This document shows, piece after piece, positions 1-64,000 of a stretch of DNA of 64,000 bases. The number at the start of each line of letters is the position of its first letter. Positions within the stretch are counted from its first letter, which is position 1. The notes under the pieces were generated by a model. That model was not told the origin of the DNA. It searched no databases and saw nothing but the letters and a program-made list of their open reading frames with translations. Source of the stretch: Burkholderia sp. Bp8992 (GTDB lineage Bacteria > Pseudomonadota > Gammaproteobacteria > Burkholderiales > Burkholderiaceae); assembly GCF_003853705.1 (NCBI RefSeq), contig NZ_QTQI01000033.1:20489-84488 (forward strand), written 5' to 3'. The position numbers and the translations under genes are program-made.

Positions 1-4
1 GGCA

Positions 5-325
5 TCACTTCTTCGTGTTGTAATCCGGCAATTCGCAGGCCTCGGTGACGACGAGGTTGTTGTCCTTCGCGAAATTCAGCACGAAATCGAAAGCCATCGG
101 TTCGATGTCGCGCAACCGCGAATCGAGGATCACGCATTTCAGGTCGCCGAGCATCGTCGGGCGCACGTACAGCGAATACTTGAGACGCGCATTCGGCCCG
201 CTCGCCCCCGGCCCGAAGCAGGCCATCACACCGGCCAGACGCTCCGACCAGTCGCTCGGGCGAAACTTTTTCCCTTCTTTCGTGATGCCCTGGATGAAGA
301 ATTCGGTCGGAGGGGTTTCAGCCAT
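5..325 (-). CDS. DUF3579 family protein
   Basis: A 106-residue conserved protein of unknown function that I recognise as DUF3579, a family usually found next to argF in Burkholderia and relatives. The sequence runs from MAETPPTEFF to YNTKK and contains a conserved GITKEGKKFRPSDWSERLAG segment and a C-terminal NLVVTEACELPDY segment. It has no signal peptide or membrane segment, so it is probably cytosolic. An upstream in-frame ATG at 385 would add 20 residues (MFAYPGAVAW...) that do not look like the family, so I start at 325. It is transcribed away from argF. Its role is unknown; the neighbourhood says only that the pairing with argF is conserved. Confidence 0.85.
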   Translation of the reverse strand: MAETPPTEFFIQGITKEGKKFRPSDWSERLAGVMACFGPGASGPNARLKYSLYVRPTMLGDLKCVILDSRLRDIEPMAFDFVLNFAKDNNLVVTEACELPDYNTKK

Positions 326-738
326 GTGGTTACCCAAGTGACGGCCCGGCGATGTCCAGGCAACGGCGCCTGGATACGCGAACACAAAGCTGGAACGGAC
401 GGCGGCACAAGCATTCCGGTATCCCGAAAACGGGACGTCGATGCGCGCCGCCGGTAAACTGCACCGGATTTGTGCAGCGCACGGCTTGTGTCCGGCAGAG
501 CGCGAAAAGCCTTGCCTGCCGGGCTGGAGAAAACTTTCGAATTATACCGCAGCGCGCCATCGCGCGTCGTCCCGACGGCCGCCTTCCCGCGCCATCCGCT
601 GCCGGTCGCGATCGTGCCCCGTTTCGTTCGACGGCTCGTCAAAGCACAGAAAATCCTTTATGCTGCTTTGAGTTATCCACACCCGACGGCGGCGCCGTCC
701 GGCCTCGCTGCCGGGTGAAACCCGCCGTATTTCGCTTC
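326..738. other. Intergenic region between divergent DUF3579 gene and argF
   Basis: 413 bases without a convincing gene. It must hold the promoters of both flanking genes. For the minus-strand gene there is a perfect TATAAT at 546-541, but no good -35 at the usual distance. For argF there is a weak pair at 636-664, listed separately. A perfect DnaA-box consensus, TTATCCACA, lies at 673-681, but it is single and probably fortuitous. Confidence 0.5.
636..664 (+). promoter_or_regulatory. Candidate argF promoter
   Basis: TCGTCA at 636-641 and TATGCT at 659-664 are separated by 17 bases and each match four of six sigma-70 consensus positions. They lie about 75 bases before the argF start. I see no arginine-repressor palindrome here. 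The call rests only on spacing and partial consensus match. Confidence 0.35.
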
Positions 739-1668
739 ATGACCGCCAAAACCATTCGTCACTACCTGCAGTTCAAGGATTTCTCGCTGGAAGACTACGA
801 GTACGTGCTCGAACGCACGGGTATCCTGAAGCGCAAGTTCAAGAACTACGAGACCTATCACCCGCTGCACGACCGCACGCTCGCGATGATCTTCGAGAAG
901 AGCTCGACGCGCACGCGCCTGTCGTTCGAGGCCGGGATCTTCCAGCTCGGCGGCCACGCCGTCTTCATGAGCACGCGCGACACGCAGCTCGGCCGCGGCG
1001 AACCCGTCGAGGATTCCGCGCAGGTCATCTCGCGGATGGTCGACATCATCATGATCCGCACGTTCGAGCAGGACGTCATCACACGCTTCGCGGAAAACTC
1101 CCGCGTGCCGGTGATCAACGGCCTGACGAACGATTACCACCCGTGCCAGGTGCTCGCCGACATCTTCACGTACTACGAGCACCGCGGCCCGATCGCCGGC
1201 AAGACCGTCGCCTGGGTCGGCGACGCGAACAACATGCTCTACACGTGGATCGAAGCCGCGCAGATCCTCGGCTTCAAGCTGCGCCTGTCCACGCCGCCCG
1301 GCTATGCACTCGACATGAAGCTCGTGTCGCCCGGCAGCGCGCCGTTCTACGAGGTGTTCGACGATCCGAACGAAGCATGCAGGGGCGCCGATCTCGTCAC
1401 CACCGACGTGTGGACGAGCATGGGCTTCGAAGCCGAGAACGAGGCGCGCAAGCAGGCGTTTGCCGACTGGTGCGTCGACGAGGAAATGATGGGCCACGCG
1501 AACCCGGACGCGCTCTTCATGCACTGCCTGCCCGCGCACCGCGGCGAGGAAGTGACGGCCGGCGTGATCGACGGCCCGCAGAGCGTCGTGTGGGACGAGG
1601 CGGAAAACCGCCTGCACGTGCAGAAGGCGCTGATGGAGTTCCTGCTGCTCGGCCGCCTCAAGCACTGA
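739..1668 (+). CDS. argF: Ornithine carbamoyltransferase
   Basis: Transfers the carbamoyl group of carbamoyl phosphate to ornithine, giving citrulline, in cytosolic arginine biosynthesis. The 309-residue length fits the anabolic enzyme. The carbamoyl-phosphate motif STRTR lies at residues 56-60, the DYHPCQ segment near 132-137, and the ornithine-side motif HCLPAHRGEE from residue 262. The frame stays open 387 bases upstream, but the family begins with MTAKTIRHYLQFKDFS, so I place the start at 739; the ribosome-binding site there is weak. It stands alone and converges on murB, with a shared hairpin terminator between them. Confidence 0.96.
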   Translation: MTAKTIRHYLQFKDFSLEDYEYVLERTGILKRKFKNYETYHPLHDRTLAMIFEKSSTRTRLSFEAGIFQLGGHAVFMSTRDTQLGRGEPVEDSAQVISRMVDIIMIRTFEQDVITRFAENSRVPVINGLTNDYHPCQVLADIFTYYEHRGPIAGKTVAWVGDANNMLYTWIEAAQILGFKLRLSTPPGYALDMKLVSPGSAPFYEVFDDPNEACRGADLVTTDVWTSMGFEAENEARKQAFADWCVDEEMMGHANPDALFMHCLPAHRGEEVTAGVIDGPQSVVWDEAENRLHVQKALMEFLLLGRLKH

Positions 1669-1691
1669 CGCGCCGGAACGCACACGCGTAA

Positions 1692-1722
1692 AAAAAGCGC
1701 CGATCGACGATCGGCGCTTTTT
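1692..1722. terminator. Bidirectional intrinsic terminator between argF and murB
   Basis: AAAAAGCGCCGATCG and its complement CGATCGGCGCTTTTT flank a single central A at 1707. The perfect stem has an A run on one side and a T run on the other, so it can terminate transcription from both strands. argF ends 23 bases to the left and murB ends 34 bases to the right, as expected for a shared terminator of convergent genes. Confidence 0.9.
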
Positions 1723-1756
1723 GCTTGGGCACCTGGAAAGCGGCGCAGGACCGGCG

Positions 1757-2806
1757 CTACAGGCAGACCGGCTCCGCCTCCAGCTCGACGCCGAATTGCG
1801 CACGCACGTCAGCCTGGATCGCCTGCGCCAGCGCCAGCACGTCGGCGCCCGTCGCGCCGCCGCGATTGACGAGCACGAGCGCCTGGCGGTCGTGCACGGC
1901 CGCCGCACCGAGCGCGCGGCCCTTCCAGCCGCAGCGGTCGATCAGCCAGCCGGCCGCCAGCTTCACCTGCCCGTCCGGCTGCGGATACGACACGACCTCG
2001 GGTGCGCGGGCGCGCAGCGCGTCGAACTGCGCGGCGTCGATCACCGGATTCTTGAAGAAACTGCCCGCGTTGCCGAGCACGAGCGGATCGGGCAGCTTCG
2101 CGCGGCGGATCGCGACGACCGCGTCGAACACGTCGCGCGGCGTCGCCGCATCGGCCGCGATGCCCCGTGCGTCGAGCTCGCGCGTGACGTCCGCGTAGCC
2201 GAGCCGCGGCGTCCATTGCTTCGGCAGCCGGAACGTCACCGACACGATCGCGAACCGGCCGCGCCCGTCCCGCTTGAAGAAGCTGTCGCGGTAGCCGAAC
2301 GCGCAGCGCGCGGCGTCGAAGCGCTCGCTGCGCCCCGTCGCCAGCTCGACCGCGACCAGCGAGTCGAAATACGCCTTCATCTCGAGGCCGTACGCGCCGA
2401 TGTTCTGGATCGGCGCGGCGCCGACGGTGCCGGGAATCAGCGCGAGGTTCTCGAGGCCCGGCATCCCGTGCTCGAGCGTCCACGCGACGAACGCGTGCCA
2501 GTTCTCGCCGCCGCCGGCCTCGACGTACCACGCGCCGTCGTCCTCGCGCACGACGCGGCGGCCGGCGATCTCGTCGAGCAGCACGACGCCGTCGAAATCG
2601 CGCGTGAACACGACGTTGCTGCCGCCGCCGAGCACGAGCTGCGGCAGGTTCGCGACGCGCGGATCGCGGTGCAGCGCCTCGAACTGCGACGCCTGCGTGA
2701 TGCGCGCGGCAAAGCGCGCGTTCGCGGCAATGCCGAACGTGTTGTGCGCGGCGAGCGGATGGTCGGGAAGCAGCGACAGGGCGGAATCGTCAGGAGGCAT
2801 CGGCAT
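1757..2806 (-). CDS. murB: UDP-N-acetylenolpyruvoylglucosamine reductase
   Basis: FAD- and NADPH-dependent enzyme that makes UDP-N-acetylmuramate in the second committed step of peptidoglycan synthesis. The 349-residue length and layout match the E. coli-like type I enzyme. The FAD-binding segment LGGGSNVVF is at residues 59-67 and [16 protein letters not shown] at 125-140. [10 protein letters not shown] at 245-254 carries the catalytic serine (Ser249), and the C-terminal VELEAEP carries the conserved glutamate. It is monocistronic, away from the mur-fts cluster, and converges with argF. It is divergent from yajQ with a gap of about 140 bases. Confidence 0.96.
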
Positions 2807-2944
2807 TCGCGGTCACGTCGGCCCGGGGCCGGCGGACGGCCGGCCTTGGGCAAACGGAGGGGCATCGGTAAAATGGCAAACAGTCCGCAATTATAGCGAG
2901 TGCCCGCGCGCGAGCCGGGTGCCCGCATCTCAAGGGAGAATGCC

Positions 2945-3430
2945 ATGCCATCGTTCGACGTCGTTTCCGAAGCGAACATGATCGAAGTGAAGAACGCCAT
3001 CGAGCAGTCGAACAAGGAAATTTCGACGCGCTTCGACTTCAAGGGCTCCGACGCGCGCGTCGAGCAGAAGGAACGCGAGCTGACGCTGTTCGCCGACGAC
3101 GATTTCAAGCTCGGCCAGGTCAAGGACGTGCTGATCGGCAAGCTGGCCAAGCGCAATGTCGACGTGCGCTTCCTCGACTACGGCAAGGTCGAGAAGATCG
3201 GCGGCGACAAGGTCAAGCAGATCGTCACCGTGAAGAAGGGCGTGACGGGCGATCTCGCGAAAAAGATCGTGCGCCTCGTGAAGGACAGCAAGATCAAGGT
3301 GCAGGCGAGCATCCAGGGCGATGCGGTGCGCGTATCGGGCACGAAGCGCGACGACCTGCAGAGCACGATCGCGATGCTGCGCAAGGACGTGACGGACACG
3401 CCGCTCGACTTCAACAACTTCCGCGACTGA
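2945..3430 (+). CDS. YajQ family nucleotide-binding protein
   Basis: A 161-residue member of the YajQ family ([22 protein letters not shown]), two ferredoxin-like domains with the conserved FDFKGSDA and LDFNNFRD segments. Homologues bind nucleotides, and cyclic-di-GMP binding has been shown for Xanthomonas and Pseudomonas members that act on transcription of virulence genes. Here only the fold is evident, and the ligand is inferred. The start at 2945 follows the strong ribosome-binding site AAGGGAG seven bases upstream. An in-frame upstream ATG at 2900 would add a non-family leader. It converges with plsY. Confidence 0.93.
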
Positions 3431-3473
3431 TCGCCAGCCGATCCGTCGCGTCATCCCGCCGGGCCCCGCATAC

Positions 3474-3504
3474 GCGGCGCGCCCGGCGCGCGGCCAGGCG
3501 CCGC
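3474..3504. terminator. Possible hairpin terminator between yajQ and plsY
   Basis: GCGGCGC at 3474-3480 pairs with GCGCCGC at 3498-3504, in the 80-base gap between the convergent genes yajQ and plsY. It is followed by a weak T-containing run (GCTTTCTC). The stem is short and the loop is GC-rich with alternative pairings, so the call is tentative. Confidence 0.35.
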
Positions 3505-3510
3505 GCTTTC

Positions 3511-4149
3511 TCAGGCTTTCCCGCCGTCCTGCGCGCTGCTGTCTGCAGCCGCCTTCTTCTTGTCGCCGATCCGGCTTTCCTGCCCCGCAAGCAGCTTCGA
3601 AATGTTGCCGCGGTGACGCCACACGAGCAGCACGCTCATCGCGAGCACGGCCCACGCGACCGGATTGTGGCCCGTGCCGAACAGGAACACGTCGAACACC
3701 GGCGCGAACACGGCCGCCACCAGCGCCGCGAGCGACGAGTAGCGGAAGAAGAACGCGACGATCAGCCAGGTCAGCGCTGTCGCGAGCCCGAGCACCGGGT
3801 GCACGGCGAGCAGCACGCCGGCGGCCGTCGCGACGCCCTTGCCGCCCTGGAAGCGGAAGAACACCGGATACAGGTGGCCGAGGAACACGGCGATCGCGAC
3901 CCACGCGACCGCGACGTCGGGCAGGCCCAGGCGCCGCGCGAGCCAGACGGCAATCCAGCCCTTGAATGCATCGCCGACGAGCGTCAGGATCGCGGCCTTC
4001 TTGTTGCCGCTGCGCAGCACGTTGGTCGCGCCGGGATTCTTCGACCCGTACGAACGCGGGTCGGCCAGGCCCATCGCGGAACTGACGACGACGGCGAACG
4101 ACACCGAACCGATCAGGTAGGCAACGAGGGCGGCGAGCAGGATCTGCAT
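3511..4149 (-). CDS. plsY: Acyl-phosphate:glycerol-3-phosphate acyltransferase
   Basis: Inner-membrane enzyme that acylates glycerol-3-phosphate from acyl phosphate, the first step of phospholipid synthesis in the PlsX-PlsY system. The 212-residue protein opens with a membrane segment ([21 protein letters not shown]). It carries the motifs [20 protein letters not shown] and [15 protein letters not shown], which line the active site. The C-terminal tail is polar and lysine-rich. It begins at 4149 and is monocistronic; the next gene on the same strand (ybaK) ends 116 bases upstream. Confidence 0.95.
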
Positions 4150-4265
4150 GCGGAGGACTCTTCTTTCAACGTATCGGTGAAGGGACGGCCGTGCGCGGCA
4201 AGCCGGCAGGCCGAAACGGCGCCCATTCTACCGAACGGGCGCGGGGTGCCACGAAGGTGAAACCC

Positions 4266-4757
4266 TCAGTCGACGCTCGCGCACTGCACGGGCTGCGCGC
4301 CGAGCAGCGACACGAGCACCGCCGGCGCGAGGCTGACGAGGTAGCCGCGGCGGCCGCCGTTCAGGTAGATCGTCGGCAATTCGAGGATCGTCGCCTCGAC
4401 GTAGACGGGCATCGTCTTGCGCGTGCCGAACGGCGACGTGCCGCCGACGAGATAGCCCGAATGGCGGTTCGCGACCTCGGGCTTGCACGGCTCGACGCGC
4501 TTCGCGCCGATCTGCCGCGCGAGGTTCTTCGTCGATACGGTGCGATCGCCGTGCATCAGCACGATCAGCGGCTTCGCGTGCTCGTCTTCCATCACGAGCG
4601 TCTTCACGACGCAGTGCTCGTCCGCGCCGAGCTGGCGCGCCGATTCGCCGGTGCCGCCGTGCTCGACGTAGTCGTACGGGTGCTCGCCGAACGTCACGCC
4701 ATGGCGGCGCAACAGCTGGGTCGCGGGGGTTTCGGACACGTGTCTGGATTTGCTCAT
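4266..4757 (-). CDS. ybaK: Cys-tRNA(Pro)/Cys-tRNA(Cys) deacylase
   Basis: A 163-residue trans-editing protein of the YbaK/ProX family that hydrolyses Cys-tRNA(Pro) made by mistake by prolyl-tRNA synthetase. The conserved segments are HCVVKTLVM and HGDRTVSTKNLARQIGAKRVE, with the substrate-site lysine in the former, and VGGTSPFGTRKTMPVYVEATI. It is cytosolic and stands alone on the minus strand before plsY. Confidence 0.93.
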   Translation of the reverse strand: MSKSRHVSETPATQLLRRHGVTFGEHPYDYVEHGGTGESARQLGADEHCVVKTLVMEDEHAKPLIVLMHGDRTVSTKNLARQIGAKRVEPCKPEVANRHSGYLVGGTSPFGTRKTMPVYVEATILELPTIYLNGGRRGYLVSLAPAVLVSLLGAQPVQCASVD

Positions 4758-5020
4758 GGCGGCATTTTAATGGCGAACGACCGGCAGGCGGGCGGCCACG
4801 TGCGCGGGCCGGCGGGTGGGTCGGCGGTATACTCGCGGCCCGTTTTCCGCCGGATGGCCGCCCGGGTCGCCGCCACCACCGCCACGATTCCGCCCGTCAT
4901 CATTGCGGACATCGCGAAGTGCTATTGCCCGATTGGCCGATTGTGGCGTGTGCGCCGTCATGGCACGATCGTTCGCAAACATCGTGAAGCCGCCGCCCGG
5001 CCCCCTTTTCTGGAGACGCC

Positions 5021-6583
5021 ATGCCCTCGCCCATCCATTCTTCCGAGTCGCTCGACGTCGACGCCCTGCTCGCCGCGCTGCCGCGCCGCATCGCCGACGT
5101 GCCCGCGCGCTGGGCCGCGCAGGCGCCCGCGCATCCGGCGCTGATCGAAGATGCGCGCCGCCTGTCGTACGGCGAGCTGGCGCAGGCCGTCGATGCGGCG
5201 GCCGCGCGGCTCGCGAGCCTCGGCGTGCAGGGCGGCGACCGCGTGATGATCGTCGCCGAAAACTGTGTCGCGCAGGTCGTGCTGCTGTTCGCGGTCGCCC
5301 GCGTCGACGCGTGGGCGCTCGTGTCGAACGCGCGGCTGTCGGCCGGCGAACTCGATGCGATCGCCGCGCACGCGCGCCCGAAGCTGGTCGTGTTCACGAT
5401 CGACGCATCGCCCGACGCGCGCGCGCATGCCGCGCGGCTCGGCGCGACGCCCGCCGGCGCGCTGCCGGTCGACATCGGCGCGTGGTCGTATCGCGTCGAC
5501 GCGAACGCGCCCACCGAACCGGTCGCCGCCGACGGCGCTGCGCAATGTGCGGCGCTGATCTACACGACCGGCACGACGGGTGCGCCGAAAGGCGTGATGC
5601 TGTCGCACCGCAACCTGCTGTTCATCGCGGCCACGTCGAGCACGCTGCGCCGCGTGTCGCCCGACGACGTCGTCTACACGGTGCTGCCCGTGTCGCACGT
5701 GTACGGGCTCGCGTCGGTCTGCCTCGGCAGCCTGTACGCGGGCGCGACGCTGCGGCTTGCGCCGCGCTTCTCGCCGGAAGCCGTGCGCATCGCGCTCGCC
5801 GAAGAAGGCGTGACGATCTTCCAGGGCGTGCCCGCGATGCACGCGAAACTGCTCGAGCACCTGCACACGCACGGCCACGCGTGGCACGCGCCGCGCCTGC
5901 GCTTCGCGTATTCGGGCGGCTCGCCGCTCGACGCGAACCTGAAGGCACGCGTCGAGCGCCAGTACGGCGTGCCGCTGCACAACGGCTACGGGATGACCGA
6001 AAGCAGCCCGACGATCACGCAGACGCCGCTCGACGCGCCGCGCGCCGACAGCTCGGTCGGCGTGCCGATTCCGGGTGTCGAGATGCGGATCGTCGCGCCG
6101 GACGGCACCGACGTGCCGCCGGGTGAAGTCGGCGAGATCCGCGTGCGCGGGCCGAACGTGATGCTCGGCTATTACCGCAACGCCGACGCGACGCGTGCGG
6201 CCGTGTCGCCGGACGGCTGGCTGAGTACCGGCGATCTCGCGCGGCAGGAAGCCGACGGCGCGGTGACGATCGCGGGTCGCAGCAAGGAGCTGATCATCCG
6301 CTCGGGCTTCAACGTGTACCCGGTGGAAGTCGAGCAGGTGCTGAACGCGCATCCGGACGTCGTGCAGGCGGCCGTGATCGGCCGCTCGGTCGACGGCAAC
6401 GAGGAAGTGCTCGCGTTCGTCGAGCTGGTGCCGGGCGCGACCGCGGACGAAGCCGCGCTGCACGCGTGGTGCGCGGAGCGGCTCACGCCTTACAAGCGCC
6501 CGGCGCACATCCGCGTGCTCGACGCGCTGCCGGCCGCCTCCACCGGCAAGGTGCTGAAGCACAAGCTGCGCGAGCTGGTCTGA
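5021..6583 (+). CDS. Class I adenylate-forming acyl-CoA ligase
   Basis: A 520-residue AMP-binding ligase of the acyl-CoA synthetase type. It adenylates a carboxylic acid and transfers it to coenzyme A. The phosphate-binding motif [11 protein letters not shown] is at residues 181-191, the aromatic-glycine motif appears as [10 protein letters not shown], and [10 protein letters not shown] and [20 protein letters not shown] follow. The C-terminal TGK near residue 510 carries the catalytic lysine. The substrate cannot be read from sequence; medium- or long-chain fatty acid and aryl acids are all possible. The gene is monocistronic, with 263 gene-free bases before it, and xerD converges on it. Confidence 0.9.
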
Positions 6584-6656
6584 CGCCGGCGGCGGCTGCG
6601 CGCACATCGAGCGCACACCGGCGCCCGCGCGGTGCCGGATACGCGCGCCCCGCGCA

Positions 6657-7607
6657 CTAACCGCGCGGGTGGTGCTGCGCGTGCAGCGTCTTCAGCCGCT
6701 CGCGCGCGACGTGCGTGTAGATCTGGGTGGTCGAGATGTCGCTGTGGCCGAGCAGCATCTGCACGACGCGCAGGTCGGCGCCGTGGTTCAGCAGGTGTGT
6801 CGCGAACGCATGCCGCAGCGTGTGCGGCGACAGGTGCGCACGCACGTCGGCCTGCTGCGCGTGGCGCTTGATGATGTTCCAGAACTGCTGGCGCGTCATC
6901 CCGTCGCCGCGCGCGGTCACGAACAGCGCGTCGGCCGCGCGCGCGCCGAGCAGTGCGGGCCGCGCCTCGCGCAGGTAGCGCTCGATCCAGCCGTGCGCGA
7001 CTTCGCCGAACGGCACGAGCCGCTCCTTCGAACCCTTGCCCATCACGCGCACGACGCCTTCGTTCAGGCCGACCTCGACCGTCTTCAGCGTCACGAGCTC
7101 GCTCACGCGCAGCCCGCTCGCGTACATCAGCTCGAGCATCGTGCGATCGCGCAGGCCGAGCGGCGTGCCGACGTCGGGTGCGCCGAGCAGCGCCTCGACC
7201 TGCGCCTCCGACAGCGTCGACGGAAACCGCGCCGCCTGTTTCGCGGACGTGATCCGCAGCGTCGGGTCGGCGCTCGCGCGATGCTCGCGCACGGCCCAGC
7301 CGTAATAGCGACGGAACACCGACAGCCGCCGGTTCGACGACGTAGCCTTGCCGTCGCTGCGTGCGGCGATGTAGCCCGTCACCATCGCCTCGTCGGCCAG
7401 ATCGAGCTGCGTATCGTGCGTCTCGGCCAGCCACTGGCAAAACAGCACCAGATCGCGCCGATAGGCATCGAGCGTGTTGCGCGCGAGCCCGTGCTCGAGC
7501 CACAGCGCATCGCAGAAGACGTCGATCGACGCGCGGCTCGCGAGCAGCGCGGGCGAGGCCGCGGCAGCATCGCCGTCGGCTTCGGGAGTCGTCAGTGGTT
7601 CACTCAT
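6657..7607 (-). CDS. xerD: Site-specific tyrosine recombinase XerD
   Basis: Partner of XerC in resolving chromosome dimers at dif; a cytosolic DNA-binding recombinase. The 316-residue protein has a SAM-like core-binding domain (residues 25-110) and a catalytic domain. The active-site residues are visible in [10 protein letters not shown] (Arg), [12 protein letters not shown] (His-x-x-Arg) and [16 protein letters not shown] (His and nucleophile Tyr). I start at MSEPLTTPE (7607), whose ATG forms a TGATG overlap with the stop of ogt, so the two are translationally coupled. XerD rather than XerC is chosen from the motif pattern; the ~20-residue polar N-terminal extension before the core-binding domain is normal in Burkholderia. 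Confidence 0.9.
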
Positions 7608-8074
7608 CAGTACGGCACGCCTTCGTGCGCCAGCAGCCAGCGCTTCACTTTCTGGTAATAGCCGTTGTCGTCGTGGTTCGCGAAGCCGCCGAGGCCGCCC
7701 GCCGCGACGACGCGATGGCACGGAATCACGAGCGGGAAATAGTTCGCGCCGCACGCCTGGCCAACCGCGCGCGGTGCGCTGCCGATCCGCTTCGCGACCT
7801 GCCCGTAGGTCAGCACCGTGCCGGGCGGGATATCGCTGATCACGTCCCACACGCGGTGCTGGAATGCACTGCCGACTTCGGCGAGCGGCAGGTCGAAGCG
7901 CGCGGACGCACGCCCGAAATAACGTTCGATCTGCTGGACCGCGCGCTTCGCGAGCGGCGAATCCGGATCGACCGACTTCACCGATTCGGGCAGATAGACG
8001 ATCTCGCGCACCACCGCGGCGTCCGTGCGGATGCCGACCTTGCCGAACGGCGCGTCGATCACTGCGTTGAACAT
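7607..8074 (-). CDS. ogt: Methylated-DNA--protein-cysteine S-methyltransferase
   Basis: Removes O6-alkyl groups from guanine by irreversible transfer to its own cysteine. The 155-residue protein carries the active-site motif IPCHRVVAAGG and the helix-turn-helix segment YGQVAKRIGSAPRAVGQACGANYFPLVI. The start at 8074 (MFNAVIDAPFGK) has GGAGAAGGC just upstream; an in-frame ATG at 8125 would add 17 unrelated residues. It lies between queG and xerD on the same strand and ends in the TGATG overlap with xerD. It is an Ogt/AdaB-type protein without the Ada regulatory domain. Confidence 0.94.
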   Translation of the reverse strand: MFNAVIDAPFGKVGIRTDAAVVREIVYLPESVKSVDPDSPLAKRAVQQIERYFGRASARFDLPLAEVGSAFQHRVWDVISDIPPGTVLTYGQVAKRIGSAPRAVGQACGANYFPLVIPCHRVVAAGGLGGFANHDDNGYYQKVKRWLLAHEGVPY

Positions 8075-8137
8075 TGCCTTCTCCTGACCGATGAATGCGC
8101 GCCCCGTGCCGCGCGCCGACGACACTTTACGCCGCCT

Positions 8138-9361
8138 TCACGCGGCACGCAGCGCCCATTCGACATGCTCGCGCACGACCGGCGACGGATCGTCGGCCCG
8201 CGCACGCAACGCGGCGACGATCGCGTCGCGCGCCGGCGGCGTGAGCCGGTCCGCGTCCGCGCGCAGCGCGTTGCCGAGCCCGACCGCGAGATTGCGCAAC
8301 CAGCTTTCATAACCGATGCGCCGGATCGCGCTGCCCTGCATCCGCGTGTCGAATGTCTCCGCGTCCCACGCGAACAGCTCGACGAGCGTCGCGCGGTCGA
8401 GGCCGTGCCGCACGTCGAAATCGGCGACGGGCGCGGCCTGCGCGAACTTGTTCCACGGGCACACGAGCTGGCAGTCGTCGCAGCCGTACACGCGATTGCC
8501 GATCATCGGCCGCAGCGCTTCGGGGATGCTGCCTTTCAGCTCGATCGTCAGGTACGAGATGCAGCGGCGCGCGTCGACGCGGTACGGCTCGACGATCGCA
8601 CCGGTCGGACACGCATCGATGCAGCGCGTGCAGCTGCCGCAGTGCGCACCCGGCGTCTCGGGCGCGGCATCCGGCGACGTGTGCGCGTCGGTCGGCAGCG
8701 GCAGGTCGACGTAGATCTCGCCGAGGAAGAACAGCGAGCCGGCGTCACGCTGCAGCAGCAGCGTGTGCTTGCCGCGCCAGCCGACGCCGGCCTTCTGCGC
8801 GAGCTCGACCTCGAGCACGGGCGCCGAATCGGTGAACACGCGGTAGCCGAATGCGCCGATCTCATGCTCGATGCGCTCCGCGAGCGTCTGCAGCCGGTTG
8901 CGCAGCACCTTGTGATAATCGCGACCGCGCGCATAGATCGACACGACGGCGGCCTGAGGATCGTCGAGCCGCGCGCGTTCACGGGCACGCCAGTCGTGCG
9001 GCACGAGCGCGCCGGGCTCGCCGCCCGCGAGCGTTTCTGCCGGCAAATAGGCGAGCCGCACGGAAACCACGCGTCGCGTACCGGCCACAAGTTCGGCCGG
9101 GCGCGCGCGTTTCATCCCATGTTTCGCCATATAATCCATTTCGCCGTGGTATCCGGCTTCCAGCCAGGCGGCGAGGCCTGCTTCGGCATCCGAGAGATCG
9201 GTATCGCTGATGCCGATCGCCCCGAAACCCAATTCGCGCCCCCACGCCCTGATGCGAGCGGCGAGCGCAGTCAACGCCGCATCATCGAGCGCGCACGGCG
9301 CCGCGCCTTCGGCATGAGTCGAAGGCCTGTCGGATGCGGCGAGTTCCGGTAATCGGTTCAT
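8138..9361 (-). CDS. queG: Epoxyqueuosine reductase
   Basis: Cobalamin- and 4Fe-4S-dependent enzyme that reduces epoxyqueuosine to queuosine in tRNA wobble position 34, the last step of queuosine synthesis. The 407-residue protein contains two cysteine clusters, CGSCTRCIDACPTGA and GCDDCQLVCPW, that bind two iron-sulfur clusters. RISYLTIE-type and MDYMAKHG segments are also present, and the C-terminus holds HEAT-like repeats (RADDPSPVVREHVEWALR). It starts at 9361, only 17 bases from the start of divergent tsaE. This queG-tsaE head-to-head arrangement with tsaE-amiC is common in betaproteobacteria. Confidence 0.95.
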   Translation of the reverse strand: MNRLPELAASDRPSTHAEGAAPCALDDAALTALAARIRAWGRELGFGAIGISDTDLSDAEAGLAAWLEAGYHGEMDYMAKHGMKRARPAELVAGTRRVVSVRLAYLPAETLAGGEPGALVPHDWRARERARLDDPQAAVVSIYARGRDYHKVLRNRLQTLAERIEHEIGAFGYRVFTDSAPVLEVELAQKAGVGWRGKHTLLLQRDAGSLFFLGEIYVDLPLPTDAHTSPDAAPETPGAHCGSCTRCIDACPTGAIVEPYRVDARRCISYLTIELKGSIPEALRPMIGNRVYGCDDCQLVCPWNKFAQAAPVADFDVRHGLDRATLVELFAWDAETFDTRMQGSAIRRIGYESWLRNLAVGLGNALRADADRLTPPARDAIVAALRARADDPSPVVREHVEWALRAA

Positions 9362-9378
9362 CGCACTATTTTACGAGA

Positions 9379-9933
9379 ATGCCAGCCACGTCCAGCCAAT
9401 CGCCTCACGACGCCATGCTGCCCGCCCCGCTCGCGGAGCGCGTGATCGCGCTCGCCGACGAAGCGGCGACCGACGCATTCGGCACGCGCTTCGCGCACGC
9501 GCTCGACGCGGCACGCCTCGAACTCGACCGCGCCCATGCGTTCGACGGGCTGCAGATCCAGCTGGTGGGCGATCTCGGCGCGGGCAAGACGACCCTCGTG
9601 CGCGCGATCCTGCGCGGCCTCGGCCACCAGGGCCGCGTGCGCAGCCCGACCTACACGCTCGTCGAGCCTTACGCGCTCGAACGCAGCGATGGGGAACTCG
9701 AGGTCTATCACTTCGATCTGTATCGATTCAACGATCCGGCCGAATGGTCCGATGCAGGCTTTCGCGAATATTTCAATTCCAGCGCGATCTGCCTCGTCGA
9801 ATGGCCGCAACAGGCGGGCGCCCTGCTCGGCGTGCCCGATCTGGTTTTCTCGCTCGACGTGGATGGCGACGGCCGCGCCCTCACCGTCCGGGCGTACAGC
9901 GCTTCAGGAAAGGCATGTCTCGAAAGATGTTGA
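9379..9933 (+). CDS. tsaE: tRNA threonylcarbamoyladenosine biosynthesis ATPase TsaE
   Basis: ATPase partner of TsaD-TsaB in making t6A at position 37 of ANN-decoding tRNAs. The 184-residue protein has the Walker A motif GDLGAGKTTL, the switch-like RSPTYTLVEPY, the Walker B region YHFDLYRF and the W-rich CLVEWPQ segment. I start at 9379 (MPATSSQSPH), preceded by TTACGAGA; an in-frame ATG at 9334 lies inside divergent queG and is less likely. Its 3' end overlaps amiC by 19 bases, so the two are probably co-translated. Confidence 0.93.
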   Translation: MPATSSQSPHDAMLPAPLAERVIALADEAATDAFGTRFAHALDAARLELDRAHAFDGLQIQLVGDLGAGKTTLVRAILRGLGHQGRVRSPTYTLVEPYALERSDGELEVYHFDLYRFNDPAEWSDAGFREYFNSSAICLVEWPQQAGALLGVPDLVFSLDVDGDGRALTVRAYSASGKACLERC

Positions 9934-11441
9934 TCAAACCGTTCCGCTCGATCGAATCGGCGGCCACCGCGACGCACAACTGGCGGCGCCGCCAGATCCT
10001 GCGCGCGGGGGCGTCCACGCTGGTGCTCGGCCTCGTCGCGCCGCGGCTCGCGCACGCGTCGTCGGTGCTCGGCGTGCGCGTGTGGCCCGCGCGCGATTAC
10101 ACGCGCGTCACGATCGAATCCGACCAGCCGCTGCAGAATAGCCAACAGCTGCTGCAGGGTCCCGACCGTCTCGTCGTCGACCTGACCGGCCTCGATCTCG
10201 ACCAGGCGCTGCGCGACCTCGTGTCGAAGATCGCGCCGAACGATCCGCAGATCCAGTCGGTGCGCGTCGGCCAGTACCAGCCGCACGTGGTGCGGATGGT
10301 GTTCGACCTGAAAGGCTCGGTGAAGCCGCAGGTATTCACGCTGCCGCCCGTCGGCACCTACAAGTACCGGCTCGTGTTCGACCTGTATCCGGCCGTCGCG
10401 CCCGATCCGCTGTCCGACCTGATCGCGCAGACGGAACGCAAGGAACAGGCGCTCAACGACAACGCGCGCGCGCAGCAGATGCAGCCGCCGTCCACGCTGG
10501 CCGGCCCCGGTACGCCGCCGCCCGGCGCGGGCGACAACAGCGACGCGTTCTTCCAGCGCTTCGCGCAGAACACGCCGGCCACGCCGCGCACGCCGCCGGC
10601 GGCCGGCACGCCTTCGACGCCGCCGAAGCCGGCCGTCAAGCCGCCGCCCGTCATCGCGCGCCGCGACGACAGCGACGACGACGGCGACACCTACAAGTTC
10701 ACCGCGCCGAAATCCGGCAAGGGCGGCACCGTGCGCCTGCTGACGGTCGCGATCGATCCGGGCCACGGCGGCGAGGATCCGGGCGCGATCGGCGGCGGCG
10801 GCACGTACGAGAAGCACATCGCGCTCGACATCGCGAAGAAGCTGCGCGCGAAGATCGACGGCGCACCGAACATGCGCGCGATGATGACGCGCGACGCCGA
10901 CTTCTTCGTGCCGCTGAACGTGCGCGTGCAGAAAGCGCGCCGCGTCGGCGCCGACCTGTTCGTGTCGATCCACGCGGATGCATTCACGACGCCGTCCGCG
11001 CGCGGCTCGTCGGTGTTCGCGCTGTCCGATCACGGCGCGACGAGCGCCGCGGCGCGCTGGATGGCGAACAAGGAGAATTCGTCCGACCTGATCGGCGGGA
11101 TCAACATCAAGACGGCGGACGCGGCCGTGAACCGCGCGCTGTTCGACATGTCGACAACGGCCCAGATCCGCGACTCGCTGCGCTACGGCAACTACGTGCT
11201 GAAGGAAGTCGGCGGCATCAACAAGCTGCACAAGGGGTCGGTCGAGCAGGCCGGGTTCGCGGTGCTGAAGGCGCCCGACATTCCGTCGATCCTCGTCGAG
11301 ACCGCGTTCATCAGCAACCCGGAAGAGGAAAGCCGGCTGAACGACGACAGCTATCGCGACCAGATGGCCGACGCGATCTTCCGCGGCATCAAGCGCTATT
11401 TCGCCGCGAATCCGCCGCTCGCGAAGAACCGGATGGCCTGA
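9915..11441 (+). CDS. amiC: N-acetylmuramoyl-L-alanine amidase with AMIN domain
   Basis: Periplasmic zinc amidase that cleaves peptidoglycan side chains during daughter-cell separation. The 508-residue precursor begins with a Tat-type signal (NWRRRQILRAGASTLVLG...RLAHA, twin arginine). An AMIN domain follows (about residues 50-160, for septal localisation), then a Pro-rich disordered linker, then an Amidase_3 domain. The amidase domain shows AIDPGHGGEDPGA (zinc His), YEKHIALDIA (zinc Glu region), SIHADAF (zinc His) and VETAFISNPEEE (catalytic Glu). The start at 9915 has GGAAAGGC before it and overlaps tsaE by 19 bases. Tat export is shared with E. coli AmiA and AmiC. Confidence 0.94.
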   Translation: MSRKMLIKPFRSIESAATATHNWRRRQILRAGASTLVLGLVAPRLAHASSVLGVRVWPARDYTRVTIESDQPLQNSQQLLQGPDRLVVDLTGLDLDQALRDLVSKIAPNDPQIQSVRVGQYQPHVVRMVFDLKGSVKPQVFTLPPVGTYKYRLVFDLYPAVAPDPLSDLIAQTERKEQALNDNARAQQMQPPSTLAGPGTPPPGAGDNSDAFFQRFAQNTPATPRTPPAAGTPSTPPKPAVKPPPVIARRDDSDDDGDTYKFTAPKSGKGGTVRLLTVAIDPGHGGEDPGAIGGGGTYEKHIALDIAKKLRAKIDGAPNMRAMMTRDADFFVPLNVRVQKARRVGADLFVSIHADAFTTPSARGSSVFALSDHGATSAAARWMANKENSSDLIGGINIKTADAAVNRALFDMSTTAQIRDSLRYGNYVLKEVGGINKLHKGSVEQAGFAVLKAPDIPSILVETAFISNPEEESRLNDDSYRDQMADAIFRGIKRYFAANPPLAKNRMA

Positions 11442-11460
11442 CGGCCGTCCGTCCCCTGCC

Positions 11461-11483
11461 GCCGGCACGCATCGCGTGCCGGC
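11461..11483. terminator. Hairpin terminator between amiC and EamA gene
   Basis: GCCGGCACGC at 11461-11470 and GCGTGCCGGC at 11474-11483 form a perfect 10-base-pair stem with a three-base loop. It sits in the 45-base gap between the ends of two convergent genes. There is no T run, so termination would rely on the stable stem alone; position is the main evidence. Confidence 0.5.
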
Positions 11484-11486
11484 GCG

Positions 11487-12368
11487 TCACGACGCCGAGA
11501 AGCGGCGCATCAGTTTCCCGCCGAACACGTTCACCGCGAGCCCGCCCATCACGAGCGCCGCGCCGATCAGCTGCGCTTGCGTCAGGTGCTCGTCGAGCAG
11601 CAGCGCCGACGACGCGAGCCCGACGACCGGCACCAGCAGCGAGAACTGCGCGACCTGCGCGGCCGGGTAGCGCGACAGCAGGCGGCTCCACAGCCCGTAG
11701 CCGAGCAGCGTCGCGACGAACGCGAGATAGACGACCGCGAAGATCGACGCGCCGTCGAGCCCCGCGAGCGCGGTCGCGATGCGCTGCGGCCCTTCGAACC
11801 ACAGCGACAGCAGGAAGAACGGCACGGGCGGCACGAGGCTCGCCCACACGACGAGCGACACGAGGTTCGCCTTCCCGACCTTCTTCGTGACGATATTGCC
11901 GAACGCCCACATCGCGGCCGAGCCGATCGTCAGCAGGAAGCCCGCGAGCGTCATCGCGCGGCCGCCCTGCGCGGCGATCACGACGAGCCCGCCCGCGGCG
12001 ATCGCGAGCCCGACCAGGTTCTGCACGCGCAGCCGTTCGCCGAGGAACAGCATCGCGAACACGAGCGTGAAGAACGCCTGCGACTGCAGCACGAGCGACG
12101 CAAGGCCGGCCGGCATGCCGACGTACATGCCGGTGAACAGGAACACGAACTGGCCGAGCTGGATCGTCGCGCCGTACAGCACCAGCAGGCGCCACGGAAT
12201 CTGCGGCCGGCGCACGAAGAACACCGCGGGTACGGCCGCGAGCGTGAAGCGCAGCGCGCCGAGCAGCATCGGCGGCATGCCGTGCAGGCCGACCTTGATC
12301 ACGACGAAGTTCACGCCCCACGCCAGAATCACGACCAGCGCGAGCAGCAAGTCCTTCGGGGCCATCAT
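11487..12368 (-). CDS. EamA-family (DMT superfamily) metabolite exporter
   Basis: A 293-residue inner-membrane protein with about ten hydrophobic segments arranged as two EamA repeats. The first starts at LLLALVVILAWGVNFVVIKVGLHGMPP and the second at GFLLTIGSAAMWAFGNIVTKKVGKA. Relatives export amino acids or other small metabolites; the substrate here cannot be told. The tandem ATGATG start at 12368 is preceded by GAGGAGACACCG, a good ribosome-binding site. It is divergent from a pirin gene and monocistronic. Confidence 0.88.
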   Translation of the reverse strand: MMAPKDLLLALVVILAWGVNFVVIKVGLHGMPPMLLGALRFTLAAVPAVFFVRRPQIPWRLLVLYGATIQLGQFVFLFTGMYVGMPAGLASLVLQSQAFFTLVFAMLFLGERLRVQNLVGLAIAAGGLVVIAAQGGRAMTLAGFLLTIGSAAMWAFGNIVTKKVGKANLVSLVVWASLVPPVPFFLLSLWFEGPQRIATALAGLDGASIFAVVYLAFVATLLGYGLWSRLLSRYPAAQVAQFSLLVPVVGLASSALLLDEHLTQAQLIGAALVMGGLAVNVFGGKLMRRFSAS

Positions 12369-12517
12369 CGGTGTCTCCTCGATTCGAATCGTTGTTCCGA
12401 AGCGCGTCAGTCTAGCGGGTTTCGCCGGGCGGGCCGATACCCGCGCGGCGCGCATGGAATCGGCGGCGGGCGGCCAGTACAATGACCGGCATCCCCCGCC
12501 GCCTCACTGGAGCCGCC

Positions 12518-13399
12518 ATGACCGACTCGATCAAAGCCCTGCTGAAGCCGCACGTGCGCGACATCGGCAACCTGCAGGTTCGCCGCACGCTGCCGGCGCT
12601 CGCCGCGCGCCTCGTCGGCCCGTTCATCTTCTTCGATCACATGGGCCCCGCCACGCTGCCGGCCGGCACGGGGCTCGACGTGCGCCCGCATCCGCACATC
12701 GGGCTCGCGACCGTCACCTACCTGTTCGACGGCGCGATCCTGCACCGCGACAGCCTCGGCTCGCTGCAGGCCATCGTGCCGGGCGACGTGAACTGGATGA
12801 CGGCCGGCCGCGGGATCGTCCACTCCGAGCGCACGCCCGACGCGCAGCGCGCCAGCGGTCACACCGTGCACGGGATCCAGACCTGGGTCGCGCTGCCGCA
12901 GGCGCACGAGACGACCGAGCCGTCGTTCGAGCACCATCCGGCCGACACGCTGCCGAAGCGCGACGAAGACGGCGTCGCGCTGACGGTGATCGCAGGCGAC
13001 GCGTTCGGGCTGCGCTCACCCGTCACGACGTTCTCGCGCACGCTGTACGTCGCGGCCGAATTCGCGGCCGGCGGCCGGCTCGAACTCGACGCGTCGCACG
13101 AGGAGCGCGCGGTCTACGTGGTCGACGGCACGCTCGCGATCGACGGCACGCCGGTGCCGGCCGAACAGATGGCCGTGCTCGCGCCGGGGGCGGCGGTCAC
13201 GCTGACGAGCGACAGCGGCGCGCGCGCGATGCTGCTCGGCGGCGACAGGATCGACGGCGAACGCTTCATCGAATGGAATTTCGTCGCCAGCAGCCGCGAC
13301 GCGATCGAGCGCGCGAAAGCGGCCTGGACGCGCCAGGAAATGGGCAAGGTGCCGGGCGAGACCGAGTGGATTCCGCTGCCCGAGTCGAAGCCGCGTTGA
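12518..13399 (+). CDS. Pirin family protein
   Basis: A 293-residue bicupin of the pirin family. The N-terminal cupin shows HPHIGLATVTYLFDGAILHRDSLG and the WMTAGRGIVHSE segment, with the histidine and glutamate metal ligands expected for an iron-binding pirin. The C-terminal cupin (residues about 180-290) lacks obvious ligands, as usual. Bacterial pirins include quercetin 2,3-dioxygenases and regulators of pyruvate dehydrogenase; which applies here is unknown. The start at 12518 has TGGAG seven bases before it. A thioredoxin-like gene follows after 52 bases on the same strand. Confidence 0.88.
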   Translation: MTDSIKALLKPHVRDIGNLQVRRTLPALAARLVGPFIFFDHMGPATLPAGTGLDVRPHPHIGLATVTYLFDGAILHRDSLGSLQAIVPGDVNWMTAGRGIVHSERTPDAQRASGHTVHGIQTWVALPQAHETTEPSFEHHPADTLPKRDEDGVALTVIAGDAFGLRSPVTTFSRTLYVAAEFAAGGRLELDASHEERAVYVVDGTLAIDGTPVPAEQMAVLAPGAAVTLTSDSGARAMLLGGDRIDGERFIEWNFVASSRDAIERAKAAWTRQEMGKVPGETEWIPLPESKPR

Positions 13400-13451
13400 A
13401 AAAGAGGCGCACCGCCCTCATCCTGACGATATTCGAACCGAAGAGAACGAC

Positions 13452-14300
13452 ATGGACACCACGCTTGCCACTTTCGAGAAAGACGTCATCGAGGCGTCGC
13501 TGGACACGCCCGTGCTGGTCGACTTCTGGGCGCCGTGGTGCGGCCCCTGCAAGACGCTCGGCCCGCTGCTGGAAAAACTCGAGGCCGACTACGAAGGCCG
13601 CTGGAAGCTCGTAAAGGTCAACGTCGACGAGAATCAGGAACTCGCCGCGCACTTCCAGACGCGCAGCATCCCGCACGTGATCGCCTTCGCCGACGGCCGC
13701 CCGGTCGACCAGTTCGTCGGCGTGCTGCCCGAAGGCCAGTTGCGTGCATTCCTCGACCGGCTGCTGCCCGCCCCCGAGGAAGCCGAGCGCCGCGCCGCGC
13801 AATACGCGATGGCCGAACAGCGCTACGACGACGCGCTCACGCACCTCGAAGCGGCGCTCGCGCTGAACCCCGGCTTCGACGACGCGCGCCTCGACCTGAT
13901 CGAGCTGCTGCTCGCGAGCAACGAGGTCGACGCCGCGCGCGCCGAGACCGAGCGCCTGTCGCCGCAGACCGTCCAGAACGGCGATCCGCGCTACCAGGCG
14001 ATCAAGACGCGATTCGACGCGCTCGACGCCACGGCCGACCTGCCGCCGACCGACGCGCTCGAAGCACGCATCGCGGCGAACCCGGCCGATCTCGACGCGC
14101 GCTTCGACCTCGCGCAGAGCCTGATCGCGCGGCGCGCATACGAAGGTGCAGTGGAGCAGTTGCTGGAAATCGTCCAGCGCGACCGCGCGTACGGCGACGA
14201 TCTCGGCCGCCGCACGTTGATCTCGGTGTTCGAGCTGGCCGGCGATCGCCCGGACCTCGTCGCCGGATGGCGACGCAAGCTGAGCATGGCGCTCAACTGA
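13452..14300 (+). CDS. Thioredoxin-TPR co-chaperone (YbbN/CnoX-like)
   Basis: A 282-residue cytosolic protein with an N-terminal thioredoxin domain (residues 1-108) and a C-terminal tetratricopeptide region (from about 115) rich in ALTHLEAALALNPGFDDARLDL-type repeats. Relatives such as YbbN/CnoX hold unfolded proteins and pass them to GroEL or DnaK. The redox motif WCGPC is intact, whereas E. coli CnoX has lost it, so this member may also reduce disulfides. It follows the pirin gene and ends before a GC hairpin at 14321-14341. Confidence 0.88.
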   Translation: MDTTLATFEKDVIEASLDTPVLVDFWAPWCGPCKTLGPLLEKLEADYEGRWKLVKVNVDENQELAAHFQTRSIPHVIAFADGRPVDQFVGVLPEGQLRAFLDRLLPAPEEAERRAAQYAMAEQRYDDALTHLEAALALNPGFDDARLDLIELLLASNEVDAARAETERLSPQTVQNGDPRYQAIKTRFDALDATADLPPTDALEARIAANPADLDARFDLAQSLIARRAYEGAVEQLLEIVQRDRAYGDDLGRRTLISVFELAGDRPDLVAGWRRKLSMALN

Positions 14301-14320
14301 CACGCGACGCAACGCAACGC

Positions 14321-14341
14321 GCCGGGCCGCAACGGCCCGGC
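14321..14341 (+). terminator. GC hairpin downstream of the thioredoxin-TPR gene
   Basis: GCCGGGCCG and CGGCCCGGC form a perfect nine-base-pair stem around the loop CAA, 20 bases after the stop codon and before the end of convergent tcdA. No T run follows, so it is a possible rho-independent or mRNA-stabilising structure. Confidence 0.45.
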
Positions 14342-14397
14342 CGGATCGCCGTCTTGCTTGCGGCGCACGACCCGCGCCGCAGCCTCCTCTCCCTCGC

Positions 14398-15255
14398 TCA
14401 GCCGGCAGCCTGCGCCGCGATCGCGCGCAGCGCATGCGCGGCGGCCGCGAACCCGAAGCTCGCGGTCACGCACACGCTCGAACCGAATCCCGCACAGTTG
14501 AGCCCCGCGACATGCGCGGCCGCGGACGGCTCGGCACCGTCCTCGATATCGCACGCGGCCGCTTCCGGATAGATCAGCGGCTCGTCCGAATACACGGCGC
14601 TGACCTTGAAACGCGCCTTCGGCCCGCGCGGAAAGCCGTGCTGCTTGCGCAACTGCGCGCGCACCTTCGACAGCAGCGGATCCTGGATCGTCAGCGCAAG
14701 ATCGTCGATACGGATTCGTGTGGGGTCGAGCTGACCGCCCGCGCCGCCGACGACGACGAGCGGCTGCCGCTTCGCGACGCACCACGCGATCAGCGCGACC
14801 TTCGTGCGTACGCTGTCGATCGCGTCGATCACGTAGTCGAAACCGCCGCCGAGCAGCGCGTCGAAGTTGTCGGGCTCGACGAAATCCTCGATCCGGTTCA
14901 CCCGGCACGCGGGATCGATCAGCGCGATCCGCTCGGCCATCGCGTCGACCTTCGGCTTGCCGTAATTGCCGTCGAGTGCGTGGACCTGCCGGTTCGTATT
15001 GCTTTCCGCGACGTTGTCGAGATCGATCAGCGTCAGCGTGCCGATCGCATTGCGCGCGAGCGCCTCGGCCACCCACGACCCGACGCCGCCGATCCCGATC
15101 ACCGCGACGTGCGCCCGCTCGAACGCGGCGGCGGCCGGCGCGCCGTACAGGCGCGCGACGCCGCCGAAGCGCCGGGCGCGATCCACGTCAAGCTGGATTT
15201 CCGGGGTCGGGGTAAGATCAGAAGAACTGGGCGGGGCAGCGTCGGCAACGGACAT
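14398..15255 (-). CDS. tcdA: tRNA threonylcarbamoyladenosine dehydratase
   Basis: E1-like ATP-dependent enzyme that cyclises t6A37 to ct6A in tRNA. The 285-residue protein has the nucleotide-binding motif [17 protein letters not shown] (from about residue 48), [15 protein letters not shown] and [14 protein letters not shown]. It has the C-terminal [17 protein letters not shown] segment typical of TcdA/CsdL. Start at MSVADAAPP (15255); an upstream ATG at 15333 would add residues unlike the family. It is functionally linked to tsaE at 9.4 kb, which makes its substrate. It is divergent from pdxH. Confidence 0.93.
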
Positions 15256-15383
15256 GGCAGCAAGGAAAACGTAAGTCGTGCAGCCCTCTATTTTGCCTGA
15301 ACTCCCCGCTCGCACGCGCCACTCTGCACGCACGATTCTTGCGCGTTCGCTATACTGGCCCCAGATTGAAGCGTTTGCATAAC

Positions 15384-16028
15384 ATGACGACTCTCGCCGA
15401 TCTCCGCATCAACTATTCACGTGCTTCGCTCGACGAAGCCGATGCCGCCCCCGACCCCCTCGCCCAGTTCGATCGCTGGTTCAAGGAGGCGCTCGCCGCC
15501 AAGCTGCCCGAGCCGAACACGATGACGCTCGCGACCGTCGGCGACGACGGCCGGCCGTCGGCCCGGATCGTGCTCATCAAGGGCGTCGACGAACGCGGGT
15601 TCGTCTTCTTCACCAATTACGAAAGCCGCAAGGGGCGCGATCTCGCCGCGCATCCGCAAGCCGCGCTGCTGTTCTACTGGATCGAGCTCGAGCGCCAAGT
15701 GCGCATCGAAGGCCGGATCGAGAAAACCAGCGCGGAAGAAAGCGACCGCTATTTCGCGTCGCGCCCACTCGGCTCGCGCATCGGTGCGTGGGCATCGGAG
15801 CAGAGCGCGGTGATCGACAGCCGCGCGACGCTCGAAGCGCGCGAAAAGGCCGTCAGCGAACGCTACGGCGACAACCCGCCGCGGCCGCCGCACTGGGGCG
15901 GCTACCGTCTCGTGCCCGACTCGATCGAGTTCTGGCAAGGCCGCCCGTCGCGGCTGCACGACCGCCTGCTCTACACGCGCGACGCCGCGGCGGCGTCGGG
16001 CTGGACGATCTCGCGCCTGTCGCCGTAA
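15384..16028 (+). CDS. pdxH: Pyridoxamine 5'-phosphate oxidase
   Basis: FMN-dependent oxidase that makes pyridoxal 5'-phosphate from the pyridoxine or pyridoxamine phosphate. The 214-residue length is typical. Conserved parts are [41 protein letters not shown] (FMN site), [14 protein letters not shown], and the C-terminal [24 protein letters not shown], which carries substrate and FMN residues. The start at [11 protein letters not shown] (15384) fits the family better than the in-frame ATG at 15339. It is monocistronic, divergent from tcdA. Confidence 0.96.
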
Positions 16029-16072
16029 GCGCGGCACCGGCGCGCGCCGGTCGTGTCTCGTGTTGCATCCGG

Positions 16073-16100
16073 GCGCCCGCTTCGCAAGCGGCGGGCGCCG
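16073..16100 (+). terminator. Hairpin between pdxH and cfa
   Basis: GGCGCCCGCTT at 16073-16083 pairs with the stretch 16087-16100 (AAGCG then GCGGGCGCC, one base bulged) around a CGC loop. It lies 45 bases after the pdxH stop and about 50 before cfa. It could end pdxH transcription or sit in the cfa leader; no T run follows. Confidence 0.45.
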
Positions 16101-16149
16101 GTCAAGATACTTGGCTGTATTCGATTCAACGAACAAACGGAGAATCCAA

Positions 16150-17370
16150 ATGTTCTGGGAAAAGAAGCTGGCACAGTGGGCGGACGAGGTACGGGCGAAA
16201 GCGGACATACCGGCGCGCCTCGTGCTTTGGAACGGCGATCAACTCGATTTCGGCACCTTCAGCGCACCGCAGGTCACGCTGAAGGTCAACAGCGCGTCGG
16301 CGTTGCCGCTGCTGCTCGATCCGAGCCTCGACAATCTCGGCGAGGCGTACGTGAAGGGCAAGATCGACATCGAAGGCCGGCTGTCGGACATCATCAACGT
16401 CAGCTACTCGCTCGCGCGCAGCACGGTGACGAACGCGAGCAAGCTCGCACGCGTGAAGCGCTACTTCAATCACTCGAAGAGCACCGACAAGAAGGCGATC
16501 CAGTATCACTACGACGTCTCGAACGCGTTCTACCAGCTGTGGCTCGACGAGAACATGGTGTACTCGTGCGCGTACTTCGAGAACGGCGACGAGGATCTCG
16601 CCACCGCGCAGATCAAGAAGATCGATCACATCCTGACGAAGATCCAGCTCCAGCCCGGCCAGCGCCTGCTCGACATCGGCTGCGGCTGGGGCGCGCTCGT
16701 GCTGCGCGCCGCGCAGAAGTTCGGCGCGACGTGTCTCGGCGTGACGCTGTCGCAGAACCAGTTCGACCTCGCGACCGCGCGCGTGAAGGCCGCGGGGCTC
16801 GAGGACAAGATCGAGATCCGCCTGCAGGATTACCGCGAGATCGACGGCCAGTTCGACCGCATCACGAGCGTCGGGATGTTCGAGCACGTCGGCCGCAAGA
16901 ACCTGCCGCTCTATTTCTCGCGCATCCGCGAGCTGCTGACCGACGACGGCATCGCGATGAACCACGGGATCACGTCGACCGACGCGGAAAGCGGCGAGAC
17001 GGCGCTCGGCGGCGGCGAATTCATCGACCGTTACGTGTTCCCGGACGGCGAACTGCCGCACATCAGCCTCGCGCTCGAAGCGGCGCAGCGCGGCGGACTC
17101 GAGGCGGTTGACGTCGAAAGCCTGCGGCGGCACTATGCGCGCACGCTCGAGATCTGGACGGAGAACTTCGAGGCGAAGGCCGACCAGGCGAAAGCGCTCG
17201 TCGACGACGAAAAATTCCGCATCTGGCGCGTGTATCTTGCCGGCTGCGCGTATGCATTCGAGCACGACGACGTGTCGATCTTCCAGATCGTGTGCCGCAA
17301 GGCCGGCCGCAGCGCGAAAACGCTGCCGTGGTCGCGGCGCTACATGTACGAACACGCGCTGCCGCGCTAG
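16150..17370 (+). CDS. cfa: Cyclopropane-fatty-acyl-phospholipid synthase
   Basis: S-adenosylmethionine-dependent methyltransferase that adds a methylene bridge to unsaturated membrane acyl chains, commonly on entry to stationary phase or under acid stress. The 406-residue protein has the substrate segment IQYHYDVSNAFYQLWLDENMVYSCAYF, the SAM-binding motif LLDIGCGWGALVLRAA, and downstream GMFEHVGRKN and EFIDRYVFPDGELP. It is cytosolic and membrane-associated. The start at 16150 (MFWEKKLAQW) is preceded by CGGAGAATC; an in-frame ATG at 16060 is upstream of the hairpin and unlikely. Confidence 0.94.
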   Translation: MFWEKKLAQWADEVRAKADIPARLVLWNGDQLDFGTFSAPQVTLKVNSASALPLLLDPSLDNLGEAYVKGKIDIEGRLSDIINVSYSLARSTVTNASKLARVKRYFNHSKSTDKKAIQYHYDVSNAFYQLWLDENMVYSCAYFENGDEDLATAQIKKIDHILTKIQLQPGQRLLDIGCGWGALVLRAAQKFGATCLGVTLSQNQFDLATARVKAAGLEDKIEIRLQDYREIDGQFDRITSVGMFEHVGRKNLPLYFSRIRELLTDDGIAMNHGITSTDAESGETALGGGEFIDRYVFPDGELPHISLALEAAQRGGLEAVDVESLRRHYARTLEIWTENFEAKADQAKALVDDEKFRIWRVYLAGCAYAFEHDDVSIFQIVCRKAGRSAKTLPWSRRYMYEHALPR

Positions 17371-17393
17371 GCGGCGCCTCACGCTGGGCATGC

Positions 17394-18686
17394 ATGGGTG
17401 ACGGCAGGACGCGGCGCAAGGCGCCGCAGGAACGACAGCAGCGCGACAACCTGGACGCGCCGCACGCCGACGGCCAGTTCGACCTGTTCGGCGTGCCGGC
17501 GGACGCTGCACGCGTGTCGCCAGCGCCGGCGGACGACGGCCGCCCCGCCCGCCCCGATGAACGTGTGACGCCGCACGCGCAGGACGCAGCACCGCCCGCA
17601 CCTGCACCTTCCCGCGCCGCCGACGACGAACCGGCACCTTCTTCGGGCCTGCTGTGGGACGAACCGTCGCCGCCCGCCACGCCGCCGAAGAAAGGCCGGC
17701 GCAAGCGCGGCGTGCTGCCTGCGCCGATTGCCGCTGACGTCGCCGACGCCGCGGCCGGCCTGCCGCCGAACGTCCGGCTCGGCACGTCGTCGTGGTATTT
17801 CCCCGGCTGGAACGGCATCGTCTACGACGGCGATTTCGCGCAGACGAAGCTGTCGCGCGAAGGGCTCGAAGCGTACGGCGCGCATCCGCTGCTGAAGAGC
17901 GTGAGCCTCGACCGGTCGTTCTACGGCCCGCTGTCGGTGGCCGACTACCTGCGCTATGCGCAGCAGGTGCCCGACGACTTCCGTTTCGTCGTGAAGGCGC
18001 CGGCATCGGTGACCGATGCGGTGATCCGCGGCCGCCGCGGCGAGCCGTCGGGGCCGAACCCGACCTTCCTCGACGCGCAGCTCGCGACCCGAGAATTCGT
18101 GCAGCCGTGCCTCGAAGGGCTCGGCCGCAAAGCAGGCGTGCTCGTGTTCCAGTTCTCGCCGCTGCCCGACCCGCTGCTTGCCGAGCCGGCCGCACTGATC
18201 GACCGGCTGACCGCGTTCTTCGCGGCGCTCCCGCCGCTGGCGCCGGAAGCCGACGGCACGCGCTACGCGATCGAGATCCGCGACGCGAGCCTGCTTACGC
18301 CGCGCTTCATCCGCGCGCTCGCGTCGCTCGGCGTGCGCTACTGCGTCGGCCTGCACGCGCGGATGCCCGACCCGCTGCGCCAGGCCGCCGCGCTCGCGCT
18401 GCTCGACGGCGACGCACCGGGCCCGCTGATCGTGCGCTGGAGCCTGCACGGCGGCTTCAAGTACGAACAGGCGAAAGCGAAATACGAGCCGTTCGACAAG
18501 CTCGTCGACGAGGATCCGGCCACGCGCTCGGCGCTCGCCGAACTGGCCGCGCGCTACGCGCTGGCCGGGCAGCCGGTGATCATCACGATCAACAACAAGG
18601 CGGAAGGCTCCGCGCCGCTGTCGTGCATCGCGCTCGCACGCGAAATCGCCGCCGCGTGCGCGCAGTGGCGCAACGAGGCGGCGTAA
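17394..18686 (+). CDS. DUF72 domain protein
   Basis: A 430-residue protein. Residues 1-130 are a polar, Ala/Pro/Asp-rich, probably disordered region with a basic patch (PPKKGRRKRG). Residues 135-425 are a DUF72 domain with the typical LGTSSWYFPGWNGIVYDG opening, SVSLDRSFYGPL, and FVVKAPASVTD. The family has a TIM-barrel-like fold and no settled function. It begins 23 bases after cfa, so the two are probably cotranscribed. The start at 17394 lacks a clear ribosome-binding site; another start within the disordered region would not alter the domain. Confidence 0.82.
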   Translation: MGDGRTRRKAPQERQQRDNLDAPHADGQFDLFGVPADAARVSPAPADDGRPARPDERVTPHAQDAAPPAPAPSRAADDEPAPSSGLLWDEPSPPATPPKKGRRKRGVLPAPIAADVADAAAGLPPNVRLGTSSWYFPGWNGIVYDGDFAQTKLSREGLEAYGAHPLLKSVSLDRSFYGPLSVADYLRYAQQVPDDFRFVVKAPASVTDAVIRGRRGEPSGPNPTFLDAQLATREFVQPCLEGLGRKAGVLVFQFSPLPDPLLAEPAALIDRLTAFFAALPPLAPEADGTRYAIEIRDASLLTPRFIRALASLGVRYCVGLHARMPDPLRQAAALALLDGDAPGPLIVRWSLHGGFKYEQAKAKYEPFDKLVDEDPATRSALAELAARYALAGQPVIITINNKAEGSAPLSCIALAREIAAACAQWRNEAA

Positions 18687-18689
18687 CAC

Positions 18690-18720
18690 CTGTTCTCGCC
18701 TGTTCTCGCCTGTTCTCGCG
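18690..18720. repeat. Three tandem decamer repeats
   Basis: The decamer TGTTCTCGCC occurs at 18691-18700 and 18701-18710, and again at 18711-18720 with its last base changed to G. The run lies in the 64-base gap between the DUF72 gene and convergent msrA. It is a short tandem array with no evident function, possibly length-variable between strains. Confidence 0.85.
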
Positions 18721-18750
18721 TGTCTTCGCCGGCTTCCGCCGGTTGCACGC

Positions 18751-19311
18751 CTACGCGCCGCGCAGCGACTTCAGCCGGTGCGAGAACTTCTGCCGGAATT
18801 TCGCGAGCTTCGGCCCGATCACGACCGAGCAGTAGCCCTGCCCGGGGTTCCGCGCGTAATAGTTCTGGTGATAGTCCTCGGCCGGCCAGTAGTTGCCGTC
18901 GAGCGGCACGACCTGCGTGACGATCGGCTGGCCGAACACCTGCTCGCGCTCCAGCCCGCGGATCACGTCGAGCGCCGTGTCGCGCTGCGCATCCGAATGC
19001 GTGAACACGACCGACCGGTACTGCGTGCCGACGTCGTTGCCCTGCCGGTTCAGCGTGGTCGGATCGTGCGTCGCGAAGAAGATCTCGAGGATCTCGCGAT
19101 AGCCGATGCGCGCCGGATCGAACGTCACGTTGACGACTTCCGCGTGGCCGGTGTCGCCTTCGCAAATGTCGCGGTAGCCGGGATTGCGCGTATGGCCGCC
19201 CGCATAACCCGACTGGACGGCCGTCACGCCGTCGACATCGAGAAACACGGCCTCCGTGCACCAGAAACACCCGCCTCCCAAAGTCGCGGTTTCAAGCATC
19301 TCGTTCCCCAT
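18751..19311 (-). CDS. msrA: Peptide methionine (S)-S-oxide reductase
   Basis: Repairs S-sulfoxides of methionine in proteins with thioredoxin as reductant. The 186-residue protein carries the catalytic motif GGGCFWCTEAVF near its start and the conserved GHAEVVNVTFDP, GTQYRSVVF and EDYHQNYYARNPGQGYC segments. No signal peptide is seen, so it is cytosolic. The start at 19311 has GAGGG about nine bases upstream. An in-frame ATG at 19410 would add a 33-residue Arg-rich leader with no signal-peptide character. Confidence 0.94.
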   Translation of the reverse strand: MGNEMLETATLGGGCFWCTEAVFLDVDGVTAVQSGYAGGHTRNPGYRDICEGDTGHAEVVNVTFDPARIGYREILEIFFATHDPTTLNRQGNDVGTQYRSVVFTHSDAQRDTALDVIRGLEREQVFGQPIVTQVVPLDGNYWPAEDYHQNYYARNPGQGYCSVVIGPKLAKFRQKFSHRLKSLRGA

Positions 19312-19902
19312 GAATTCAGACCCTCGTTGATGACGGCAGCGGCACGCCCGTGCCGGCCGCCGCCGTTCCATCCCGCCGCTGCGCGCCCGTGATACGGGAC
19401 ACCGCGGCACTCCGGCAAGTATCTCACTCGCGCGCGAACCTGGCAGATTACGCAGGTGCCGCGCCCGACTTCCCTGCGCGATTCTCGTCTACACTTAGGC
19501 ACGCGCCAGCGCGGTGGCAAACCCGCCGTCACGCGCGCAGCGTCCGATGCATGCCCGACCCTGATGCAAACATCATCTGCCGGAACATCGCTATGCATGC
19601 CTTGACAGAATTCGCCCGCATCACCCGCCCGGCCGCTGCCGCGTCGCGGGGTGCCGCTTCGACTGCTTCATCACGTTGCCGTGCATCCGTCCCGCTCCCC
19701 GCGCGGCGATCCGGCCTGTCGCCGTTACCCGAGTTCCCCGCTTTCACGATCTGATGCACGGCGCCGCGCGTGGCACCGACACGCGCGTCCGTGCGTCGAT
19801 CGCACCCGCCGGCACGCTGCACGCCGCGCGGCCATCCCGACCCGCACGCCCGCAACGAACGGCCGTGCGTTCACGATCCGAACCCATCGAGGAGGCATCA
19901 CC
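19312..19902. other. Intergenic region between msrA and the SBP56 gene
   Basis: 591 bases with no convincing gene. Short open frames exist on both strands (for example 19350-19754 plus), but their products are Arg/Ala-rich, resemble no family I know and lack a ribosome-binding site. It must hold divergent promoters for msrA and the SBP56 operon. TTGACA at 19602-19607 is a perfect -35, but no matching -10 lies at 16-18 bases. Confidence 0.5.
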
Positions 19903-21309
19903 ATGAGCATGCGGCCTGACCCGACGTTTCACGCTTCTCCCGAGCTTGCAATGCAGGCGCCGGCGGAAGAATTCGCCTATACGTTGTTGCTGAGCCCCGA
20001 TTTTTCCAGACCCGACGCGCTCGCCGTTATCGACGTGAAGCCCGGTTCGCCGACCTACGGGAAAATCGTGCACACGGTGACGATGCCGAACACCGGCGAC
20101 GAGTTTCACCACTTCGGCTGGAATGCGTGCTCGTCGTCGCTGTCGCCGCTGACCGGCCATGCGTTCCTCGAGCGCCGCTTCCTGATCATCCCCGGCCTGC
20201 GCTCGTCGCGCATCTACGTGATCGACACGAAGCCGCACCCGACGCAAGCGCGCATCCACAAGATCATCGAGCCCGACGAAGTCTTCGCGAAGACCGGCTA
20301 TTCGCGCCCGCACACCGTGCACTGCGGCCCCGAAGGCATCTACGTGAGCACGCTCGGCGGCGCGGGCAAGGACGGCACCGACGGCGCGCCCGGCATCTTC
20401 ATCATGGATTGCGAGACGTTCGACGTACTCGGCCGCTGGGAGATCGATCGCGGCTCGCAGGACAAGCACTACGACTTCTGGTGGAACCTGCCGCGCGACT
20501 ACATGGTATCGAGCGAATGGGCGCTGCCGCCGCAATTCGAGAACGGGATCGTCCCCGAGGACCTGCTCGCGAACAAGTACGGGCACCGGCTGCATTTCTG
20601 GGACCTGCGCGCGCGGCGCAACGTGCAGACGATCGATCTCGGCGCGCAGCACCAGATGGCACTCGAGGTGCGGCCCGCGCATGACCCCGCGCGCGAATAC
20701 GGGTTCGTCGGCGTCGTCGTCGATACGACGAATCTCGAAGGCTCGATCTGGACCTGGTGGCGCGAAGGCGGCCAGTTCCATGTGAAGAAGACGGCGACGA
20801 TCCCGGCCGAGCCGGCCGCGGCCGACGAACTGCCGCCGCTGCTGCAAGGATTCGGCGCGGTGCCGCCGCTCGTGACCGACATCGACCTGTCGCTCGACGA
20901 CCGCTTCCTGTACGTGTCGTGCTGGGGCACCGGCGAGATGCGCCAGTACGACGTGTCGGATCCGCACAATCCGGTGCTCGCGGGGTCGGTCCGCATCGGC
21001 GGCATCGCGCGCCGTGCGCCGCACTCGAACGGCCGCACGTTCGCGGGCGGCCCGCAGATGGTCGAGATCAGCCGCGACGGCCGGCGCGTGTACTGGACCA
21101 ACTCGCTGTATTCGACGTGGGACGACCAGTTCTATCCGGACGGCGTGCCGGGCGCGCAGGTGCTCGCGCATGCGGGGCCGGACGGCGGGCTGACGCTCGC
21201 CGACGACTACTGGGTCGAATTCCCCGACGGCTACCGCGCGCACCAGATCCGGCTCGAAGGCGGCGACTGCTCGACCGACTCGTTCTGCTATCCGTCGGTC
21301 AAGCGTTGA
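19903..21309 (+). CDS. SBP56-family selenium-binding protein / methanethiol oxidase homologue
   Basis: A 468-residue beta-propeller protein of the SBP56 family, which includes human SELENBP1 and bacterial methanethiol oxidase (methanethiol to formaldehyde, H2S and H2O2, copper-dependent). Conserved segments are GDEFHHFGWNACSSS, RPHTVHCGPEGIYVSTLGG, DKHYDFWWNLPRDYMVSSEW, RFLYVSCWGTGEMRQYDVSDP and the C-terminal HQIRLEGGDCSTDSF. Cys76 matches the selenium-binding cysteine of animal homologues, but the second Cys of CSSC is Ser here. There is no signal peptide, so it appears cytosolic, unlike periplasmic methanethiol oxidases. The start at 19903 follows GGAGGCATC. Its stop overlaps the TTG start of the next gene. 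Confidence 0.9.
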   Translation: MSMRPDPTFHASPELAMQAPAEEFAYTLLLSPDFSRPDALAVIDVKPGSPTYGKIVHTVTMPNTGDEFHHFGWNACSSSLSPLTGHAFLERRFLIIPGLRSSRIYVIDTKPHPTQARIHKIIEPDEVFAKTGYSRPHTVHCGPEGIYVSTLGGAGKDGTDGAPGIFIMDCETFDVLGRWEIDRGSQDKHYDFWWNLPRDYMVSSEWALPPQFENGIVPEDLLANKYGHRLHFWDLRARRNVQTIDLGAQHQMALEVRPAHDPAREYGFVGVVVDTTNLEGSIWTWWREGGQFHVKKTATIPAEPAAADELPPLLQGFGAVPPLVTDIDLSLDDRFLYVSCWGTGEMRQYDVSDPHNPVLAGSVRIGGIARRAPHSNGRTFAGGPQMVEISRDGRRVYWTNSLYSTWDDQFYPDGVPGAQVLAHAGPDGGLTLADDYWVEFPDGYRAHQIRLEGGDCSTDSFCYPSVKR

Positions 21310-21971
21310 GCGCCGGCCTGCACGCGCAGGCCGCCCTGTGGGCGGCCGTGCTCGCGAGCGGCGTCTACCACGGGCTCAATCCCGCGATGGGCTGGCCGCT
21401 CGCGGTGTCGAACGCGCTGATGACGCGCCGCGGCACCGCGCTCGTCGCGGCGCTCGGCTATCTCGCGCTCGGCCACGCGCTCGCGGTGTTCGCGGTAATG
21501 CTGCCGTTCGGGCTGCTCGCCGCGCTGCTCGCGTGGCAGTCGGCGATCCGGATCGGCGCGAGCGCGCTCGTGATCGGCTTCGGCGCCGTGCTGCTGATCC
21601 GGCGCCGGCATCCCCGTGCGCTCGCACGGATCCCGCCGGCGCGGCTCGGCCTGTGGTCGTTCGCGATCGCGATCGCGCACGGCGCGGGGCTGATGCTGGT
21701 GCCGATCTACCTCGGGCTGTGCGGGCTCGACCGCGATGCCGGCCACCGTGCGGCCGCCATGCTCGTCGATGCGCATCTCGGGATGGCGCTCGTCGTCGCG
21801 GCCGTGCACGCGGCCGCGATGATCGCCGCCGGCGGCGGGCTCGCATGGCTCGTGTACCGCTATCTCGGGCTGAAGTTCGTGTCGCGGAGCTGGTTCAATC
21901 TCGACGCGGTGTGGGCATCGAGCCTGATCGTGACGGGCGCGCTGTCGCTCGGACTGGCGGCGTCGCAATAG
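21306..21971 (+). CDS. Polytopic membrane protein coupled to the SBP56 gene
   Basis: A 221-residue protein with about six membrane segments that I cannot assign to a named family with confidence. The start is the TTG at 21306, which overlaps the SBP56 stop as TTGA; no ATG is available at the right place, and the hydrophobic sequence begins at once (SAGLHAQAALWAAVLASGVYHGLNPAMGWP). Histidines recur inside or beside the membrane segments: YHGLNP, LGHALAV, IAHGAG, DAHLG and VHAAA. The HGLNP and AHG motifs recall metal-transport families such as NicO or HupE/UreJ, but this is only a resemblance. Tight coupling suggests a job with the SBP56 protein, perhaps metal supply. Confidence 0.78.
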   Translation: MSAGLHAQAALWAAVLASGVYHGLNPAMGWPLAVSNALMTRRGTALVAALGYLALGHALAVFAVMLPFGLLAALLAWQSAIRIGASALVIGFGAVLLIRRRHPRALARIPPARLGLWSFAIAIAHGAGLMLVPIYLGLCGLDRDAGHRAAAMLVDAHLGMALVVAAVHAAAMIAAGGGLAWLVYRYLGLKFVSRSWFNLDAVWASSLIVTGALSLGLAASQ

Positions 21972-22272
21972 TGCGGTGGTCGACGGCCGGTGGGATGCGG
22001 CGGCGCCAGTCCGAACGGCGGCGCCGCACGAAAACACGACGGAACGGCCACGCCGGCTACCTGCAGCGGCACATCGAGCAACGCGCCGCAGTGTTCGCTA
22101 CGCCACCCTGCCTCCGCAATGCGCCGTCCGGCCGGGCTCGACGGCCCCGATTCCGCTAAAATCGGGCCATGCGCACCCCTTCCCAATCGACCGCCTTGTC
22201 GCCTTTCGTCCGCCGTGCCCGCCCCACCCGCGTCGCGCCGCGCCTGCCCGTCCCGTTCCGGATGGCGGCCCG
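21972..22272. other. Intergenic region before the flavin reductase gene
   Basis: 301 bases without a supported gene. A TAAAAT at 22157-22162 is a fair -10 element on the plus strand, but the -35 position is GC-rich and does not match. I see no repeat or hairpin of note. Confidence 0.4.
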
Positions 22273-22782
22273 ATGAGCCGCGCCAACCCGCCGGATTTCG
22301 ACGCGACGGCCTTCCGGCAGGCACTCGGCCAGTTCGCGACGGGCGTGACGGTGATCACGACGCGCGCGCCGTCCGGCCAGCTGATCGGCATCACCGCCAG
22401 CTCGTTCAACTCGGTCTCGCTCGATCCGCCGCTCGTGCTGTGGAGCCTCGCGCACAAATCGGCGTCGACGCCCGTGTTCCGCGGCAACAGCCATTACGTG
22501 GTGAACGTGCTCGCGGCCTCGCAGCTCGACCTGTGCAAGCGCTTCTCGACCTACAAGGGCGACCGCTTCGAAGGGATCGCGCATGCGGCCGGCAACTCGG
22601 GCATGCCCGTGCTCGACGGCGCGCTCGCGTGGTTCGAATGCCACAACCGCAGCCGCTACGATGAAGGCGACCACGTGATCTTCGTCGGCGAAGTCGAACG
22701 CTGCGGCGTGCGCGCGGTATCGGACACGGCGCCGCCGCTCGTGTTCCACGGCGGCGGCTTCCACGGCCTCACACCGCTTTGA
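22273..22782 (+). CDS. Flavin reductase family protein
   Basis: A 169-residue split-barrel flavin reductase-like protein. It opens with FRQALGQFATGVTVITTRAPSGQLIGITASSFNSVSLDPPLVLWSL, the FMN-binding pattern of HpaC/two-component monooxygenase reductases. It ends with GDHVIFVGEVERCGV and [10 protein letters not shown]. It would supply reduced flavin to a monooxygenase, but no oxygenase component is next to it, so its partner is unknown. It could have arisen as a partner of aromatic catabolism in this region. Its last 14 bases overlap the end of convergent kynR. Confidence 0.88.
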   Translation: MSRANPPDFDATAFRQALGQFATGVTVITTRAPSGQLIGITASSFNSVSLDPPLVLWSLAHKSASTPVFRGNSHYVVNVLAASQLDLCKRFSTYKGDRFEGIAHAAGNSGMPVLDGALAWFECHNRSRYDEGDHVIFVGEVERCGVRAVSDTAPPLVFHGGGFHGLTPL

Positions 22783-23269
22783 TCGCTCCCGTGCGCGCCA
22801 GCCCGACCGGCGCGCCGGCTTCATCCTTCAGCGTCTGCAGCACGATGTTCGACCGGATGTCCATCACGCCCGGCGCCTTGTAGAGCCGGTTCAGCACGAA
22901 ATCCGAATAGTGCTTGAGGTTATGCGCGAGCACGCGCAGCAGATAGTGGCTCTCGCCCGTCACGACGAACGCGCCGACCACCTCCGGCCATTCGCGCAGC
23001 GCTTCCGCGAAGCGCTCGTGCCATTGATTCTCTTCGTTGCGCATCGACACCTGCACGAATGCCTCGAGCTCGAAGCCGAGCTTCTCGCGGCTCAGGCACG
23101 CGCGATAGTGCTCGATCACGCCCTGCTCCTCGAGCAGGCGCATGCGGCGCAGGCAGGCGGATGGCGAAAGCGAGATACGTTCCGCCAGGTCGAGATTGCT
23201 GATTCTGCCCTCCTCCTGCAATACCGCCAGAATCCGGCAGTCGGTGGCATCGAGCGTGATCGCGTGCAT
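22769..23269 (-). CDS. kynR: Lrp/AsnC-family regulator of kynurenine genes
   Basis: A 166-residue regulator with an N-terminal winged helix ([42 protein letters not shown]) and a C-terminal RAM ligand-binding domain ([33 protein letters not shown]). It lies head to head with kynB, 130 bases away. In Pseudomonas aeruginosa the Lrp-type KynR beside kynBU activates the pathway in response to kynurenine, and the same role is inferred here from position and family. It converges with the flavin reductase gene with a 14-base overlap of coding ends. Confidence 0.9.
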
Positions 23270-23307
23270 TTTTGGTCCCCGTTTTCCCTCTGAGTCGAAT
23301 TATCTGC

Positions 23308-23322
23308 CAATCCGGCGGATTG
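23308..23322. promoter_or_regulatory. Dyad in the kynR-kynB intergenic region
   Basis: CAATCC and GGATTG form a perfect six-base inverted repeat around GGC, in the 130-base AT-richer gap between divergent kynR and kynB. It is the clearest dyad there and a candidate KynR site. Lrp-type regulators often bind imperfect 15-base dyads, which this resembles in length. No binding data are implied. Confidence 0.4.
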
Positions 23323-23399
23323 TCCATGTTTATTTCGCAAGCACTTTCTGCGAGCGTCCACCTATCATTCGAAGGATCGACTCATCGAAACGTCATGCC

Positions 23400-24041
23400 A
23401 TGGACACACTCTGGGACATCTCCCCGCCGGTCAGCCCCGCCACCCCCGTGTGGCCGGGCGATACGCCGGTTTCCGTCGAACGCGTGTGGCGGATGGAGGC
23501 CGGCTCGCCGGTCAACGTCGCGCGCCTGACGCTGTCGCCGCACACGGGCGCGCACTGCGACGCGCCGCTGCACTACGACGCCGACGGCGCACCGATCGGT
23601 GCCGTGCCGCTCGACACCTATCTCGGCCCGTGCCGCGTGATCCATTGCATCGGCGCGTCGCCCGTCGTGCGACCGGCCGATGTGGAAGCCGCGCTCGACG
23701 GCGTGCCGCCGCGCGTGCTGCTGCGCACGTATGCGCGCGCCGCGGTCGAACAATGGGACAGCGCTTTCTGCGCGGTCGCGCCCGAGACCGTCGACCTGCT
23801 CGCCGCGCATGGCGTGAAGCTGATCGGCATCGATACGCCGTCGCTCGACCCGCAGGAATCGAAGACGATGGATGCGCATCGCCGCGTACGCGCACACCGG
23901 ATGGCGATCCTCGAAGGCATCGTGCTCGACGACGTGCCGCCCGGCGACTACGAACTGATCGCACTGCCGCTGAAATTCGCGACGCTCGACGCGAGCCCCG
24001 TGCGCGCGGTGCTGCGCGCGCTGCCCGCGCAGGCTTCCTGA
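23400..24041 (+). CDS. kynB: Kynurenine formamidase
   Basis: Metal-dependent hydrolase that converts N-formylkynurenine to kynurenine and formate, the second step of tryptophan breakdown to anthranilate. The 213-residue protein is of the bacterial cyclase-like type. It has [19 protein letters not shown] at the start, the metal-ligand motif [13 protein letters not shown], and GIDTPSLDP and [16 protein letters not shown] near the end. The start at 23400 ([10 protein letters not shown]) matches the family. It leads the kynB-kynU-kynA operon, with kynU 24 bases downstream. Confidence 0.95.
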
Positions 24042-24065
24042 TTACCCAACCTACGACCCCACATC

Positions 24066-25322
24066 ATGATGATCAAGACCCGTGAAGACGCGCTCGCGCT
24101 CGACCGCGACGACCCGCTTGCCCCGCTGCGCGACCAGTTCTCGCTGCCCGACGGCGTGATCTACCTCGACGGCAACTCGCTCGGCGCGCAACCGAGCGCA
24201 TCGGCCGCGCGCGCGCAGCAGGTGATCGGCGCCGAATGGGGCGAAGGCCTGATCCGCAGCTGGAATACGGCCGGCTGGTTCGCGCTGCCGCGCCGGCTCG
24301 GCGACAAGCTCGCGACGCTGATCGGCGGCGCGCCCGGCGAGACGGTCGTCACCGACACGATCTCGATCAACCTGTTCAAGCTGCTGTCGGCGATGCTGCG
24401 CCACCAGGCCGAGCGCGCGCCGGAGCGCCGCGTGATCGTGTCGGAACGCTCGAACTTCCCGACCGACCTGTATATCGCGCAGGGGCTGATCGAACAGCTC
24501 GGCGGCGGCTACGAGCTGCGCCTGATCGACGATCCGGCCGACCTGCCGGCCGCGCTCGGCGCGGACACGGCCGTCGCGATGATCACGCACGTGAACTACC
24601 GCACCGGCTACATGCACGACATGCCGGCCGTCACGCAGCTCGTGCACGACGCGGGCGCGCTGATGCTGTGGGATCTCGCGCACTCGGCCGGCGCGGTGCC
24701 GGTCGACCTGAACGGCGCGCGCGCGGACGGCGCGGTCGGCTGCACGTACAAGTACCTGAACGGCGGCCCCGGCTCGCCCGCGTTCGTGTGGGTGCCGCAG
24801 CGCCATCTCGCACATTTCTCGCAGCCGCTGTCCGGCTGGTGGGGCCACCGCGCACCGTTCGCGATGCAGCCGGCCTTCGCGCCCGATCCGGGCATCGCGC
24901 GCTTCCTGTGCGGCACGCAGCCGATCGTGTCGATGTCGATGGTCGAATGCGGGCTCGACGTGTTCCTGCAGACCGACATGCACGCGATCCGCCGCAAGTC
25001 GCTCGCGCTGACCGACGCGTTCATCGCGCTTGTCGAAGCACGCTGCGCAGGCTTGTCGCTGAAGCTCGTCACGCCGCGCGCGCATCACCAGCGCGGCTCG
25101 CAGGCGAGCTTCGAGCATCCGCACGGCTACGAAGTGATGCAGGCGCTGATCGCGCGCGGCGTGATCGGCGACTACCGCGAGCCGTACGTGCTGCGCTTCG
25201 GCTTCACGCCGCTCTATACGCGCTTCGCCGACGTGTGGGATGCCGTCGAGACGCTGCGCGACATCCTCGCCACCGGTGCGTGGAAGGCACCCGAATTCGC
25301 CGAACGCGGCGCGGTGACCTGA
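24066..25322 (+). CDS. kynU: Kynureninase
   Basis: Pyridoxal-phosphate enzyme that splits kynurenine into anthranilate and alanine. The 418-residue protein shows the fold-type I pattern with [27 protein letters not shown], and the PLP-lysine motif [20 protein letters not shown]. Substrate segments are [12 protein letters not shown] and [17 protein letters not shown]. The start may be the first (24066) or second ATG (24069) of ATGATG. It lies between kynB and kynA on the same transcript. In the B. cepacia complex the anthranilate can feed catechol or quinolone signal synthesis; those genes are not in the window. Confidence 0.95.
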
Positions 25323-25397
25323 CCGGTTTTGCGCGGCGCGCCGCCGTTGCATGCGGATCGCGCGCCACGCGTTCGTCATTCAAATCTGGAGAAAGTC

Positions 25398-26348
25398 GTG
25401 AATTCTGGTCATATGCAGCCACCCGGCGGCGACGCGCCGGCGGGCTGCCCGTTCTCGGGCGCACGCGCCGCACAACCGGCGCAAGCCGCGCATGAAGCGC
25501 CGCACGTGCCGGGCGAAGCCGACACGCAAGCCGGCTGGCACAACGCGCAGCTCGATTTCTCGAAGTCGATGAGCTATGGCGACTACCTGTCGCTGAATTC
25601 GATCCTCGACGCACAGCATCCGCTGTCGCCCGATCACAACGAGATGCTGTTCATCATCCAGCATCAGACGAGCGAGCTGTGGATGAAGCTCGCGCTGTTC
25701 GAACTGCGCGGCGCGCTCGACGCGGTGCGCACCGACGCGCTGCCGCCCGCGTTCAAGATGCTCGCGCGCGTGTCGCGCATCCTCGAGCAGCTGGTGCAGG
25801 CGTGGAACGTGCTGTCGACGATGACGCCGTCCGAATACTCGGCAATGCGGCCGTATCTCGGCCAGTCGTCGGGCTTCCAGTCGTACCAGTATCGCCAGCT
25901 CGAATTCCTGCTGGGCAACAAGAACGTCCAGATGCTGCAGCCGCATGCGCATCGGCCCGACATCCTCGAACAGGTGCGCGCGACGCTCGAAGCGCCGTCG
26001 TTCTACGACGAAGTCGTGCGCCTGCTCGCGCGGCGCGGATTCCCGATCGCGCCGGAGCGGCTCGATCGCGACTGGACGCAGCCGACGCGGCACGACGAGA
26101 CGGTCGAAGCCGCGTGGCTCAAGGTGTATCGCCACCCGCAGCAGCACTGGGAGCTGTACGAGATGGCCGAGGAACTCGTCGATCTCGAGGATGCGTTCCG
26201 CCAGTGGCGCTTCCGCCACGTGACGACCGTCGAGCGCATCATCGGCTTCAAGCAGGGCACCGGCGGCACGAGCGGCGCGCCGTACCTGCGCAAGATGCTC
26301 GACGTCGTGCTGTTCCCCGAGCTCTGGCACGTGCGCACCACGCTGTAA
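25398..26348 (+). CDS. kynA: Tryptophan 2,3-dioxygenase
   Basis: Haem enzyme that opens the tryptophan indole ring to N-formylkynurenine, the first and controlling step. It shows [44 protein letters not shown], the haem-ligand region [20 protein letters not shown], and [18 protein letters not shown] choose the GTG at 25398 (316 residues) because CTGGAG stands at ideal distance. The ATG at 25413 (311 residues) has no ribosome-binding site. The first 60 residues are a proline/alanine-rich extension. It ends the operon and converges on the MFS gene 20 bases away. Confidence 0.94.
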
Positions 26349-26368
26349 CGCACGCCACGCGCCCGCCG

Positions 26369-27766
26369 TCACGACGACGTGCGGGCCAGTTCCTCCCCTT
26401 CGCGCGGCGCCGCCGGCACGCGCGACAGCCGCGGAATGTGCCGCCGCACCCCAAGCAGCGCGACGCATACGACACCCATCGCGACGGCCAGCATTGTCAG
26501 GTACGCACCGGCGCCGCCCGTCGTGATCACGATCGCGCCCGCGAACGCGCTGAGGATCGCGCCGAGCCGGCCGAACGCGAGCGCACTCGCGGTGCCCGTC
26601 GCGCGCACGGCCGTCGGGTAGATGTACGCGCAGAGCGCATACATCGTCGACTGCACGGCGTTGACGAACAGCCCGTGCAGGCCGAGCCCGACGATCAGCC
26701 AGCTCGTATGGCGGCCGGCATCGACCCCCATCAGCCATACCGCGCTCGCCGCGCCGCCGATGCTGCACAGCGCGAGCGGCCAGCGCGACCCCGCATGCGC
26801 GATCGCCCATGCGCACAGCAGCGCGCCGATCACGCCGCCAAGGTTGTACGCGGTGAGCCCCGCGCCCGCGACCGACACGCTCAACCCGCTCGCCGCGAGC
26901 ATCGTCGGCAGCCAGCTGAACGCCGCATACACGGCGAGCAGGCACATGAAGAACGCGCACCACAACGCGATCGTGTCGCGCGCCTGGCCGCTCGCGAACA
27001 GCGCGCCGAAGCCGCCGCGCCCGCCGGCCGCGCGTGCGTCCTTGATGTCGGTGAACACGGTGCCCGGCGCGACCGGCCGTTGCATCCGCGCGAGCAGCGC
27101 GCCGAGTTCCGGCCAGCGTGCGGGGCGTCGCGCGAGATAACGCGGCGATTCGGGCAACGCGCGCACGAGCACGAAGCCGAGCACGAGCGGCAGCGCGCCG
27201 CCCGCGAAGAACAGCCCGCGCCAGCCGTAGCGCGGCAGTACCTCGTGCGCGAACAGGCCGGCCAGCATCCCGCCGAGCGGCACGCAGACGATCGTCGCGG
27301 TCACCATCATCGTGCGGCGCCGCGCGGGCGTGTATTCGGCCGTCATCGTCGTGGCCGTCGGCAGCGCGCCGCCGATCCCAAGCCCCGCGAAGAAGCGCAA
27401 TGTCGCGATCGCCGCGACGTCGGGCGCGAAGCCGATCGCGCAGGTCGCGATCCCGAACAGGAACACGCTGCCGATCACGGCCTGGCGGCGGCCGAAACGA
27501 TCCGCGACGATCCCCGCGCACGCGCTGCCGATGCCCATCCCGATCAGCCCGGCCGCGACGGCCGGCGCGAACGCGCCGCGCGTGATGCCCCACTCGCGGA
27601 TCAGCACGGGAATCGCGAAACCGATCAGCTGGCCGTCGAAGCCGTCGAGCACGATCGCAAGCGCGGCAAGCAGCACCACGCAGCGCTGCATCGTCGTGAA
27701 CGGCCCGTCGTCCAGCGTCGTGCCGATGTCGACCGACGGCGTCGGCAATCCGTCGCGCGTGCTCAT
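26369..27766 (-). CDS. MFS transporter of the aromatic acid:H+ symporter type
   Basis: A 465-residue transporter with twelve predicted membrane segments. It has GFDGQLIGFAIPVLI in segment 1, where AAHS transporters such as PcaK and BenK carry the conserved DGxD/E region. The loop 2-3 motif is GIVADRFGRRQA. It also has LPESPRYLARRPAR and a central cytoplasmic loop. The start at 27766 (MSTRDGLPTP) follows GGGAGG. It is last in the minus-strand run that includes a benzoylformate decarboxylase and aldehyde dehydrogenase, so the likely substrate is the aromatic acid used by that pathway (mandelate or benzoylformate). The exact substrate is inferred. Confidence 0.87.
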   Translation of the reverse strand: MSTRDGLPTPSVDIGTTLDDGPFTTMQRCVVLLAALAIVLDGFDGQLIGFAIPVLIREWGITRGAFAPAVAAGLIGMGIGSACAGIVADRFGRRQAVIGSVFLFGIATCAIGFAPDVAAIATLRFFAGLGIGGALPTATTMTAEYTPARRRTMMVTATIVCVPLGGMLAGLFAHEVLPRYGWRGLFFAGGALPLVLGFVLVRALPESPRYLARRPARWPELGALLARMQRPVAPGTVFTDIKDARAAGGRGGFGALFASGQARDTIALWCAFFMCLLAVYAAFSWLPTMLAASGLSVSVAGAGLTAYNLGGVIGALLCAWAIAHAGSRWPLALCSIGGAASAVWLMGVDAGRHTSWLIVGLGLHGLFVNAVQSTMYALCAYIYPTAVRATGTASALAFGRLGAILSAFAGAIVITTGGAGAYLTMLAVAMGVVCVALLGVRRHIPRLSRVPAAPREGEELARTSS

Positions 27767-28021
27767 GCGGCCTCCCGTGCGCCGCGCGCCGGCGGCAAGG
27801 TGCGCGACCGGCGCGCGGCAAGACAACGGCATTCGATGGCTTTCATGGCGTCTCCAGTTGCCCGGGCTGGCGCGCATGCGCGTGCCCGGATCTCTCGCTG
27901 CGCGGCCGGCGTCGATGCGCCGGTGCCCTCACGATGTCCCATCCGTGACGATCCGGCGCCATCGGCTACCCGTCGTGCGCGCGTCTCGTCGTGCGGCGCC
28001 AGCCGGCCGCCGGCTTGCCGC

Positions 28022-28966
28022 TCAGTTCACCCTTGCTTCGATCAGCCGGACGAGTGCGAGCAGCGTCTCCGCATGCGGCACCGCGACACCCGCTTCGCGC
28101 GCGGCCGCGACGACCTTGCCGCTGATCGCGTCGATTTCGGTGCGGCGGCCCGCCAGCACGTCCTGCAGCATCGACGGGCGATGGCCGCGATGCTCGCGGA
28201 TCGCATGCTCGACGTTGCGGGCGATGCGTTCGCCGTCGACCGCGATACCCTTCGCGCGGGCGACGGCGGCCGTCTCGGCAGCAATCGCGAGCGCAAGCCG
28301 CGGCCCGTCGTGATGATGGCCGAGCTGGTCGACCGTGCAGCCCGTCGCCGCGCACAGCGTGTTGAGTGCCGCGTTGAACGCGACCTTCTCCCAGACCGCG
28401 GCCCAGACGTCGGCGTCGAGCGTGCACGCAAGCCCCGCGCGCGACAGCGCATCGGCGACGGCCGAGGCGAACGGGCGCGCCGCGCCGTCGGCCGTCATCA
28501 TGCGGATCGTGCCCGCGCCGTGCGAGCGCACGTGTGCGGGCCCGGCCGCATCGGCCGGCCACGTCGTCACGCCGACCAGGATGCGCTCGAGCGGCACGAA
28601 CGCATTGAGCGTCTCGACGTTGCCGAGTCCGTTCTGCAGCGTCAGCACGCAGGTGTGCCGTGACAGCAGCGCACGCACGCCGTCGAGCGCGGCACGCGTG
28701 TGCAGCGACTTCGTGAAAACGATCAGCAGGTCGAACGGGGTGTCGGGCGAGGCCAGCGCATCCGCATTGGCCGCTTCCGGCCGCACGGCCTGCAATGCGC
28801 GGATGCGCCGCTCGCCGCGCGCGTCGTCGATACGCAGCCCGTCGCGGCGGATCGCGTCGAGATGCGCGTCGTTCACGTCGATCAGCGTGACGGCTTCGCC
28901 GCTTTCGGCGAGCCGCCCGCCGAACAGCGAGCCCATCGCGCCCGCTCCCAGAATCGCGATCCTCAT
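28022..28966 (-). CDS. Ketopantoate-reductase-family 2-hydroxyacid dehydrogenase
   Basis: A 314-residue NAD(P)-dependent dehydrogenase of the PanE/ApbA family. The nucleotide motif ILGAGAMGSLFGGRLA is at the N-terminus, the catalytic lysine is in FTKS (Lys86), and WEKVAFNAALN carries Lys194, Asn198 and Asn202. PSMLQDVLAGRRTEIDAISG carries the serine, aspartate and glutamate of the substrate site. The family includes panE itself and the D-mandelate dehydrogenase of Enterococcus. Its place between an aldehyde dehydrogenase and an aromatic acid transporter favours interconversion of D-mandelate and benzoylformate over pantothenate synthesis. That is inference; plain panE remains possible. It starts 14 bases beyond the end of the aldehyde dehydrogenase gene. 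Confidence 0.85.
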   Translation of the reverse strand: MRIAILGAGAMGSLFGGRLAESGEAVTLIDVNDAHLDAIRRDGLRIDDARGERRIRALQAVRPEAANADALASPDTPFDLLIVFTKSLHTRAALDGVRALLSRHTCVLTLQNGLGNVETLNAFVPLERILVGVTTWPADAAGPAHVRSHGAGTIRMMTADGAARPFASAVADALSRAGLACTLDADVWAAVWEKVAFNAALNTLCAATGCTVDQLGHHHDGPRLALAIAAETAAVARAKGIAVDGERIARNVEHAIREHRGHRPSMLQDVLAGRRTEIDAISGKVVAAAREAGVAVPHAETLLALVRLIEARVN

Positions 28967-28980
28967 CGTCGATGCCCTCG

Positions 28981-30432
28981 TCAGAACGGGTAGTGGCGCG
29001 GCGCGGTCTGCACGGTGATCCAGCGCAGGTCCGTGAATGCCGCAATGCCGGCCTTGCCGCCGAAGTGGCCGAAGCCGCTGTCCTTCACGCCGCCGAACGG
29101 CATCTGCGCCTCGTCGTGCACGGTCGGGCCGTTCACGTGGCAGATGCCCGATTCGATACGTGCGGCGACGCGCAGCGCCCGGGCGACGTCACGGCTGAAC
29201 ACGGCCGACGACAACCCGAACGCGTTGTCGTTTGCGCAGCGGATCGCGGCTGCTTCGCCATCGACGCGCACGATACCCTTCACCGGGCCGAACGATTCTT
29301 CCGCATAGATGCGCATCGCCGGCGTCACATGGTCGAGCAGCGTCGCGGGAAACAGCGTCGTATCGGCCTTGCCGCCGCACAGCAGCGTCGCGCCGTGCGC
29401 GAGCGCATCGTCGATCAGCGCGTTGCAGCGCTCGACGGCTTTCATGTCGATCAGCGAACCGAGCACGACGGGCCCGTTGCGCGGGTCGCCGAGCGGCAGC
29501 GACGCAGCCTTGTCGGCGAGCTTCGCGGCGAACGCATCGGCGATCGCCGCGTCGACGACGATGCGCTCGGTCGACATGCAGATCTGCCCGGAATTCGCGA
29601 ATGCGCCGAACGCGGCCGCTGCGACCGCCGCGTCGAGATCGGCATCGTCGAGCACGACGAACGGCGCCTTGCCGCCGAGCTCCAGCACCGACGGTTTCAG
29701 GTGGCGCGCGCAGGCTTCGGCGACGATCCGGCCGACCCGCGTCGAGCCCGTGAAATTCACGCGGCGCACGGCCGGATGCGCGATCAGCGCATCGACGACG
29801 GCGCCCGCCTCCTCCGGCGCGTTCGTCACGAAGTTGACGACACCCGGCGGCAGCCCGGCTTCCTGCAATGCCTCGACGATCAGCCCGTGCGTGACGGGAC
29901 ACAGCTCCGAGCCCTTCAGCACGACCGTGTTGCCGCACGCGAGCGGCAGCGCGAGCGCGCGGGTCGCGAGGATCACCGGCGCATTCCACGGCGCGATGCC
30001 GAGCACGACGCCGGCCGGCTGCCGCACGCCCATCGCGAGCGAGCCCGGCACGTCGGACGGAATCAGCTCGCCGCCGACCTGCGTGGTGAGCGACGCGGCC
30101 TCGACGAGCCCGCTCGCGGCAAGCTGCACGTTGAAACCGGCCCACAGCGCGGACGCGCCCGTCTCGGCCGCCATCGCGGCGACGAACTGTTCGTGCTTCG
30201 CTTCGAGCGCCGCGGCCGCCTTCAGCAGCAACGCGCGACGCGCACCGGGGCCGAGCGCGGCCCAGTCGGGAAACGCGCGGGCGGCCGCATCGGCCGCCGC
30301 ACGCGCATCGTCGACAGTACACGCGGGCGCTTCGGACGCGACTTCGCCATCGAGCGGGTTGTGGCGCACGAAGGTCGCGCCGCTGGAAGAATGTCGGCGT
30401 TGGCCGCCGATCAGCATCGATACGGTTTGCAT
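28981..30432 (-). CDS. Aldehyde dehydrogenase, probably benzaldehyde dehydrogenase
   Basis: A 483-residue NAD(P)-dependent aldehyde dehydrogenase. It shows the coenzyme-site segment GIAPWNAPVILATRALALPLACGNTVVLK, FTGSTRVGR, the general-base glutamate in LELGGKAPFVVLDDADLD, and the catalytic cysteine in FANSGQICMSTERI. Sequence style is like salicylaldehyde and vanillin dehydrogenases. With benzoylformate decarboxylase immediately upstream, benzaldehyde to benzoate is the expected reaction. The start at 30432 (MQTVSMLIGG) has CCGGAG before it. It is second in the operon, 29 bases after the decarboxylase gene. Confidence 0.9.
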   Translation of the reverse strand: MQTVSMLIGGQRRHSSSGATFVRHNPLDGEVASEAPACTVDDARAAADAAARAFPDWAALGPGARRALLLKAAAALEAKHEQFVAAMAAETGASALWAGFNVQLAASGLVEAASLTTQVGGELIPSDVPGSLAMGVRQPAGVVLGIAPWNAPVILATRALALPLACGNTVVLKGSELCPVTHGLIVEALQEAGLPPGVVNFVTNAPEEAGAVVDALIAHPAVRRVNFTGSTRVGRIVAEACARHLKPSVLELGGKAPFVVLDDADLDAAVAAAAFGAFANSGQICMSTERIVVDAAIADAFAAKLADKAASLPLGDPRNGPVVLGSLIDMKAVERCNALIDDALAHGATLLCGGKADTTLFPATLLDHVTPAMRIYAEESFGPVKGIVRVDGEAAAIRCANDNAFGLSSAVFSRDVARALRVAARIESGICHVNGPTVHDEAQMPFGGVKDSGFGHFGGKAGIAAFTDLRWITVQTAPRHYPF

Positions 30433-30461
30433 GAATTCTCCGGAAAGACGCGCGCGGCGCG

Positions 30462-32069
30462 TCAGGCAATCTCGACGTCGACGACGACCGGCGTCGCCGC
30501 ACGCAGCGCGTCGGTCAGCGTATCGCGCAACTGCGCCGCATCGGCGACGCGCACGCCGCGGCAGCCCATCCCTTGCGCGAGCGCGACGAAATCCAGGTCC
30601 GGCAGATCGGTGCCCTGCACGGCATCGTCCGGGCCGAAGCCGAACACGGGCGCGAAATCCTGCAGCGCCGCATAGCGGCGATTGTTCAGGATCACGAACG
30701 TGATCGGCAGCTTCAGCTGCGCGGCGCTCCACAGCGCCTGGATCGAATACAGGCTCGAGCCGTCGCCGATCAGCCCGATCACGCGCCGCTCCGGGTGCGC
30801 GAACGCGACGCCGACGGCGGCCGGCATGCCGTAGCCGAGCCCGCCGCTGTCCATCGTGTAGAACGTGCCGCTGCGCGTGAACGGCAAATGCGCCTGCATC
30901 ACCGGCCGCGCGCTCGGCGCCTCTTCGACAACGATATCGTGCGCGTCGCGCACGTCGGCAAGCGTCTGCAGCGCGAATGCGACCGACATGCGCTCGCCCG
31001 CAGCGGGCGCGTCGACGCGCACTCGCGGCGCCCGCGGCGCGGGCATCGGCCGCTCGGGCGGCGCCGGGCGCGCCAGCAGGTCGCGTGCGGCGAGCCGCAG
31101 GTTACCGACGACCGCGTCGCCCGACGGCGTCCACGCGGCGACGCCCGGATCGTCGACGAGTTGCACGAGCGACGCGCCCGGCGGCACGTGCGGGCCGAAA
31201 CCCTCGATGTGATAGGTGAACGCGGGCGCGCCGAACGCAAACACGAGGTCGTGCCCGTCGAGCCGCGCGACGATCTTCTCGCGGATCGCGGGCAGGAAGC
31301 CGGCGAACAGCGGATGGTCCTCGGGGAAGCTGCAGCGCCCCGACATCGGCGCGACGAACACGCGCGCACGGTGCCGCTCGGCGAGCCGCACGACGTCATC
31401 CCACGCACCGGCGCGATCGACGGCCGCACCGACCACGAATGCGGGGTGCCGCGCGGCGTCGAGCGTGTCGCCGAGACGCGCAAGCGCGTCCGGATCGGGC
31501 CGCACGACGCTGCTGACGTCGCGGCGCGGCAGCAGGTCGGCCGGCTGATCCCAGTCGTCGACCGGGATCGACACGAACACCGGGCCGCGCGGTTCCTGCA
31601 TCGCGATGCGGTACGCGCGAGCAATGGCAGCCGGCACGTCCTGCGCGCGAGCGGGCTCGATGCTCCACTTCACGTACGGCTTCGGCAGTTCGGCGGCCTG
31701 CGTCGCGCCGAGGAACGGGTCGAACGGCAGGATCGCGCGCGCCTGCTGGCCCGCGGTCACGATCAGCGGCGTGCGGTTCTTGAATGCGGTGAAGAGATTG
31801 CCCATCGCATTGCCGACGCCCGCCGCCGAATGCAGGTTGACGACCGCCGCATTGCCGGTGGCCTGCGCATGGCCGTCGGCCATCCCGACCACGACGGCTT
31901 CATGCAGACCGAGCACGTAGCGGAAATCGTCCGGGAAGTCGCGGAACATCGGCAGCTCGGTCGAGCCGGGATTGCCGAACACGCGGTCGATGCCGAACTG
32001 GCGAAGCAGATCGATCACCGCATCGCGAACGGTGACCGATGCGGCGGAAGGGGGCGGATGGCCGGACAT
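30462..32069 (-). CDS. mdlC: Thiamine-diphosphate-dependent benzoylformate decarboxylase
   Basis: A 535-residue decarboxylase of the pyruvate oxidase-like ThDP family. The four residues used by Pseudomonas putida benzoylformate decarboxylase all have counterparts: Ser36 in GNPGSTELP, Glu57 in LHEAVVVGMADG, His80 in NLHSAAGVGNAMG and His287 in FTYHIEG. The ThDP/magnesium motif is GDGSSLYSIQALWSAAQLKLPITFVILNN. It should convert benzoylformate to benzaldehyde and carbon dioxide. The start at 32069 (MSGHPPPSAA) follows GAGGAGACACC; an in-frame ATG at 32120 is possible. It leads the operon and is divergent from a LysR regulator. Confidence 0.9.
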   Translation of the reverse strand: MSGHPPPSAASVTVRDAVIDLLRQFGIDRVFGNPGSTELPMFRDFPDDFRYVLGLHEAVVVGMADGHAQATGNAAVVNLHSAAGVGNAMGNLFTAFKNRTPLIVTAGQQARAILPFDPFLGATQAAELPKPYVKWSIEPARAQDVPAAIARAYRIAMQEPRGPVFVSIPVDDWDQPADLLPRRDVSSVVRPDPDALARLGDTLDAARHPAFVVGAAVDRAGAWDDVVRLAERHRARVFVAPMSGRCSFPEDHPLFAGFLPAIREKIVARLDGHDLVFAFGAPAFTYHIEGFGPHVPPGASLVQLVDDPGVAAWTPSGDAVVGNLRLAARDLLARPAPPERPMPAPRAPRVRVDAPAAGERMSVAFALQTLADVRDAHDIVVEEAPSARPVMQAHLPFTRSGTFYTMDSGGLGYGMPAAVGVAFAHPERRVIGLIGDGSSLYSIQALWSAAQLKLPITFVILNNRRYAALQDFAPVFGFGPDDAVQGTDLPDLDFVALAQGMGCRGVRVADAAQLRDTLTDALRAATPVVVDVEIA

Positions 32070-32103
32070 GCTCGGGTGTCTCCTCGATGGCTTGGCGGTT
32101 TCC

Positions 32104-32138
32104 ACAGTATCGAAGTGCAAGCCATTCTCGGATACTGT
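32104..32138. promoter_or_regulatory. LysR operator candidate between mdlC-like and lysR genes
   Basis: ACAGTATC at 32104-32111 and its exact complement GATACTGT at 32131-32138 lie 19 bases apart, in the 99-base gap between the divergent decarboxylase and regulator genes. The half-sites are on opposite strands, as in a dyad bound by a LysR tetramer, and the region right after is AT-rich (TATTTTTTGCGATAA). It is the most likely site for the LysR protein encoded at 32169. Confidence 0.55.
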
Positions 32139-32168
32139 ATTTTTTGCGATAAGTCATTACACAACGGC

Positions 32169-33080
32169 ATGAGTTTCGATCTCCGGCAATTGCGCGCCTT
32201 CACGACGATCGTCGCGTGCGGCAGCCTCGGCCGCGCGGCCGACGCGCTGCATGTGACGCAACCGGCACTGAGCCGGATCCTGAAGCGGCTCGAGGATCAG
32301 GTCGGCGCGCCGCTGTTCGAGCGCCACTCGAAGGGCGTGCAGCTCACCGCGTTCGGCGAGGCGCTGCTGCCGCATGCGACGCTGCTGCAGCACGAGGCCG
32401 AGCACGCGCGCGAGGAGCTCGACGCGATGCGCGGGTTCGCGAAGGGTACGATCAAGGTCGGCGCGGTGGGCAGCATCGCGAGCCTCGTGCTGCCGGTCGC
32501 GGTCGGCCGCGTGCTCGACCGCTGGCCGAACCTGCGCGTCGAGATCATCGAAGGCGTGTGGGACCGGCTCGCGGAAGGGCTGAACAAGCACGAGATCGAT
32601 CTCGCGCTGTCCGCGCACGGGCCCGACACCGACGAGATCGTCGCGATTCCCGAGTGCCGCTGGGAGGATCGCAGCCATATCGTTGCGGCGCCGCACCATC
32701 CGCTGCGCACGCTCGGCCGCGCGCCGACGCTCGCCGACACGCTGCACGCGCGCTGGGCGATTCCGCCGCGCGGCACCGCACCGTTCGACCACATGCGGGC
32801 GACCTTCGACGCGCACGGGCTCGCGCTGCCCGACATCGCGGTCGAGACGCGCTCGGTGACGACGCTGAAAAGCCTCGTCGCGCATGCCGGCTTCCTGAGC
32901 TGGATGGCCGAGCCGATGTACGGCGCCGAGCAGCGCGCCGGCACGATCGACACGCTGCCCGTGCGCGAGGTCGTCGCGGTGCGCACGCTCACCGCGTTCC
33001 GGCGCCGCCACGGGATCCTGCCGGGGCCGGCCGGCAAGCTGCTCGACGAACTCGTCGCGCTCACCCGCGAAGGGCGCTGA
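32169..33080 (+). CDS. LysR-family regulator of the benzoylformate module
   Basis: A 303-residue LysR-type regulator. The winged helix (residues 1-62) is MSFDLRQLRAFTTIVACGSLGRAADALHVTQPALSRILKRLED, and the effector domain runs from about 90 (GTIKVGAVGSIASLVLPVAVGRVLDRWP). The divergent arrangement with the decarboxylase gene and the dyad in the gap suggest it controls that operon, with an aromatic 2-keto acid or its product as effector. The start at 32169 fits the family; the frame is open far upstream but antisense to the decarboxylase. Confidence 0.9.
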   Translation: MSFDLRQLRAFTTIVACGSLGRAADALHVTQPALSRILKRLEDQVGAPLFERHSKGVQLTAFGEALLPHATLLQHEAEHAREELDAMRGFAKGTIKVGAVGSIASLVLPVAVGRVLDRWPNLRVEIIEGVWDRLAEGLNKHEIDLALSAHGPDTDEIVAIPECRWEDRSHIVAAPHHPLRTLGRAPTLADTLHARWAIPPRGTAPFDHMRATFDAHGLALPDIAVETRSVTTLKSLVAHAGFLSWMAEPMYGAEQRAGTIDTLPVREVVAVRTLTAFRRRHGILPGPAGKLLDELVALTREGR

Positions 33081-33152
33081 CGCCCTGTTCCTTCCGCACC
33101 GCCGCACCCGCGCTGCCGCCGCAGCGCACCATCGAAATACCGTTTCCCCGCC

Positions 33153-33181
33153 TTGACTTTCGCTCGCCCGAATACGATCAT
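33153..33181 (+). promoter_or_regulatory. dalD promoter
   Basis: TTGACT at 33153-33158 and GATCAT at 33176-33181 are separated by 17 bases. The -10 element lies inside the left arm of the 45-base palindrome 33169-33213, so a bound repressor would block RNA polymerase. The same -35, spacing and -10 occur at the promoter of the smoS-like operon at 49.1 kb on the other strand. Confidence 0.65.
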
Positions 33182-33213
33182 TCGCTCACATAAAGAGCAA
33201 ATGATCGTATTCG
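33169..33213. promoter_or_regulatory. Operator palindrome upstream of dalD
   Basis: CGAATACGATCATTCGCTC (33169-33187) and GAGCAAATGATCGTATTCG (33195-33213) are complementary at 18 of 19 positions around the 7-base centre ACATAAA. A near-copy stands at 49126-49170 before the second polyol operon. The size and symmetry suit a SorC/DeoR-type regulator tetramer, and such a regulator is the third gene of this operon. Regulation by it is inferred from position and repetition. Confidence 0.75.
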
Positions 33214-33246
33214 ACTGGAAAGACAGGCACGAACAGGAGACACCGC

Positions 33247-34641
33247 ATGAGCGAATCGCCCTCCGCCCGCGCGCCCGTGCTGCTGCACATCGGCGCCGGC
33301 TCGTTTCACCGCGCGCACCAGGCGTGGTATCTGCATCGCGTGAACGCGGCCGTGCCGGCCGGCGAACGCTGGTCGCTGACCGTCGGCAACATCCGCGACG
33401 ACATGCGCGCGACGATGGACGCGCTCGCCGCGCAGCACGGTGAATACACCCTCGAAACCGTCACGCCGCAAGGCGAGCGCGCATACGAGACGATCCGCGC
33501 GATCACGCGCGTGCTGCCGTGGTCGATCGACCTCGCCGCGCTGATCGACGCCGGCGCCGATCCGGCATGCCGGATCGTGTCGTTCACCGTCACCGAAGGC
33601 GGCTACTACCTCGACGAACACAACCGGCTCGACATCGCGAACGCCGATCTGGCGGCCGACCTGCAGGGCGCGCGCACGACCCTGTACGGCGCGCTCGCGG
33701 CACTGCTCGCCGAACGCATGAAGCGCGGCGCGGGCCCGCTCACGCTGCAGAGCTGCGACAACCTGCGCAACAACGGCGCGCGCTTTCGCGCCGGGATGCG
33801 CGAATTCCTCGAACGGCGCGGTGAAACCGCCCTGCTCGCGTGGTTCGACGCGAACGTCGCGACGCCGAGCGCGATGGTCGACCGCATCACGCCGCGCCCG
33901 ACCGCCGACGTGCGCGAGCGCGTACTCGCGGCCACCGGCTTCGACGACGCGTGCCCGGTGATGGGCGAATCGTTCATCCAGTGGGTGATCGAGGACCGCT
34001 TCGCAGCCGGCCGGCCGCGCTGGGAGCTGGCCGGCGCCGAACTCGTCGACGACGTGCACCCGTACGAGGAAGCGAAGATCCGCATCCTCAACGCGACGCA
34101 CAGCTGCATCGCGTGGGCCGGCACGCTCGCGGGCCATACGTACATCCACGAAGGCACGCACGACGCGGCGATCCGCCGCTTCGCGCACGACTACGTGACG
34201 CAGGACGTGATCCCGTGCCTCACGCCGAGCCCGCTCGATCTCGCGCGTTACCGCGACGTCGTGCTGGAGCGCTTCGGCAACCCGTACGTGCTCGACACGA
34301 ACCAGCGCGTCGCGGCCGACGGCTTCTCGAAGATCCCCGGCTTCATCGCGCCGACGCTCGTCGAATCGTTCGCGCGCGGTGCGGCGCCGGTCGCCACCGC
34401 CGTGCTGCCCGCGCTGTTCCTGCGCTTTCTCGAACGCCGGGCACGCGGCCTGCTGCCGTATGCGTACCAGGACGGCGTGATGGATGAAAGCACCGCGCGG
34501 GCGATCGTCGAGGCCGACGATCCGGTCGTCGCGCTGTGCGCGAGCCGCGCGCTGTGGGGTTCGCTCGCCGGCAACGCGGCGCTGTTCGAGGCGCTGCGCG
34601 CGGGCCTCGCGCGGGTCGATGCATGGCTGGCGCAGCGCTGA
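33247..34641 (+). CDS. dalD: D-arabinitol 4-dehydrogenase (mannitol dehydrogenase family)
   Basis: A 464-residue polyol-specific long-chain dehydrogenase. It oxidises D-arabinitol to D-xylulose with NAD, and related enzymes take mannitol. The nucleotide motif is LLHIGAGSFHRAHQAWYLHR near residues 12-31. The family active site K-x4-N-x2-H appears as KIRILNATH (Lys277, Asn282, His285), and ESFIQWVIED precedes it. The next gene is a xylulokinase, which fits D-xylulose as product and favours arabinitol over mannitol. GGAGACACCGC before ATG 33247 is a good ribosome-binding site. It is first in the operon dalD-xylB-regulator. Confidence 0.9.
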   Translation: MSESPSARAPVLLHIGAGSFHRAHQAWYLHRVNAAVPAGERWSLTVGNIRDDMRATMDALAAQHGEYTLETVTPQGERAYETIRAITRVLPWSIDLAALIDAGADPACRIVSFTVTEGGYYLDEHNRLDIANADLAADLQGARTTLYGALAALLAERMKRGAGPLTLQSCDNLRNNGARFRAGMREFLERRGETALLAWFDANVATPSAMVDRITPRPTADVRERVLAATGFDDACPVMGESFIQWVIEDRFAAGRPRWELAGAELVDDVHPYEEAKIRILNATHSCIAWAGTLAGHTYIHEGTHDAAIRRFAHDYVTQDVIPCLTPSPLDLARYRDVVLERFGNPYVLDTNQRVAADGFSKIPGFIAPTLVESFARGAAPVATAVLPALFLRFLERRARGLLPYAYQDGVMDESTARAIVEADDPVVALCASRALWGSLAGNAALFEALRAGLARVDAWLAQR

Positions 34642-34724
34642 CGCGCATCCGGGCGAACCTGCCTTGGCACGTGCGCTGCCGCGCGGCTAAAGTAGCGATT
34701 CCCCACTGACGGAACGAACCGCTC

Positions 34725-36206
<1,482 letters not shown>

Positions 36207-36317
36207 GCGTGACTGCGGGGCCGCACGCACGACATGCGTTACAGTGGACGCCGTCGTGCGGCCTGCCTGCCGGCCGGCCCGCGGGGCGGGCCCCCTGATC
36301 CGAACCGAATCGCTATC

Positions 36318-37274
36318 GTGTCCAAGTCCTCAGAAAAACTCGATCTCGCCACACGCGCCGCGTGGCTCTACTACGTCGCAGGCGACACGCAGAACGAAAT
36401 CGCCGAGAAGCTGCAGGTGTCGCGCCCCGTCGCGCAGCGCCTCGTCGCGTTCGCGGTCGAGAAGAACCTGATCCGCGTGCGCGTCGACCATCGGCTCGCC
36501 GACTGTCTCGACCTCGGCGCGCAGTTGTCGAAACGCTACGGCCTCGCGATGTGCGAAGTCGTGCCCGTCGACGCCGATGCGCCCGACGCGATCGACCGCA
36601 AGCTCGCGGTCGCCGGCGCGCAGGTGATGGAGCGCTACCTGAACGAAACGCGGCCGATGGTGATCGCGGTCAGCAGCGGCCGGACGCTGAAGGCTGCGGT
36701 CGCGCAGATCGCGCAGATCGACCGCCCGCAGCACCGGCTCGTGTCGATGGTCGGCGCGATCGCGGCCGACGGCTCGTCGAACCGCTACGACGTCGCGCAG
36801 TACATCTCCGAGAAAACCGGCAGCAAGCACTTCCTGCTGCCCGCGCCGCTGTTCGCCGACAGCGACGCCGAGCGCGCGCAGTGGTGCAACCACCGGCTGT
36901 ACCGGATCGTCGAGGCGCTGTCCGGGGAAGCCGACGTCGCGTTCGTCGGGATCGGCAACATCGGCCCGCACTGCCCGCTCTACGAAGACGGCTTCATCAC
37001 CGAACAGGAACGCGACGAGATGACCGCGCTCGGCGCGGTGGCCGAACTGCTCGGCGTGCCGATCGACGCGCAAGGCACGCAGATCACCGTGTCGACGAGC
37101 GCGCGCGTGACGAGCGTGGCGCTCGCGACGCCGCCCAAGCTGCCGACGATCGCGTTCGCCGGCGGCCCGAAGAAGCACGACGCCGTGATCGCGGCGCTGC
37201 GCGGCGGCTGGCTGTCGGGGCTCGTCACCGACGAAGCATGCGCACGCGCCGCGCTCGCCGCGAAGGCGGCCTGA
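36318..37274 (+). CDS. SorC/DeoR-family sugar-binding transcriptional regulator
   Basis: A 318-residue regulator with a short N-terminal helix-turn-helix (YYVAGDTQNEIAEKLQVSRPVAQRLVAFAVEKNLI) and a large sugar-binding domain of the SorC type. That domain includes IAVSSGRTLKAAVAQI, FLLPAPLFADSDAERAQW, ADVAFVGIGNIGP and the C-terminal DEACARAALAAK. Such proteins bind phosphosugars and repress or activate polyol operons. I take the GTG at 36318 as the start because the domain begins right after; no clear ribosome-binding site is seen. It is third in the dalD operon and the best candidate for the shared palindromic operators at 33.2 and 49.1 kb. Confidence 0.87.
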   Translation: MSKSSEKLDLATRAAWLYYVAGDTQNEIAEKLQVSRPVAQRLVAFAVEKNLIRVRVDHRLADCLDLGAQLSKRYGLAMCEVVPVDADAPDAIDRKLAVAGAQVMERYLNETRPMVIAVSSGRTLKAAVAQIAQIDRPQHRLVSMVGAIAADGSSNRYDVAQYISEKTGSKHFLLPAPLFADSDAERAQWCNHRLYRIVEALSGEADVAFVGIGNIGPHCPLYEDGFITEQERDEMTALGAVAELLGVPIDAQGTQITVSTSARVTSVALATPPKLPTIAFAGGPKKHDAVIAALRGGWLSGLVTDEACARAALAAKAA

Positions 37275-37302
37275 CACCGCCGCCGGCGCCGGCGCTAGCC
37301 GC

Positions 37303-38526
37303 TCACGCCGCGCGCGGCGCCGGAAACGCATGGCGGCGTGCGCGCCACGCGCCGATCCACGCGGCCGCCAGCAGCGCGACGAGCACCCACGGAATCGCAC
37401 CCGCGCCCGTCGCGCCGAGCAGCATCCCGCCCGCGATGCCGCCACCGGCGATCGCGAGATTCCACACCGTCACGAGCATCGACTGCGCGACGTCAGCCGA
37501 CTCGCCCGCCGCGTTCGCGGCAGCGGTCTGGAACAGCGTCGGTGCGCCGCCGAACGCGAGTCCCCACAGCGCGACACCCGCGTAGACGATCGCGATCCCG
37601 GAACCGGCGCCGAGCATCAGCGCCGCGAGCGCGAACAGCGCGATGCTGGCGAGCGTCAGCTGCCGTTGCGCCGCGCCGATCCAGGCGCCCGTCAGCGCGA
37701 TGCCGGCCAGCGACGCGATCCCGAACACGAACAGCACCACGTCGACCTGCGCGCCCATCCGCACGCCTGCCAGGAACGGCGCGACATACGTGTACAGCAT
37801 GTTGTGTGCGAGCACGTACGCGAACATCACGGTCAGCACCGGCCGCACGCCGGGCAGCGTCATCACGCCGAGCACCGGCTCGCGTGCGCCGGCGGGCTGC
37901 CCTGGATAGTCGGGCACGCGCAGGCGGATCCAGCCGATCAGCGCGAGCGCGGCCAGCGTGATCAACGCGAACGCGACACGCCAGCCGAACAGCGCGCCGA
38001 GCGCGGTGCCGGCCGGAATGCCGATCGACATCGCCGCCGGTATGCCGAGCATCGCGACCGCGATCGCGCGGCCGCGCAGCGATGGGTCGACCATCCGGCT
38101 CGCATAGCCGGCCAGCAGCGCCCACAGCAGGCCGGCCGACATCCCCGCGACGAACCGCGCGGCCAGCGTGAGCGCGTAGTACGGCGACACGGCCGTCAGC
38201 GCGTTCGATACGACGAAGCCGGCCAGCGCCGCGAGCAACAGGCGGCGCCGGCGCATCGCGCGCGTCGCGGCAACGAGCGGAATCGCCGCGACGATCGAGC
38301 CGAGCGCGTAGACGGTCACCAGTTGGCCGATCAGCGCCTCGGTCACACGCAGGTCGGCGCTCATCAGCGGGAGCAGGCCGGCCGGCAGCGCTTCGGTGAG
38401 CACCGTGATGAAGCCGGCGGTGGCCAGCGCGAGCAGGTTCGCGACGGGCAGGCGCGCACCGGCCAGCGTGGCCGAATCCGCCGGACGATCGGCAGCGCGC
38501 TCGGAAACGGATACGCACTCGCTCAT
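37303..38526 (-). CDS. MFS transporter, drug:H+ antiporter (arabinose efflux) type
   Basis: A 407-residue twelve-segment transporter. It opens with ANLLALATAGFITVLTEALPAGLLPLMSADL, the pattern of the AraJ/DHA1 efflux group, and continues with VYALGSIVAAIPLVAATRAMRRRRLL (loop 2-3) and LGIPAAMSIGIPAGTALGALFGWRVAF (motif C-like). It probably exports a small hydrophobic compound or sugar; the substrate is unknown. The start at 38526 has CGGAG before it and overlaps the stop of the serine hydrolase gene as ATGA, so the two are coupled. Confidence 0.87.
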   Translation of the reverse strand: MSECVSVSERAADRPADSATLAGARLPVANLLALATAGFITVLTEALPAGLLPLMSADLRVTEALIGQLVTVYALGSIVAAIPLVAATRAMRRRRLLLAALAGFVVSNALTAVSPYYALTLAARFVAGMSAGLLWALLAGYASRMVDPSLRGRAIAVAMLGIPAAMSIGIPAGTALGALFGWRVAFALITLAALALIGWIRLRVPDYPGQPAGAREPVLGVMTLPGVRPVLTVMFAYVLAHNMLYTYVAPFLAGVRMGAQVDVVLFVFGIASLAGIALTGAWIGAAQRQLTLASIALFALAALMLGAGSGIAIVYAGVALWGLAFGGAPTLFQTAAANAAGESADVAQSMLVTVWNLAIAGGGIAGGMLLGATGAGAIPWVLVALLAAAWIGAWRARRHAFPAPRAA

Positions 38527-39719
38527 GGCGCACTCCGATCGTCGACGCCATACACCGCATCGCGCACATCGGTGACGATGCGCCCGTGCATCCCTTCGTA
38601 TAACGTATTGGTCAGTGCCACCACCGTCAGCCCTGCCGCCCGGTCGACGAACCACGCATGCCCGTAGGCGCCGCCCCAGCGCCAGGTGCCGACCGATTCC
38701 GGCGATTGCGCGGCCACCGGGTCATGCAGCACGGAAAAGCCGAGCCCGAAGCCGAACCCCGGCGCGTCCGGCAGGTCGTGCGCGCCCGGCTGGATGCGTG
38801 ACATCTCGTCGATCCAGCGCGGTGCGAGCCAGCCGTCGAGGCCCGTGCGCAGCGTATCGAGCAGCGTCAGGCAATCGTGCGCGGTGCCGACCATGCCCGC
38901 GCCGCCCGACGGCCACGCGGTCGCATCGAACGCGCGCGCCGGCTCGAAACGGATGCCGACCGTGCCGTCGAACACCGGCACGAGCTCGTCGTCGGCCATC
39001 CGGCGCGGCGCGCCCGGCGTGCTCACGTAGGGCGTCGCGACGCGCGCGGCGTCATGCGCGACGAATCCGGTATCGGCCATCCCCAGCGGCGTCGTGACGA
39101 GCGCGGCCACGGCATCGGCGAGCGGCCGGCCGTCGACCGCTTCGATCAGCGCGCCGACCACGTCGGTCGCGAGCGAATAGTCCCACGATGTGCCGGGCGC
39201 GAACCGCAGCGGCACACGAGCGATGCGCCGGACGTTCTCCGCCAGCGACAGGCCCGCGCGATCCATCCCGTCGGACACGCCGGCGCGCGCATACGGGCCG
39301 TCGCCATCGGCTTCGAGAAAGCGGTAGCCGAGCCCGGCCGTATGCGACAGCAGATGCCGCAGCGTGATATCGGCACGCGTGCCGTCGGGCAGCGTCGGCT
39401 GGAACGCCGGCAGCCAGCGCGCGACCGGCTCGTCGAGCCCGATGCGCCCTGTCGCGACCAGCCGCATCGCGGCCGCCGTCACGATCGGCTTCGACACCGA
39501 CGCGAGCCGGAACACCGTGTCCTCGCGCATCGGCGTGCCGGCTTCGCGATCGGCCAGCCCGGCCGCGCGTGCATAACGCAACTCGCCGTCGCGCGCGACC
39601 AGCACGACCGCGCCGACCGCGCGCGCGTCGGCCATCGCACGATCGAGCACGGCGTCGAGCCGCGCGCGCAGCGCGGCGTCCGGCTCTCTGCGGTGGGTGG
39701 GGACAGACAGGGATGACAT
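38523..39719 (-). CDS. Beta-lactamase-family serine hydrolase
   Basis: A 398-residue protein of the class C beta-lactamase/esterase fold. The nucleophile motif SxxK is seen as LASVSKP, the tyrosine motif as WDYSLATDVVG, and the third box as GHAWFVDRAAG. Such proteins include esterases, transesterases and D-aminopeptidases; true beta-lactamase activity should not be assumed. There is no signal peptide, so it is probably cytosolic. The start at 39719 (MSSLSVPTHR) follows CGAGG. It leads a two-gene unit with the MFS efflux gene and is divergent from a LysR regulator. Confidence 0.87.
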   Translation of the reverse strand: MSSLSVPTHRREPDAALRARLDAVLDRAMADARAVGAVVLVARDGELRYARAAGLADREAGTPMREDTVFRLASVSKPIVTAAAMRLVATGRIGLDEPVARWLPAFQPTLPDGTRADITLRHLLSHTAGLGYRFLEADGDGPYARAGVSDGMDRAGLSLAENVRRIARVPLRFAPGTSWDYSLATDVVGALIEAVDGRPLADAVAALVTTPLGMADTGFVAHDAARVATPYVSTPGAPRRMADDELVPVFDGTVGIRFEPARAFDATAWPSGGAGMVGTAHDCLTLLDTLRTGLDGWLAPRWIDEMSRIQPGAHDLPDAPGFGFGLGFSVLHDPVAAQSPESVGTWRWGGAYGHAWFVDRAAGLTVVALTNTLYEGMHGRIVTDVRDAVYGVDDRSAP

Positions 39720-39801
39720 GGCGTGACCTCGAACGATGAAGGAACGCCCATCGTAGGGAGCCGGCGCGGGAAGAAAAACCGGGGTAGAGTTCCGGACACT
39801 C

Positions 39802-39817
39802 CGGACATCGATGTCCG
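39802..39817. promoter_or_regulatory. Palindromic operator between serine hydrolase and LysR genes
   Basis: CGGACATCGATGTCCG is a perfect 16-base palindrome, 16 bases before the LysR start codon. The half-site is also present upstream: TCCGGACA occurs at 39791-39798 and again at 39800-39807. Three copies of one half-site in the gap between a divergent pair suggest an autoregulated LysR operator. Confidence 0.6.
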
Positions 39818-39832
39818 TAATCGGGGCCCAGC

Positions 39833-40717
39833 ATGGAAAATCTTGGCGGTTTCGTCGTGTTCGTCCAGGTCGCGGAAACGCGCAGCTTCGTCGCGGCCGG
39901 CCGCGCGCTCGGACTGTCGGCATCGGCGATCGGCAAGCGTATCGCGCGGCTCGAGGCGCGCCTGAACGTGCGGCTCTTTCACCGCAGCACGCGCAGCATC
40001 ACGCTGACGGCCGAGGGCGCGCGCTTTCTCGAACGGTGCCGGCGCGTGATCGCCGAAATCGACGCGGCCGAGCAGGAACTCACGCACAGTGCCGAAGCGC
40101 CGCGCGGGCGCCTGCGCGTGAGCCTGCCGACGATCGGCACGCTGCTGCTGCCGGTGCTCGCCGATTTCATCGCCGCGTATCCGGAGATCGAACTCGACAT
40201 CGATTTCAGCGACCGGCTCGTCGACGTCGTCGATGAAGGCTTCGACGTGGTGCTGCGCACGGGCCAGCCGTCGGATTCGCGGCTGTCGTCGCGACTGCTC
40301 GGCCATTTCCGCCAGCACCTCGTCGCGTCGCCCGGCTACCTCGACCGGCACGGCACGCCGCGCACGCCGGCCGATCTCGCGCGGCATCGCTGCCTGCACT
40401 ACCGCTTCCCGAGCAGCGGCAGGCTCGAGATCTGGCCGCTGCGCGCGCCGCGTGACGGCACGCCGCCGGAGGTACCCGTCTCGATGGTCAGCAACAACGC
40501 CGAGACGCGCCTGTGCTTCGCGCTGCGCGGGCTCGGCATCGCATGCCTGCCCGAGTTCTTCGTGCGCGACGCGCTCGACGACGGCAGGCTGCGCGCCGTG
40601 CTCGACGACCACGTCGCGAGCCGCACGCCGTTCTACGTGCTGTGGCCGTCGGGCCGCCATCCGATGCCCAAGCTACGCGCATTCGTCGACTACATGGCCG
40701 AGCACCTGCGGCTCTGA
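39833..40717 (+). CDS. LysR-family regulator
   Basis: A 294-residue LysR regulator of the CrgA/PecT-like group. The winged helix is FVVFVQVAETRSFVAAGRALGLSASAIGKRIARLEARLNVRLFHRSTRSITLT, and the effector domain begins at about residue 90 (GRLRVSLPTIGTLLLPVLADFIAAYPEIELDIDFSDR). It is divergent from the serine hydrolase-MFS pair, with palindromic half-sites in the gap, so it probably controls that pair. It converges with the polyol ABC ATPase gene 25 bases away. Confidence 0.9.
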   Translation: MENLGGFVVFVQVAETRSFVAAGRALGLSASAIGKRIARLEARLNVRLFHRSTRSITLTAEGARFLERCRRVIAEIDAAEQELTHSAEAPRGRLRVSLPTIGTLLLPVLADFIAAYPEIELDIDFSDRLVDVVDEGFDVVLRTGQPSDSRLSSRLLGHFRQHLVASPGYLDRHGTPRTPADLARHRCLHYRFPSSGRLEIWPLRAPRDGTPPEVPVSMVSNNAETRLCFALRGLGIACLPEFFVRDALDDGRLRAVLDDHVASRTPFYVLWPSGRHPMPKLRAFVDYMAEHLRL

Positions 40718-40742
40718 GCACCGCAGGCGCACGTGCCGTGCG

Positions 40743-41852
<1,110 letters not shown>

Positions 41853-41914
41853 GATCTGTCTCCGTTCGTTCGTGATGCGCCGCGTTGAAAACGGCGCGCC
41901 TTCGTTCCTGATTG

Positions 41915-42601
41915 CTAGTTCGGCAGCACCGCGCCCGTCGCCTGCCAGCGCGCGACGTAGCCGGGCAGCTCGTGCATGTCGTCGAATACGTGACGCGCGC
42001 CGATCCCGCGCAGCGCGTCGATCTGGGCCGCGGACGCATGCCCGCCGCCGACAAAGCCGAGCACGGTCATGCCTGCCGCGGCGGCCGCGGTGATGCCCGT
42101 CACGCTGTCCTCGACCACGAGGCACTGCGCGGGCGCGACCCCGAGCGTGCGCGCGGCCGCGAGATACACGTCGGGCGCCGGCTTCGGCCGCGCGACCGTA
42201 TCGGCGCAAAACAGCCGGTCGCCGAAGAAGCGTGCGAGGCCCGTGCGCGCGAGCGCCGCCTCGACGTATGCGCGATAGCTGTTGCTCGCGCAGGCCGTCG
42301 TCAACGGGATCGCGGCGAGCGCCGCATCGATGCCGTCGACCATCGGCGCATTGACGGCCGCCGCCTCGACCGCGGCGCGGATTTCGACGACGTCGTCGTT
42401 CGACAGCGTCCGCCCCACCGCCTCGGAAGCGCCGGCCAGCACGCGCTCGATGCGCAGCCCGAGCAGCGGCATCACGGCCGGCCGCACATCGATGCCCGGC
42501 CAGCGCACATCGAGTTCGTGCACGAGCACGTCGGCCGCCACTGCCTCGCTGTCGATCAGCACGCCGTCGCAATCGCAGATCAGGACGTTCGTCGCGCTCA
42601 T
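41915..42601 (-). CDS. HAD-superfamily sugar-phosphate phosphatase
   Basis: A 228-residue HAD hydrolase of the beta-phosphoglucomutase-like subfamily. Motif I is ICDCDGVLIDSE (nucleophile and acid aspartates), motif II TTACASNSYR, motif III lysine RPKPAPDVYL and motif IV VVEDSVTGITAA. It probably hydrolyses a sugar or polyol phosphate; its role may be to remove toxic intermediates or release carbon flow. Its start overlaps the stop of the second permease gene as ATGA, so it is translationally coupled inside the transporter operon. Confidence 0.88.
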   Translation of the reverse strand: MSATNVLICDCDGVLIDSEAVAADVLVHELDVRWPGIDVRPAVMPLLGLRIERVLAGASEAVGRTLSNDDVVEIRAAVEAAAVNAPMVDGIDAALAAIPLTTACASNSYRAYVEAALARTGLARFFGDRLFCADTVARPKPAPDVYLAAARTLGVAPAQCLVVEDSVTGITAAAAAGMTVLGFVGGGHASAAQIDALRGIGARHVFDDMHELPGYVARWQATGAVLPN

Positions 42602-43449
42602 TTGACGGCCCCGAACGTGAGCCCGCGCACGAGTTGCTTCTGCGACAGCCAGCCGACGATCAGGATCGGCGCGACCGCCAGCAGCGACGCCGCGGACAGC
42701 TTCGCCCAGAACAACCCTTCGGGGCTCGAGTACGACGCGATGAAGACGGTCAGCGGCGCCGCGTTCGAGCTCGACAGGTTGATGCTCCAGAACGCCTCGT
42801 TCCACGACAGGATCACGAGCAGCAGCGCGGTCGACGCGAGCCCCGGCAGCGCCATCGGCATCAGCAGGTAGACGATCTCCTGCCACGTCGATGCGCCGTC
42901 GATGCGCCCGGCTTCGAGGATGTCCTTCGGGATTTCGTTGAAGTACGTGAAGGTCATCCACACCGCGATCGGCAGGTTGATCAGCGTGTAGACGATCACG
43001 AGGCCCGACACGGTATCGAGCAGCCCCGCGTTCTTCCACAGCAGGTAGATCGGCACCAGCACGCCGACCGACGGCATCATCTTCGTCGACAGCATCCACA
43101 GCAGCACCTTCTGCGTGCGGTGGTTCGGGAAGAATGCCATCGCGTACGCGGCCGGCACCGCGAACAGCAGCGAGATCACCGTGACGCCGGCCGAGATCAG
43201 CACCGAATTCCACGCGAACGAGAAGTAGTTGCTGCGCGCGAACACCTCGCGGAAGCTGTCGAGCGTCGGCATGAAGAACAGCGTCGACGCGTATGCCTGC
43301 TGCTCGGTCTTGAACGCGGTGATCGCCATCCAGAAGATCGGGAAGAACAGCAGCAGCGCGATCAGCCACGCGAGCGTGCCGGGCAGCGCGCGCCGCACGA
43401 GGTCGAATGCAGCCGGCGCGCGCCGGCCTGCGATAGTCAGGTCGCTCAT
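42598..43449 (-). CDS. smoG: Polyol ABC transporter permease 2 (MalG-like)
   Basis: A 283-residue inner-membrane permease with six predicted segments, starting LAWLIALLLFFPIFWMAITAFKTE. The EAA-loop that contacts the ATPase is DILEAGRIDGASTWQEIVYLLMPMALPGL. It pairs with the permease encoded just upstream. Both its start and its stop lie in ATGA overlaps, with the first permease and the HAD gene, so the three are tightly co-translated. Confidence 0.9.
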   Translation of the reverse strand: MSDLTIAGRRAPAAFDLVRRALPGTLAWLIALLLFFPIFWMAITAFKTEQQAYASTLFFMPTLDSFREVFARSNYFSFAWNSVLISAGVTVISLLFAVPAAYAMAFFPNHRTQKVLLWMLSTKMMPSVGVLVPIYLLWKNAGLLDTVSGLVIVYTLINLPIAVWMTFTYFNEIPKDILEAGRIDGASTWQEIVYLLMPMALPGLASTALLLVILSWNEAFWSINLSSSNAAPLTVFIASYSSPEGLFWAKLSAASLLAVAPILIVGWLSQKQLVRGLTFGAVK

Positions 43450-44399
43450 TTTTCGTACTCCCCCTTCAGGTTGCGCGCGAGCATCCGCACGAGGAAGAAC
43501 GACACGACGTTCGCGACCACCACGGCGATGATGCCGCCCGCGGACGCGAGGCCGACGTCGAACTGCTGCAGGCCGAGCGCATAGATCAGGTACGACAGGT
43601 TGGTCGTCGCGTCGCCGGGGCCGCCGCCGGTCGTCGTGTAGATCTCCGCGAAGATCGACAGCAGGAAGATCGTTTCCATCATCACGACCACGGCGATCGC
43701 ACGCTTCAGGTGCGGCAGCGTGATGTAGAAGAACATCGCGATCGGGCCCGCGCCGTCGATGCGCGCGGCTTCCTTCTGCTCCTGGTCGAGCGACTGGATC
43801 GCGGTGAACAGGATCAGGAATGCGAACGGCAGCCACTGCCACGCGACGATGATGATCACCGCGGTGAGCGGGTAATCGGCGAACCAGTCGATCGGCGTCA
43901 TTCCGAGCGCGCGCATCGCGTTCGCGACGAGCCCGTACACCGGATGCAGGATCATGTTCTTCCAGATCAGCGCGGAGACGGTCGGCATCACGAAGAACGG
44001 TGCGATCGCGAGCAGGCGCGCGACGCCCTGCCCGTAGAACTTGCGGTCGAACAGCACGGCCATCAGCACGCCGCCGACCACCGTGATCGCGAGCACCGCG
44101 CCGATCAGCACGAGCGTGTGCCAGATCGCGGGCAGGAACGACGGATCGGTCGCGAGGAAGCGGTAGTTGTCGAACCCGGCGAAACCCTTCACGTCGGGGT
44201 TCAGCAGGTTGTAGCGCGAGAACGAATACCAGATCGTCATCGCGAGCGGAATCGACATCCACAGCAGCAGCACCGCGACGGACGGCGACACGAGCCAGCT
44301 CGCACCGCCGCGCGCGCGGCGCGGCGCGCCCGGCGGCGACGACGCATCGCCGACCGACGGCGCATGAGCGTGACTCAGGGGAAGACGCAGGTGACGCAT
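43446..44399 (-). CDS. smoF: Polyol ABC transporter permease 1 (MalF-like)
   Basis: A 317-residue permease with six membrane segments, beginning WLVSPSVAVLLLWMSIPLAMTIWYSF. The EAA loop reads QEQKEAARIDGAGPIAMFFYITLPHL. The first 40 residues are a polar cytoplasmic tail. The start at 44399 has GGAGGGACT upstream. It is separated from the binding-protein gene by a 114-base gap with a strong hairpin, and its stop overlaps permease 2. Confidence 0.9.
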   Translation of the reverse strand: MRHLRLPLSHAHAPSVGDASSPPGAPRRARGGASWLVSPSVAVLLLWMSIPLAMTIWYSFSRYNLLNPDVKGFAGFDNYRFLATDPSFLPAIWHTLVLIGAVLAITVVGGVLMAVLFDRKFYGQGVARLLAIAPFFVMPTVSALIWKNMILHPVYGLVANAMRALGMTPIDWFADYPLTAVIIIVAWQWLPFAFLILFTAIQSLDQEQKEAARIDGAGPIAMFFYITLPHLKRAIAVVVMMETIFLLSIFAEIYTTTGGGPGDATTNLSYLIYALGLQQFDVGLASAGGIIAVVVANVVSFFLVRMLARNLKGEYEK

Positions 44400-44460
44400 G
44401 ATCGAAGTCCCTCCGGTTGATGCGCGGGCGCGAACGACCTGCCCGCGTTTCAGCTTCGCC

Positions 44461-44496
44461 GGCCCGCGGCGTGTGCAACGGCGCACGCCGCGGGCC
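44461..44496 (-). ncRNA. Intercistronic hairpin between binding-protein and permease genes
   Basis: GGCCCGCGGCGTG (44461-44473) and CACGCCGCGGGCC (44484-44496) are exact complements, and three further inner pairs leave a loop AACG. The structure sits between the stop of the solute-binding-protein gene and the start of permease 1. In malE-malF and similar operons such stems let the binding protein be made in excess by slowing 3' decay or reducing read-through; the same is inferred here. There is no T run, so full termination is unlikely. Confidence 0.7.
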
Positions 44497-44513
44497 GCAC
44501 GACGGCTGACGCG

Positions 44514-45839
44514 TTACTTCTTGTAGCCTGCCTGCCGCACCGCACGGTCGGCGGCGGCCTGGCCCGCGGCGAGCGCCTGGTCGACCGTCATCTGGCCCGC
44601 GACCGCACCGGCGATCGACTGGCCGACCACCGTGCCGAACGACTGGAATTCAGGAATCCCGACGTACTGCACGCCCGTGTACGGCACCTTCTTCAGCGAC
44701 GGGTCGTTCGGGTCGGCCGTCTCGATCGCCTTCAGCACGAAGTCCGAGAACGGCGCGGCCGCCTTGTACTCGGGCCGCTGATACGTCGACGTACGCGTGC
44801 CCGGCGGCACCGACGCCCAACCCTCGTCCTTGCCGACCATCTCGATGTACTGCTTCGACGTCGCCCACGCGATGAACTTGCGCGCGGCATCCTGCTGCTT
44901 CGACGTCTTCGGCACCGCGAGCGCCCACGCCCACAGCCAGTGCGAGCCCTTCGGCGTGGCGGCGACCGGCGCGGCCGCGAAGCCGATCTTGTCGGCCACC
45001 TGCGACTGCTGCTTGTTGTAGAGCATCCCGGCCGCGACCGTCGCGTCGATCCACATCGCGCACTTGCCCGATGCGGTCAGCGTCAGGTTCTCGTTGAAGC
45101 CGTTCGAGCTCGCGCCCGGCGGCCCGTTCTTCTTCAGCAGGTTCACGTAGAAATTGATCGCCTTCTTCCATTCGGGCGACGTGAGCTGCGCGTTCCAGTT
45201 CTCGTCGAACCAGCGCCCGCCGTACGTGTTCACGACCGTCGACACGAACGCCATGTTCTCGCCCCAGCCGGCCTTGCCGCGCAGGCAGATCCCGTAGGTG
45301 CCCTTCGACTTGTCGGTGAGCTTGTCCGCGAAATCCGCGATCTGGTCGTAGGTCGGCTGGTCGGGCATCTTCAGCCCCTTCGCCGCGAACAGGTCCTTGC
45401 GGTAGAACGTCATCGAGCTTTCGACGTAGAACGGCAGCGCATAGAGCTGGCCGTTGTACGACAGGCTGTCGCGCGCGGTCTTCACGATGTCGTTCAGGTC
45501 GTAGTCGGCCGGCAGGCCCGTCATCGGCGCGAGCCAGCCGCGCTTGCCCCACTGCGGCGTCTCGTAGGTGCCGATCGCCATCACGTCGAACTGGCCGCTG
45601 CCGGTCGTGATGTCGGTCGTCGCGCGCTGGCGCAGCACGTTCTCCTCGAGGATCACCCAGTTCAGCTTGATGTCGGGGTTCGCCTTCTCGAACGCCGGCG
45701 ACAGCTTCTTCAGCTCGATCATGTCGGGGTTGTTCAGCGTCGCGATCGTCAGCGTGCCGGCGGACGCCGCGCAGGCCGCCGTCGCGAGCGCGGCTCCGGC
45801 GAAACAGCGTGCGGCGGCGTCGAGCATCTTTCGTTGCAT
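44514..45839 (-). CDS. smoE: Polyol ABC transporter solute-binding protein
   Basis: A 441-residue periplasmic binding protein of the extracellular solute-binding family 1. The signal peptide is about residues 1-27 (MQRKMLDAAARCFAGAALATAACAASA). The mature part opens with GTLTIATLNNPDMIELKKLSPAFEKANPDIKLNWV. Segments such as YETPQWGKRGWLAPMTGLPADYDLNDI and SSMTFYRKDLFAAKG resemble sorbitol/mannitol-binding SmoE. The start at 45839 follows GGAGACATGCC. Ligand specificity (arabinitol, sorbitol, mannitol, galactitol) is not readable, though the pathway genes suggest more than one polyol. Confidence 0.9.
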   Translation of the reverse strand: MQRKMLDAAARCFAGAALATAACAASAGTLTIATLNNPDMIELKKLSPAFEKANPDIKLNWVILEENVLRQRATTDITTGSGQFDVMAIGTYETPQWGKRGWLAPMTGLPADYDLNDIVKTARDSLSYNGQLYALPFYVESSMTFYRKDLFAAKGLKMPDQPTYDQIADFADKLTDKSKGTYGICLRGKAGWGENMAFVSTVVNTYGGRWFDENWNAQLTSPEWKKAINFYVNLLKKNGPPGASSNGFNENLTLTASGKCAMWIDATVAAGMLYNKQQSQVADKIGFAAAPVAATPKGSHWLWAWALAVPKTSKQQDAARKFIAWATSKQYIEMVGKDEGWASVPPGTRTSTYQRPEYKAAAPFSDFVLKAIETADPNDPSLKKVPYTGVQYVGIPEFQSFGTVVGQSIAGAVAGQMTVDQALAAGQAAADRAVRQAGYKK

Positions 45840-45910
45840 GGCATGTCTCCTGTGATTGTTCGAAATGTCGTCGGTCTTGCGTGGTGTTGCGTCGTTTCCT
45901 TCGCGGCCCG

Positions 45911-47272
45911 TCATGCCGGCCGCTGCATCCCGCACGCGCGCGCATAGTGCGCGATCACGTCGCGTATCCGGTGGCGCACCCAGGCGCGCGGTTCCTTCGC
46001 GAGGCCGCCCGCGCGGCATGCCGCGTAGACATCCGGCAGCCACTGCGCGACGAGCGTCTCCGGCACCGGCTGCCGCGCGAGGTTGCCGAACAGCTGCTCG
46101 ACCGCGGCCGCGACGGCCGGCTGCAGCCAGTAATAGCGGATGCGGTCGCTGTAGCTGAACTGGCGTGCGAGCCGCTGCTCGGTCTCGTCGCCGCGGTAGT
46201 ACGGCGCCCAGTGCTCGGGCTGCGCGCGCATCGCGGTGTCGACGACGTCGCGCAGCCGCGAGCGCTGCGCGACGTCGTCGATCAGCGCATCCTCGATGAA
46301 CGTCAGCGCGAACAGCGCCTCGCGCAGCGCGAACGTCAGCGCGGGGCCGACCTTCAGCACCGCGAAGTGGTCGCGCACGAGCGCGGCGAGCGCGCCTTCG
46401 GTCTGGTAATCGGTCGAATGCGCCTCGAATACGAGGCGAGGTGTCTGCAGGATACTCGCGCCGAGCGACGCCGCCTTCGCACTGTCGTAGTCGAGCACGT
46501 GGCGATCGTCGAAGTCGACACCCGGCTGCGCGACGATCGCGACGACGCGCGTCCATGCATCGTCGAGCCCGGCTGCCGCGAACGCGCGGCGGTGCGCGTC
46601 GAGCGTCGCCGCGATGCTGTCGCTGCGCGTGACCGCGATTCGCGCGATCGCCGCATCGTCCCCGTCGTTCGCACTGCCGCTCACTTCGCCGCCCGGCGTC
46701 GGCACCTCGGTGCCGATCACATAGACGGGCGCGATCCCGGCGCGCTGCGCCGCGTCTTCCGCCGCGCGGCACAGCTCGGCCGCGCGTGCGGCGATCGTGC
46801 GGTCGTCGAGCCGCACCGGATCGTCCGCGCACGCCATGCTCGCATCGAGGTGGATCTTCTCGAAGCCGGCCTCGACATAGGCGGCGACCATCGCGACGGC
46901 CTCGCGCATCGCGTCGGCCGCGCGGCGATGCCGCCACGGATTCGGGCCGAGGTGATCGCCGCCAAGCACGAGCGCCGACGGCGCGAGCCCGCAACGCGCG
47001 GCGATCGCATCGACGTCGCGGCGGAAATCGGCAGGCGTCATGCCCGTATAGCCGCCGAGATGGTTCACCTGGTTGCAGGTTGCCTCGATCAGCAGCGGCG
47101 AACCGTCCGCGCGCGCAGCTTCGCACGCGGCCTCCAGCACGAGCCGGTGCGCACTGCAGATCGAATAGATGCCGCGCTGCGCGTCGGCGCGGTTCGCGTC
47201 GAAGATCATCCGCAGCACCGCGTCCGCATGCGCGGTGCGCGGGCGCACGGCGAAGGACGTCAGGCCGGACAT
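45911..47272 (-). CDS. GatZ/KbaZ-family protein (tagatose-phosphate epimerase or aldolase subunit)
   Basis: A 453-residue protein of the D-tagatose-1,6-bisphosphate aldolase non-catalytic-subunit family. The family hallmark is GIYSICSAHRLVLEAACEAA...LLIEATCNQVNHLGGYTGMTPADFRRDV, followed by LVLGGDHLGPNPWRHRRAADAM and FEKIHLDASMACADD. It is about 30 residues longer than E. coli GatZ at the N-terminus. No catalytic partner (GatY/KbaY) is encoded in the window. In Agrobacterium, a family member next to a polyol transporter works alone as tagatose 6-phosphate 4-epimerase, and that role fits better here. Its start lies inside the last 13 bases of the kinase gene. Confidence 0.87.
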   Translation of the reverse strand: MSGLTSFAVRPRTAHADAVLRMIFDANRADAQRGIYSICSAHRLVLEAACEAARADGSPLLIEATCNQVNHLGGYTGMTPADFRRDVDAIAARCGLAPSALVLGGDHLGPNPWRHRRAADAMREAVAMVAAYVEAGFEKIHLDASMACADDPVRLDDRTIAARAAELCRAAEDAAQRAGIAPVYVIGTEVPTPGGEVSGSANDGDDAAIARIAVTRSDSIAATLDAHRRAFAAAGLDDAWTRVVAIVAQPGVDFDDRHVLDYDSAKAASLGASILQTPRLVFEAHSTDYQTEGALAALVRDHFAVLKVGPALTFALREALFALTFIEDALIDDVAQRSRLRDVVDTAMRAQPEHWAPYYRGDETEQRLARQFSYSDRIRYYWLQPAVAAAVEQLFGNLARQPVPETLVAQWLPDVYAACRAGGLAKEPRAWVRHRIRDVIAHYARACGMQRPA

Positions 47273-48216
47273 GCGATACCTCGTTCGGTCAGGAAGCGGT
47301 CGATCTCGGCCGCGCTGCTGTTGCCTTCCATCGGACCGCGCCGCGTGACCGCGATCGCGCCGGCCGCGTTCGCGCGGCGCAGTGCGGCATCGATCGGCAC
47401 GCCCGCGACGAGGCTCGCGACCAGCGTGCCGCCGAAGCAGTCGCCGGCACCGGTCGGGTCGACTTCGTCGACCGGAAAGGCCGGTGCGTCGACGCGGCTC
47501 GCACGGTCGAACGCGACGCTGCCCTCTGCGCCGCGCTTCAGCACGACGCGCTCGAGCAGCGGATGCGTCGCGAGCAGGCCCGCGATCGCGCGCTCGGCCG
47601 GCTGCGGCCCGCAGAAGAACGGCAGGTCGGCCTCGCTCGGCAGGAACAGGTGGCACGCGGCGAGCATCTCGTCGAGCGCCGCGCGCATCGGGCGAAAACC
47701 CAGCATTTCGGGGCGCACGTTCGGATCGAACGACACCTTGGCTCCGGTGCGCGCGGCCTCGATCACGCCGCGCTGCACGGCGGCGATCGCCGATTCGCTC
47801 GTCAGCGACGAGCCCATCACGTGAAAGTAGCGGCAGCCGTCGAACATCGCGCTATCGACGTCGGATGCATCGACGCACGCGGCCGCGCTGGTGGCCAGCG
47901 TAAACACGAAGCTGCGCGAACCGTCTTCGCGATACGCGACGAACGCGGTGCCGGTCGGGCGTGCGACGCGGCGGATGCGTGCGACCTCGACGCCGTCGCG
48001 TTCGAGCCGCGCGACGATCGCGTCGCCGAACGCATCGCGGCCGACGCAGCCCGCATACGCGACACGCGCGCCGAGCCGCGCGGCCTGGTCGGCGAAGATC
48101 GCCGGCGCGCCGCTCGGAAACGGTCCGGCGAACAGGCCCGGCGTCTCGAAACCCTGGCCGCGCTCGGCGGCGACGAATTCGGCGAGCAGTTCGCCGGCGA
48201 CGACGATCTCGGCCAT
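47260..48216 (-). CDS. PfkB-family sugar kinase, probably tagatose or fructose kinase
   Basis: A 318-residue ribokinase-like kinase. The N-terminal AGELLAEFVAAERGQGFETPGLFAGPFPSGAPAIFADQAARLGARVAYAGCVGRDAFG holds the substrate-site residues. The anion-hole motif DPTGAGDCFGGTLVAS carries the catalytic aspartate. Between a sorbitol/galactitol dehydrogenase and a GatZ-family protein, it should phosphorylate the ketose made by the dehydrogenase (tagatose or fructose). The exact substrate is inferred. Its 3' end overlaps the next gene by 13 bases, and its start is 78 bases from the end of the dehydrogenase gene. Confidence 0.88.
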   Translation of the reverse strand: MAEIVVAGELLAEFVAAERGQGFETPGLFAGPFPSGAPAIFADQAARLGARVAYAGCVGRDAFGDAIVARLERDGVEVARIRRVARPTGTAFVAYREDGSRSFVFTLATSAAACVDASDVDSAMFDGCRYFHVMGSSLTSESAIAAVQRGVIEAARTGAKVSFDPNVRPEMLGFRPMRAALDEMLAACHLFLPSEADLPFFCGPQPAERAIAGLLATHPLLERVVLKRGAEGSVAFDRASRVDAPAFPVDEVDPTGAGDCFGGTLVASLVAGVPIDAALRRANAAGAIAVTRRGPMEGNSSAAEIDRFLTERGIACPA

Positions 48217-48294
48217 CAGGCGTGCCCTCCTCGTTCGCCGGCGGCCGCTTCGTCGCGGGCCGGCAGGCAGGTTGCGCGTGCGAGCGGCATCACG

Positions 48295-49071
48295 TCAGCT
48301 CATCCAGTTGCCGCCGTCGACGTTCAGCGTCTGGGCAGTGATGTAGTCGGAATCGGCCGACGCGAGGAACAGCGCGGCGCCCGTCAGGTCGCCCGGCACG
48401 CCCATGCGGCCGAGCGGCACGGCTTCGCCTACAAGCCGCTTCTTCTCGCCGAGCGGCCGGTTCTCGTAGCGCGCGAACAGCGCGTCGACCTGTTCCCACA
48501 TCGGCGTGTCGACGACGCCCGGTGCGATCCCGTTCACGTTGATCCGGTGCGGCGCGAGCGCGAGCGCGGCCGACTGCGTATAGCTGATCACCGCGGCCTT
48601 GGTCGCGCAGTAGTGCGAAACGAGCGCCTCGCCGCGACGGCCGGCCTGCGACGACATGTTGACGATCTTGCCGCCGCGCCCCTGCTCGACCATCCGCTGC
48701 GCGACGGCCTGCATCAGGAAGAACAGCCCTTTCACGTTGACCGCGAACAGCCGGTCGAACACGTCCCACGATTCGTCGAGGATCGGACGCATGTCGAACA
48801 GCGCCGCATTGTTGAACAGGATGTCGACGCCGCCGAAGCGCTCGACCGCCGTCGCGACGATCCGCTCGATGTCGTCGCGGCGCGTGACGTCCGCGGTGAC
48901 GGCCACCGCGCGGCCCGGGTTCGCCTCGATCAGCCGCGCGAGCGAGCCGCTGGCGGGCTTCAGGTCGACGAGCACGCAGCACGCGCCCTCGTCCAGATAG
49001 CGTTGCGCGACCGCCTCGCCGATGCCGCTTGCGGCGCCCGTCAGGATCGCGACCTTGTCTTCCAGTCTCAC
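48295..49071 (-). CDS. smoS: SmoS-like polyol dehydrogenase (SDR family)
   Basis: A 258-residue short-chain dehydrogenase. NAD motif TGAASGIGEA, NNAA near residues 87-90, catalytic serine in NMSSQAGRRGEA (Ser140/141), and Tyr154/Lys158 in SHYCATK. It closely resembles the sorbitol dehydrogenase SmoS of Rhodobacter, including AALFDMRPI, INVNGIAPGVVDTPMWEQVDALFARYENRPLGEKK and the end NVDGGNWMS. SmoS-type enzymes oxidise sorbitol to fructose and galactitol to tagatose. It leads the second polyol operon, with the shared operator 55 bases before its start. Confidence 0.9.
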   Translation of the reverse strand: MRLEDKVAILTGAASGIGEAVAQRYLDEGACCVLVDLKPASGSLARLIEANPGRAVAVTADVTRRDDIERIVATAVERFGGVDILFNNAALFDMRPILDESWDVFDRLFAVNVKGLFFLMQAVAQRMVEQGRGGKIVNMSSQAGRRGEALVSHYCATKAAVISYTQSAALALAPHRINVNGIAPGVVDTPMWEQVDALFARYENRPLGEKKRLVGEAVPLGRMGVPGDLTGAALFLASADSDYITAQTLNVDGGNWMS

Positions 49072-49125
49072 TGGCTGTCTCCGGTTCGTTCTGCTGTACG
49101 ACGGCCACGAGGTGAGCGAACGCTC

Positions 49126-49170
49126 GATGACCGATCAATTGCTCTGTTAGTGATCGAATGATCGGATACG
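49126..49170. promoter_or_regulatory. Operator palindrome upstream of the smoS operon
   Basis: Read on the minus strand, CGTATCCGATCATTCGATC, a 7-base centre ACTAACA, then GAGCAATTGATCGGTCATC. It matches the dalD operator at 16 of 19 positions in the first arm and 12 of 13 in the core of the second, with identical centre length. It overlaps the -10 element of the promoter at 49186-49158. It is the likely control site of the whole minus-strand polyol operon. Confidence 0.72.
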
Positions 49171-49186
49171 CGATACGCGCTGTCAA
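49158..49186 (-). promoter_or_regulatory. smoS operon promoter
   Basis: On the minus strand, TTGACA (49186-49181) and GATCAT (49163-49158) lie 17 bases apart. The -35 is a perfect consensus. The same GATCAT with the same spacing forms the dalD promoter, in both cases inside the operator's first arm. The start codon of the dehydrogenase is about 87 bases downstream. Confidence 0.68.
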
Positions 49187-49354
49187 GACGACGTGACGGC
49201 TTTCTATGACGCGCTGCCGCACAGCGGCGCATGACGATGCGCCGCCGCGCCCGCTCGACAAGGCGAGAGGCGCACGGTGCGGCGCAGTGGCAGCGGCGGT
49301 GAAAGGGACGGAGCGGGAACGGAAAGGAGAATTCGCGCTGCACGGCGCGACGAT

Positions 49355-49366
49355 ACGTTATATCAT
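49355..49366. promoter_or_regulatory. Candidate Zur box upstream of zur
   Basis: ACGTTATATCAT matches 10 of 12 positions of the Zur-box core ATGTTATAACAT and lies 35 bases before the zur start. It suggests the zur-znuA-znuC-znuB operon is repressed by its own first product when zinc is sufficient. The match is from memory of the consensus and only one copy is seen. Confidence 0.55.
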
Positions 49367-49400
49367 CGCCATACTTTGTTTCATCGCCCTGCTTCACGCC

Positions 49401-49862
49401 ATGGCTACCTCCTCGTCCATTGACGCCCGGCTGTCCCGGGCCGACGCATTCGCCGCCGAGCACGGGCTCGCGTGGACGCCGCTGCGCCGTCAGGTCTACG
49501 AACGCGTGCTGGCCGCGCAGCGCCCGATCGGCGCGTACGACCTGCTCGCCGAACTCGAACCGCAGCGCGGCCGCGTGCCGCCGACCACCGTCTATCGCGC
49601 GCTGGATTTCCTCGTCGAGCACGGCTTCATCCACCGGATCGAATCGAAGAACGCGTTCCTCGCGTGCTGCGAGATCGGCGTGCCGCACGAAGGTCAGTTC
49701 CTGATCTGCGATTCGTGCGGCGACACCGTCGAGATTCCCGGCGGCGACCTCGCGAAGCAGCTGTCCGCGAGCGAGCCCGCACACGGTTTCGAAGTCCACC
49801 ACCAGGTCGTCGAGCTGAGCGGCCTGTGCGGGCACTGCAAGCGCAAGCCCGCCCAGCGCTGA
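49401..49862 (+). CDS. zur: Zinc uptake regulator, Fur family
   Basis: A 153-residue Fur-family regulator. The winged helix covers residues 10-85 with TPLRRQVYERVLAAQRPIGAYDLLAEL and RVPPTTVYRALDFLVEHGFIHRIE. Two CxxC pairs, CDSCGD and GLCGHCKRK, form the structural zinc site as in Zur. It is grouped with znuACB downstream, so zinc rather than iron is the inferred signal. The start at 49401 (MATSSSIDAR) lies after the Zur-box candidate; an in-frame ATG at 49206 would put that box inside the gene. It is divergent from the polyol operon. Confidence 0.92.
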   Translation: MATSSSIDARLSRADAFAAEHGLAWTPLRRQVYERVLAAQRPIGAYDLLAELEPQRGRVPPTTVYRALDFLVEHGFIHRIESKNAFLACCEIGVPHEGQFLICDSCGDTVEIPGGDLAKQLSASEPAHGFEVHHQVVELSGLCGHCKRKPAQR

Positions 49863-49908
49863 CGCCGTATCGCGCGGCCACGCGCCGCCCCTTCCAACGA
49901 GGAGTTCC

Positions 49909-50820
49909 ATGTCCATTGCCCTGAAGCGCGCGCCGCGGCGCGCCCTGTCGCCTGTCCGCTGGCTGGCCACCGCCGTCGCCGCGCTGTCGTTCGCCGCGCC
50001 CGTGGTTGCGCAGGCCTCGACCGTCAACGTCGTCGCCGCCGAGAATTTCTACGGCGACGTCGCGTCGCAGATCGGCGGCCGCCATGTCGCGGTCACGAGC
50101 ATCCTCAGCAATCCCGACCAGGATCCGCACCTGTTCGAAGCGAGCCCGAAGACGGCCCGCGCGCTCCAGCGCGCGCAGGTCGTGATCTACAACGGCGCCG
50201 ACTACGATCCGTGGATGGGCAAGCTGCTCGGCGCATCGAAACAGGCGAAGCGCGCGACGATCGTCGTCGCCGACCTGGTCGGCAAGAAGGCCGGCGACAA
50301 CCCGCACCTGTGGTACGACCCGGCGACGATGCCGGCGGCCGCGCGCGCGATCGCGACCGAGCTCGGCCGCGCCGACCCGGCGAACAAGGCCGACTACGAT
50401 GCGAACCTGCAGAAGTTCGTCGCGTCGCTGAAGCCCGTCGACGACAAGGTCGCCGCGCTGCGCGCGAAGTACAAGGGCGTGCCCGTGACGGCCACCGAGC
50501 CCGTGTTCGGCTATATGTCCGATGCGATCGGCCTCGACATGCGCAACCAGCGCTTCCAGCTCGCGACGATGAACAACACCGAAGCCAGCGCGCAGGATGT
50601 CGCCGCGTTCGAGAACGACCTGCGCAAGAAGCAGGTGCACGTACTGATCTACAACAGCCAGGCCGAAGAACCGATGACCAAGCGCATGCTGAAGATCGCA
50701 CGCGACGGCGGCGTGCCGACCGTCAGCGTCACCGAGACGCAGCCGGCCGGCAAGACCTTCCAGCAATGGATGGCCGGCCAGCTCGACGCGCTCGGCAACG
50801 CGCTTTCAGCCGGCAAGTAA
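49909..50820 (+). CDS. znuA: Zinc ABC transporter periplasmic binding protein
   Basis: A 303-residue cluster A-I binding protein with a signal peptide (residues 1-36, RWLATAVAALSFAAPVVAQA). His74 (DQDPHLFE) and His133 (GDNPHLWYDP) match the first two metal ligands. The third ligand position is Glu197 (TATEPVFGYM), where E. coli ZnuA has His, and the last is Glu276. The histidine-rich loop usual in ZnuA is absent. Thus the site resembles Mn/Zn proteins such as PsaA more than ZnuA, though the operon with zur argues for zinc. The ribosome-binding site ACGAGGAG precedes ATG 49909. Confidence 0.88.
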   Translation: MSIALKRAPRRALSPVRWLATAVAALSFAAPVVAQASTVNVVAAENFYGDVASQIGGRHVAVTSILSNPDQDPHLFEASPKTARALQRAQVVIYNGADYDPWMGKLLGASKQAKRATIVVADLVGKKAGDNPHLWYDPATMPAAARAIATELGRADPANKADYDANLQKFVASLKPVDDKVAALRAKYKGVPVTATEPVFGYMSDAIGLDMRNQRFQLATMNNTEASAQDVAAFENDLRKKQVHVLIYNSQAEEPMTKRMLKIARDGGVPTVSVTETQPAGKTFQQWMAGQLDALGNALSAGK

Positions 50821-50837
50821 TAGCTAACCGTAACGAC

Positions 50838-51734
50838 ATGACCGTCACTCCCCACGCACTCGCCGTCGATCGCGTCACGCTCGAACTGGGCGGGCGCACG
50901 ATCCTGCGCGATGTCAGCTTCTCGATCGAACCCGGCGAATTCGTCGGCGTGCTCGGGCCGAACGGCGCGGGCAAGACGACGCTGATGCGCGCGGTGCTCG
51001 GCCTCGTGCCCGTGTCGGCCGGCACGCTGTCCGTCGGCGGCGTGCCGGTCGTGCGCGGCAACCCGTCGATCGGCTACATGCCGCAGATCAGGAGCGGCCT
51101 CGCGAACCGCCGGATGCGCGGCTACGACTTCGTCGCGATGGCCGCCGACGGCCACCGCTGGGGCTTGCCGCACACGAACGCGGCCACGCGCCGCGACGTC
51201 GACCGCGTGCTCGATCTCGTCGGCGGCCGGACGCTCGCGCGCCGGCCGCTATCCGAGCTGTCGGGCGGCGAACGCCAGCGCCTGCTGCTCGCGCAGTGCC
51301 TGCTCGGCAATCCGAAGCTGCTGCTGCTCGACGAGCCGCTGATCAGCCTCGACCCGAACCACCAGCGCGGCGTCGTCGAACTCGTGCGCAACGTGCAGCG
51401 CGAGCTCGGCATCACCGTGCTGTTCTCTGCGCACGAACTGAATCCGCTGCTGAACGCGCTCGACCGCGTGCTGTATCTCGGCAACGGCGTCGCGGCGCTC
51501 GGTACCGTCGACGAGGTGATCACGAAGCCGGTGCTGTCGCGGCTCTACGGGTCGCCGATCGACGTGATGCGTGTGAACGGCAAGATCTTCGTGATGTCCG
51601 GCGACGTCGAGATCGAGAAACACGACCACGAACACGAGGACGACGACGGTCACTCGCACGGCGGCGGCGGCGGCGGCGGCCACGGCCATCACCACCACGG
51701 ACACGCTCATCCCGGGCATTCGCACGATGTTTGA
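50838..51734 (+). CDS. znuC: Zinc ABC transporter ATPase with His-rich tail
   Basis: A 298-residue ATPase. Walker A GPNGAGKTTL, signature LSGGERQRLLLAQ, Walker B LLLLDEPLISLD and the switch histidine in FSAHELNPLL. After the ATPase domain, residues 261-298 form a tail with 14 histidines, several acidic residues and a run of seven glycines. Standard ZnuC proteins lack such a tail; it could hold or sense cytoplasmic zinc. It starts 17 bases after znuA and its last eight bases overlap znuB. Confidence 0.92.
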   Translation: MTVTPHALAVDRVTLELGGRTILRDVSFSIEPGEFVGVLGPNGAGKTTLMRAVLGLVPVSAGTLSVGGVPVVRGNPSIGYMPQIRSGLANRRMRGYDFVAMAADGHRWGLPHTNAATRRDVDRVLDLVGGRTLARRPLSELSGGERQRLLLAQCLLGNPKLLLLDEPLISLDPNHQRGVVELVRNVQRELGITVLFSAHELNPLLNALDRVLYLGNGVAALGTVDEVITKPVLSRLYGSPIDVMRVNGKIFVMSGDVEIEKHDHEHEDDDGHSHGGGGGGGHGHHHHGHAHPGHSHDV

Positions 51735-52509
51735 ATACGACTTCATGATCAACGCCTTCGCGGCGTCGGGGATCGTCGCGGTGCTCGCGGGCATCGTCGG
51801 CTACTTCCTGGTGCTGCGCGGGCAGACCTTCGCCGGTCACGCGCTGTCGCACGTCGGCTTCACCGGCGCGACGGGCGCGGTGCTGCTCGGCATCTCGCCG
51901 ATCTGGGGGATGGTCGGCTTCACGCTCGCGGCCGGGATCGGGATGGGCGCGCTCGGCGAAAAGCTCGCGGGCCGCGACGTCGCGATCGGCGTGATCCTGT
52001 CGGGTGCGCTCGGCTTCGGCCTGCTGTTCCTGCATTTCTATACGTCGTTCGCGACGCAGGTCACCGCGCTGCTGTTCGGCAACGTGCTCGCGGTGAGCCG
52101 CGACACGCTCGCGGTGCTCGCGGGCATCGGCGCGGTGAGCCTCGCCGCGCTCGCGCTGATCGCGCGGCCGCTGCTGTTCGCGTCGCTGCAGCCGGAACTG
52201 GCCGAAGCGAAGGGCGTGTCGCTGCGCACGGTGTCGATGCTGTTCCTCGCGGTGTGCGCGCTCGCGGTGGCCGCGGCCACGCAGATCGTCGGCGTGCTGC
52301 TCGTGTTCACGTTGCTGGTCGGGCCGGCGGCGGCCGCGCAGAACGTGTCGACGCGACTGTCGACGGGCGTGCTGCTCGCCGCGCTGTTCGCGCTGTTCGA
52401 GGCGTGGGCCGGCATCGTGCTCGCGTATCACACCGACTGGCCGACGAGCTTCTGGATCACCGCACTGTCGGCGCTCGTGTACGGCGCGAGCTTGTTGCGC
52501 CGGGCATGA
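51727..52509 (+). CDS. znuB: Zinc ABC transporter permease
   Basis: A 260-residue permease of the ABC-3 family with about seven or eight membrane segments. Family parts are GIVGYFLVLRGQTFAGHALSHVGFTGATGAVLLG and LFASLQPELAEAKGVSLRTVSMLFLAVCALAVAAATQIVGVLLVFTLLVGPAAAAQNVS. It moves zinc across the inner membrane with ZnuC and ZnuA. The start overlaps the znuC stop (ATGTTTGA). It ends the operon, 24 bases before a convergent small gene. Confidence 0.94.
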   Translation: MFEYDFMINAFAASGIVAVLAGIVGYFLVLRGQTFAGHALSHVGFTGATGAVLLGISPIWGMVGFTLAAGIGMGALGEKLAGRDVAIGVILSGALGFGLLFLHFYTSFATQVTALLFGNVLAVSRDTLAVLAGIGAVSLAALALIARPLLFASLQPELAEAKGVSLRTVSMLFLAVCALAVAAATQIVGVLLVFTLLVGPAAAAQNVSTRLSTGVLLAALFALFEAWAGIVLAYHTDWPTSFWITALSALVYGASLLRRA

Positions 52510-52533
52510 CGAGTTGCATGCGTGCGGATGGCG

Positions 52534-52869
52534 TCACGAGATCGCTCTCCATGCGCACACAACCGTTGCCGCGAGGATCAGGAACCCGATCCAGGGTTTG
52601 GCACCTGTGGCCCCGGCTCTCTTGAGCAACACGACCTGTGTGATCGCAACGACCATGAGCAATGCGTAGCTGACAAGCATGTGATCGCAAGCTTCGTCCT
52701 TGATCGCGTCGACCGCGACGGATGGATCGATTTCATGCATCCACGCGTACTTGCTTCCGGTGATCGTGACAACGACGAGCAATCCGAGGATACATGCGAC
52801 GTGAATGACGAAGCGAAGGAGACCCCGGCTCGGGGACACGTTTGACACCTTGCAAACCCTGTCGCCCAT
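52534..52869 (-). CDS. Small membrane protein of unknown function
   Basis: A 111-residue protein with three hydrophobic segments, about residues 18-38 (LLRFVIHVACILGLLVVVTIT), 65-82 and 90-108. Between the first two is a polar stretch with DPSVAVDAIKDEACDH. I do not recognise the family. The codon use is less GC-biased than in neighbouring genes, and it sits in a locally AT-richer stretch up to about 52990, which suggests later acquisition. The start at 52869 has GAGG about eleven bases before it. It converges on znuB. Confidence 0.6.
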   Translation of the reverse strand: MGDRVCKVSNVSPSRGLLRFVIHVACILGLLVVVTITGSKYAWMHEIDPSVAVDAIKDEACDHMLVSYALLMVVAITQVVLLKRAGATGAKPWIGFLILAATVVCAWRAIS

Positions 52870-53067
52870 TCAGGTCAAAGCCTCGCTCGAACAAATTTCA
52901 CCACGATTAAATCGTCGATCATTATTCGGCGAATCGATTCGATATCCTATAGAACGAATACGAATTTGCGGCGGCAGGTGATGTTTCCGGGTGTGCCCCC
53001 GGGTACATATCGAAGGATGACAGCCACGTCGCCCGTTGAAGCGCAACGACGTGGCGTCAAGGACGGC

Positions 53068-53916
53068 TCACCGAGCCAGCACCCGCGCATGATGCGCAAT
53101 GTGATCGGCGATGAACGTCGAGATGAAGTAGTAGCCGTGGTCGTAGCCCGGATGACGGCGCAGCGTCAGCGGCTGGCCGGCCTTCGCGCACGCGGCTTCG
53201 AACACGTCGGGATTCAGCTGGTTCGCGAGGAACTGATCGGCCAGCCCCTGGTCGACGAGGATGCCGTCCGCGAACTTCGGCGCATCGGCGCGCGCGACGA
53301 GCTCGCTCGCATCGTGCGCCTTCCACGCGTCGCGATCGTCGCCGAGGTAGCCCGAGAACGCCTTCTCGCCCCACGGGCAGCGCGTCGGCGCGGCGATCGG
53401 CGCGAACGCCGACACCGACCGGTACAGGCCCGGATGGCGCAGCGCGAGCGTCAGCGCGCCGTGCCCGCCCATCGAGTGGCCGAAGATCCCGAGCCGCGCG
53501 CCGTCGATCGGCAGCTCGGCCGCGACCAACTCGCGCAGCTCGCCCGTCACGTACGACTCCATCCGGTAATGCGTGGACCACGGCGCCACGGTCGCGTCGA
53601 CGTAGAAGCCCGCGCCGACGCCGAAATCCCACGCGTCGGTTTCACCCGGCACGCCCGCGCCGCGCGGGCTCGTGTCGGGCATCACGAGCGCGATGCCGTG
53701 CTGCGCCGCATATTGCTGCGCACCGCCCTTGATCGCGAACGTCTCGTCGGTGCACGTGAGCCCTGCGAGATAGAACAGCGCCGGCACGCGGCCGTGCGCC
53801 GCCTGCGGCGGCAGGTACACCGAGAACTTCATCGGCAGGCCGATGGCCGCCGAATCGTGACGGTAGAAGCGCTGCTCGCCGCCGTGGCACGCATGCGAGG
53901 AAACGAGTTCGAGCAT
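53068..53916 (-). CDS. fghA: S-formylglutathione hydrolase
   Basis: Serine esterase that hydrolyses S-formylglutathione to formate and glutathione, the second step of formaldehyde removal. The 282-residue protein has LPALFYLAGLTCTDETF-type N-terminal sequence, the nucleophile in FGHSMGGHGAL, and the catalytic His in GYDHGYYFISTF. It follows adhC on the same strand with a 16-base gap, giving a complete glutathione-dependent formaldehyde pathway. Confidence 0.95.
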   Translation of the reverse strand: MLELVSSHACHGGEQRFYRHDSAAIGLPMKFSVYLPPQAAHGRVPALFYLAGLTCTDETFAIKGGAQQYAAQHGIALVMPDTSPRGAGVPGETDAWDFGVGAGFYVDATVAPWSTHYRMESYVTGELRELVAAELPIDGARLGIFGHSMGGHGALTLALRHPGLYRSVSAFAPIAAPTRCPWGEKAFSGYLGDDRDAWKAHDASELVARADAPKFADGILVDQGLADQFLANQLNPDVFEAACAKAGQPLTLRRHPGYDHGYYFISTFIADHIAHHARVLAR

Positions 53917-53932
53917 GACGGTGCGCTCCCGG

Positions 53933-55039
53933 TCAGTACAGCACGACCGAGCGGATCGACTCGCCCGCCTTCATCAGGTCGAAGCCTTCGTTGATCCGCT
54001 CGAGCGGCAGCGTGTGCGTGATCAGGTCGTCGATGTTGATCTTGCCTTCCATGTACCAGTCGACGATCTTCGGCACGTCGGTGCGCCCGCGCGCGCCGCC
54101 GAACGCCGAGCCCTTCCACTCGCGGCCCGTGACCAGCTGGAACGGGCGCGTGCTGATTTCCTCGCCCGCCGCGGCCACGCCGATGATGAACGACTGGCCC
54201 CAGCCCTTGTGCGTGCATTCCAGCGCCTGGCGCATCAGCTTCACGTTGCCGACGCACTCGAACGAGTAGTCGGCGCCGCCGTCGGTCAGCTGCACGATGT
54301 GGTCGACGACGTTCTCGACTTCGTTCGGGTTGATGAAGTGCGTCATCCCGAACTTCTTCGCGAGCTCGACGCGCTTCGGGTTGATGTCGACGCCGATGAT
54401 CTTGTCCGCGCCGACCATCTTCGCGCCCTGGATCACGTTCAGGCCGATCCCGCCGAGGCCGAACACGACCACGTTCGCACCGGCCTCGACCTTCGCCGAG
54501 TACACGACCGCACCGACGCCCGTCGTCACGCCGCAGCCGATGTAGCAGATCTTGTCGAACGGCGCGTCCTCGCGCACTTTCGCGACGGCGATTTCCGGCA
54601 CGACGATGTAGTTCGAGAACGTCGACGTCCCCATGTAGTGGAACAGCGGCTTGCCGTCGAGCGAGAAGCGCGATGTCGCGTCGGGCATCAGGCCCTTGCC
54701 CTGCGTCGCGCGGATCTTCTGGCACAGGTTGGTCTTGCGCGACAGGCAGAACTTGCACTCGCGGCATTCCGGCGTATAGAGCGGAATCACGTGATCGCCC
54801 TTGCGCACGGTCCCGACGCCGGGGCCGACGTCGACCACCACGCCCGCGCCTTCATGGCCGAGGATCGCCGGGAAGATCCCTTCCGGATCGGCGCCCGACA
54901 GCGTGTAGTAGTCGGTGTGGCAGATGCCCGTCGCCTTCACTTCGATCAGCACTTCGCCTGCGCGCGGCCCTTCGAGATCGACTTCCTCGATCGTCAGCGG
55001 CGCACCCGCCTTCCAGGCAATCGCGGCTTTCGTTTTCAT
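53933..55039 (-). CDS. adhC: S-(hydroxymethyl)glutathione dehydrogenase (class III alcohol dehydrogenase)
   Basis: Zinc-dependent NAD enzyme that oxidises hydroxymethylglutathione, formed from formaldehyde and glutathione; it also reduces S-nitrosoglutathione in related bacteria. The 368-residue protein has [17 protein letters not shown] and GHEGAGVV (catalytic zinc), the structural-zinc cluster [15 protein letters not shown], and the NAD motif [15 protein letters not shown]. The start at 55039 follows AGGAGTGAC. It leads a two-gene operon with fghA; no frmR-like regulator is adjacent. Confidence 0.95.
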
Positions 55040-55264
55040 CGTGTCACTCCTGTGTGTCTGTGAGGTCGGCCCGCACGCGCGCATCGGCGCCCGCCGGGTT
55101 CCATGCAAAGTTGTCGAAGCCGTGCCGCGCGGCATCGCGCGCGACACGAAGAAAGCATTCCGTGCTCGCCATGATGGCCGGTCCCGCCACGCGCCGCGTG
55201 CGGGAAACGGCCGCCGGCTTGCCACGATGCGTCATCGCTGGCGCAAAAGAACAAGTGTTCGAGT

Positions 55265-56701
55265 TTAAACGCCCGTCGTGAACCATGCATCCGTGCGCGC
55301 GTACAGATCGATGAAGCGTGCATGACGCGCGGCCAGCGAGCGGTCGTCGCGCGGTGCCGCGACCGGCGACGCGGCCGGCGCCAATGCACGCAATGCGTCT
55401 TCCCGCCAGTGCCCGATCGCGACGCCCGCGAGCAGCGCGGCGCCGCGCGTCGCGGCATTCGGGCAGTCGATCGCGTGCAGCGACGCGCCGAGCGCGTCGG
55501 CGAGCAGCTGGCGCCAGCGCGGATCGACCGAGCCGCCGCCCGCGAGGCGCAGCGTCGTCACCGGGTCGCGGCGATCGGCATCGCGAATCGCGTCGAGCCC
55601 CGCGCGCAACGCGAACGCGACGCCCTCGAACGCCGCGCGCATCATCGCGCCGCGCGTATCGCCGAGCCCGAGGCCGAGCCAGCCGCCGCGCGCATCGGGG
55701 TTCATCCACGGCGAACGCTCACCCGTCAGGTACGGCAGGAAGCACAGGCGCTCCGACGCCGGCTGCGCGAACGCGTCGTCATACGCGTCGGCCCATCCCG
55801 CATAGCCGAGCCAGCCGCGCACGGCCTCGAGCGCGAGCCCGACGTTCTGCATCGCGGCCATCGTGTAGTAGCCGCCGCCGGCCGCCGTGCGATAGCGATG
55901 CAGCCCGCGCCGCGCGGGCGGCAGCGCATCCGCGAGCACGACGATCTGGCCGCCGCTGCCGGTCGTCAGCAATGCGTCGCCCGCAGCAACCAGCCCGCTG
56001 CCGAGCGCCGCGCAAGCAGTGTCGGCTGCGCCCGTCGCGAGTGGCACGCCGGCAGGCAGCCCGAGCGCGGCGGCCGCCTGCGCGCCGAGCGTGCCGCAGC
56101 GCGCAGTCGATGCAAGCACCGGCGCGAAGCGGTCGGCCGGCAGGCCGAGCGCGTCGATCAAGGTGACATCCCACGCGCCGTCGGGCGTCGCCAGCGCGGT
56201 CGCGCACGCGTCGCTCGGATCGGCCGCGACGTCGCCGCCGAGCGCGATACGCAGCCAGTCCTTCGGCTGCACGGCCCGGCGCGCGGCGCGCAGCGCATCG
56301 GGTTCGTGCGCGGCCAGCCAGCGCAGCAGCGGGCCGGCCATGCCCGGCGCGACGGGGTTCGGTGCATCGGGCCAGACCGCCGCGTCCGCCTCGCGCACGG
56401 CGCGCGTGTCGGGCCACAGCAGCGCGGGCCGCACCGGCCGGCCGGCCGCGTCGATCAGCACGACGCCGTGCATCTGGCCCGAGAAGCCGATCGCGGCGAC
56501 CTGCGCGCGCTCGCCGGCCGGCAGCCGCGCGGCCGCGCGCACGAGCGCCTGCCACCACGTATCGGGCGCGATCTCGGCCCAACCGGGCAGCGGTGACGAC
56601 AGCGCGTAAGGTTCGCTCGCGACTGCCCGCTCGACGCCGTCGGCATCGAGCGTGACGAGTTTGACGGAGCCGGTGCCGAGGTCGATTCCGAGCAGGCGCA
56701 T
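55265..56701 (-). CDS. FGGY-family carbohydrate kinase (xylulokinase-like)
   Basis: A 478-residue kinase. It opens with LLGIDLGTGSVKLVTLD and has GFSGQMHGVVLID, the xylulokinase-type GQMHG. It continues with LLWPDTRAVRE, TGAADTACAALGSGLV and the C-terminal LRLAGGGSVDPRWRQLLADALG. It is the second FGGY kinase in the window but stands alone, not with a dehydrogenase or transporter, so its substrate may be xylulose or another ketose. About 225 gene-free bases separate it from adhC. Confidence 0.87.
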   Translation of the reverse strand: MRLLGIDLGTGSVKLVTLDADGVERAVASEPYALSSPLPGWAEIAPDTWWQALVRAAARLPAGERAQVAAIGFSGQMHGVVLIDAAGRPVRPALLWPDTRAVREADAAVWPDAPNPVAPGMAGPLLRWLAAHEPDALRAARRAVQPKDWLRIALGGDVAADPSDACATALATPDGAWDVTLIDALGLPADRFAPVLASTARCGTLGAQAAAALGLPAGVPLATGAADTACAALGSGLVAAGDALLTTGSGGQIVVLADALPPARRGLHRYRTAAGGGYYTMAAMQNVGLALEAVRGWLGYAGWADAYDDAFAQPASERLCFLPYLTGERSPWMNPDARGGWLGLGLGDTRGAMMRAAFEGVAFALRAGLDAIRDADRRDPVTTLRLAGGGSVDPRWRQLLADALGASLHAIDCPNAATRGAALLAGVAIGHWREDALRALAPAASPVAAPRDDRSLAARHARFIDLYARTDAWFTTGV

Positions 56702-57140
56702 GACGGGTTGGTGAATTCGTGTGAACGGATCCCGATGATAACGGGATCGCGATACGCGCCCCGGTTTTTACCGCCCGCTCGATGCGCCGGATGCGCGGTC
56801 GAAACCGGGGTTTCACCGGGCGGCACCTTGCGTGCAAAAGCGGCCGTTCGCGGGTTAACCCGGCACGATTTTTCGACACCCGTTTTTGCCACTATGCGCG
56901 CGGCCCGATACACACCATAAAGCGGCCCATATTTGACATGGGGGCCGGCGCTATTTTGAAGGGCTATAAAACCGGGGAACCTCACTCCTGCGGCTGTTTC
57001 CCGATGATCGACACCCTGCTCCATGCCGAATTGGCATATCGAACCAGCAAAGAACGGAATAGTACCCAGCGCTCTTGTTGCGTGGATTCATTCCGCATAA
57101 CTTCGTATCACCCCGAAAACAAGATCATGGAGTGAGACAG
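56702..57140. other. Leader and intergenic region before the NCS2 permease gene
   Basis: 439 bases between divergent genes, less GC-rich than the coding DNA. A nine-base inverted repeat, CCCCGGTTT (56759-56767) and AAACCGGGG (56812-56820), spans 62 bases. TTGACA is at 56933-56938 but has no good -10 at 16-18 bases. GGCTATAAAACC at 56963-56974 is another possible promoter part. The last 70 bases form the riboswitch candidate. No gene is supported. Confidence 0.5.
57074..57123 (+). ncRNA. Candidate xanthine-I (NMT1-type) riboswitch
   Basis: CTTGTT (57074-57079) pairs with AACAAG (57118-57123). Inside lies a second stem, GTGGA/TCCGC (57082-57086 with 57092-57096), then ACTTCGTATCACCCCGAA on the 3' side. 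The outer stem ends five bases before the GGAG ribosome-binding site of a purine permease. The layout, the ATCACCCCGA core and the gene downstream resemble the xanthine-I class as I recall it. Closing the stem on ligand binding could hide the ribosome-binding region. The assignment is tentative. Confidence 0.5.
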
Positions 57141-58517
57141 ATGCAATCGAACACGGTCCATCCGTGCGATGAGGTGCTGCCGACCGGCAAGCTGGTAACG
57201 CTTGGCCTGCAGCACGTCCTCGTCATGTACGCCGGCGCCGTCGCCGTGCCGCTTATCGTCGGCGCGGCGCTCAAGCTGCCGAAAGACCAGATCGCGTTCC
57301 TGATCAGCGCCGATCTGTTTTCGTGCGGAATCGCCACGCTGATCCAGACGCTGGGCCTGTGGATCTTCGGGATCCGCCTGCCCGTCATCATGGGCTGCAC
57401 GTTCGCGGCAGTCGGCCCGATGATCGCGATCGGCACGAACCCCGGCCTCGGCATTCTCGACATCTTCGGATCGACGATCGCGGCGGGCATCATCGGCATC
57501 GTGCTCGCGCCGATGATCGGCAAGCTGTTGCGGTTCTTCCCGCCGGTGGTCGTCGGCACCGTGATCGCGGTGATCGGGCTGTCGCTGATGGAAGTCGGCA
57601 TCAACTGGGCGGCCGGCGGCGTCGGCAACCCCGAGTACGGCAGCCCCGTCTATCTCGGCCTGTCGCTGCTCGTGCTGACGCTGATCCTGCTGATCAACAA
57701 GTTCGGCCGCGGCTTCATCGCGAACATCTCGGTACTGCTCGGCATCGTCGCCGGCTTCGCGATCGCATTCGCGATCGGCCGCGTGAATACCGACGGCGTC
57801 GCGCATGCACCGTGGGTCGGCATCGTGATGCCGTTCCACTTCGGCATGCCGCACTTCGACCCGCTGTCGATCGTGACGATGGTCACGGTGATGTTCGTCA
57901 CGTTCATCGAATCGACCGGCATGTTCCTCGCGGTCGGCGACATGGTCGATCGTCCGGTCAACCAGGAGCGCCTGGTGCGCGGCCTGCGCGTCGACGGCCT
58001 CGGCACGCTGATCGGCGGCATCTTCAACTCGTTCCCGCATACGTCGTTCTCGCAGAACGTCGGCCTGATCGGCGTGACGGGCGTGAAGAGCCGGTTCGTG
58101 TGTGCGACGGGCGGCGTGATCCTCGTGCTGCTCGGCCTGTTCCCGAAGATGGCGCAGGTCGTCGCGTCGGTACCGCCGTTCGTGCTCGGCGGCGCAGGCA
58201 TCGTGATGTTCGGGATGGTCGCCGCGAACGGCATCAAGGTGCTGTCGAAGGTCGACTTCGTGAACAACTCGCACAACCTGTTCATCGTCGCCGTGAGCGT
58301 CGGCATGGGCCTCGTGCCGGTCGTGTCGCCGCACTTCTTCTCGAAGCTGCCGCCGGCGCTCGCGCCGATCCTGCACAGCGGCATCCTGCTGGCCTCGGCC
58401 TCGGCCGTGATCCTGAACATCGTGTTCAACGGCGTGAAAGGCGAAAAGGATGCGCGCTGCGAGATCCGGCGCGCGGGACACGACTTCGACGGGCGTCCCG
58501 TCGACGTGCACCACTGA
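57141..58517 (+). CDS. NCS2-family purine (xanthine/urate) permease
   Basis: A 458-residue transporter of the nucleobase-ascorbate family with about twelve to fourteen membrane segments. It begins GKLVTLGLQHVLVMYAGAVAVPLIVGAAL (the QH motif of segment 1). It carries the FIESTGMFLAVGDMVDRPV segment, with the glutamate that binds purines, and NSFPHTSFSQNVGLIGVTGVKSR with the conserved N-x-G. This pattern fits xanthine or uric acid carriers better than uracil carriers. The start at 57141 follows TGGAGTGAG. A riboswitch candidate precedes it and a strong hairpin follows. Confidence 0.9.
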   Translation: MQSNTVHPCDEVLPTGKLVTLGLQHVLVMYAGAVAVPLIVGAALKLPKDQIAFLISADLFSCGIATLIQTLGLWIFGIRLPVIMGCTFAAVGPMIAIGTNPGLGILDIFGSTIAAGIIGIVLAPMIGKLLRFFPPVVVGTVIAVIGLSLMEVGINWAAGGVGNPEYGSPVYLGLSLLVLTLILLINKFGRGFIANISVLLGIVAGFAIAFAIGRVNTDGVAHAPWVGIVMPFHFGMPHFDPLSIVTMVTVMFVTFIESTGMFLAVGDMVDRPVNQERLVRGLRVDGLGTLIGGIFNSFPHTSFSQNVGLIGVTGVKSRFVCATGGVILVLLGLFPKMAQVVASVPPFVLGGAGIVMFGMVAANGIKVLSKVDFVNNSHNLFIVAVSVGMGLVPVVSPHFFSKLPPALAPILHSGILLASASAVILNIVFNGVKGEKDARCEIRRAGHDFDGRPVDVHH

Positions 58518-58553
58518 TCGCCCCGCGCCCGACGACGGCGCAACGCGGTAAAC

Positions 58554-58585
58554 GCAAGACGCCACGGCATGCCGTGGCGTCTTGC
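58554..58585 (+). terminator. Terminator after the NCS2 permease gene
   Basis: A perfect 32-base palindrome, left arm GCAAGACGCCACGGCA, begins 36 bases after the permease stop. It can form a long stem followed by TTTGG. The T run is short, but the stem is very stable. Position and symmetry both support a terminator. Confidence 0.75.
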
Positions 58586-58772
58586 TTTGGGGGCGACGGA
58601 GCAGATGGCGTGCTCACGGCGGCCACTCCTCGCGTCTAGAGGCGGGCCATCGGAGACGATGTGCAGCGCGGGCCACGCAGGCCAACGCGCCCGGTGTGAT
58701 CGGCATCATGAAAGTCCGATGCATTCGTCGTCACCCAACCCGCTTCGCGCCACACGCTTCGACGGCACAAAA

Positions 58773-58804
58773 AAAACGCCACGGACCTTCGTCCGTGGCG
58801 TTTT
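58773..58804. terminator. Terminator after the RND operon
   Basis: AAAACGCCACGGAC and GTCCGTGGCGTTTT form a 14-base-pair stem around CTTC. On the minus strand it is followed by a run of eight Ts (the A run at 58769-58776 overlaps the stem), so it should end the RND efflux transcript. It can also act on the plus strand through TTTTCGTTTC. Confidence 0.88.
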
Positions 58805-58867
58805 CGTTTCTGCGTACAGCCGGTTCGAAGGACAAGCGCGCGAAGCCGCGCCTGCCCTGCGTTGCGC

Positions 58868-60391
58868 TTACCCGTTCGTCGCCGCTGCCGACGCCGCCGC
58901 CGGAGCAGCTGCCTTGTCGTAGTCGGCCGGCGCATCCGGCGCGCGCGGCGTTTCGCCGGCACGCTGGATCCAGCCGCCGCCCAGCGCGCGATACAGGTCG
59001 ACCAGATTCGTCCAGCGCGCCAGACGCGCGCTGATCAGTGTCTGCTGCGCCGAATACAGGTCCGTCTGCGCGGTCAGCACCGACAGGTAGCTGTCGACGC
59101 CGTTCTTGTAGCGCAGGTCCGACAGGTCGAAACGTCGCTGCTGCGCATGCTCGTTGCGCTCCAGCGCCGCGATCTGCTGGTCGTACGTGCCGCGTGCGGC
59201 CAGACCATCCGCCACTTCGCGGAACGCCGACTGGATCGCCTTCTCGTAGTTGGCGATCTCGATGCGCTTCTGCACATGCGCGAGGTTCAGGTTCGCGATG
59301 TTCTGGCCGCCTTCGAAGATCGGCATCGTGATCTGCGGCGCGAACGACCATGCGGCCGTGCCGGCCTTGAACAGCCCGCCGAGCGTCGGGCTGCCGGTGC
59401 CGAACGCGCCCGTCAGCGAGATCTTCGGGAAGAACGCCGCGCGGGCCGCACCGATGTTCGCGTTCGCGGCCAGCAGCGTCTGCTCGGCCTGCATCACGTC
59501 GGGGCGACGCGTCAGCAGATCCGACGGCAGGCCTGCCGGCACGTCCGTCAGCAGGTTCTGCGCGTCGAGCGGCATGCCCGCCGGCAGATCGTCCGGCAGC
59601 GGCTCGCCGATCAGCAGCACCAGTGCGTTCAGCGCCTGCGCACGCGCACGCGCCTGCGCCTGCTGGTTCGACAGCGCCTGTTCGACCACCGTCTGCGCCT
59701 GGCGCAACTCGAGCTCGGAGCCCGTGCCGTTGTCGAAGCGCAGCTTCGTCAGGTCGTACTGCGCCTGAGCGGACTTCAGCGTGTCCTCCGTGACCTTCAG
59801 CAGGTCATCGGTCGACAGCAGCGTCAGGTATTGATCGGCCACCTGCGACACCAGCGAGATCTCCGACGCCTGCCGTGCGTACGACGTCGACAGGTACTGC
59901 GCGAGCGCCTGGTCCTTCAGGCTCTGCACGCGGCCGAACAGGTCGAGCTCCCACGATGCGGACAGCCCGACGTTGTAGGCGCGCGAGATGTACGGCGCAC
60001 CGGTCTGCGAAAGACCCTGCGGCACGCGCTGGATGTTGCCCGTGCCCGTACCGTCGAGCGTCGGGAACAACCCTGCGCGCGTGATCTGGTACTGCGCGCG
60101 CGCCGCCTCGATGTTCAGCACCGACACGCGCAGGTCGCGGTTGTTCTTCAGCGCGATCTCGATCAGCCGCTGCAGGCGCGGATCGACGAAGAATTCGCGC
60201 CAGCCGATGGCGGTCGCCGCCTGGCCGTTCGCGCTGCGCGCGCCGGCAGCGCCCGGCTGCGTCGCATAGACGCCGCCGGCCGGGTACGCCTGCGCGACGG
60301 GTGCGTCGGGCCGCTTGTAATGCGGCGCCATCGTGCAGCCCGTGGCAAAGAGCGCGACCGCGATTGCAGTCAAAGCGTGTTTTTGCATCAT
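58868..60391 (-). CDS. oprB: RND efflux outer-membrane lipoprotein (OprM/OprB type)
   Basis: A 507-residue outer-membrane channel of the NodT/OprM family. The lipoprotein signal ends in ALFATGC with the acylated cysteine about residue 19. Two outer-membrane efflux domains follow: DPRLQRLIEIALKNNRDLRVSVLNIEAARAQYQI, and later RRPDVMQAEQTLLAANANIGAARAAFFPKISLTGAFG. The C-terminus is Ala-rich. Three possible starts (GTG 60394, ATG 60391, ATG 60388) lie together; I take ATG 60391, which forms TGATG with the stop of the pump gene. It completes the tripartite efflux system encoded upstream. Confidence 0.9.
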   Translation of the reverse strand: MMQKHALTAIAVALFATGCTMAPHYKRPDAPVAQAYPAGGVYATQPGAAGARSANGQAATAIGWREFFVDPRLQRLIEIALKNNRDLRVSVLNIEAARAQYQITRAGLFPTLDGTGTGNIQRVPQGLSQTGAPYISRAYNVGLSASWELDLFGRVQSLKDQALAQYLSTSYARQASEISLVSQVADQYLTLLSTDDLLKVTEDTLKSAQAQYDLTKLRFDNGTGSELELRQAQTVVEQALSNQQAQARARAQALNALVLLIGEPLPDDLPAGMPLDAQNLLTDVPAGLPSDLLTRRPDVMQAEQTLLAANANIGAARAAFFPKISLTGAFGTGSPTLGGLFKAGTAAWSFAPQITMPIFEGGQNIANLNLAHVQKRIEIANYEKAIQSAFREVADGLAARGTYDQQIAALERNEHAQQRRFDLSDLRYKNGVDSYLSVLTAQTDLYSAQQTLISARLARWTNLVDLYRALGGGWIQRAGETPRAPDAPADYDKAAAPAAASAAATNG

Positions 60392-63300
60392 CACTGTCCC
60401 TTGTTGCCTTCGTCGCCGTTGCCCGGCTTCTCTTCGTGGTGCGAGTGCTCCTGAGCCAGGCGCAGCGCCTCGTCGACGTCTTCCTTCTCGCCGCTGAAGA
60501 TCGCGCGGATCTTCACGAAGAACATCGGGATCATGAAGATCGCGAGGAACGTCGCCGTGATCATCCCGCCGATCACGCCCGTACCGATCGCGTGCTGGCT
60601 GGCCGAACCCGCGCCGTTGCTGATCGCGAGCGGCATCACACCGAGAATGAACGCGAGCGACGTCATCAGGATAGGACGCAGCCGCAGGCGCGCCGCTTCC
60701 AGCGCGGCCTCGATCGGCCCCATCTTCTCCGTCTGCTGCAACTCTCGCGCGAATTCCACGATCAGGATCGCGTTCTTCGCCGACAAGCCCACGGTCGTCA
60801 GCAGGCCGACCTGGAAGAACACGTCGTTCTCGAGGCCGCGCATCGTGGCCGCGAGCAGCGCACCGATCACGCCGAGCGGCACGACCATGATCACCGAGAA
60901 CGGGATCGACCAGCTTTCATACAGTGCCGCCAGACACAGGAAAACGACGAGGATTGAGATCGCGTACAGGATCGGCGCCTGCGAGCCCGACTGGATTTCC
61001 TGGAACGACAGGCCCGTCCACGAATAGCCGATACCGACCGGCAGCTTCTTCGCGAGCGTTTCCATCGCGGCCATCGCCTGGCCGGTCGACTTGCCCGGTG
61101 CGGCCTGACCCTGGATTTCCATCGCCGACACGCCGTTGTAGCGCTCGAGCTTCGGCGAACCGTACGTCCAGTGACCGGTCGCGAACGAACTGAACGGCAC
61201 CATCCCGCCCGACCCGTTGCGCACGTACCAGATGTTCATGTCCTCCGGCGTCATCCGGAACGGCGCGTCTGCCTGCACGTAGACCTTCTTGATCCGGCCG
61301 TCGGTGTCGAGGAAGTTGTTCACGTACTTCGACGCCCACGCGATCGAGAACGTCTGGTCGATCGCATCCGCCGTCACGCCCAGCGCATTCGCCTTTTCGC
61401 GGTCGATGTTGACCTTGTACTGCGGCGTATCGTTCAGGCCGTTCGGACGGACACCTTGCAGCGTCGGATCCTTCGACGCCATCCCGAGCAGCTGGTTACG
61501 CGCGGCCATCAGCGCATCGTGGCCGAGACCGGCGTTGTCCGTCAGCTCGAAGTCGAAGCCGGCAGCCGTACCGAGTTCAGGAATCGACGGCGGGTTGAAC
61601 GGGATCACGATCGCGTCCTTGTAGCCGCCGTAGCGCCCGAACATCCGGCCGATCAGCGCCTGCACCTTCTGGTTCGCATGCTGACGCTGCGAGTAATCCT
61701 TCAGGCGCACGAACACGAGACCGGAGTTCTGGCCGCGGCCCGCGAAGCTGAAGCCGTTGACCGTGAACGCCGATTCGACGATTTCCTTCTCGTCCTTCAG
61801 CAGGTAGTCGGAAATGTTCGCGAGCGTCTTCGCGGTCGTTTCCTGCGTCGAGCCCGACGGCGTCTGCACGATCACGAACATCAGGCCCTGGTCTTCATCG
61901 GGCAGGAACGACTTCGGCAGGCGCACGAACAGCAGCCCGACCGCGACGATCACGACCAGATAGATGATGAGCCAGCGGCCCGAGCGCTTGATCACGTGGT
62001 GCACGCCGACGTGGTACTTGTCGCGGCTGTTGTTGAACGTGCGGTTGAACCAGCCGAAGAAGCCCTTCTTCTCTTCGTGATGCCCTTGCGGGATCGGCTT
62101 GAGGATCGTCGCGCACAGCGCCGGCGTCAGAATCAACGCGACGAGCACCGACAGCACCATCGCCGACACGATCGTCAGCGAGAACTGGCGATAGATCGCG
62201 CCGACCGAGCCGCCGGAGAACGCCACCGGCACGAACACCGCCGACAGCACGAGCGCCACGCCGACGAGTGCGCCGGTGATCTGGCCCATCGCCTTGCGGG
62301 TCGCCTCCTTCGGTGACAAGCCCTCTTCGGCCATCACGCGCTCGACGTTCTCCACCACCACGATCGCATCGTCGACCAGCAGGCCGATCGCGAGCACGAG
62401 GCCGAACATCGACAGCGTGTTGATCGAGAAGCCCACCATCGACATGATCGCGAACGTACCGAGCAGCACGACCGGCACCGCGATCGTCGGGATGATCGTC
62501 GCCCGCAGGTTCTGCAGGAACAGATACATCACGAGGAACACGAGCACGATACCTTCGAGCAGCGTCTTGACCACTTCCTCGATCGACAGCTTCACGAACG
62601 GCGTCGTGTCGTACGGATACTTCACGACGAGGCCGTGCGGGAAGAACGGTGCCAGTTCGTCGATCTTCGCGCGCACGGCCTTCGCGGTGGCGAGGGCGTT
62701 CGCGTTGGTCGCGAGCTGGATACCGAGTGCCGCGGTCGGCTGACCGTTGTACTTCGTGTCGAAGTTGTAGTTTTCGCCGCCGAGGCCGATCTGCGCGACG
62801 TCCTTCAGGCGAACCTGCGAGCCGTCCTGGTTGACCTTCAGCAGGATGTTGCCGAACTGCTCGGGCGTCTGCAGCAGCGTCGATTCGGTGATCGTCGCCT
62901 GCAGCATCGTGCCCGGCTTCGCCGGCGTGCCGCCGAGCTGGCCGCCCGCGATCTGCACGTTCTGCGCGGTGATCGCCGAGCTGACGTCGACCGGCGTGAG
63001 GCCGTAGTTGGTCAGGCGGGTCGGGTCGAGCCAGATCCGCATCGCGTACTGCGAGCCGAACAGCGTGACGGTACCGACGCCGTTCAACCGGCTGATCGGA
63101 TCCTTCACGTGCGACGCCACGAAGTTCGCGAGGTCGTACTTGTTCATGCTGCCGTCTTCGGAGTTGAAGGCGAGCACCAGCAGGAAGCTGCTGCTCGACT
63201 TCGTCACCGACAGGCCGAGCTGCTGCACGACCTGCGGCAGAACCGGCGTCGCGAGCGACAGCTTGTTCTGCACCTGAACCTGTGCGATGTCGGCGTTGGT

Positions 63301-63591
63301 GCCCGGCGCGAAGGTCAGCGTGATCGTCGCGTTGCCCGAGTCGTCACTCGTCGACGACATGTACAGGAAGTTGTCGAGACCGCTCATCTGCTGCTCGATC
63401 ACCTGCGTCACCGTGTCTTCCACCGTCTTCGCGGAAGCGCCCGGGTAGTTCGCGGTGATCTGGATCGATGGCGGCGCGATCGTCGGATACTGCGAGATCG
63501 GCAGCGTGAAGATCGCCGCAACCCCGGCCAGCATCAGGATGATGGCGATCACCCACGCGAAGATCGGGCGATCGATAAAAAACTTTGCCAT
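60391..63591 (-). CDS. bpeB: RND multidrug efflux inner-membrane pump (BpeB/AcrB type)
   Basis: A 1066-residue proton-driven pump of the HAE1 family. It opens with [43 protein letters not shown]. The proton-relay aspartates lie in [18 protein letters not shown], and the lysine in [16 protein letters not shown]. The RND motif [24 protein letters not shown] is present. The length matches BpeB of B. pseudomallei and the RND-4 pump of B. cenocepacia, which export drugs such as macrolides, aminoglycosides or fluoroquinolones; the exact substrates are not readable. A 15-base gap follows bpeA, with GGGAG before the start. Confidence 0.93.
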
Positions 63592-63606
63592 GAAGCAGGC
63601 TCCCTG

Positions 63607-64000
63607 TTATTGCGCGCTCGAAGCAGCGGCGGCACTCGCGGGCGCGGCGCCCGATGCGGCGGCACCGGAAGCGGCAGCGGCGCCGGAACCGGCGGCAGCC
63701 GGCGCGGCGGAGGCAGCGGCGCCCGACGCGGCATCGGCCGCCGGTGCGAGCTGGGCGGGGACCGTCTTCACGGTCGCGCCCGGGCGCACCTTGTCGACGC
63801 CCTGGACGATCACGTGATCGCCCGCTTGCAGGCCGCTTTCGACGATCCAGTTCGGGCCCTGCATGCCGGTCGTCTTCAGCGGACGCGGCTCGACCTTGTT
63901 GCTGGCGTTCACCACCATCGCGATCGCCTGCCCCTTCTGGTCATGCGTGACGCCGATCTGCGGCACCAGGAACGCGTTCTCGTTCACGCCTTCCTCGATC
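63607..64000 (-). CDS. bpeA: RND efflux periplasmic adaptor, C-terminal part (cut by window edge)
   Basis: The visible 130 residues are the end of a membrane-fusion protein that links pump and outer-membrane channel. They contain IEEGVNENAFLVPQIGVTHDQKGQAIAMVVNASNKVEPRPLKTTGMQG and GLQAGDHVIVQGVDKVRPGATVKTVP, the membrane-proximal domain of AcrA-like adaptors. They end in a 45-residue Ala/Ser/Gly/Pro-rich tail. The start and lipoprotein signal lie beyond position 64000. It is first of the three RND genes. Confidence 0.9.
   Translation of the reverse strand, partial: IEEGVNENAFLVPQIGVTHDQKGQAIAMVVNASNKVEPRPLKTTGMQGPNWIVESGLQAGDHVIVQGVDKVRPGATVKTVPAQLAPAADAASGAAASAAPAAAGSGAAAASGAAASGAAPASAAAASSAQ

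Follow-up and report, generated by a model that had tools for sequence, protein, structure and literature searches.

Two convergent polyol operons and their promoters

The window, by which we mean the whole 64-kb stretch of Burkholderia DNA that was analysed, contains a dalD operon on the plus strand and a smoS operon on the minus strand. The two had originally been described as distant; in fact they face each other across no more than 16 kb, and the regulator gene lies in between. The genes are listed below, with profile matches in parentheses.

33247..34641, plus strand: dalD, D-arabinitol 4-dehydrogenase (NF043014, 740 bits, cut-off 600)
34725..36206, plus strand: xylB, xylulokinase (TIGR01312, 558 bits, cut-off 380)
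36318..37274, plus strand: SorC-family regulator, DeoR subfamily, SmoC-like; third and last gene of dalD-xylB-sorC (PF04198, 174.5 bits, cut-off 27)
40743..41858, minus strand: ABC ATPase, MalK/UgpC type (PRK11650, 473 bits, cut-off 432)
41915..42604, minus strand: HAD-family phosphatase (TIGR01509, 63.6 bits, cut-off 29.4)
42598..44396, minus strand: two ABC permeases, 44396-43446 and about 43446-42598 (UgpA/GlcT- and GlcU/MalG-related, sub-cut-off)
44514..45860, minus strand: sugar ABC substrate-binding protein, start approximate (weak sub-cut-off family matches; syntenic in relatives)
45911..47239, minus strand: tagatose-bisphosphate aldolase subunit, GatZ/KbaZ type (TIGR02810, 637 bits, cut-off 569)
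47260..48216, minus strand: PfkB-family kinase, tagatose kinase-like (NF049991, 332 bits, under its cut-off of 420)
48295..49071, minus strand: smoS-like SDR, L-iditol/sorbitol 2-dehydrogenase (NF005472, 478 bits, cut-off 338)

The top named match of the HAD phosphatase was HxpB (84 bits, under its cut-off of 191). An MFS transporter, a PF00144 (beta-lactamase family) protein and a LysR gene (39833) lie between the operons.

The regulator contains the sugar-binding C-terminal domain PF04198 that defines the SorC family. Its proposed start at 36318 (GTG) coincides with the beginning of the orthologue alignment; an ATG first appears in the frame at 36234. The orthologue profile covers full-length DeoR 8r7y (5-312), also aligns with LsrR 4l5i, and spans the DeoR DNA-binding domain 7bhy (4-56), whereas CggR aligns only from position 66. 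Judged by its sequence, the protein carries a short homeodomain-like HTH of the DeoR subfamily and not the winged CggR type. In the best segments, it is 98-100% identical to the regulators of Burkholderia cenocepacia and relatives, which places the window close to these species. The nearest genome scanned (G001, 94% complete) has one PF04198 gene above the cut-off.

The promoter elements ahead of the two operons are as follows, with the basis of each assignment in parentheses.

33153..33181, plus strand: dalD promoter, TTGACT, 17 bp and GATCAT, the last from 33176 (sequence, pattern scan)
33176..33187, plus strand: dalD half-operator 1, GATCATTCGCTC, bases 1-6 doubling as the -10 (sequence, site scan, column frequencies)
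33195..33206, plus strand: dalD half-operator 2, GAGCAAATGATC, 19 bp from dalD half-operator 1 (sequence, site scan, column frequencies)
49158..49186, minus strand: smoS promoter, TTGACA from 49186, 17 bp and GATCAT from 49163 (sequence, pattern scan)
49152..49163, minus strand: smoS half-operator 1, GATCATTCGATC (sequence, site scan, column frequencies)
49133..49144, minus strand: smoS half-operator 2, GAGCAATTGATC (sequence, site scan, column frequencies)
49114..49125, minus strand: smoS half-operator 3, GAGCGTTCGCTC, again after a 7-bp spacer (sequence and comparison of smoS promoters)

The original observation, that both promoters share TTGAC(A/T), a 17-bp spacer and GATCAT, with the operator beginning inside the -10, is exact. 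In the window, the joint promoter-operator pattern (up to two mismatches) occurred at these two places only; 100 dinucleotide-shuffled versions gave a mean of 0.00. A search for the full site, allowing three mismatches, found those two places and, at dalD, the reverse strand as well, with 0.00 expected. The near-palindrome with a 7-bp centre claimed for dalD corresponds to a gapped palindrome at 33170-33212, in which 17 of 18 arm positions are paired; a single palindrome of this geometry in the window scores better, and that one (46239) sits within a coding region. The agreement between the two operators that had been given, 16 of 19 positions for the first arms and 12 of 13 for the second-arm cores, matches both sequences when compared by eye. 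The description of the arms required refinement: each arm is itself a 12-bp dyad, and the operator reads better as two dyads, GANCANNTGNTC, placed 19 bp apart, to which smoS adds a third.

An inverted repeat standing just ahead of genes could also represent an RNA element, namely a hairpin in the 5' leader. We rejected this reading because the first arm contains the -10, so that a complete copy of it is not expected in the transcript. Protein binding is also the better match for the constant spacing and for the presence of a third dyad, and the probability left to an RNA element is close to negligible.

Conservation and genome-wide distribution of the site

Among 80 named loci, the site (up to four mismatches) lies ahead of 75 of 75 dalD and 55 of 55 smoS genes, counting those whose start falls within the fetched DNA; six partial genes (five smoS, one dalD) are cut by the locus end. 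TTGAC(A/T) and the 17-bp spacer are present in every one of these 75 dalD and 55 smoS promoters, and GATCAT forms the first six bases of the site in all but one of the 130. As predicted, the arms are kept between species: the half-operator columns are largely fixed across the named relatives, and the DNA downstream of the site drifts. Within the site, the consensus frequency averages 0.88-0.91, in comparison with 0.76 in the 40 bp upstream (the promoter) and 0.42-0.61 downstream. The exact 12-mer of the third dyad, given above, recurs in 27 of the 55 smoS promoters, and the mean pairing at this position is 4.49/6, versus 1.61 at the equal offset in dalD promoters. The remaining matches in the 80 loci, read row by row, corresponded to the opposite strand of a site or to the register with the third dyad.

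We observed a close association between the site and the regulator gene. Across 349 genomes of the family, 159 contain both the site and a SorC-type gene, 16 the gene only, 3 the site only, and 171 neither; because these genomes are mutually related, the P value of this table is overstated and carries little weight, and the contrast within the genus is clearer. In the window's genus, regulator and site occur together in 49 of 51 genomes, and neither the site nor dalD was found in the two genomes lacking the regulator. In the genomes tested for dalD, the gene was present in 9/9 with the regulator and 0/14 without it. The reversed-pattern control gave none among the matches listed in the family scan, and a simple base-composition model predicts about 0.005 sites per genome by chance. 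Of 300 genomes of the order that were scanned, 12 had a match to the regulator (E up to 1e-20) and four had the strict pattern. All four are among the 12, with two places each and regulators 76-97% identical.

The motif was also expected to be uncommon away from sugar genes, and this expectation was borne out. The whole-genome scan of G001 located the site twice, at the dalD and smoS operons. Among the 49 site-bearing genomes of the window's genus, 46 have exactly two places, three have one, and none has three. In the three one-place genomes, the smoS site (dyads GATCATTTGATC and GAGCAATTATTC) has four mismatches, one past the limit.

The exceptions in the family were inspected individually. 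Seven of the 16 regulator-only genomes (genus label g152) carry a diverged operator scoring 13-14/16. In the other nine (three g144 and six g149, the g149 regulator being 36-39% identical), no convincing operator was found; for two g144 and four g149 genomes, the search covered only about 4 kb around the regulator, with the operon start outside, and 20 kb was searched in G310, G315 and G348 only. G310 has one 13/16 pair 322 bp ahead of the SBP gene, which is indistinguishable from the 20-kb background. Among the site-only genomes, G354 and G386 have three-mismatch matches and no regulator, and these matches were read as chance. In G574, the site lies 117 bp ahead of a smoS relative, and neither the regulator nor dalD was found; we read this site as a remnant. 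In the g153 genus, five of the seven genomes searched have an extra site, located ahead of an SDR gene that stands alone. The identity of this SDR is 88-97% to the L126 copy and about 31% to smoS, and the extra site may be read as growth of the regulon.

A different transcription factor, either the LysR protein at 39833 or an unlinked one, might read the sites, given that the LysR gene sits between the operons and that an unlinked factor common to these genomes would be compatible with the co-occurrence. As regulator, the LysR protein was rejected: in 59 of the 80 loci, 58 of them with the site, no counterpart of the 39833 gene was found. Moreover, the distribution of the sites follows that of the SorC gene, SorC relatives in other families also have related dyads next to them, and the spacing of the sites resembles that of SorC tetramer operators. 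We regard another factor as very unlikely.

Dyad spacing and comparison with known systems

The gaps between the regulator and the adjacent operon start were scored for dyad pairs at spacings of 13-30 bp. A spacing of 19 bp gave scores of at least 12/16 in 10 of 11 gaps (9 of 10 distinct, two being one place) and in 12 of 15 gaps of a second set; the half-operator consensus derives partly from six of the 11 gaps, and the 15-gap set, unused for it, is the more independent. All other spacings reached this score in at most three gaps, and Markov-simulated sequences in 1-2%. Together, the two sets make up 25 distinct gaps next to related regulators of the phylum. Such relatives (E up to 1e-40) occur in 41 of 299 sampled genomes of the phylum and are not all established polyol regulators. 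Half-operators 1 and 3 both depart from the consensus, with fits of 6.9/8 and 5.9/8, respectively. In the g152 genomes and L027, a second dyad pair lies 52 bp upstream.

A -35 element (at least 5/6) was located 16-18 bp upstream of the best pair in 20 of 28 gaps, the S. meliloti and Paracoccus records among them, versus 1.6% of control positions. No good -35 was found at the best pair in the other eight (L030, L215, L216, L217, L230, L231, L235 and a Klebsiella plasmid); in L230, TTGACA lies 15 bp away, and the L231 gap is cut. The dalD-xylB gap of the Klebsiella plasmid contains a 13/16 pair without a clear -35.

A close characterised counterpart is SmoC of Sinorhizobium meliloti, a negative regulator whose mutant is constitutive; in this organism, smoS serves for sorbitol and galactitol, and mtlK for mannitol and D-arabitol (PMC10433430). 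The regulator in one S. meliloti record (L242) is 42% identical to the Burkholderia regulator, and its neighbours (SBP, two permeases, ATPase, L-iditol dehydrogenase, mannitol dehydrogenase, HAD hydrolase and kinase) constitute the smo gene set. By gene content rather than locus tag, we identified L242 as the probable smo locus. The record is labelled plasmid pSymB and comprises 3.7 Mb. Behind TTGACA, it carries GAGTAATTGCTC-7-AGGCAAATGCTC, a pair in the 19-bp register scoring 13/16, so the operator is shared as well. The Burkholderia regulator likewise lies beside a smoEFGK-type importer, smoS and an mtlK/dalD-type dehydrogenase, as in the SmoC regulon. The arrangement differs in that S. meliloti smo is one operon, whereas Burkholderia has two convergent ones. 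We judge the regulator to be a SmoC-like SorC repressor, probably equivalent in Burkholderia to the rhizobial SmoC. In S. meliloti, tagatose, sorbitol and mannitol are also linked to a second regulator, SMb21372 (PMC4560400), and SmoC therefore may not act alone there.

DeoR and CggR of Bacillus subtilis bind as dimers of dimers (tetramers) to two half-operators, 39 and 45 bp in all, and respond to phosphosugars (PMC11229326). On the DNA side, the present operator is likewise two-part, with two dyads in a 19-bp register, close to the repeat distances in the printed operators (22 bp for DeoR, 20 bp for CggR). DeoR, which binds as a tetramer, shares the subfamily, a two-part operator and a similar half-site (GAACA, versus GANCA here). 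It differs in having a left palindrome with a poor right half in the 22-bp register, in the operator position at -60 to -21, and in its effector, deoxyribose 5-phosphate (PMC11229326). The CggR operator resembles the present one in having two palindromes, which lie in a 20-bp register and are bound by one tetramer; CggR differs in its winged-helix DNA-binding domain, its operator sequence and the operator position at +32 to +77 (PMC11229326).

EryD, a polyol regulator resembling SmoC (PMC10433430), is tetrameric in Ochrobactrum and has its operator, eryO, within the promoter (PMC10190533). In contrast to the sites described here, eryO is a 29-bp operator between the -35 and the -10, from which EryD represses, with erythritol as the reported inducer (PMC10190533). 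A phosphorylated ketose is accordingly a conjectural effector for the Burkholderia regulator. In S. meliloti, the behaviour of an eryD mutant suggested that EryD regulates both positively and negatively (PMC10433430), and the SorC protein could similarly bind the sites yet act mainly as an activator, or in both ways. The sites, however, begin in the -10 and extend downstream, the smoC mutant is constitutive, and EryD itself repressed from within the promoter; we consider activation improbable. Because SmoC, whose gene accompanies the same set of genes, acts negatively and gives a constitutive mutant (PMC10433430), repression through a blocked -10 appears to be the likeliest mode.

In the open-access papers searched, we found no description of this operator, and RegPrecise may contain a predicted regulon; the main texts of PMC4560400 and PMC5343134 lack the terms SorC and DeoR. 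The operator appears to be new, and the regulator is of an already known kind.

A proposed SorC regulon and its history

Very probably, the two promoters belong to a single regulon under the SorC-family (DeoR-subfamily) protein encoded at 36318-37274 and serve as its operators, with tetramer-bridged repression that a polyol, or a polyol product, releases. The original prediction envisaged one regulator for D-arabinitol oxidation, a second polyol route and the ABC importer. It is supported, and four observations favour the SorC gene in this role: its co-occurrence with the site, the gene order in relatives, the resemblance of the sites to operators bound by SorC tetramers, and the smoC mutant of S. 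meliloti (PMC10433430).

In the proposed mechanism, one DNA-binding dimer would sit on each of the 12-bp dyads, and a tetramer would bridge two dyads in the 19-bp register across the -10 and the start region. The bound tetramer would shut off dalD-xylB-sorC and smoS-tagK-gatZ-ABC. A polyol, or the product of one, would release the tetramer, and the importer, both dehydrogenases, the kinases and the regulator would therefore rise together. As the last gene of the dalD operon, the regulator would be subject to its own control. The third smoS dyad might provide a second register or tighter control.

Gene orders in relatives point to the history of the two operons. In six Burkholderiales of other families, the regulator (54-60% identical) faces a single gene run, (smoS)-SBP-two permeases-(HAD)-ATPase-dalD-xylB, with smoS present in 2/6 and HAD in 5/6. 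In G311, smoS through xylB and the regulator form one run with one site. Judging from the gene order, such runs are presumably operons. One run has one site and two runs have two sites; therefore, the sites follow the transcription units. In Burkholderia, a regulon that was once a single run has apparently been divided between two operons, each with its own operator. The same single runs would agree with the likeness being a leftover of promoter duplication at the split, without present co-regulation. The higher consensus frequency in the site than in the DNA on either side argues against such a leftover, which we consider extremely unlikely.

More broadly, the polyol-type SorC repressors of Pseudomonadota may share a strict grammar, in which GANCANNTGNTC dyads with an exact 19-bp period are placed on the -10 and copied to new transcription units (the second Burkholderia operon and the g153 SDR), with three dyads at smoS. 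One or two overlapping tetramer registers might then set different repression strengths. We hold this generalisation at about even confidence.

In B. pyrrocinia P10, dalD was up (log2 1.43) in the presence of exudate from peanut roots, among whose components are xylitol, sorbitol and arabitol (PMC10061817); this response is only suggestive with respect to the polyol regulon. For SmoC, the mutant phenotype is already known, and the available text of PMC10433430 does not describe an operator for the smo locus. The present sites provide a testable DNA code for a repressor group adjoining sugar-alcohol genes, making the polyol regulons of this group readable from sequence. They also offer an example of how an operon could split yet keep shared control.

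Further features in and around the two operons

Four stretches of the window lie in or beside the dalD and smoS polyol operons:

37303-40717: MFS transporter, PF00144 protein and LysR genes, between the two operons
45911-48216, minus strand: GatZ/KbaZ and tagatose-kinase-like genes of the smoS operon
46239-46281: perfect 18-bp inverted repeat with a 7-bp centre, within the aldolase-subunit coding region
49206-50820: Fur/Zur-family regulator gene and ZnuA-type gene, divergent from smoS

The LysR gene was found in 21 of the 80 named loci of relatives, and the block carrying it therefore looks like an insertion or a loss outside the regulon. Among the same loci, some of which are cut by locus ends, the GatZ/KbaZ gene was detected in 24 and the tagatose-kinase-like gene in nine. 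Since, in addition, smoS is directly followed by a substrate-binding protein gene in many relatives, the tagatose branch looks optional in this operon.

Predicted operators in relatives

Genome G574 (3.9 Mb) retains a smoS-type site 117 bp upstream of a smoS relative (L127:10017); searches of this genome for the SorC-family regulator and dalD found neither. This may be a natural example of an operator site that lacks its regulator. In genus g153, five of the seven genomes searched carry a predicted operator ahead of a stand-alone SDR gene that lies outside the polyol cluster (L122:9989, L123:10007, L124:10037, L125:9997 and L126:9926), and this gene possibly encodes another polyol dehydrogenase.

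In some Burkholderiales, the same gap holds two operator pairs 52 bp apart, one of them adjoining the -35 element.

Loci with two operator pairs (positions in each locus)
L027: 10662 and 10714
L079, L080, L081, L083 and L085 (genus g152): 2491 and 2543
L082 (g152): 1393 and 1445
L084 (g152): 1388 and 1440

Paired predicted operators at this distance could allow bridging, or could serve the divergent regulator gene.
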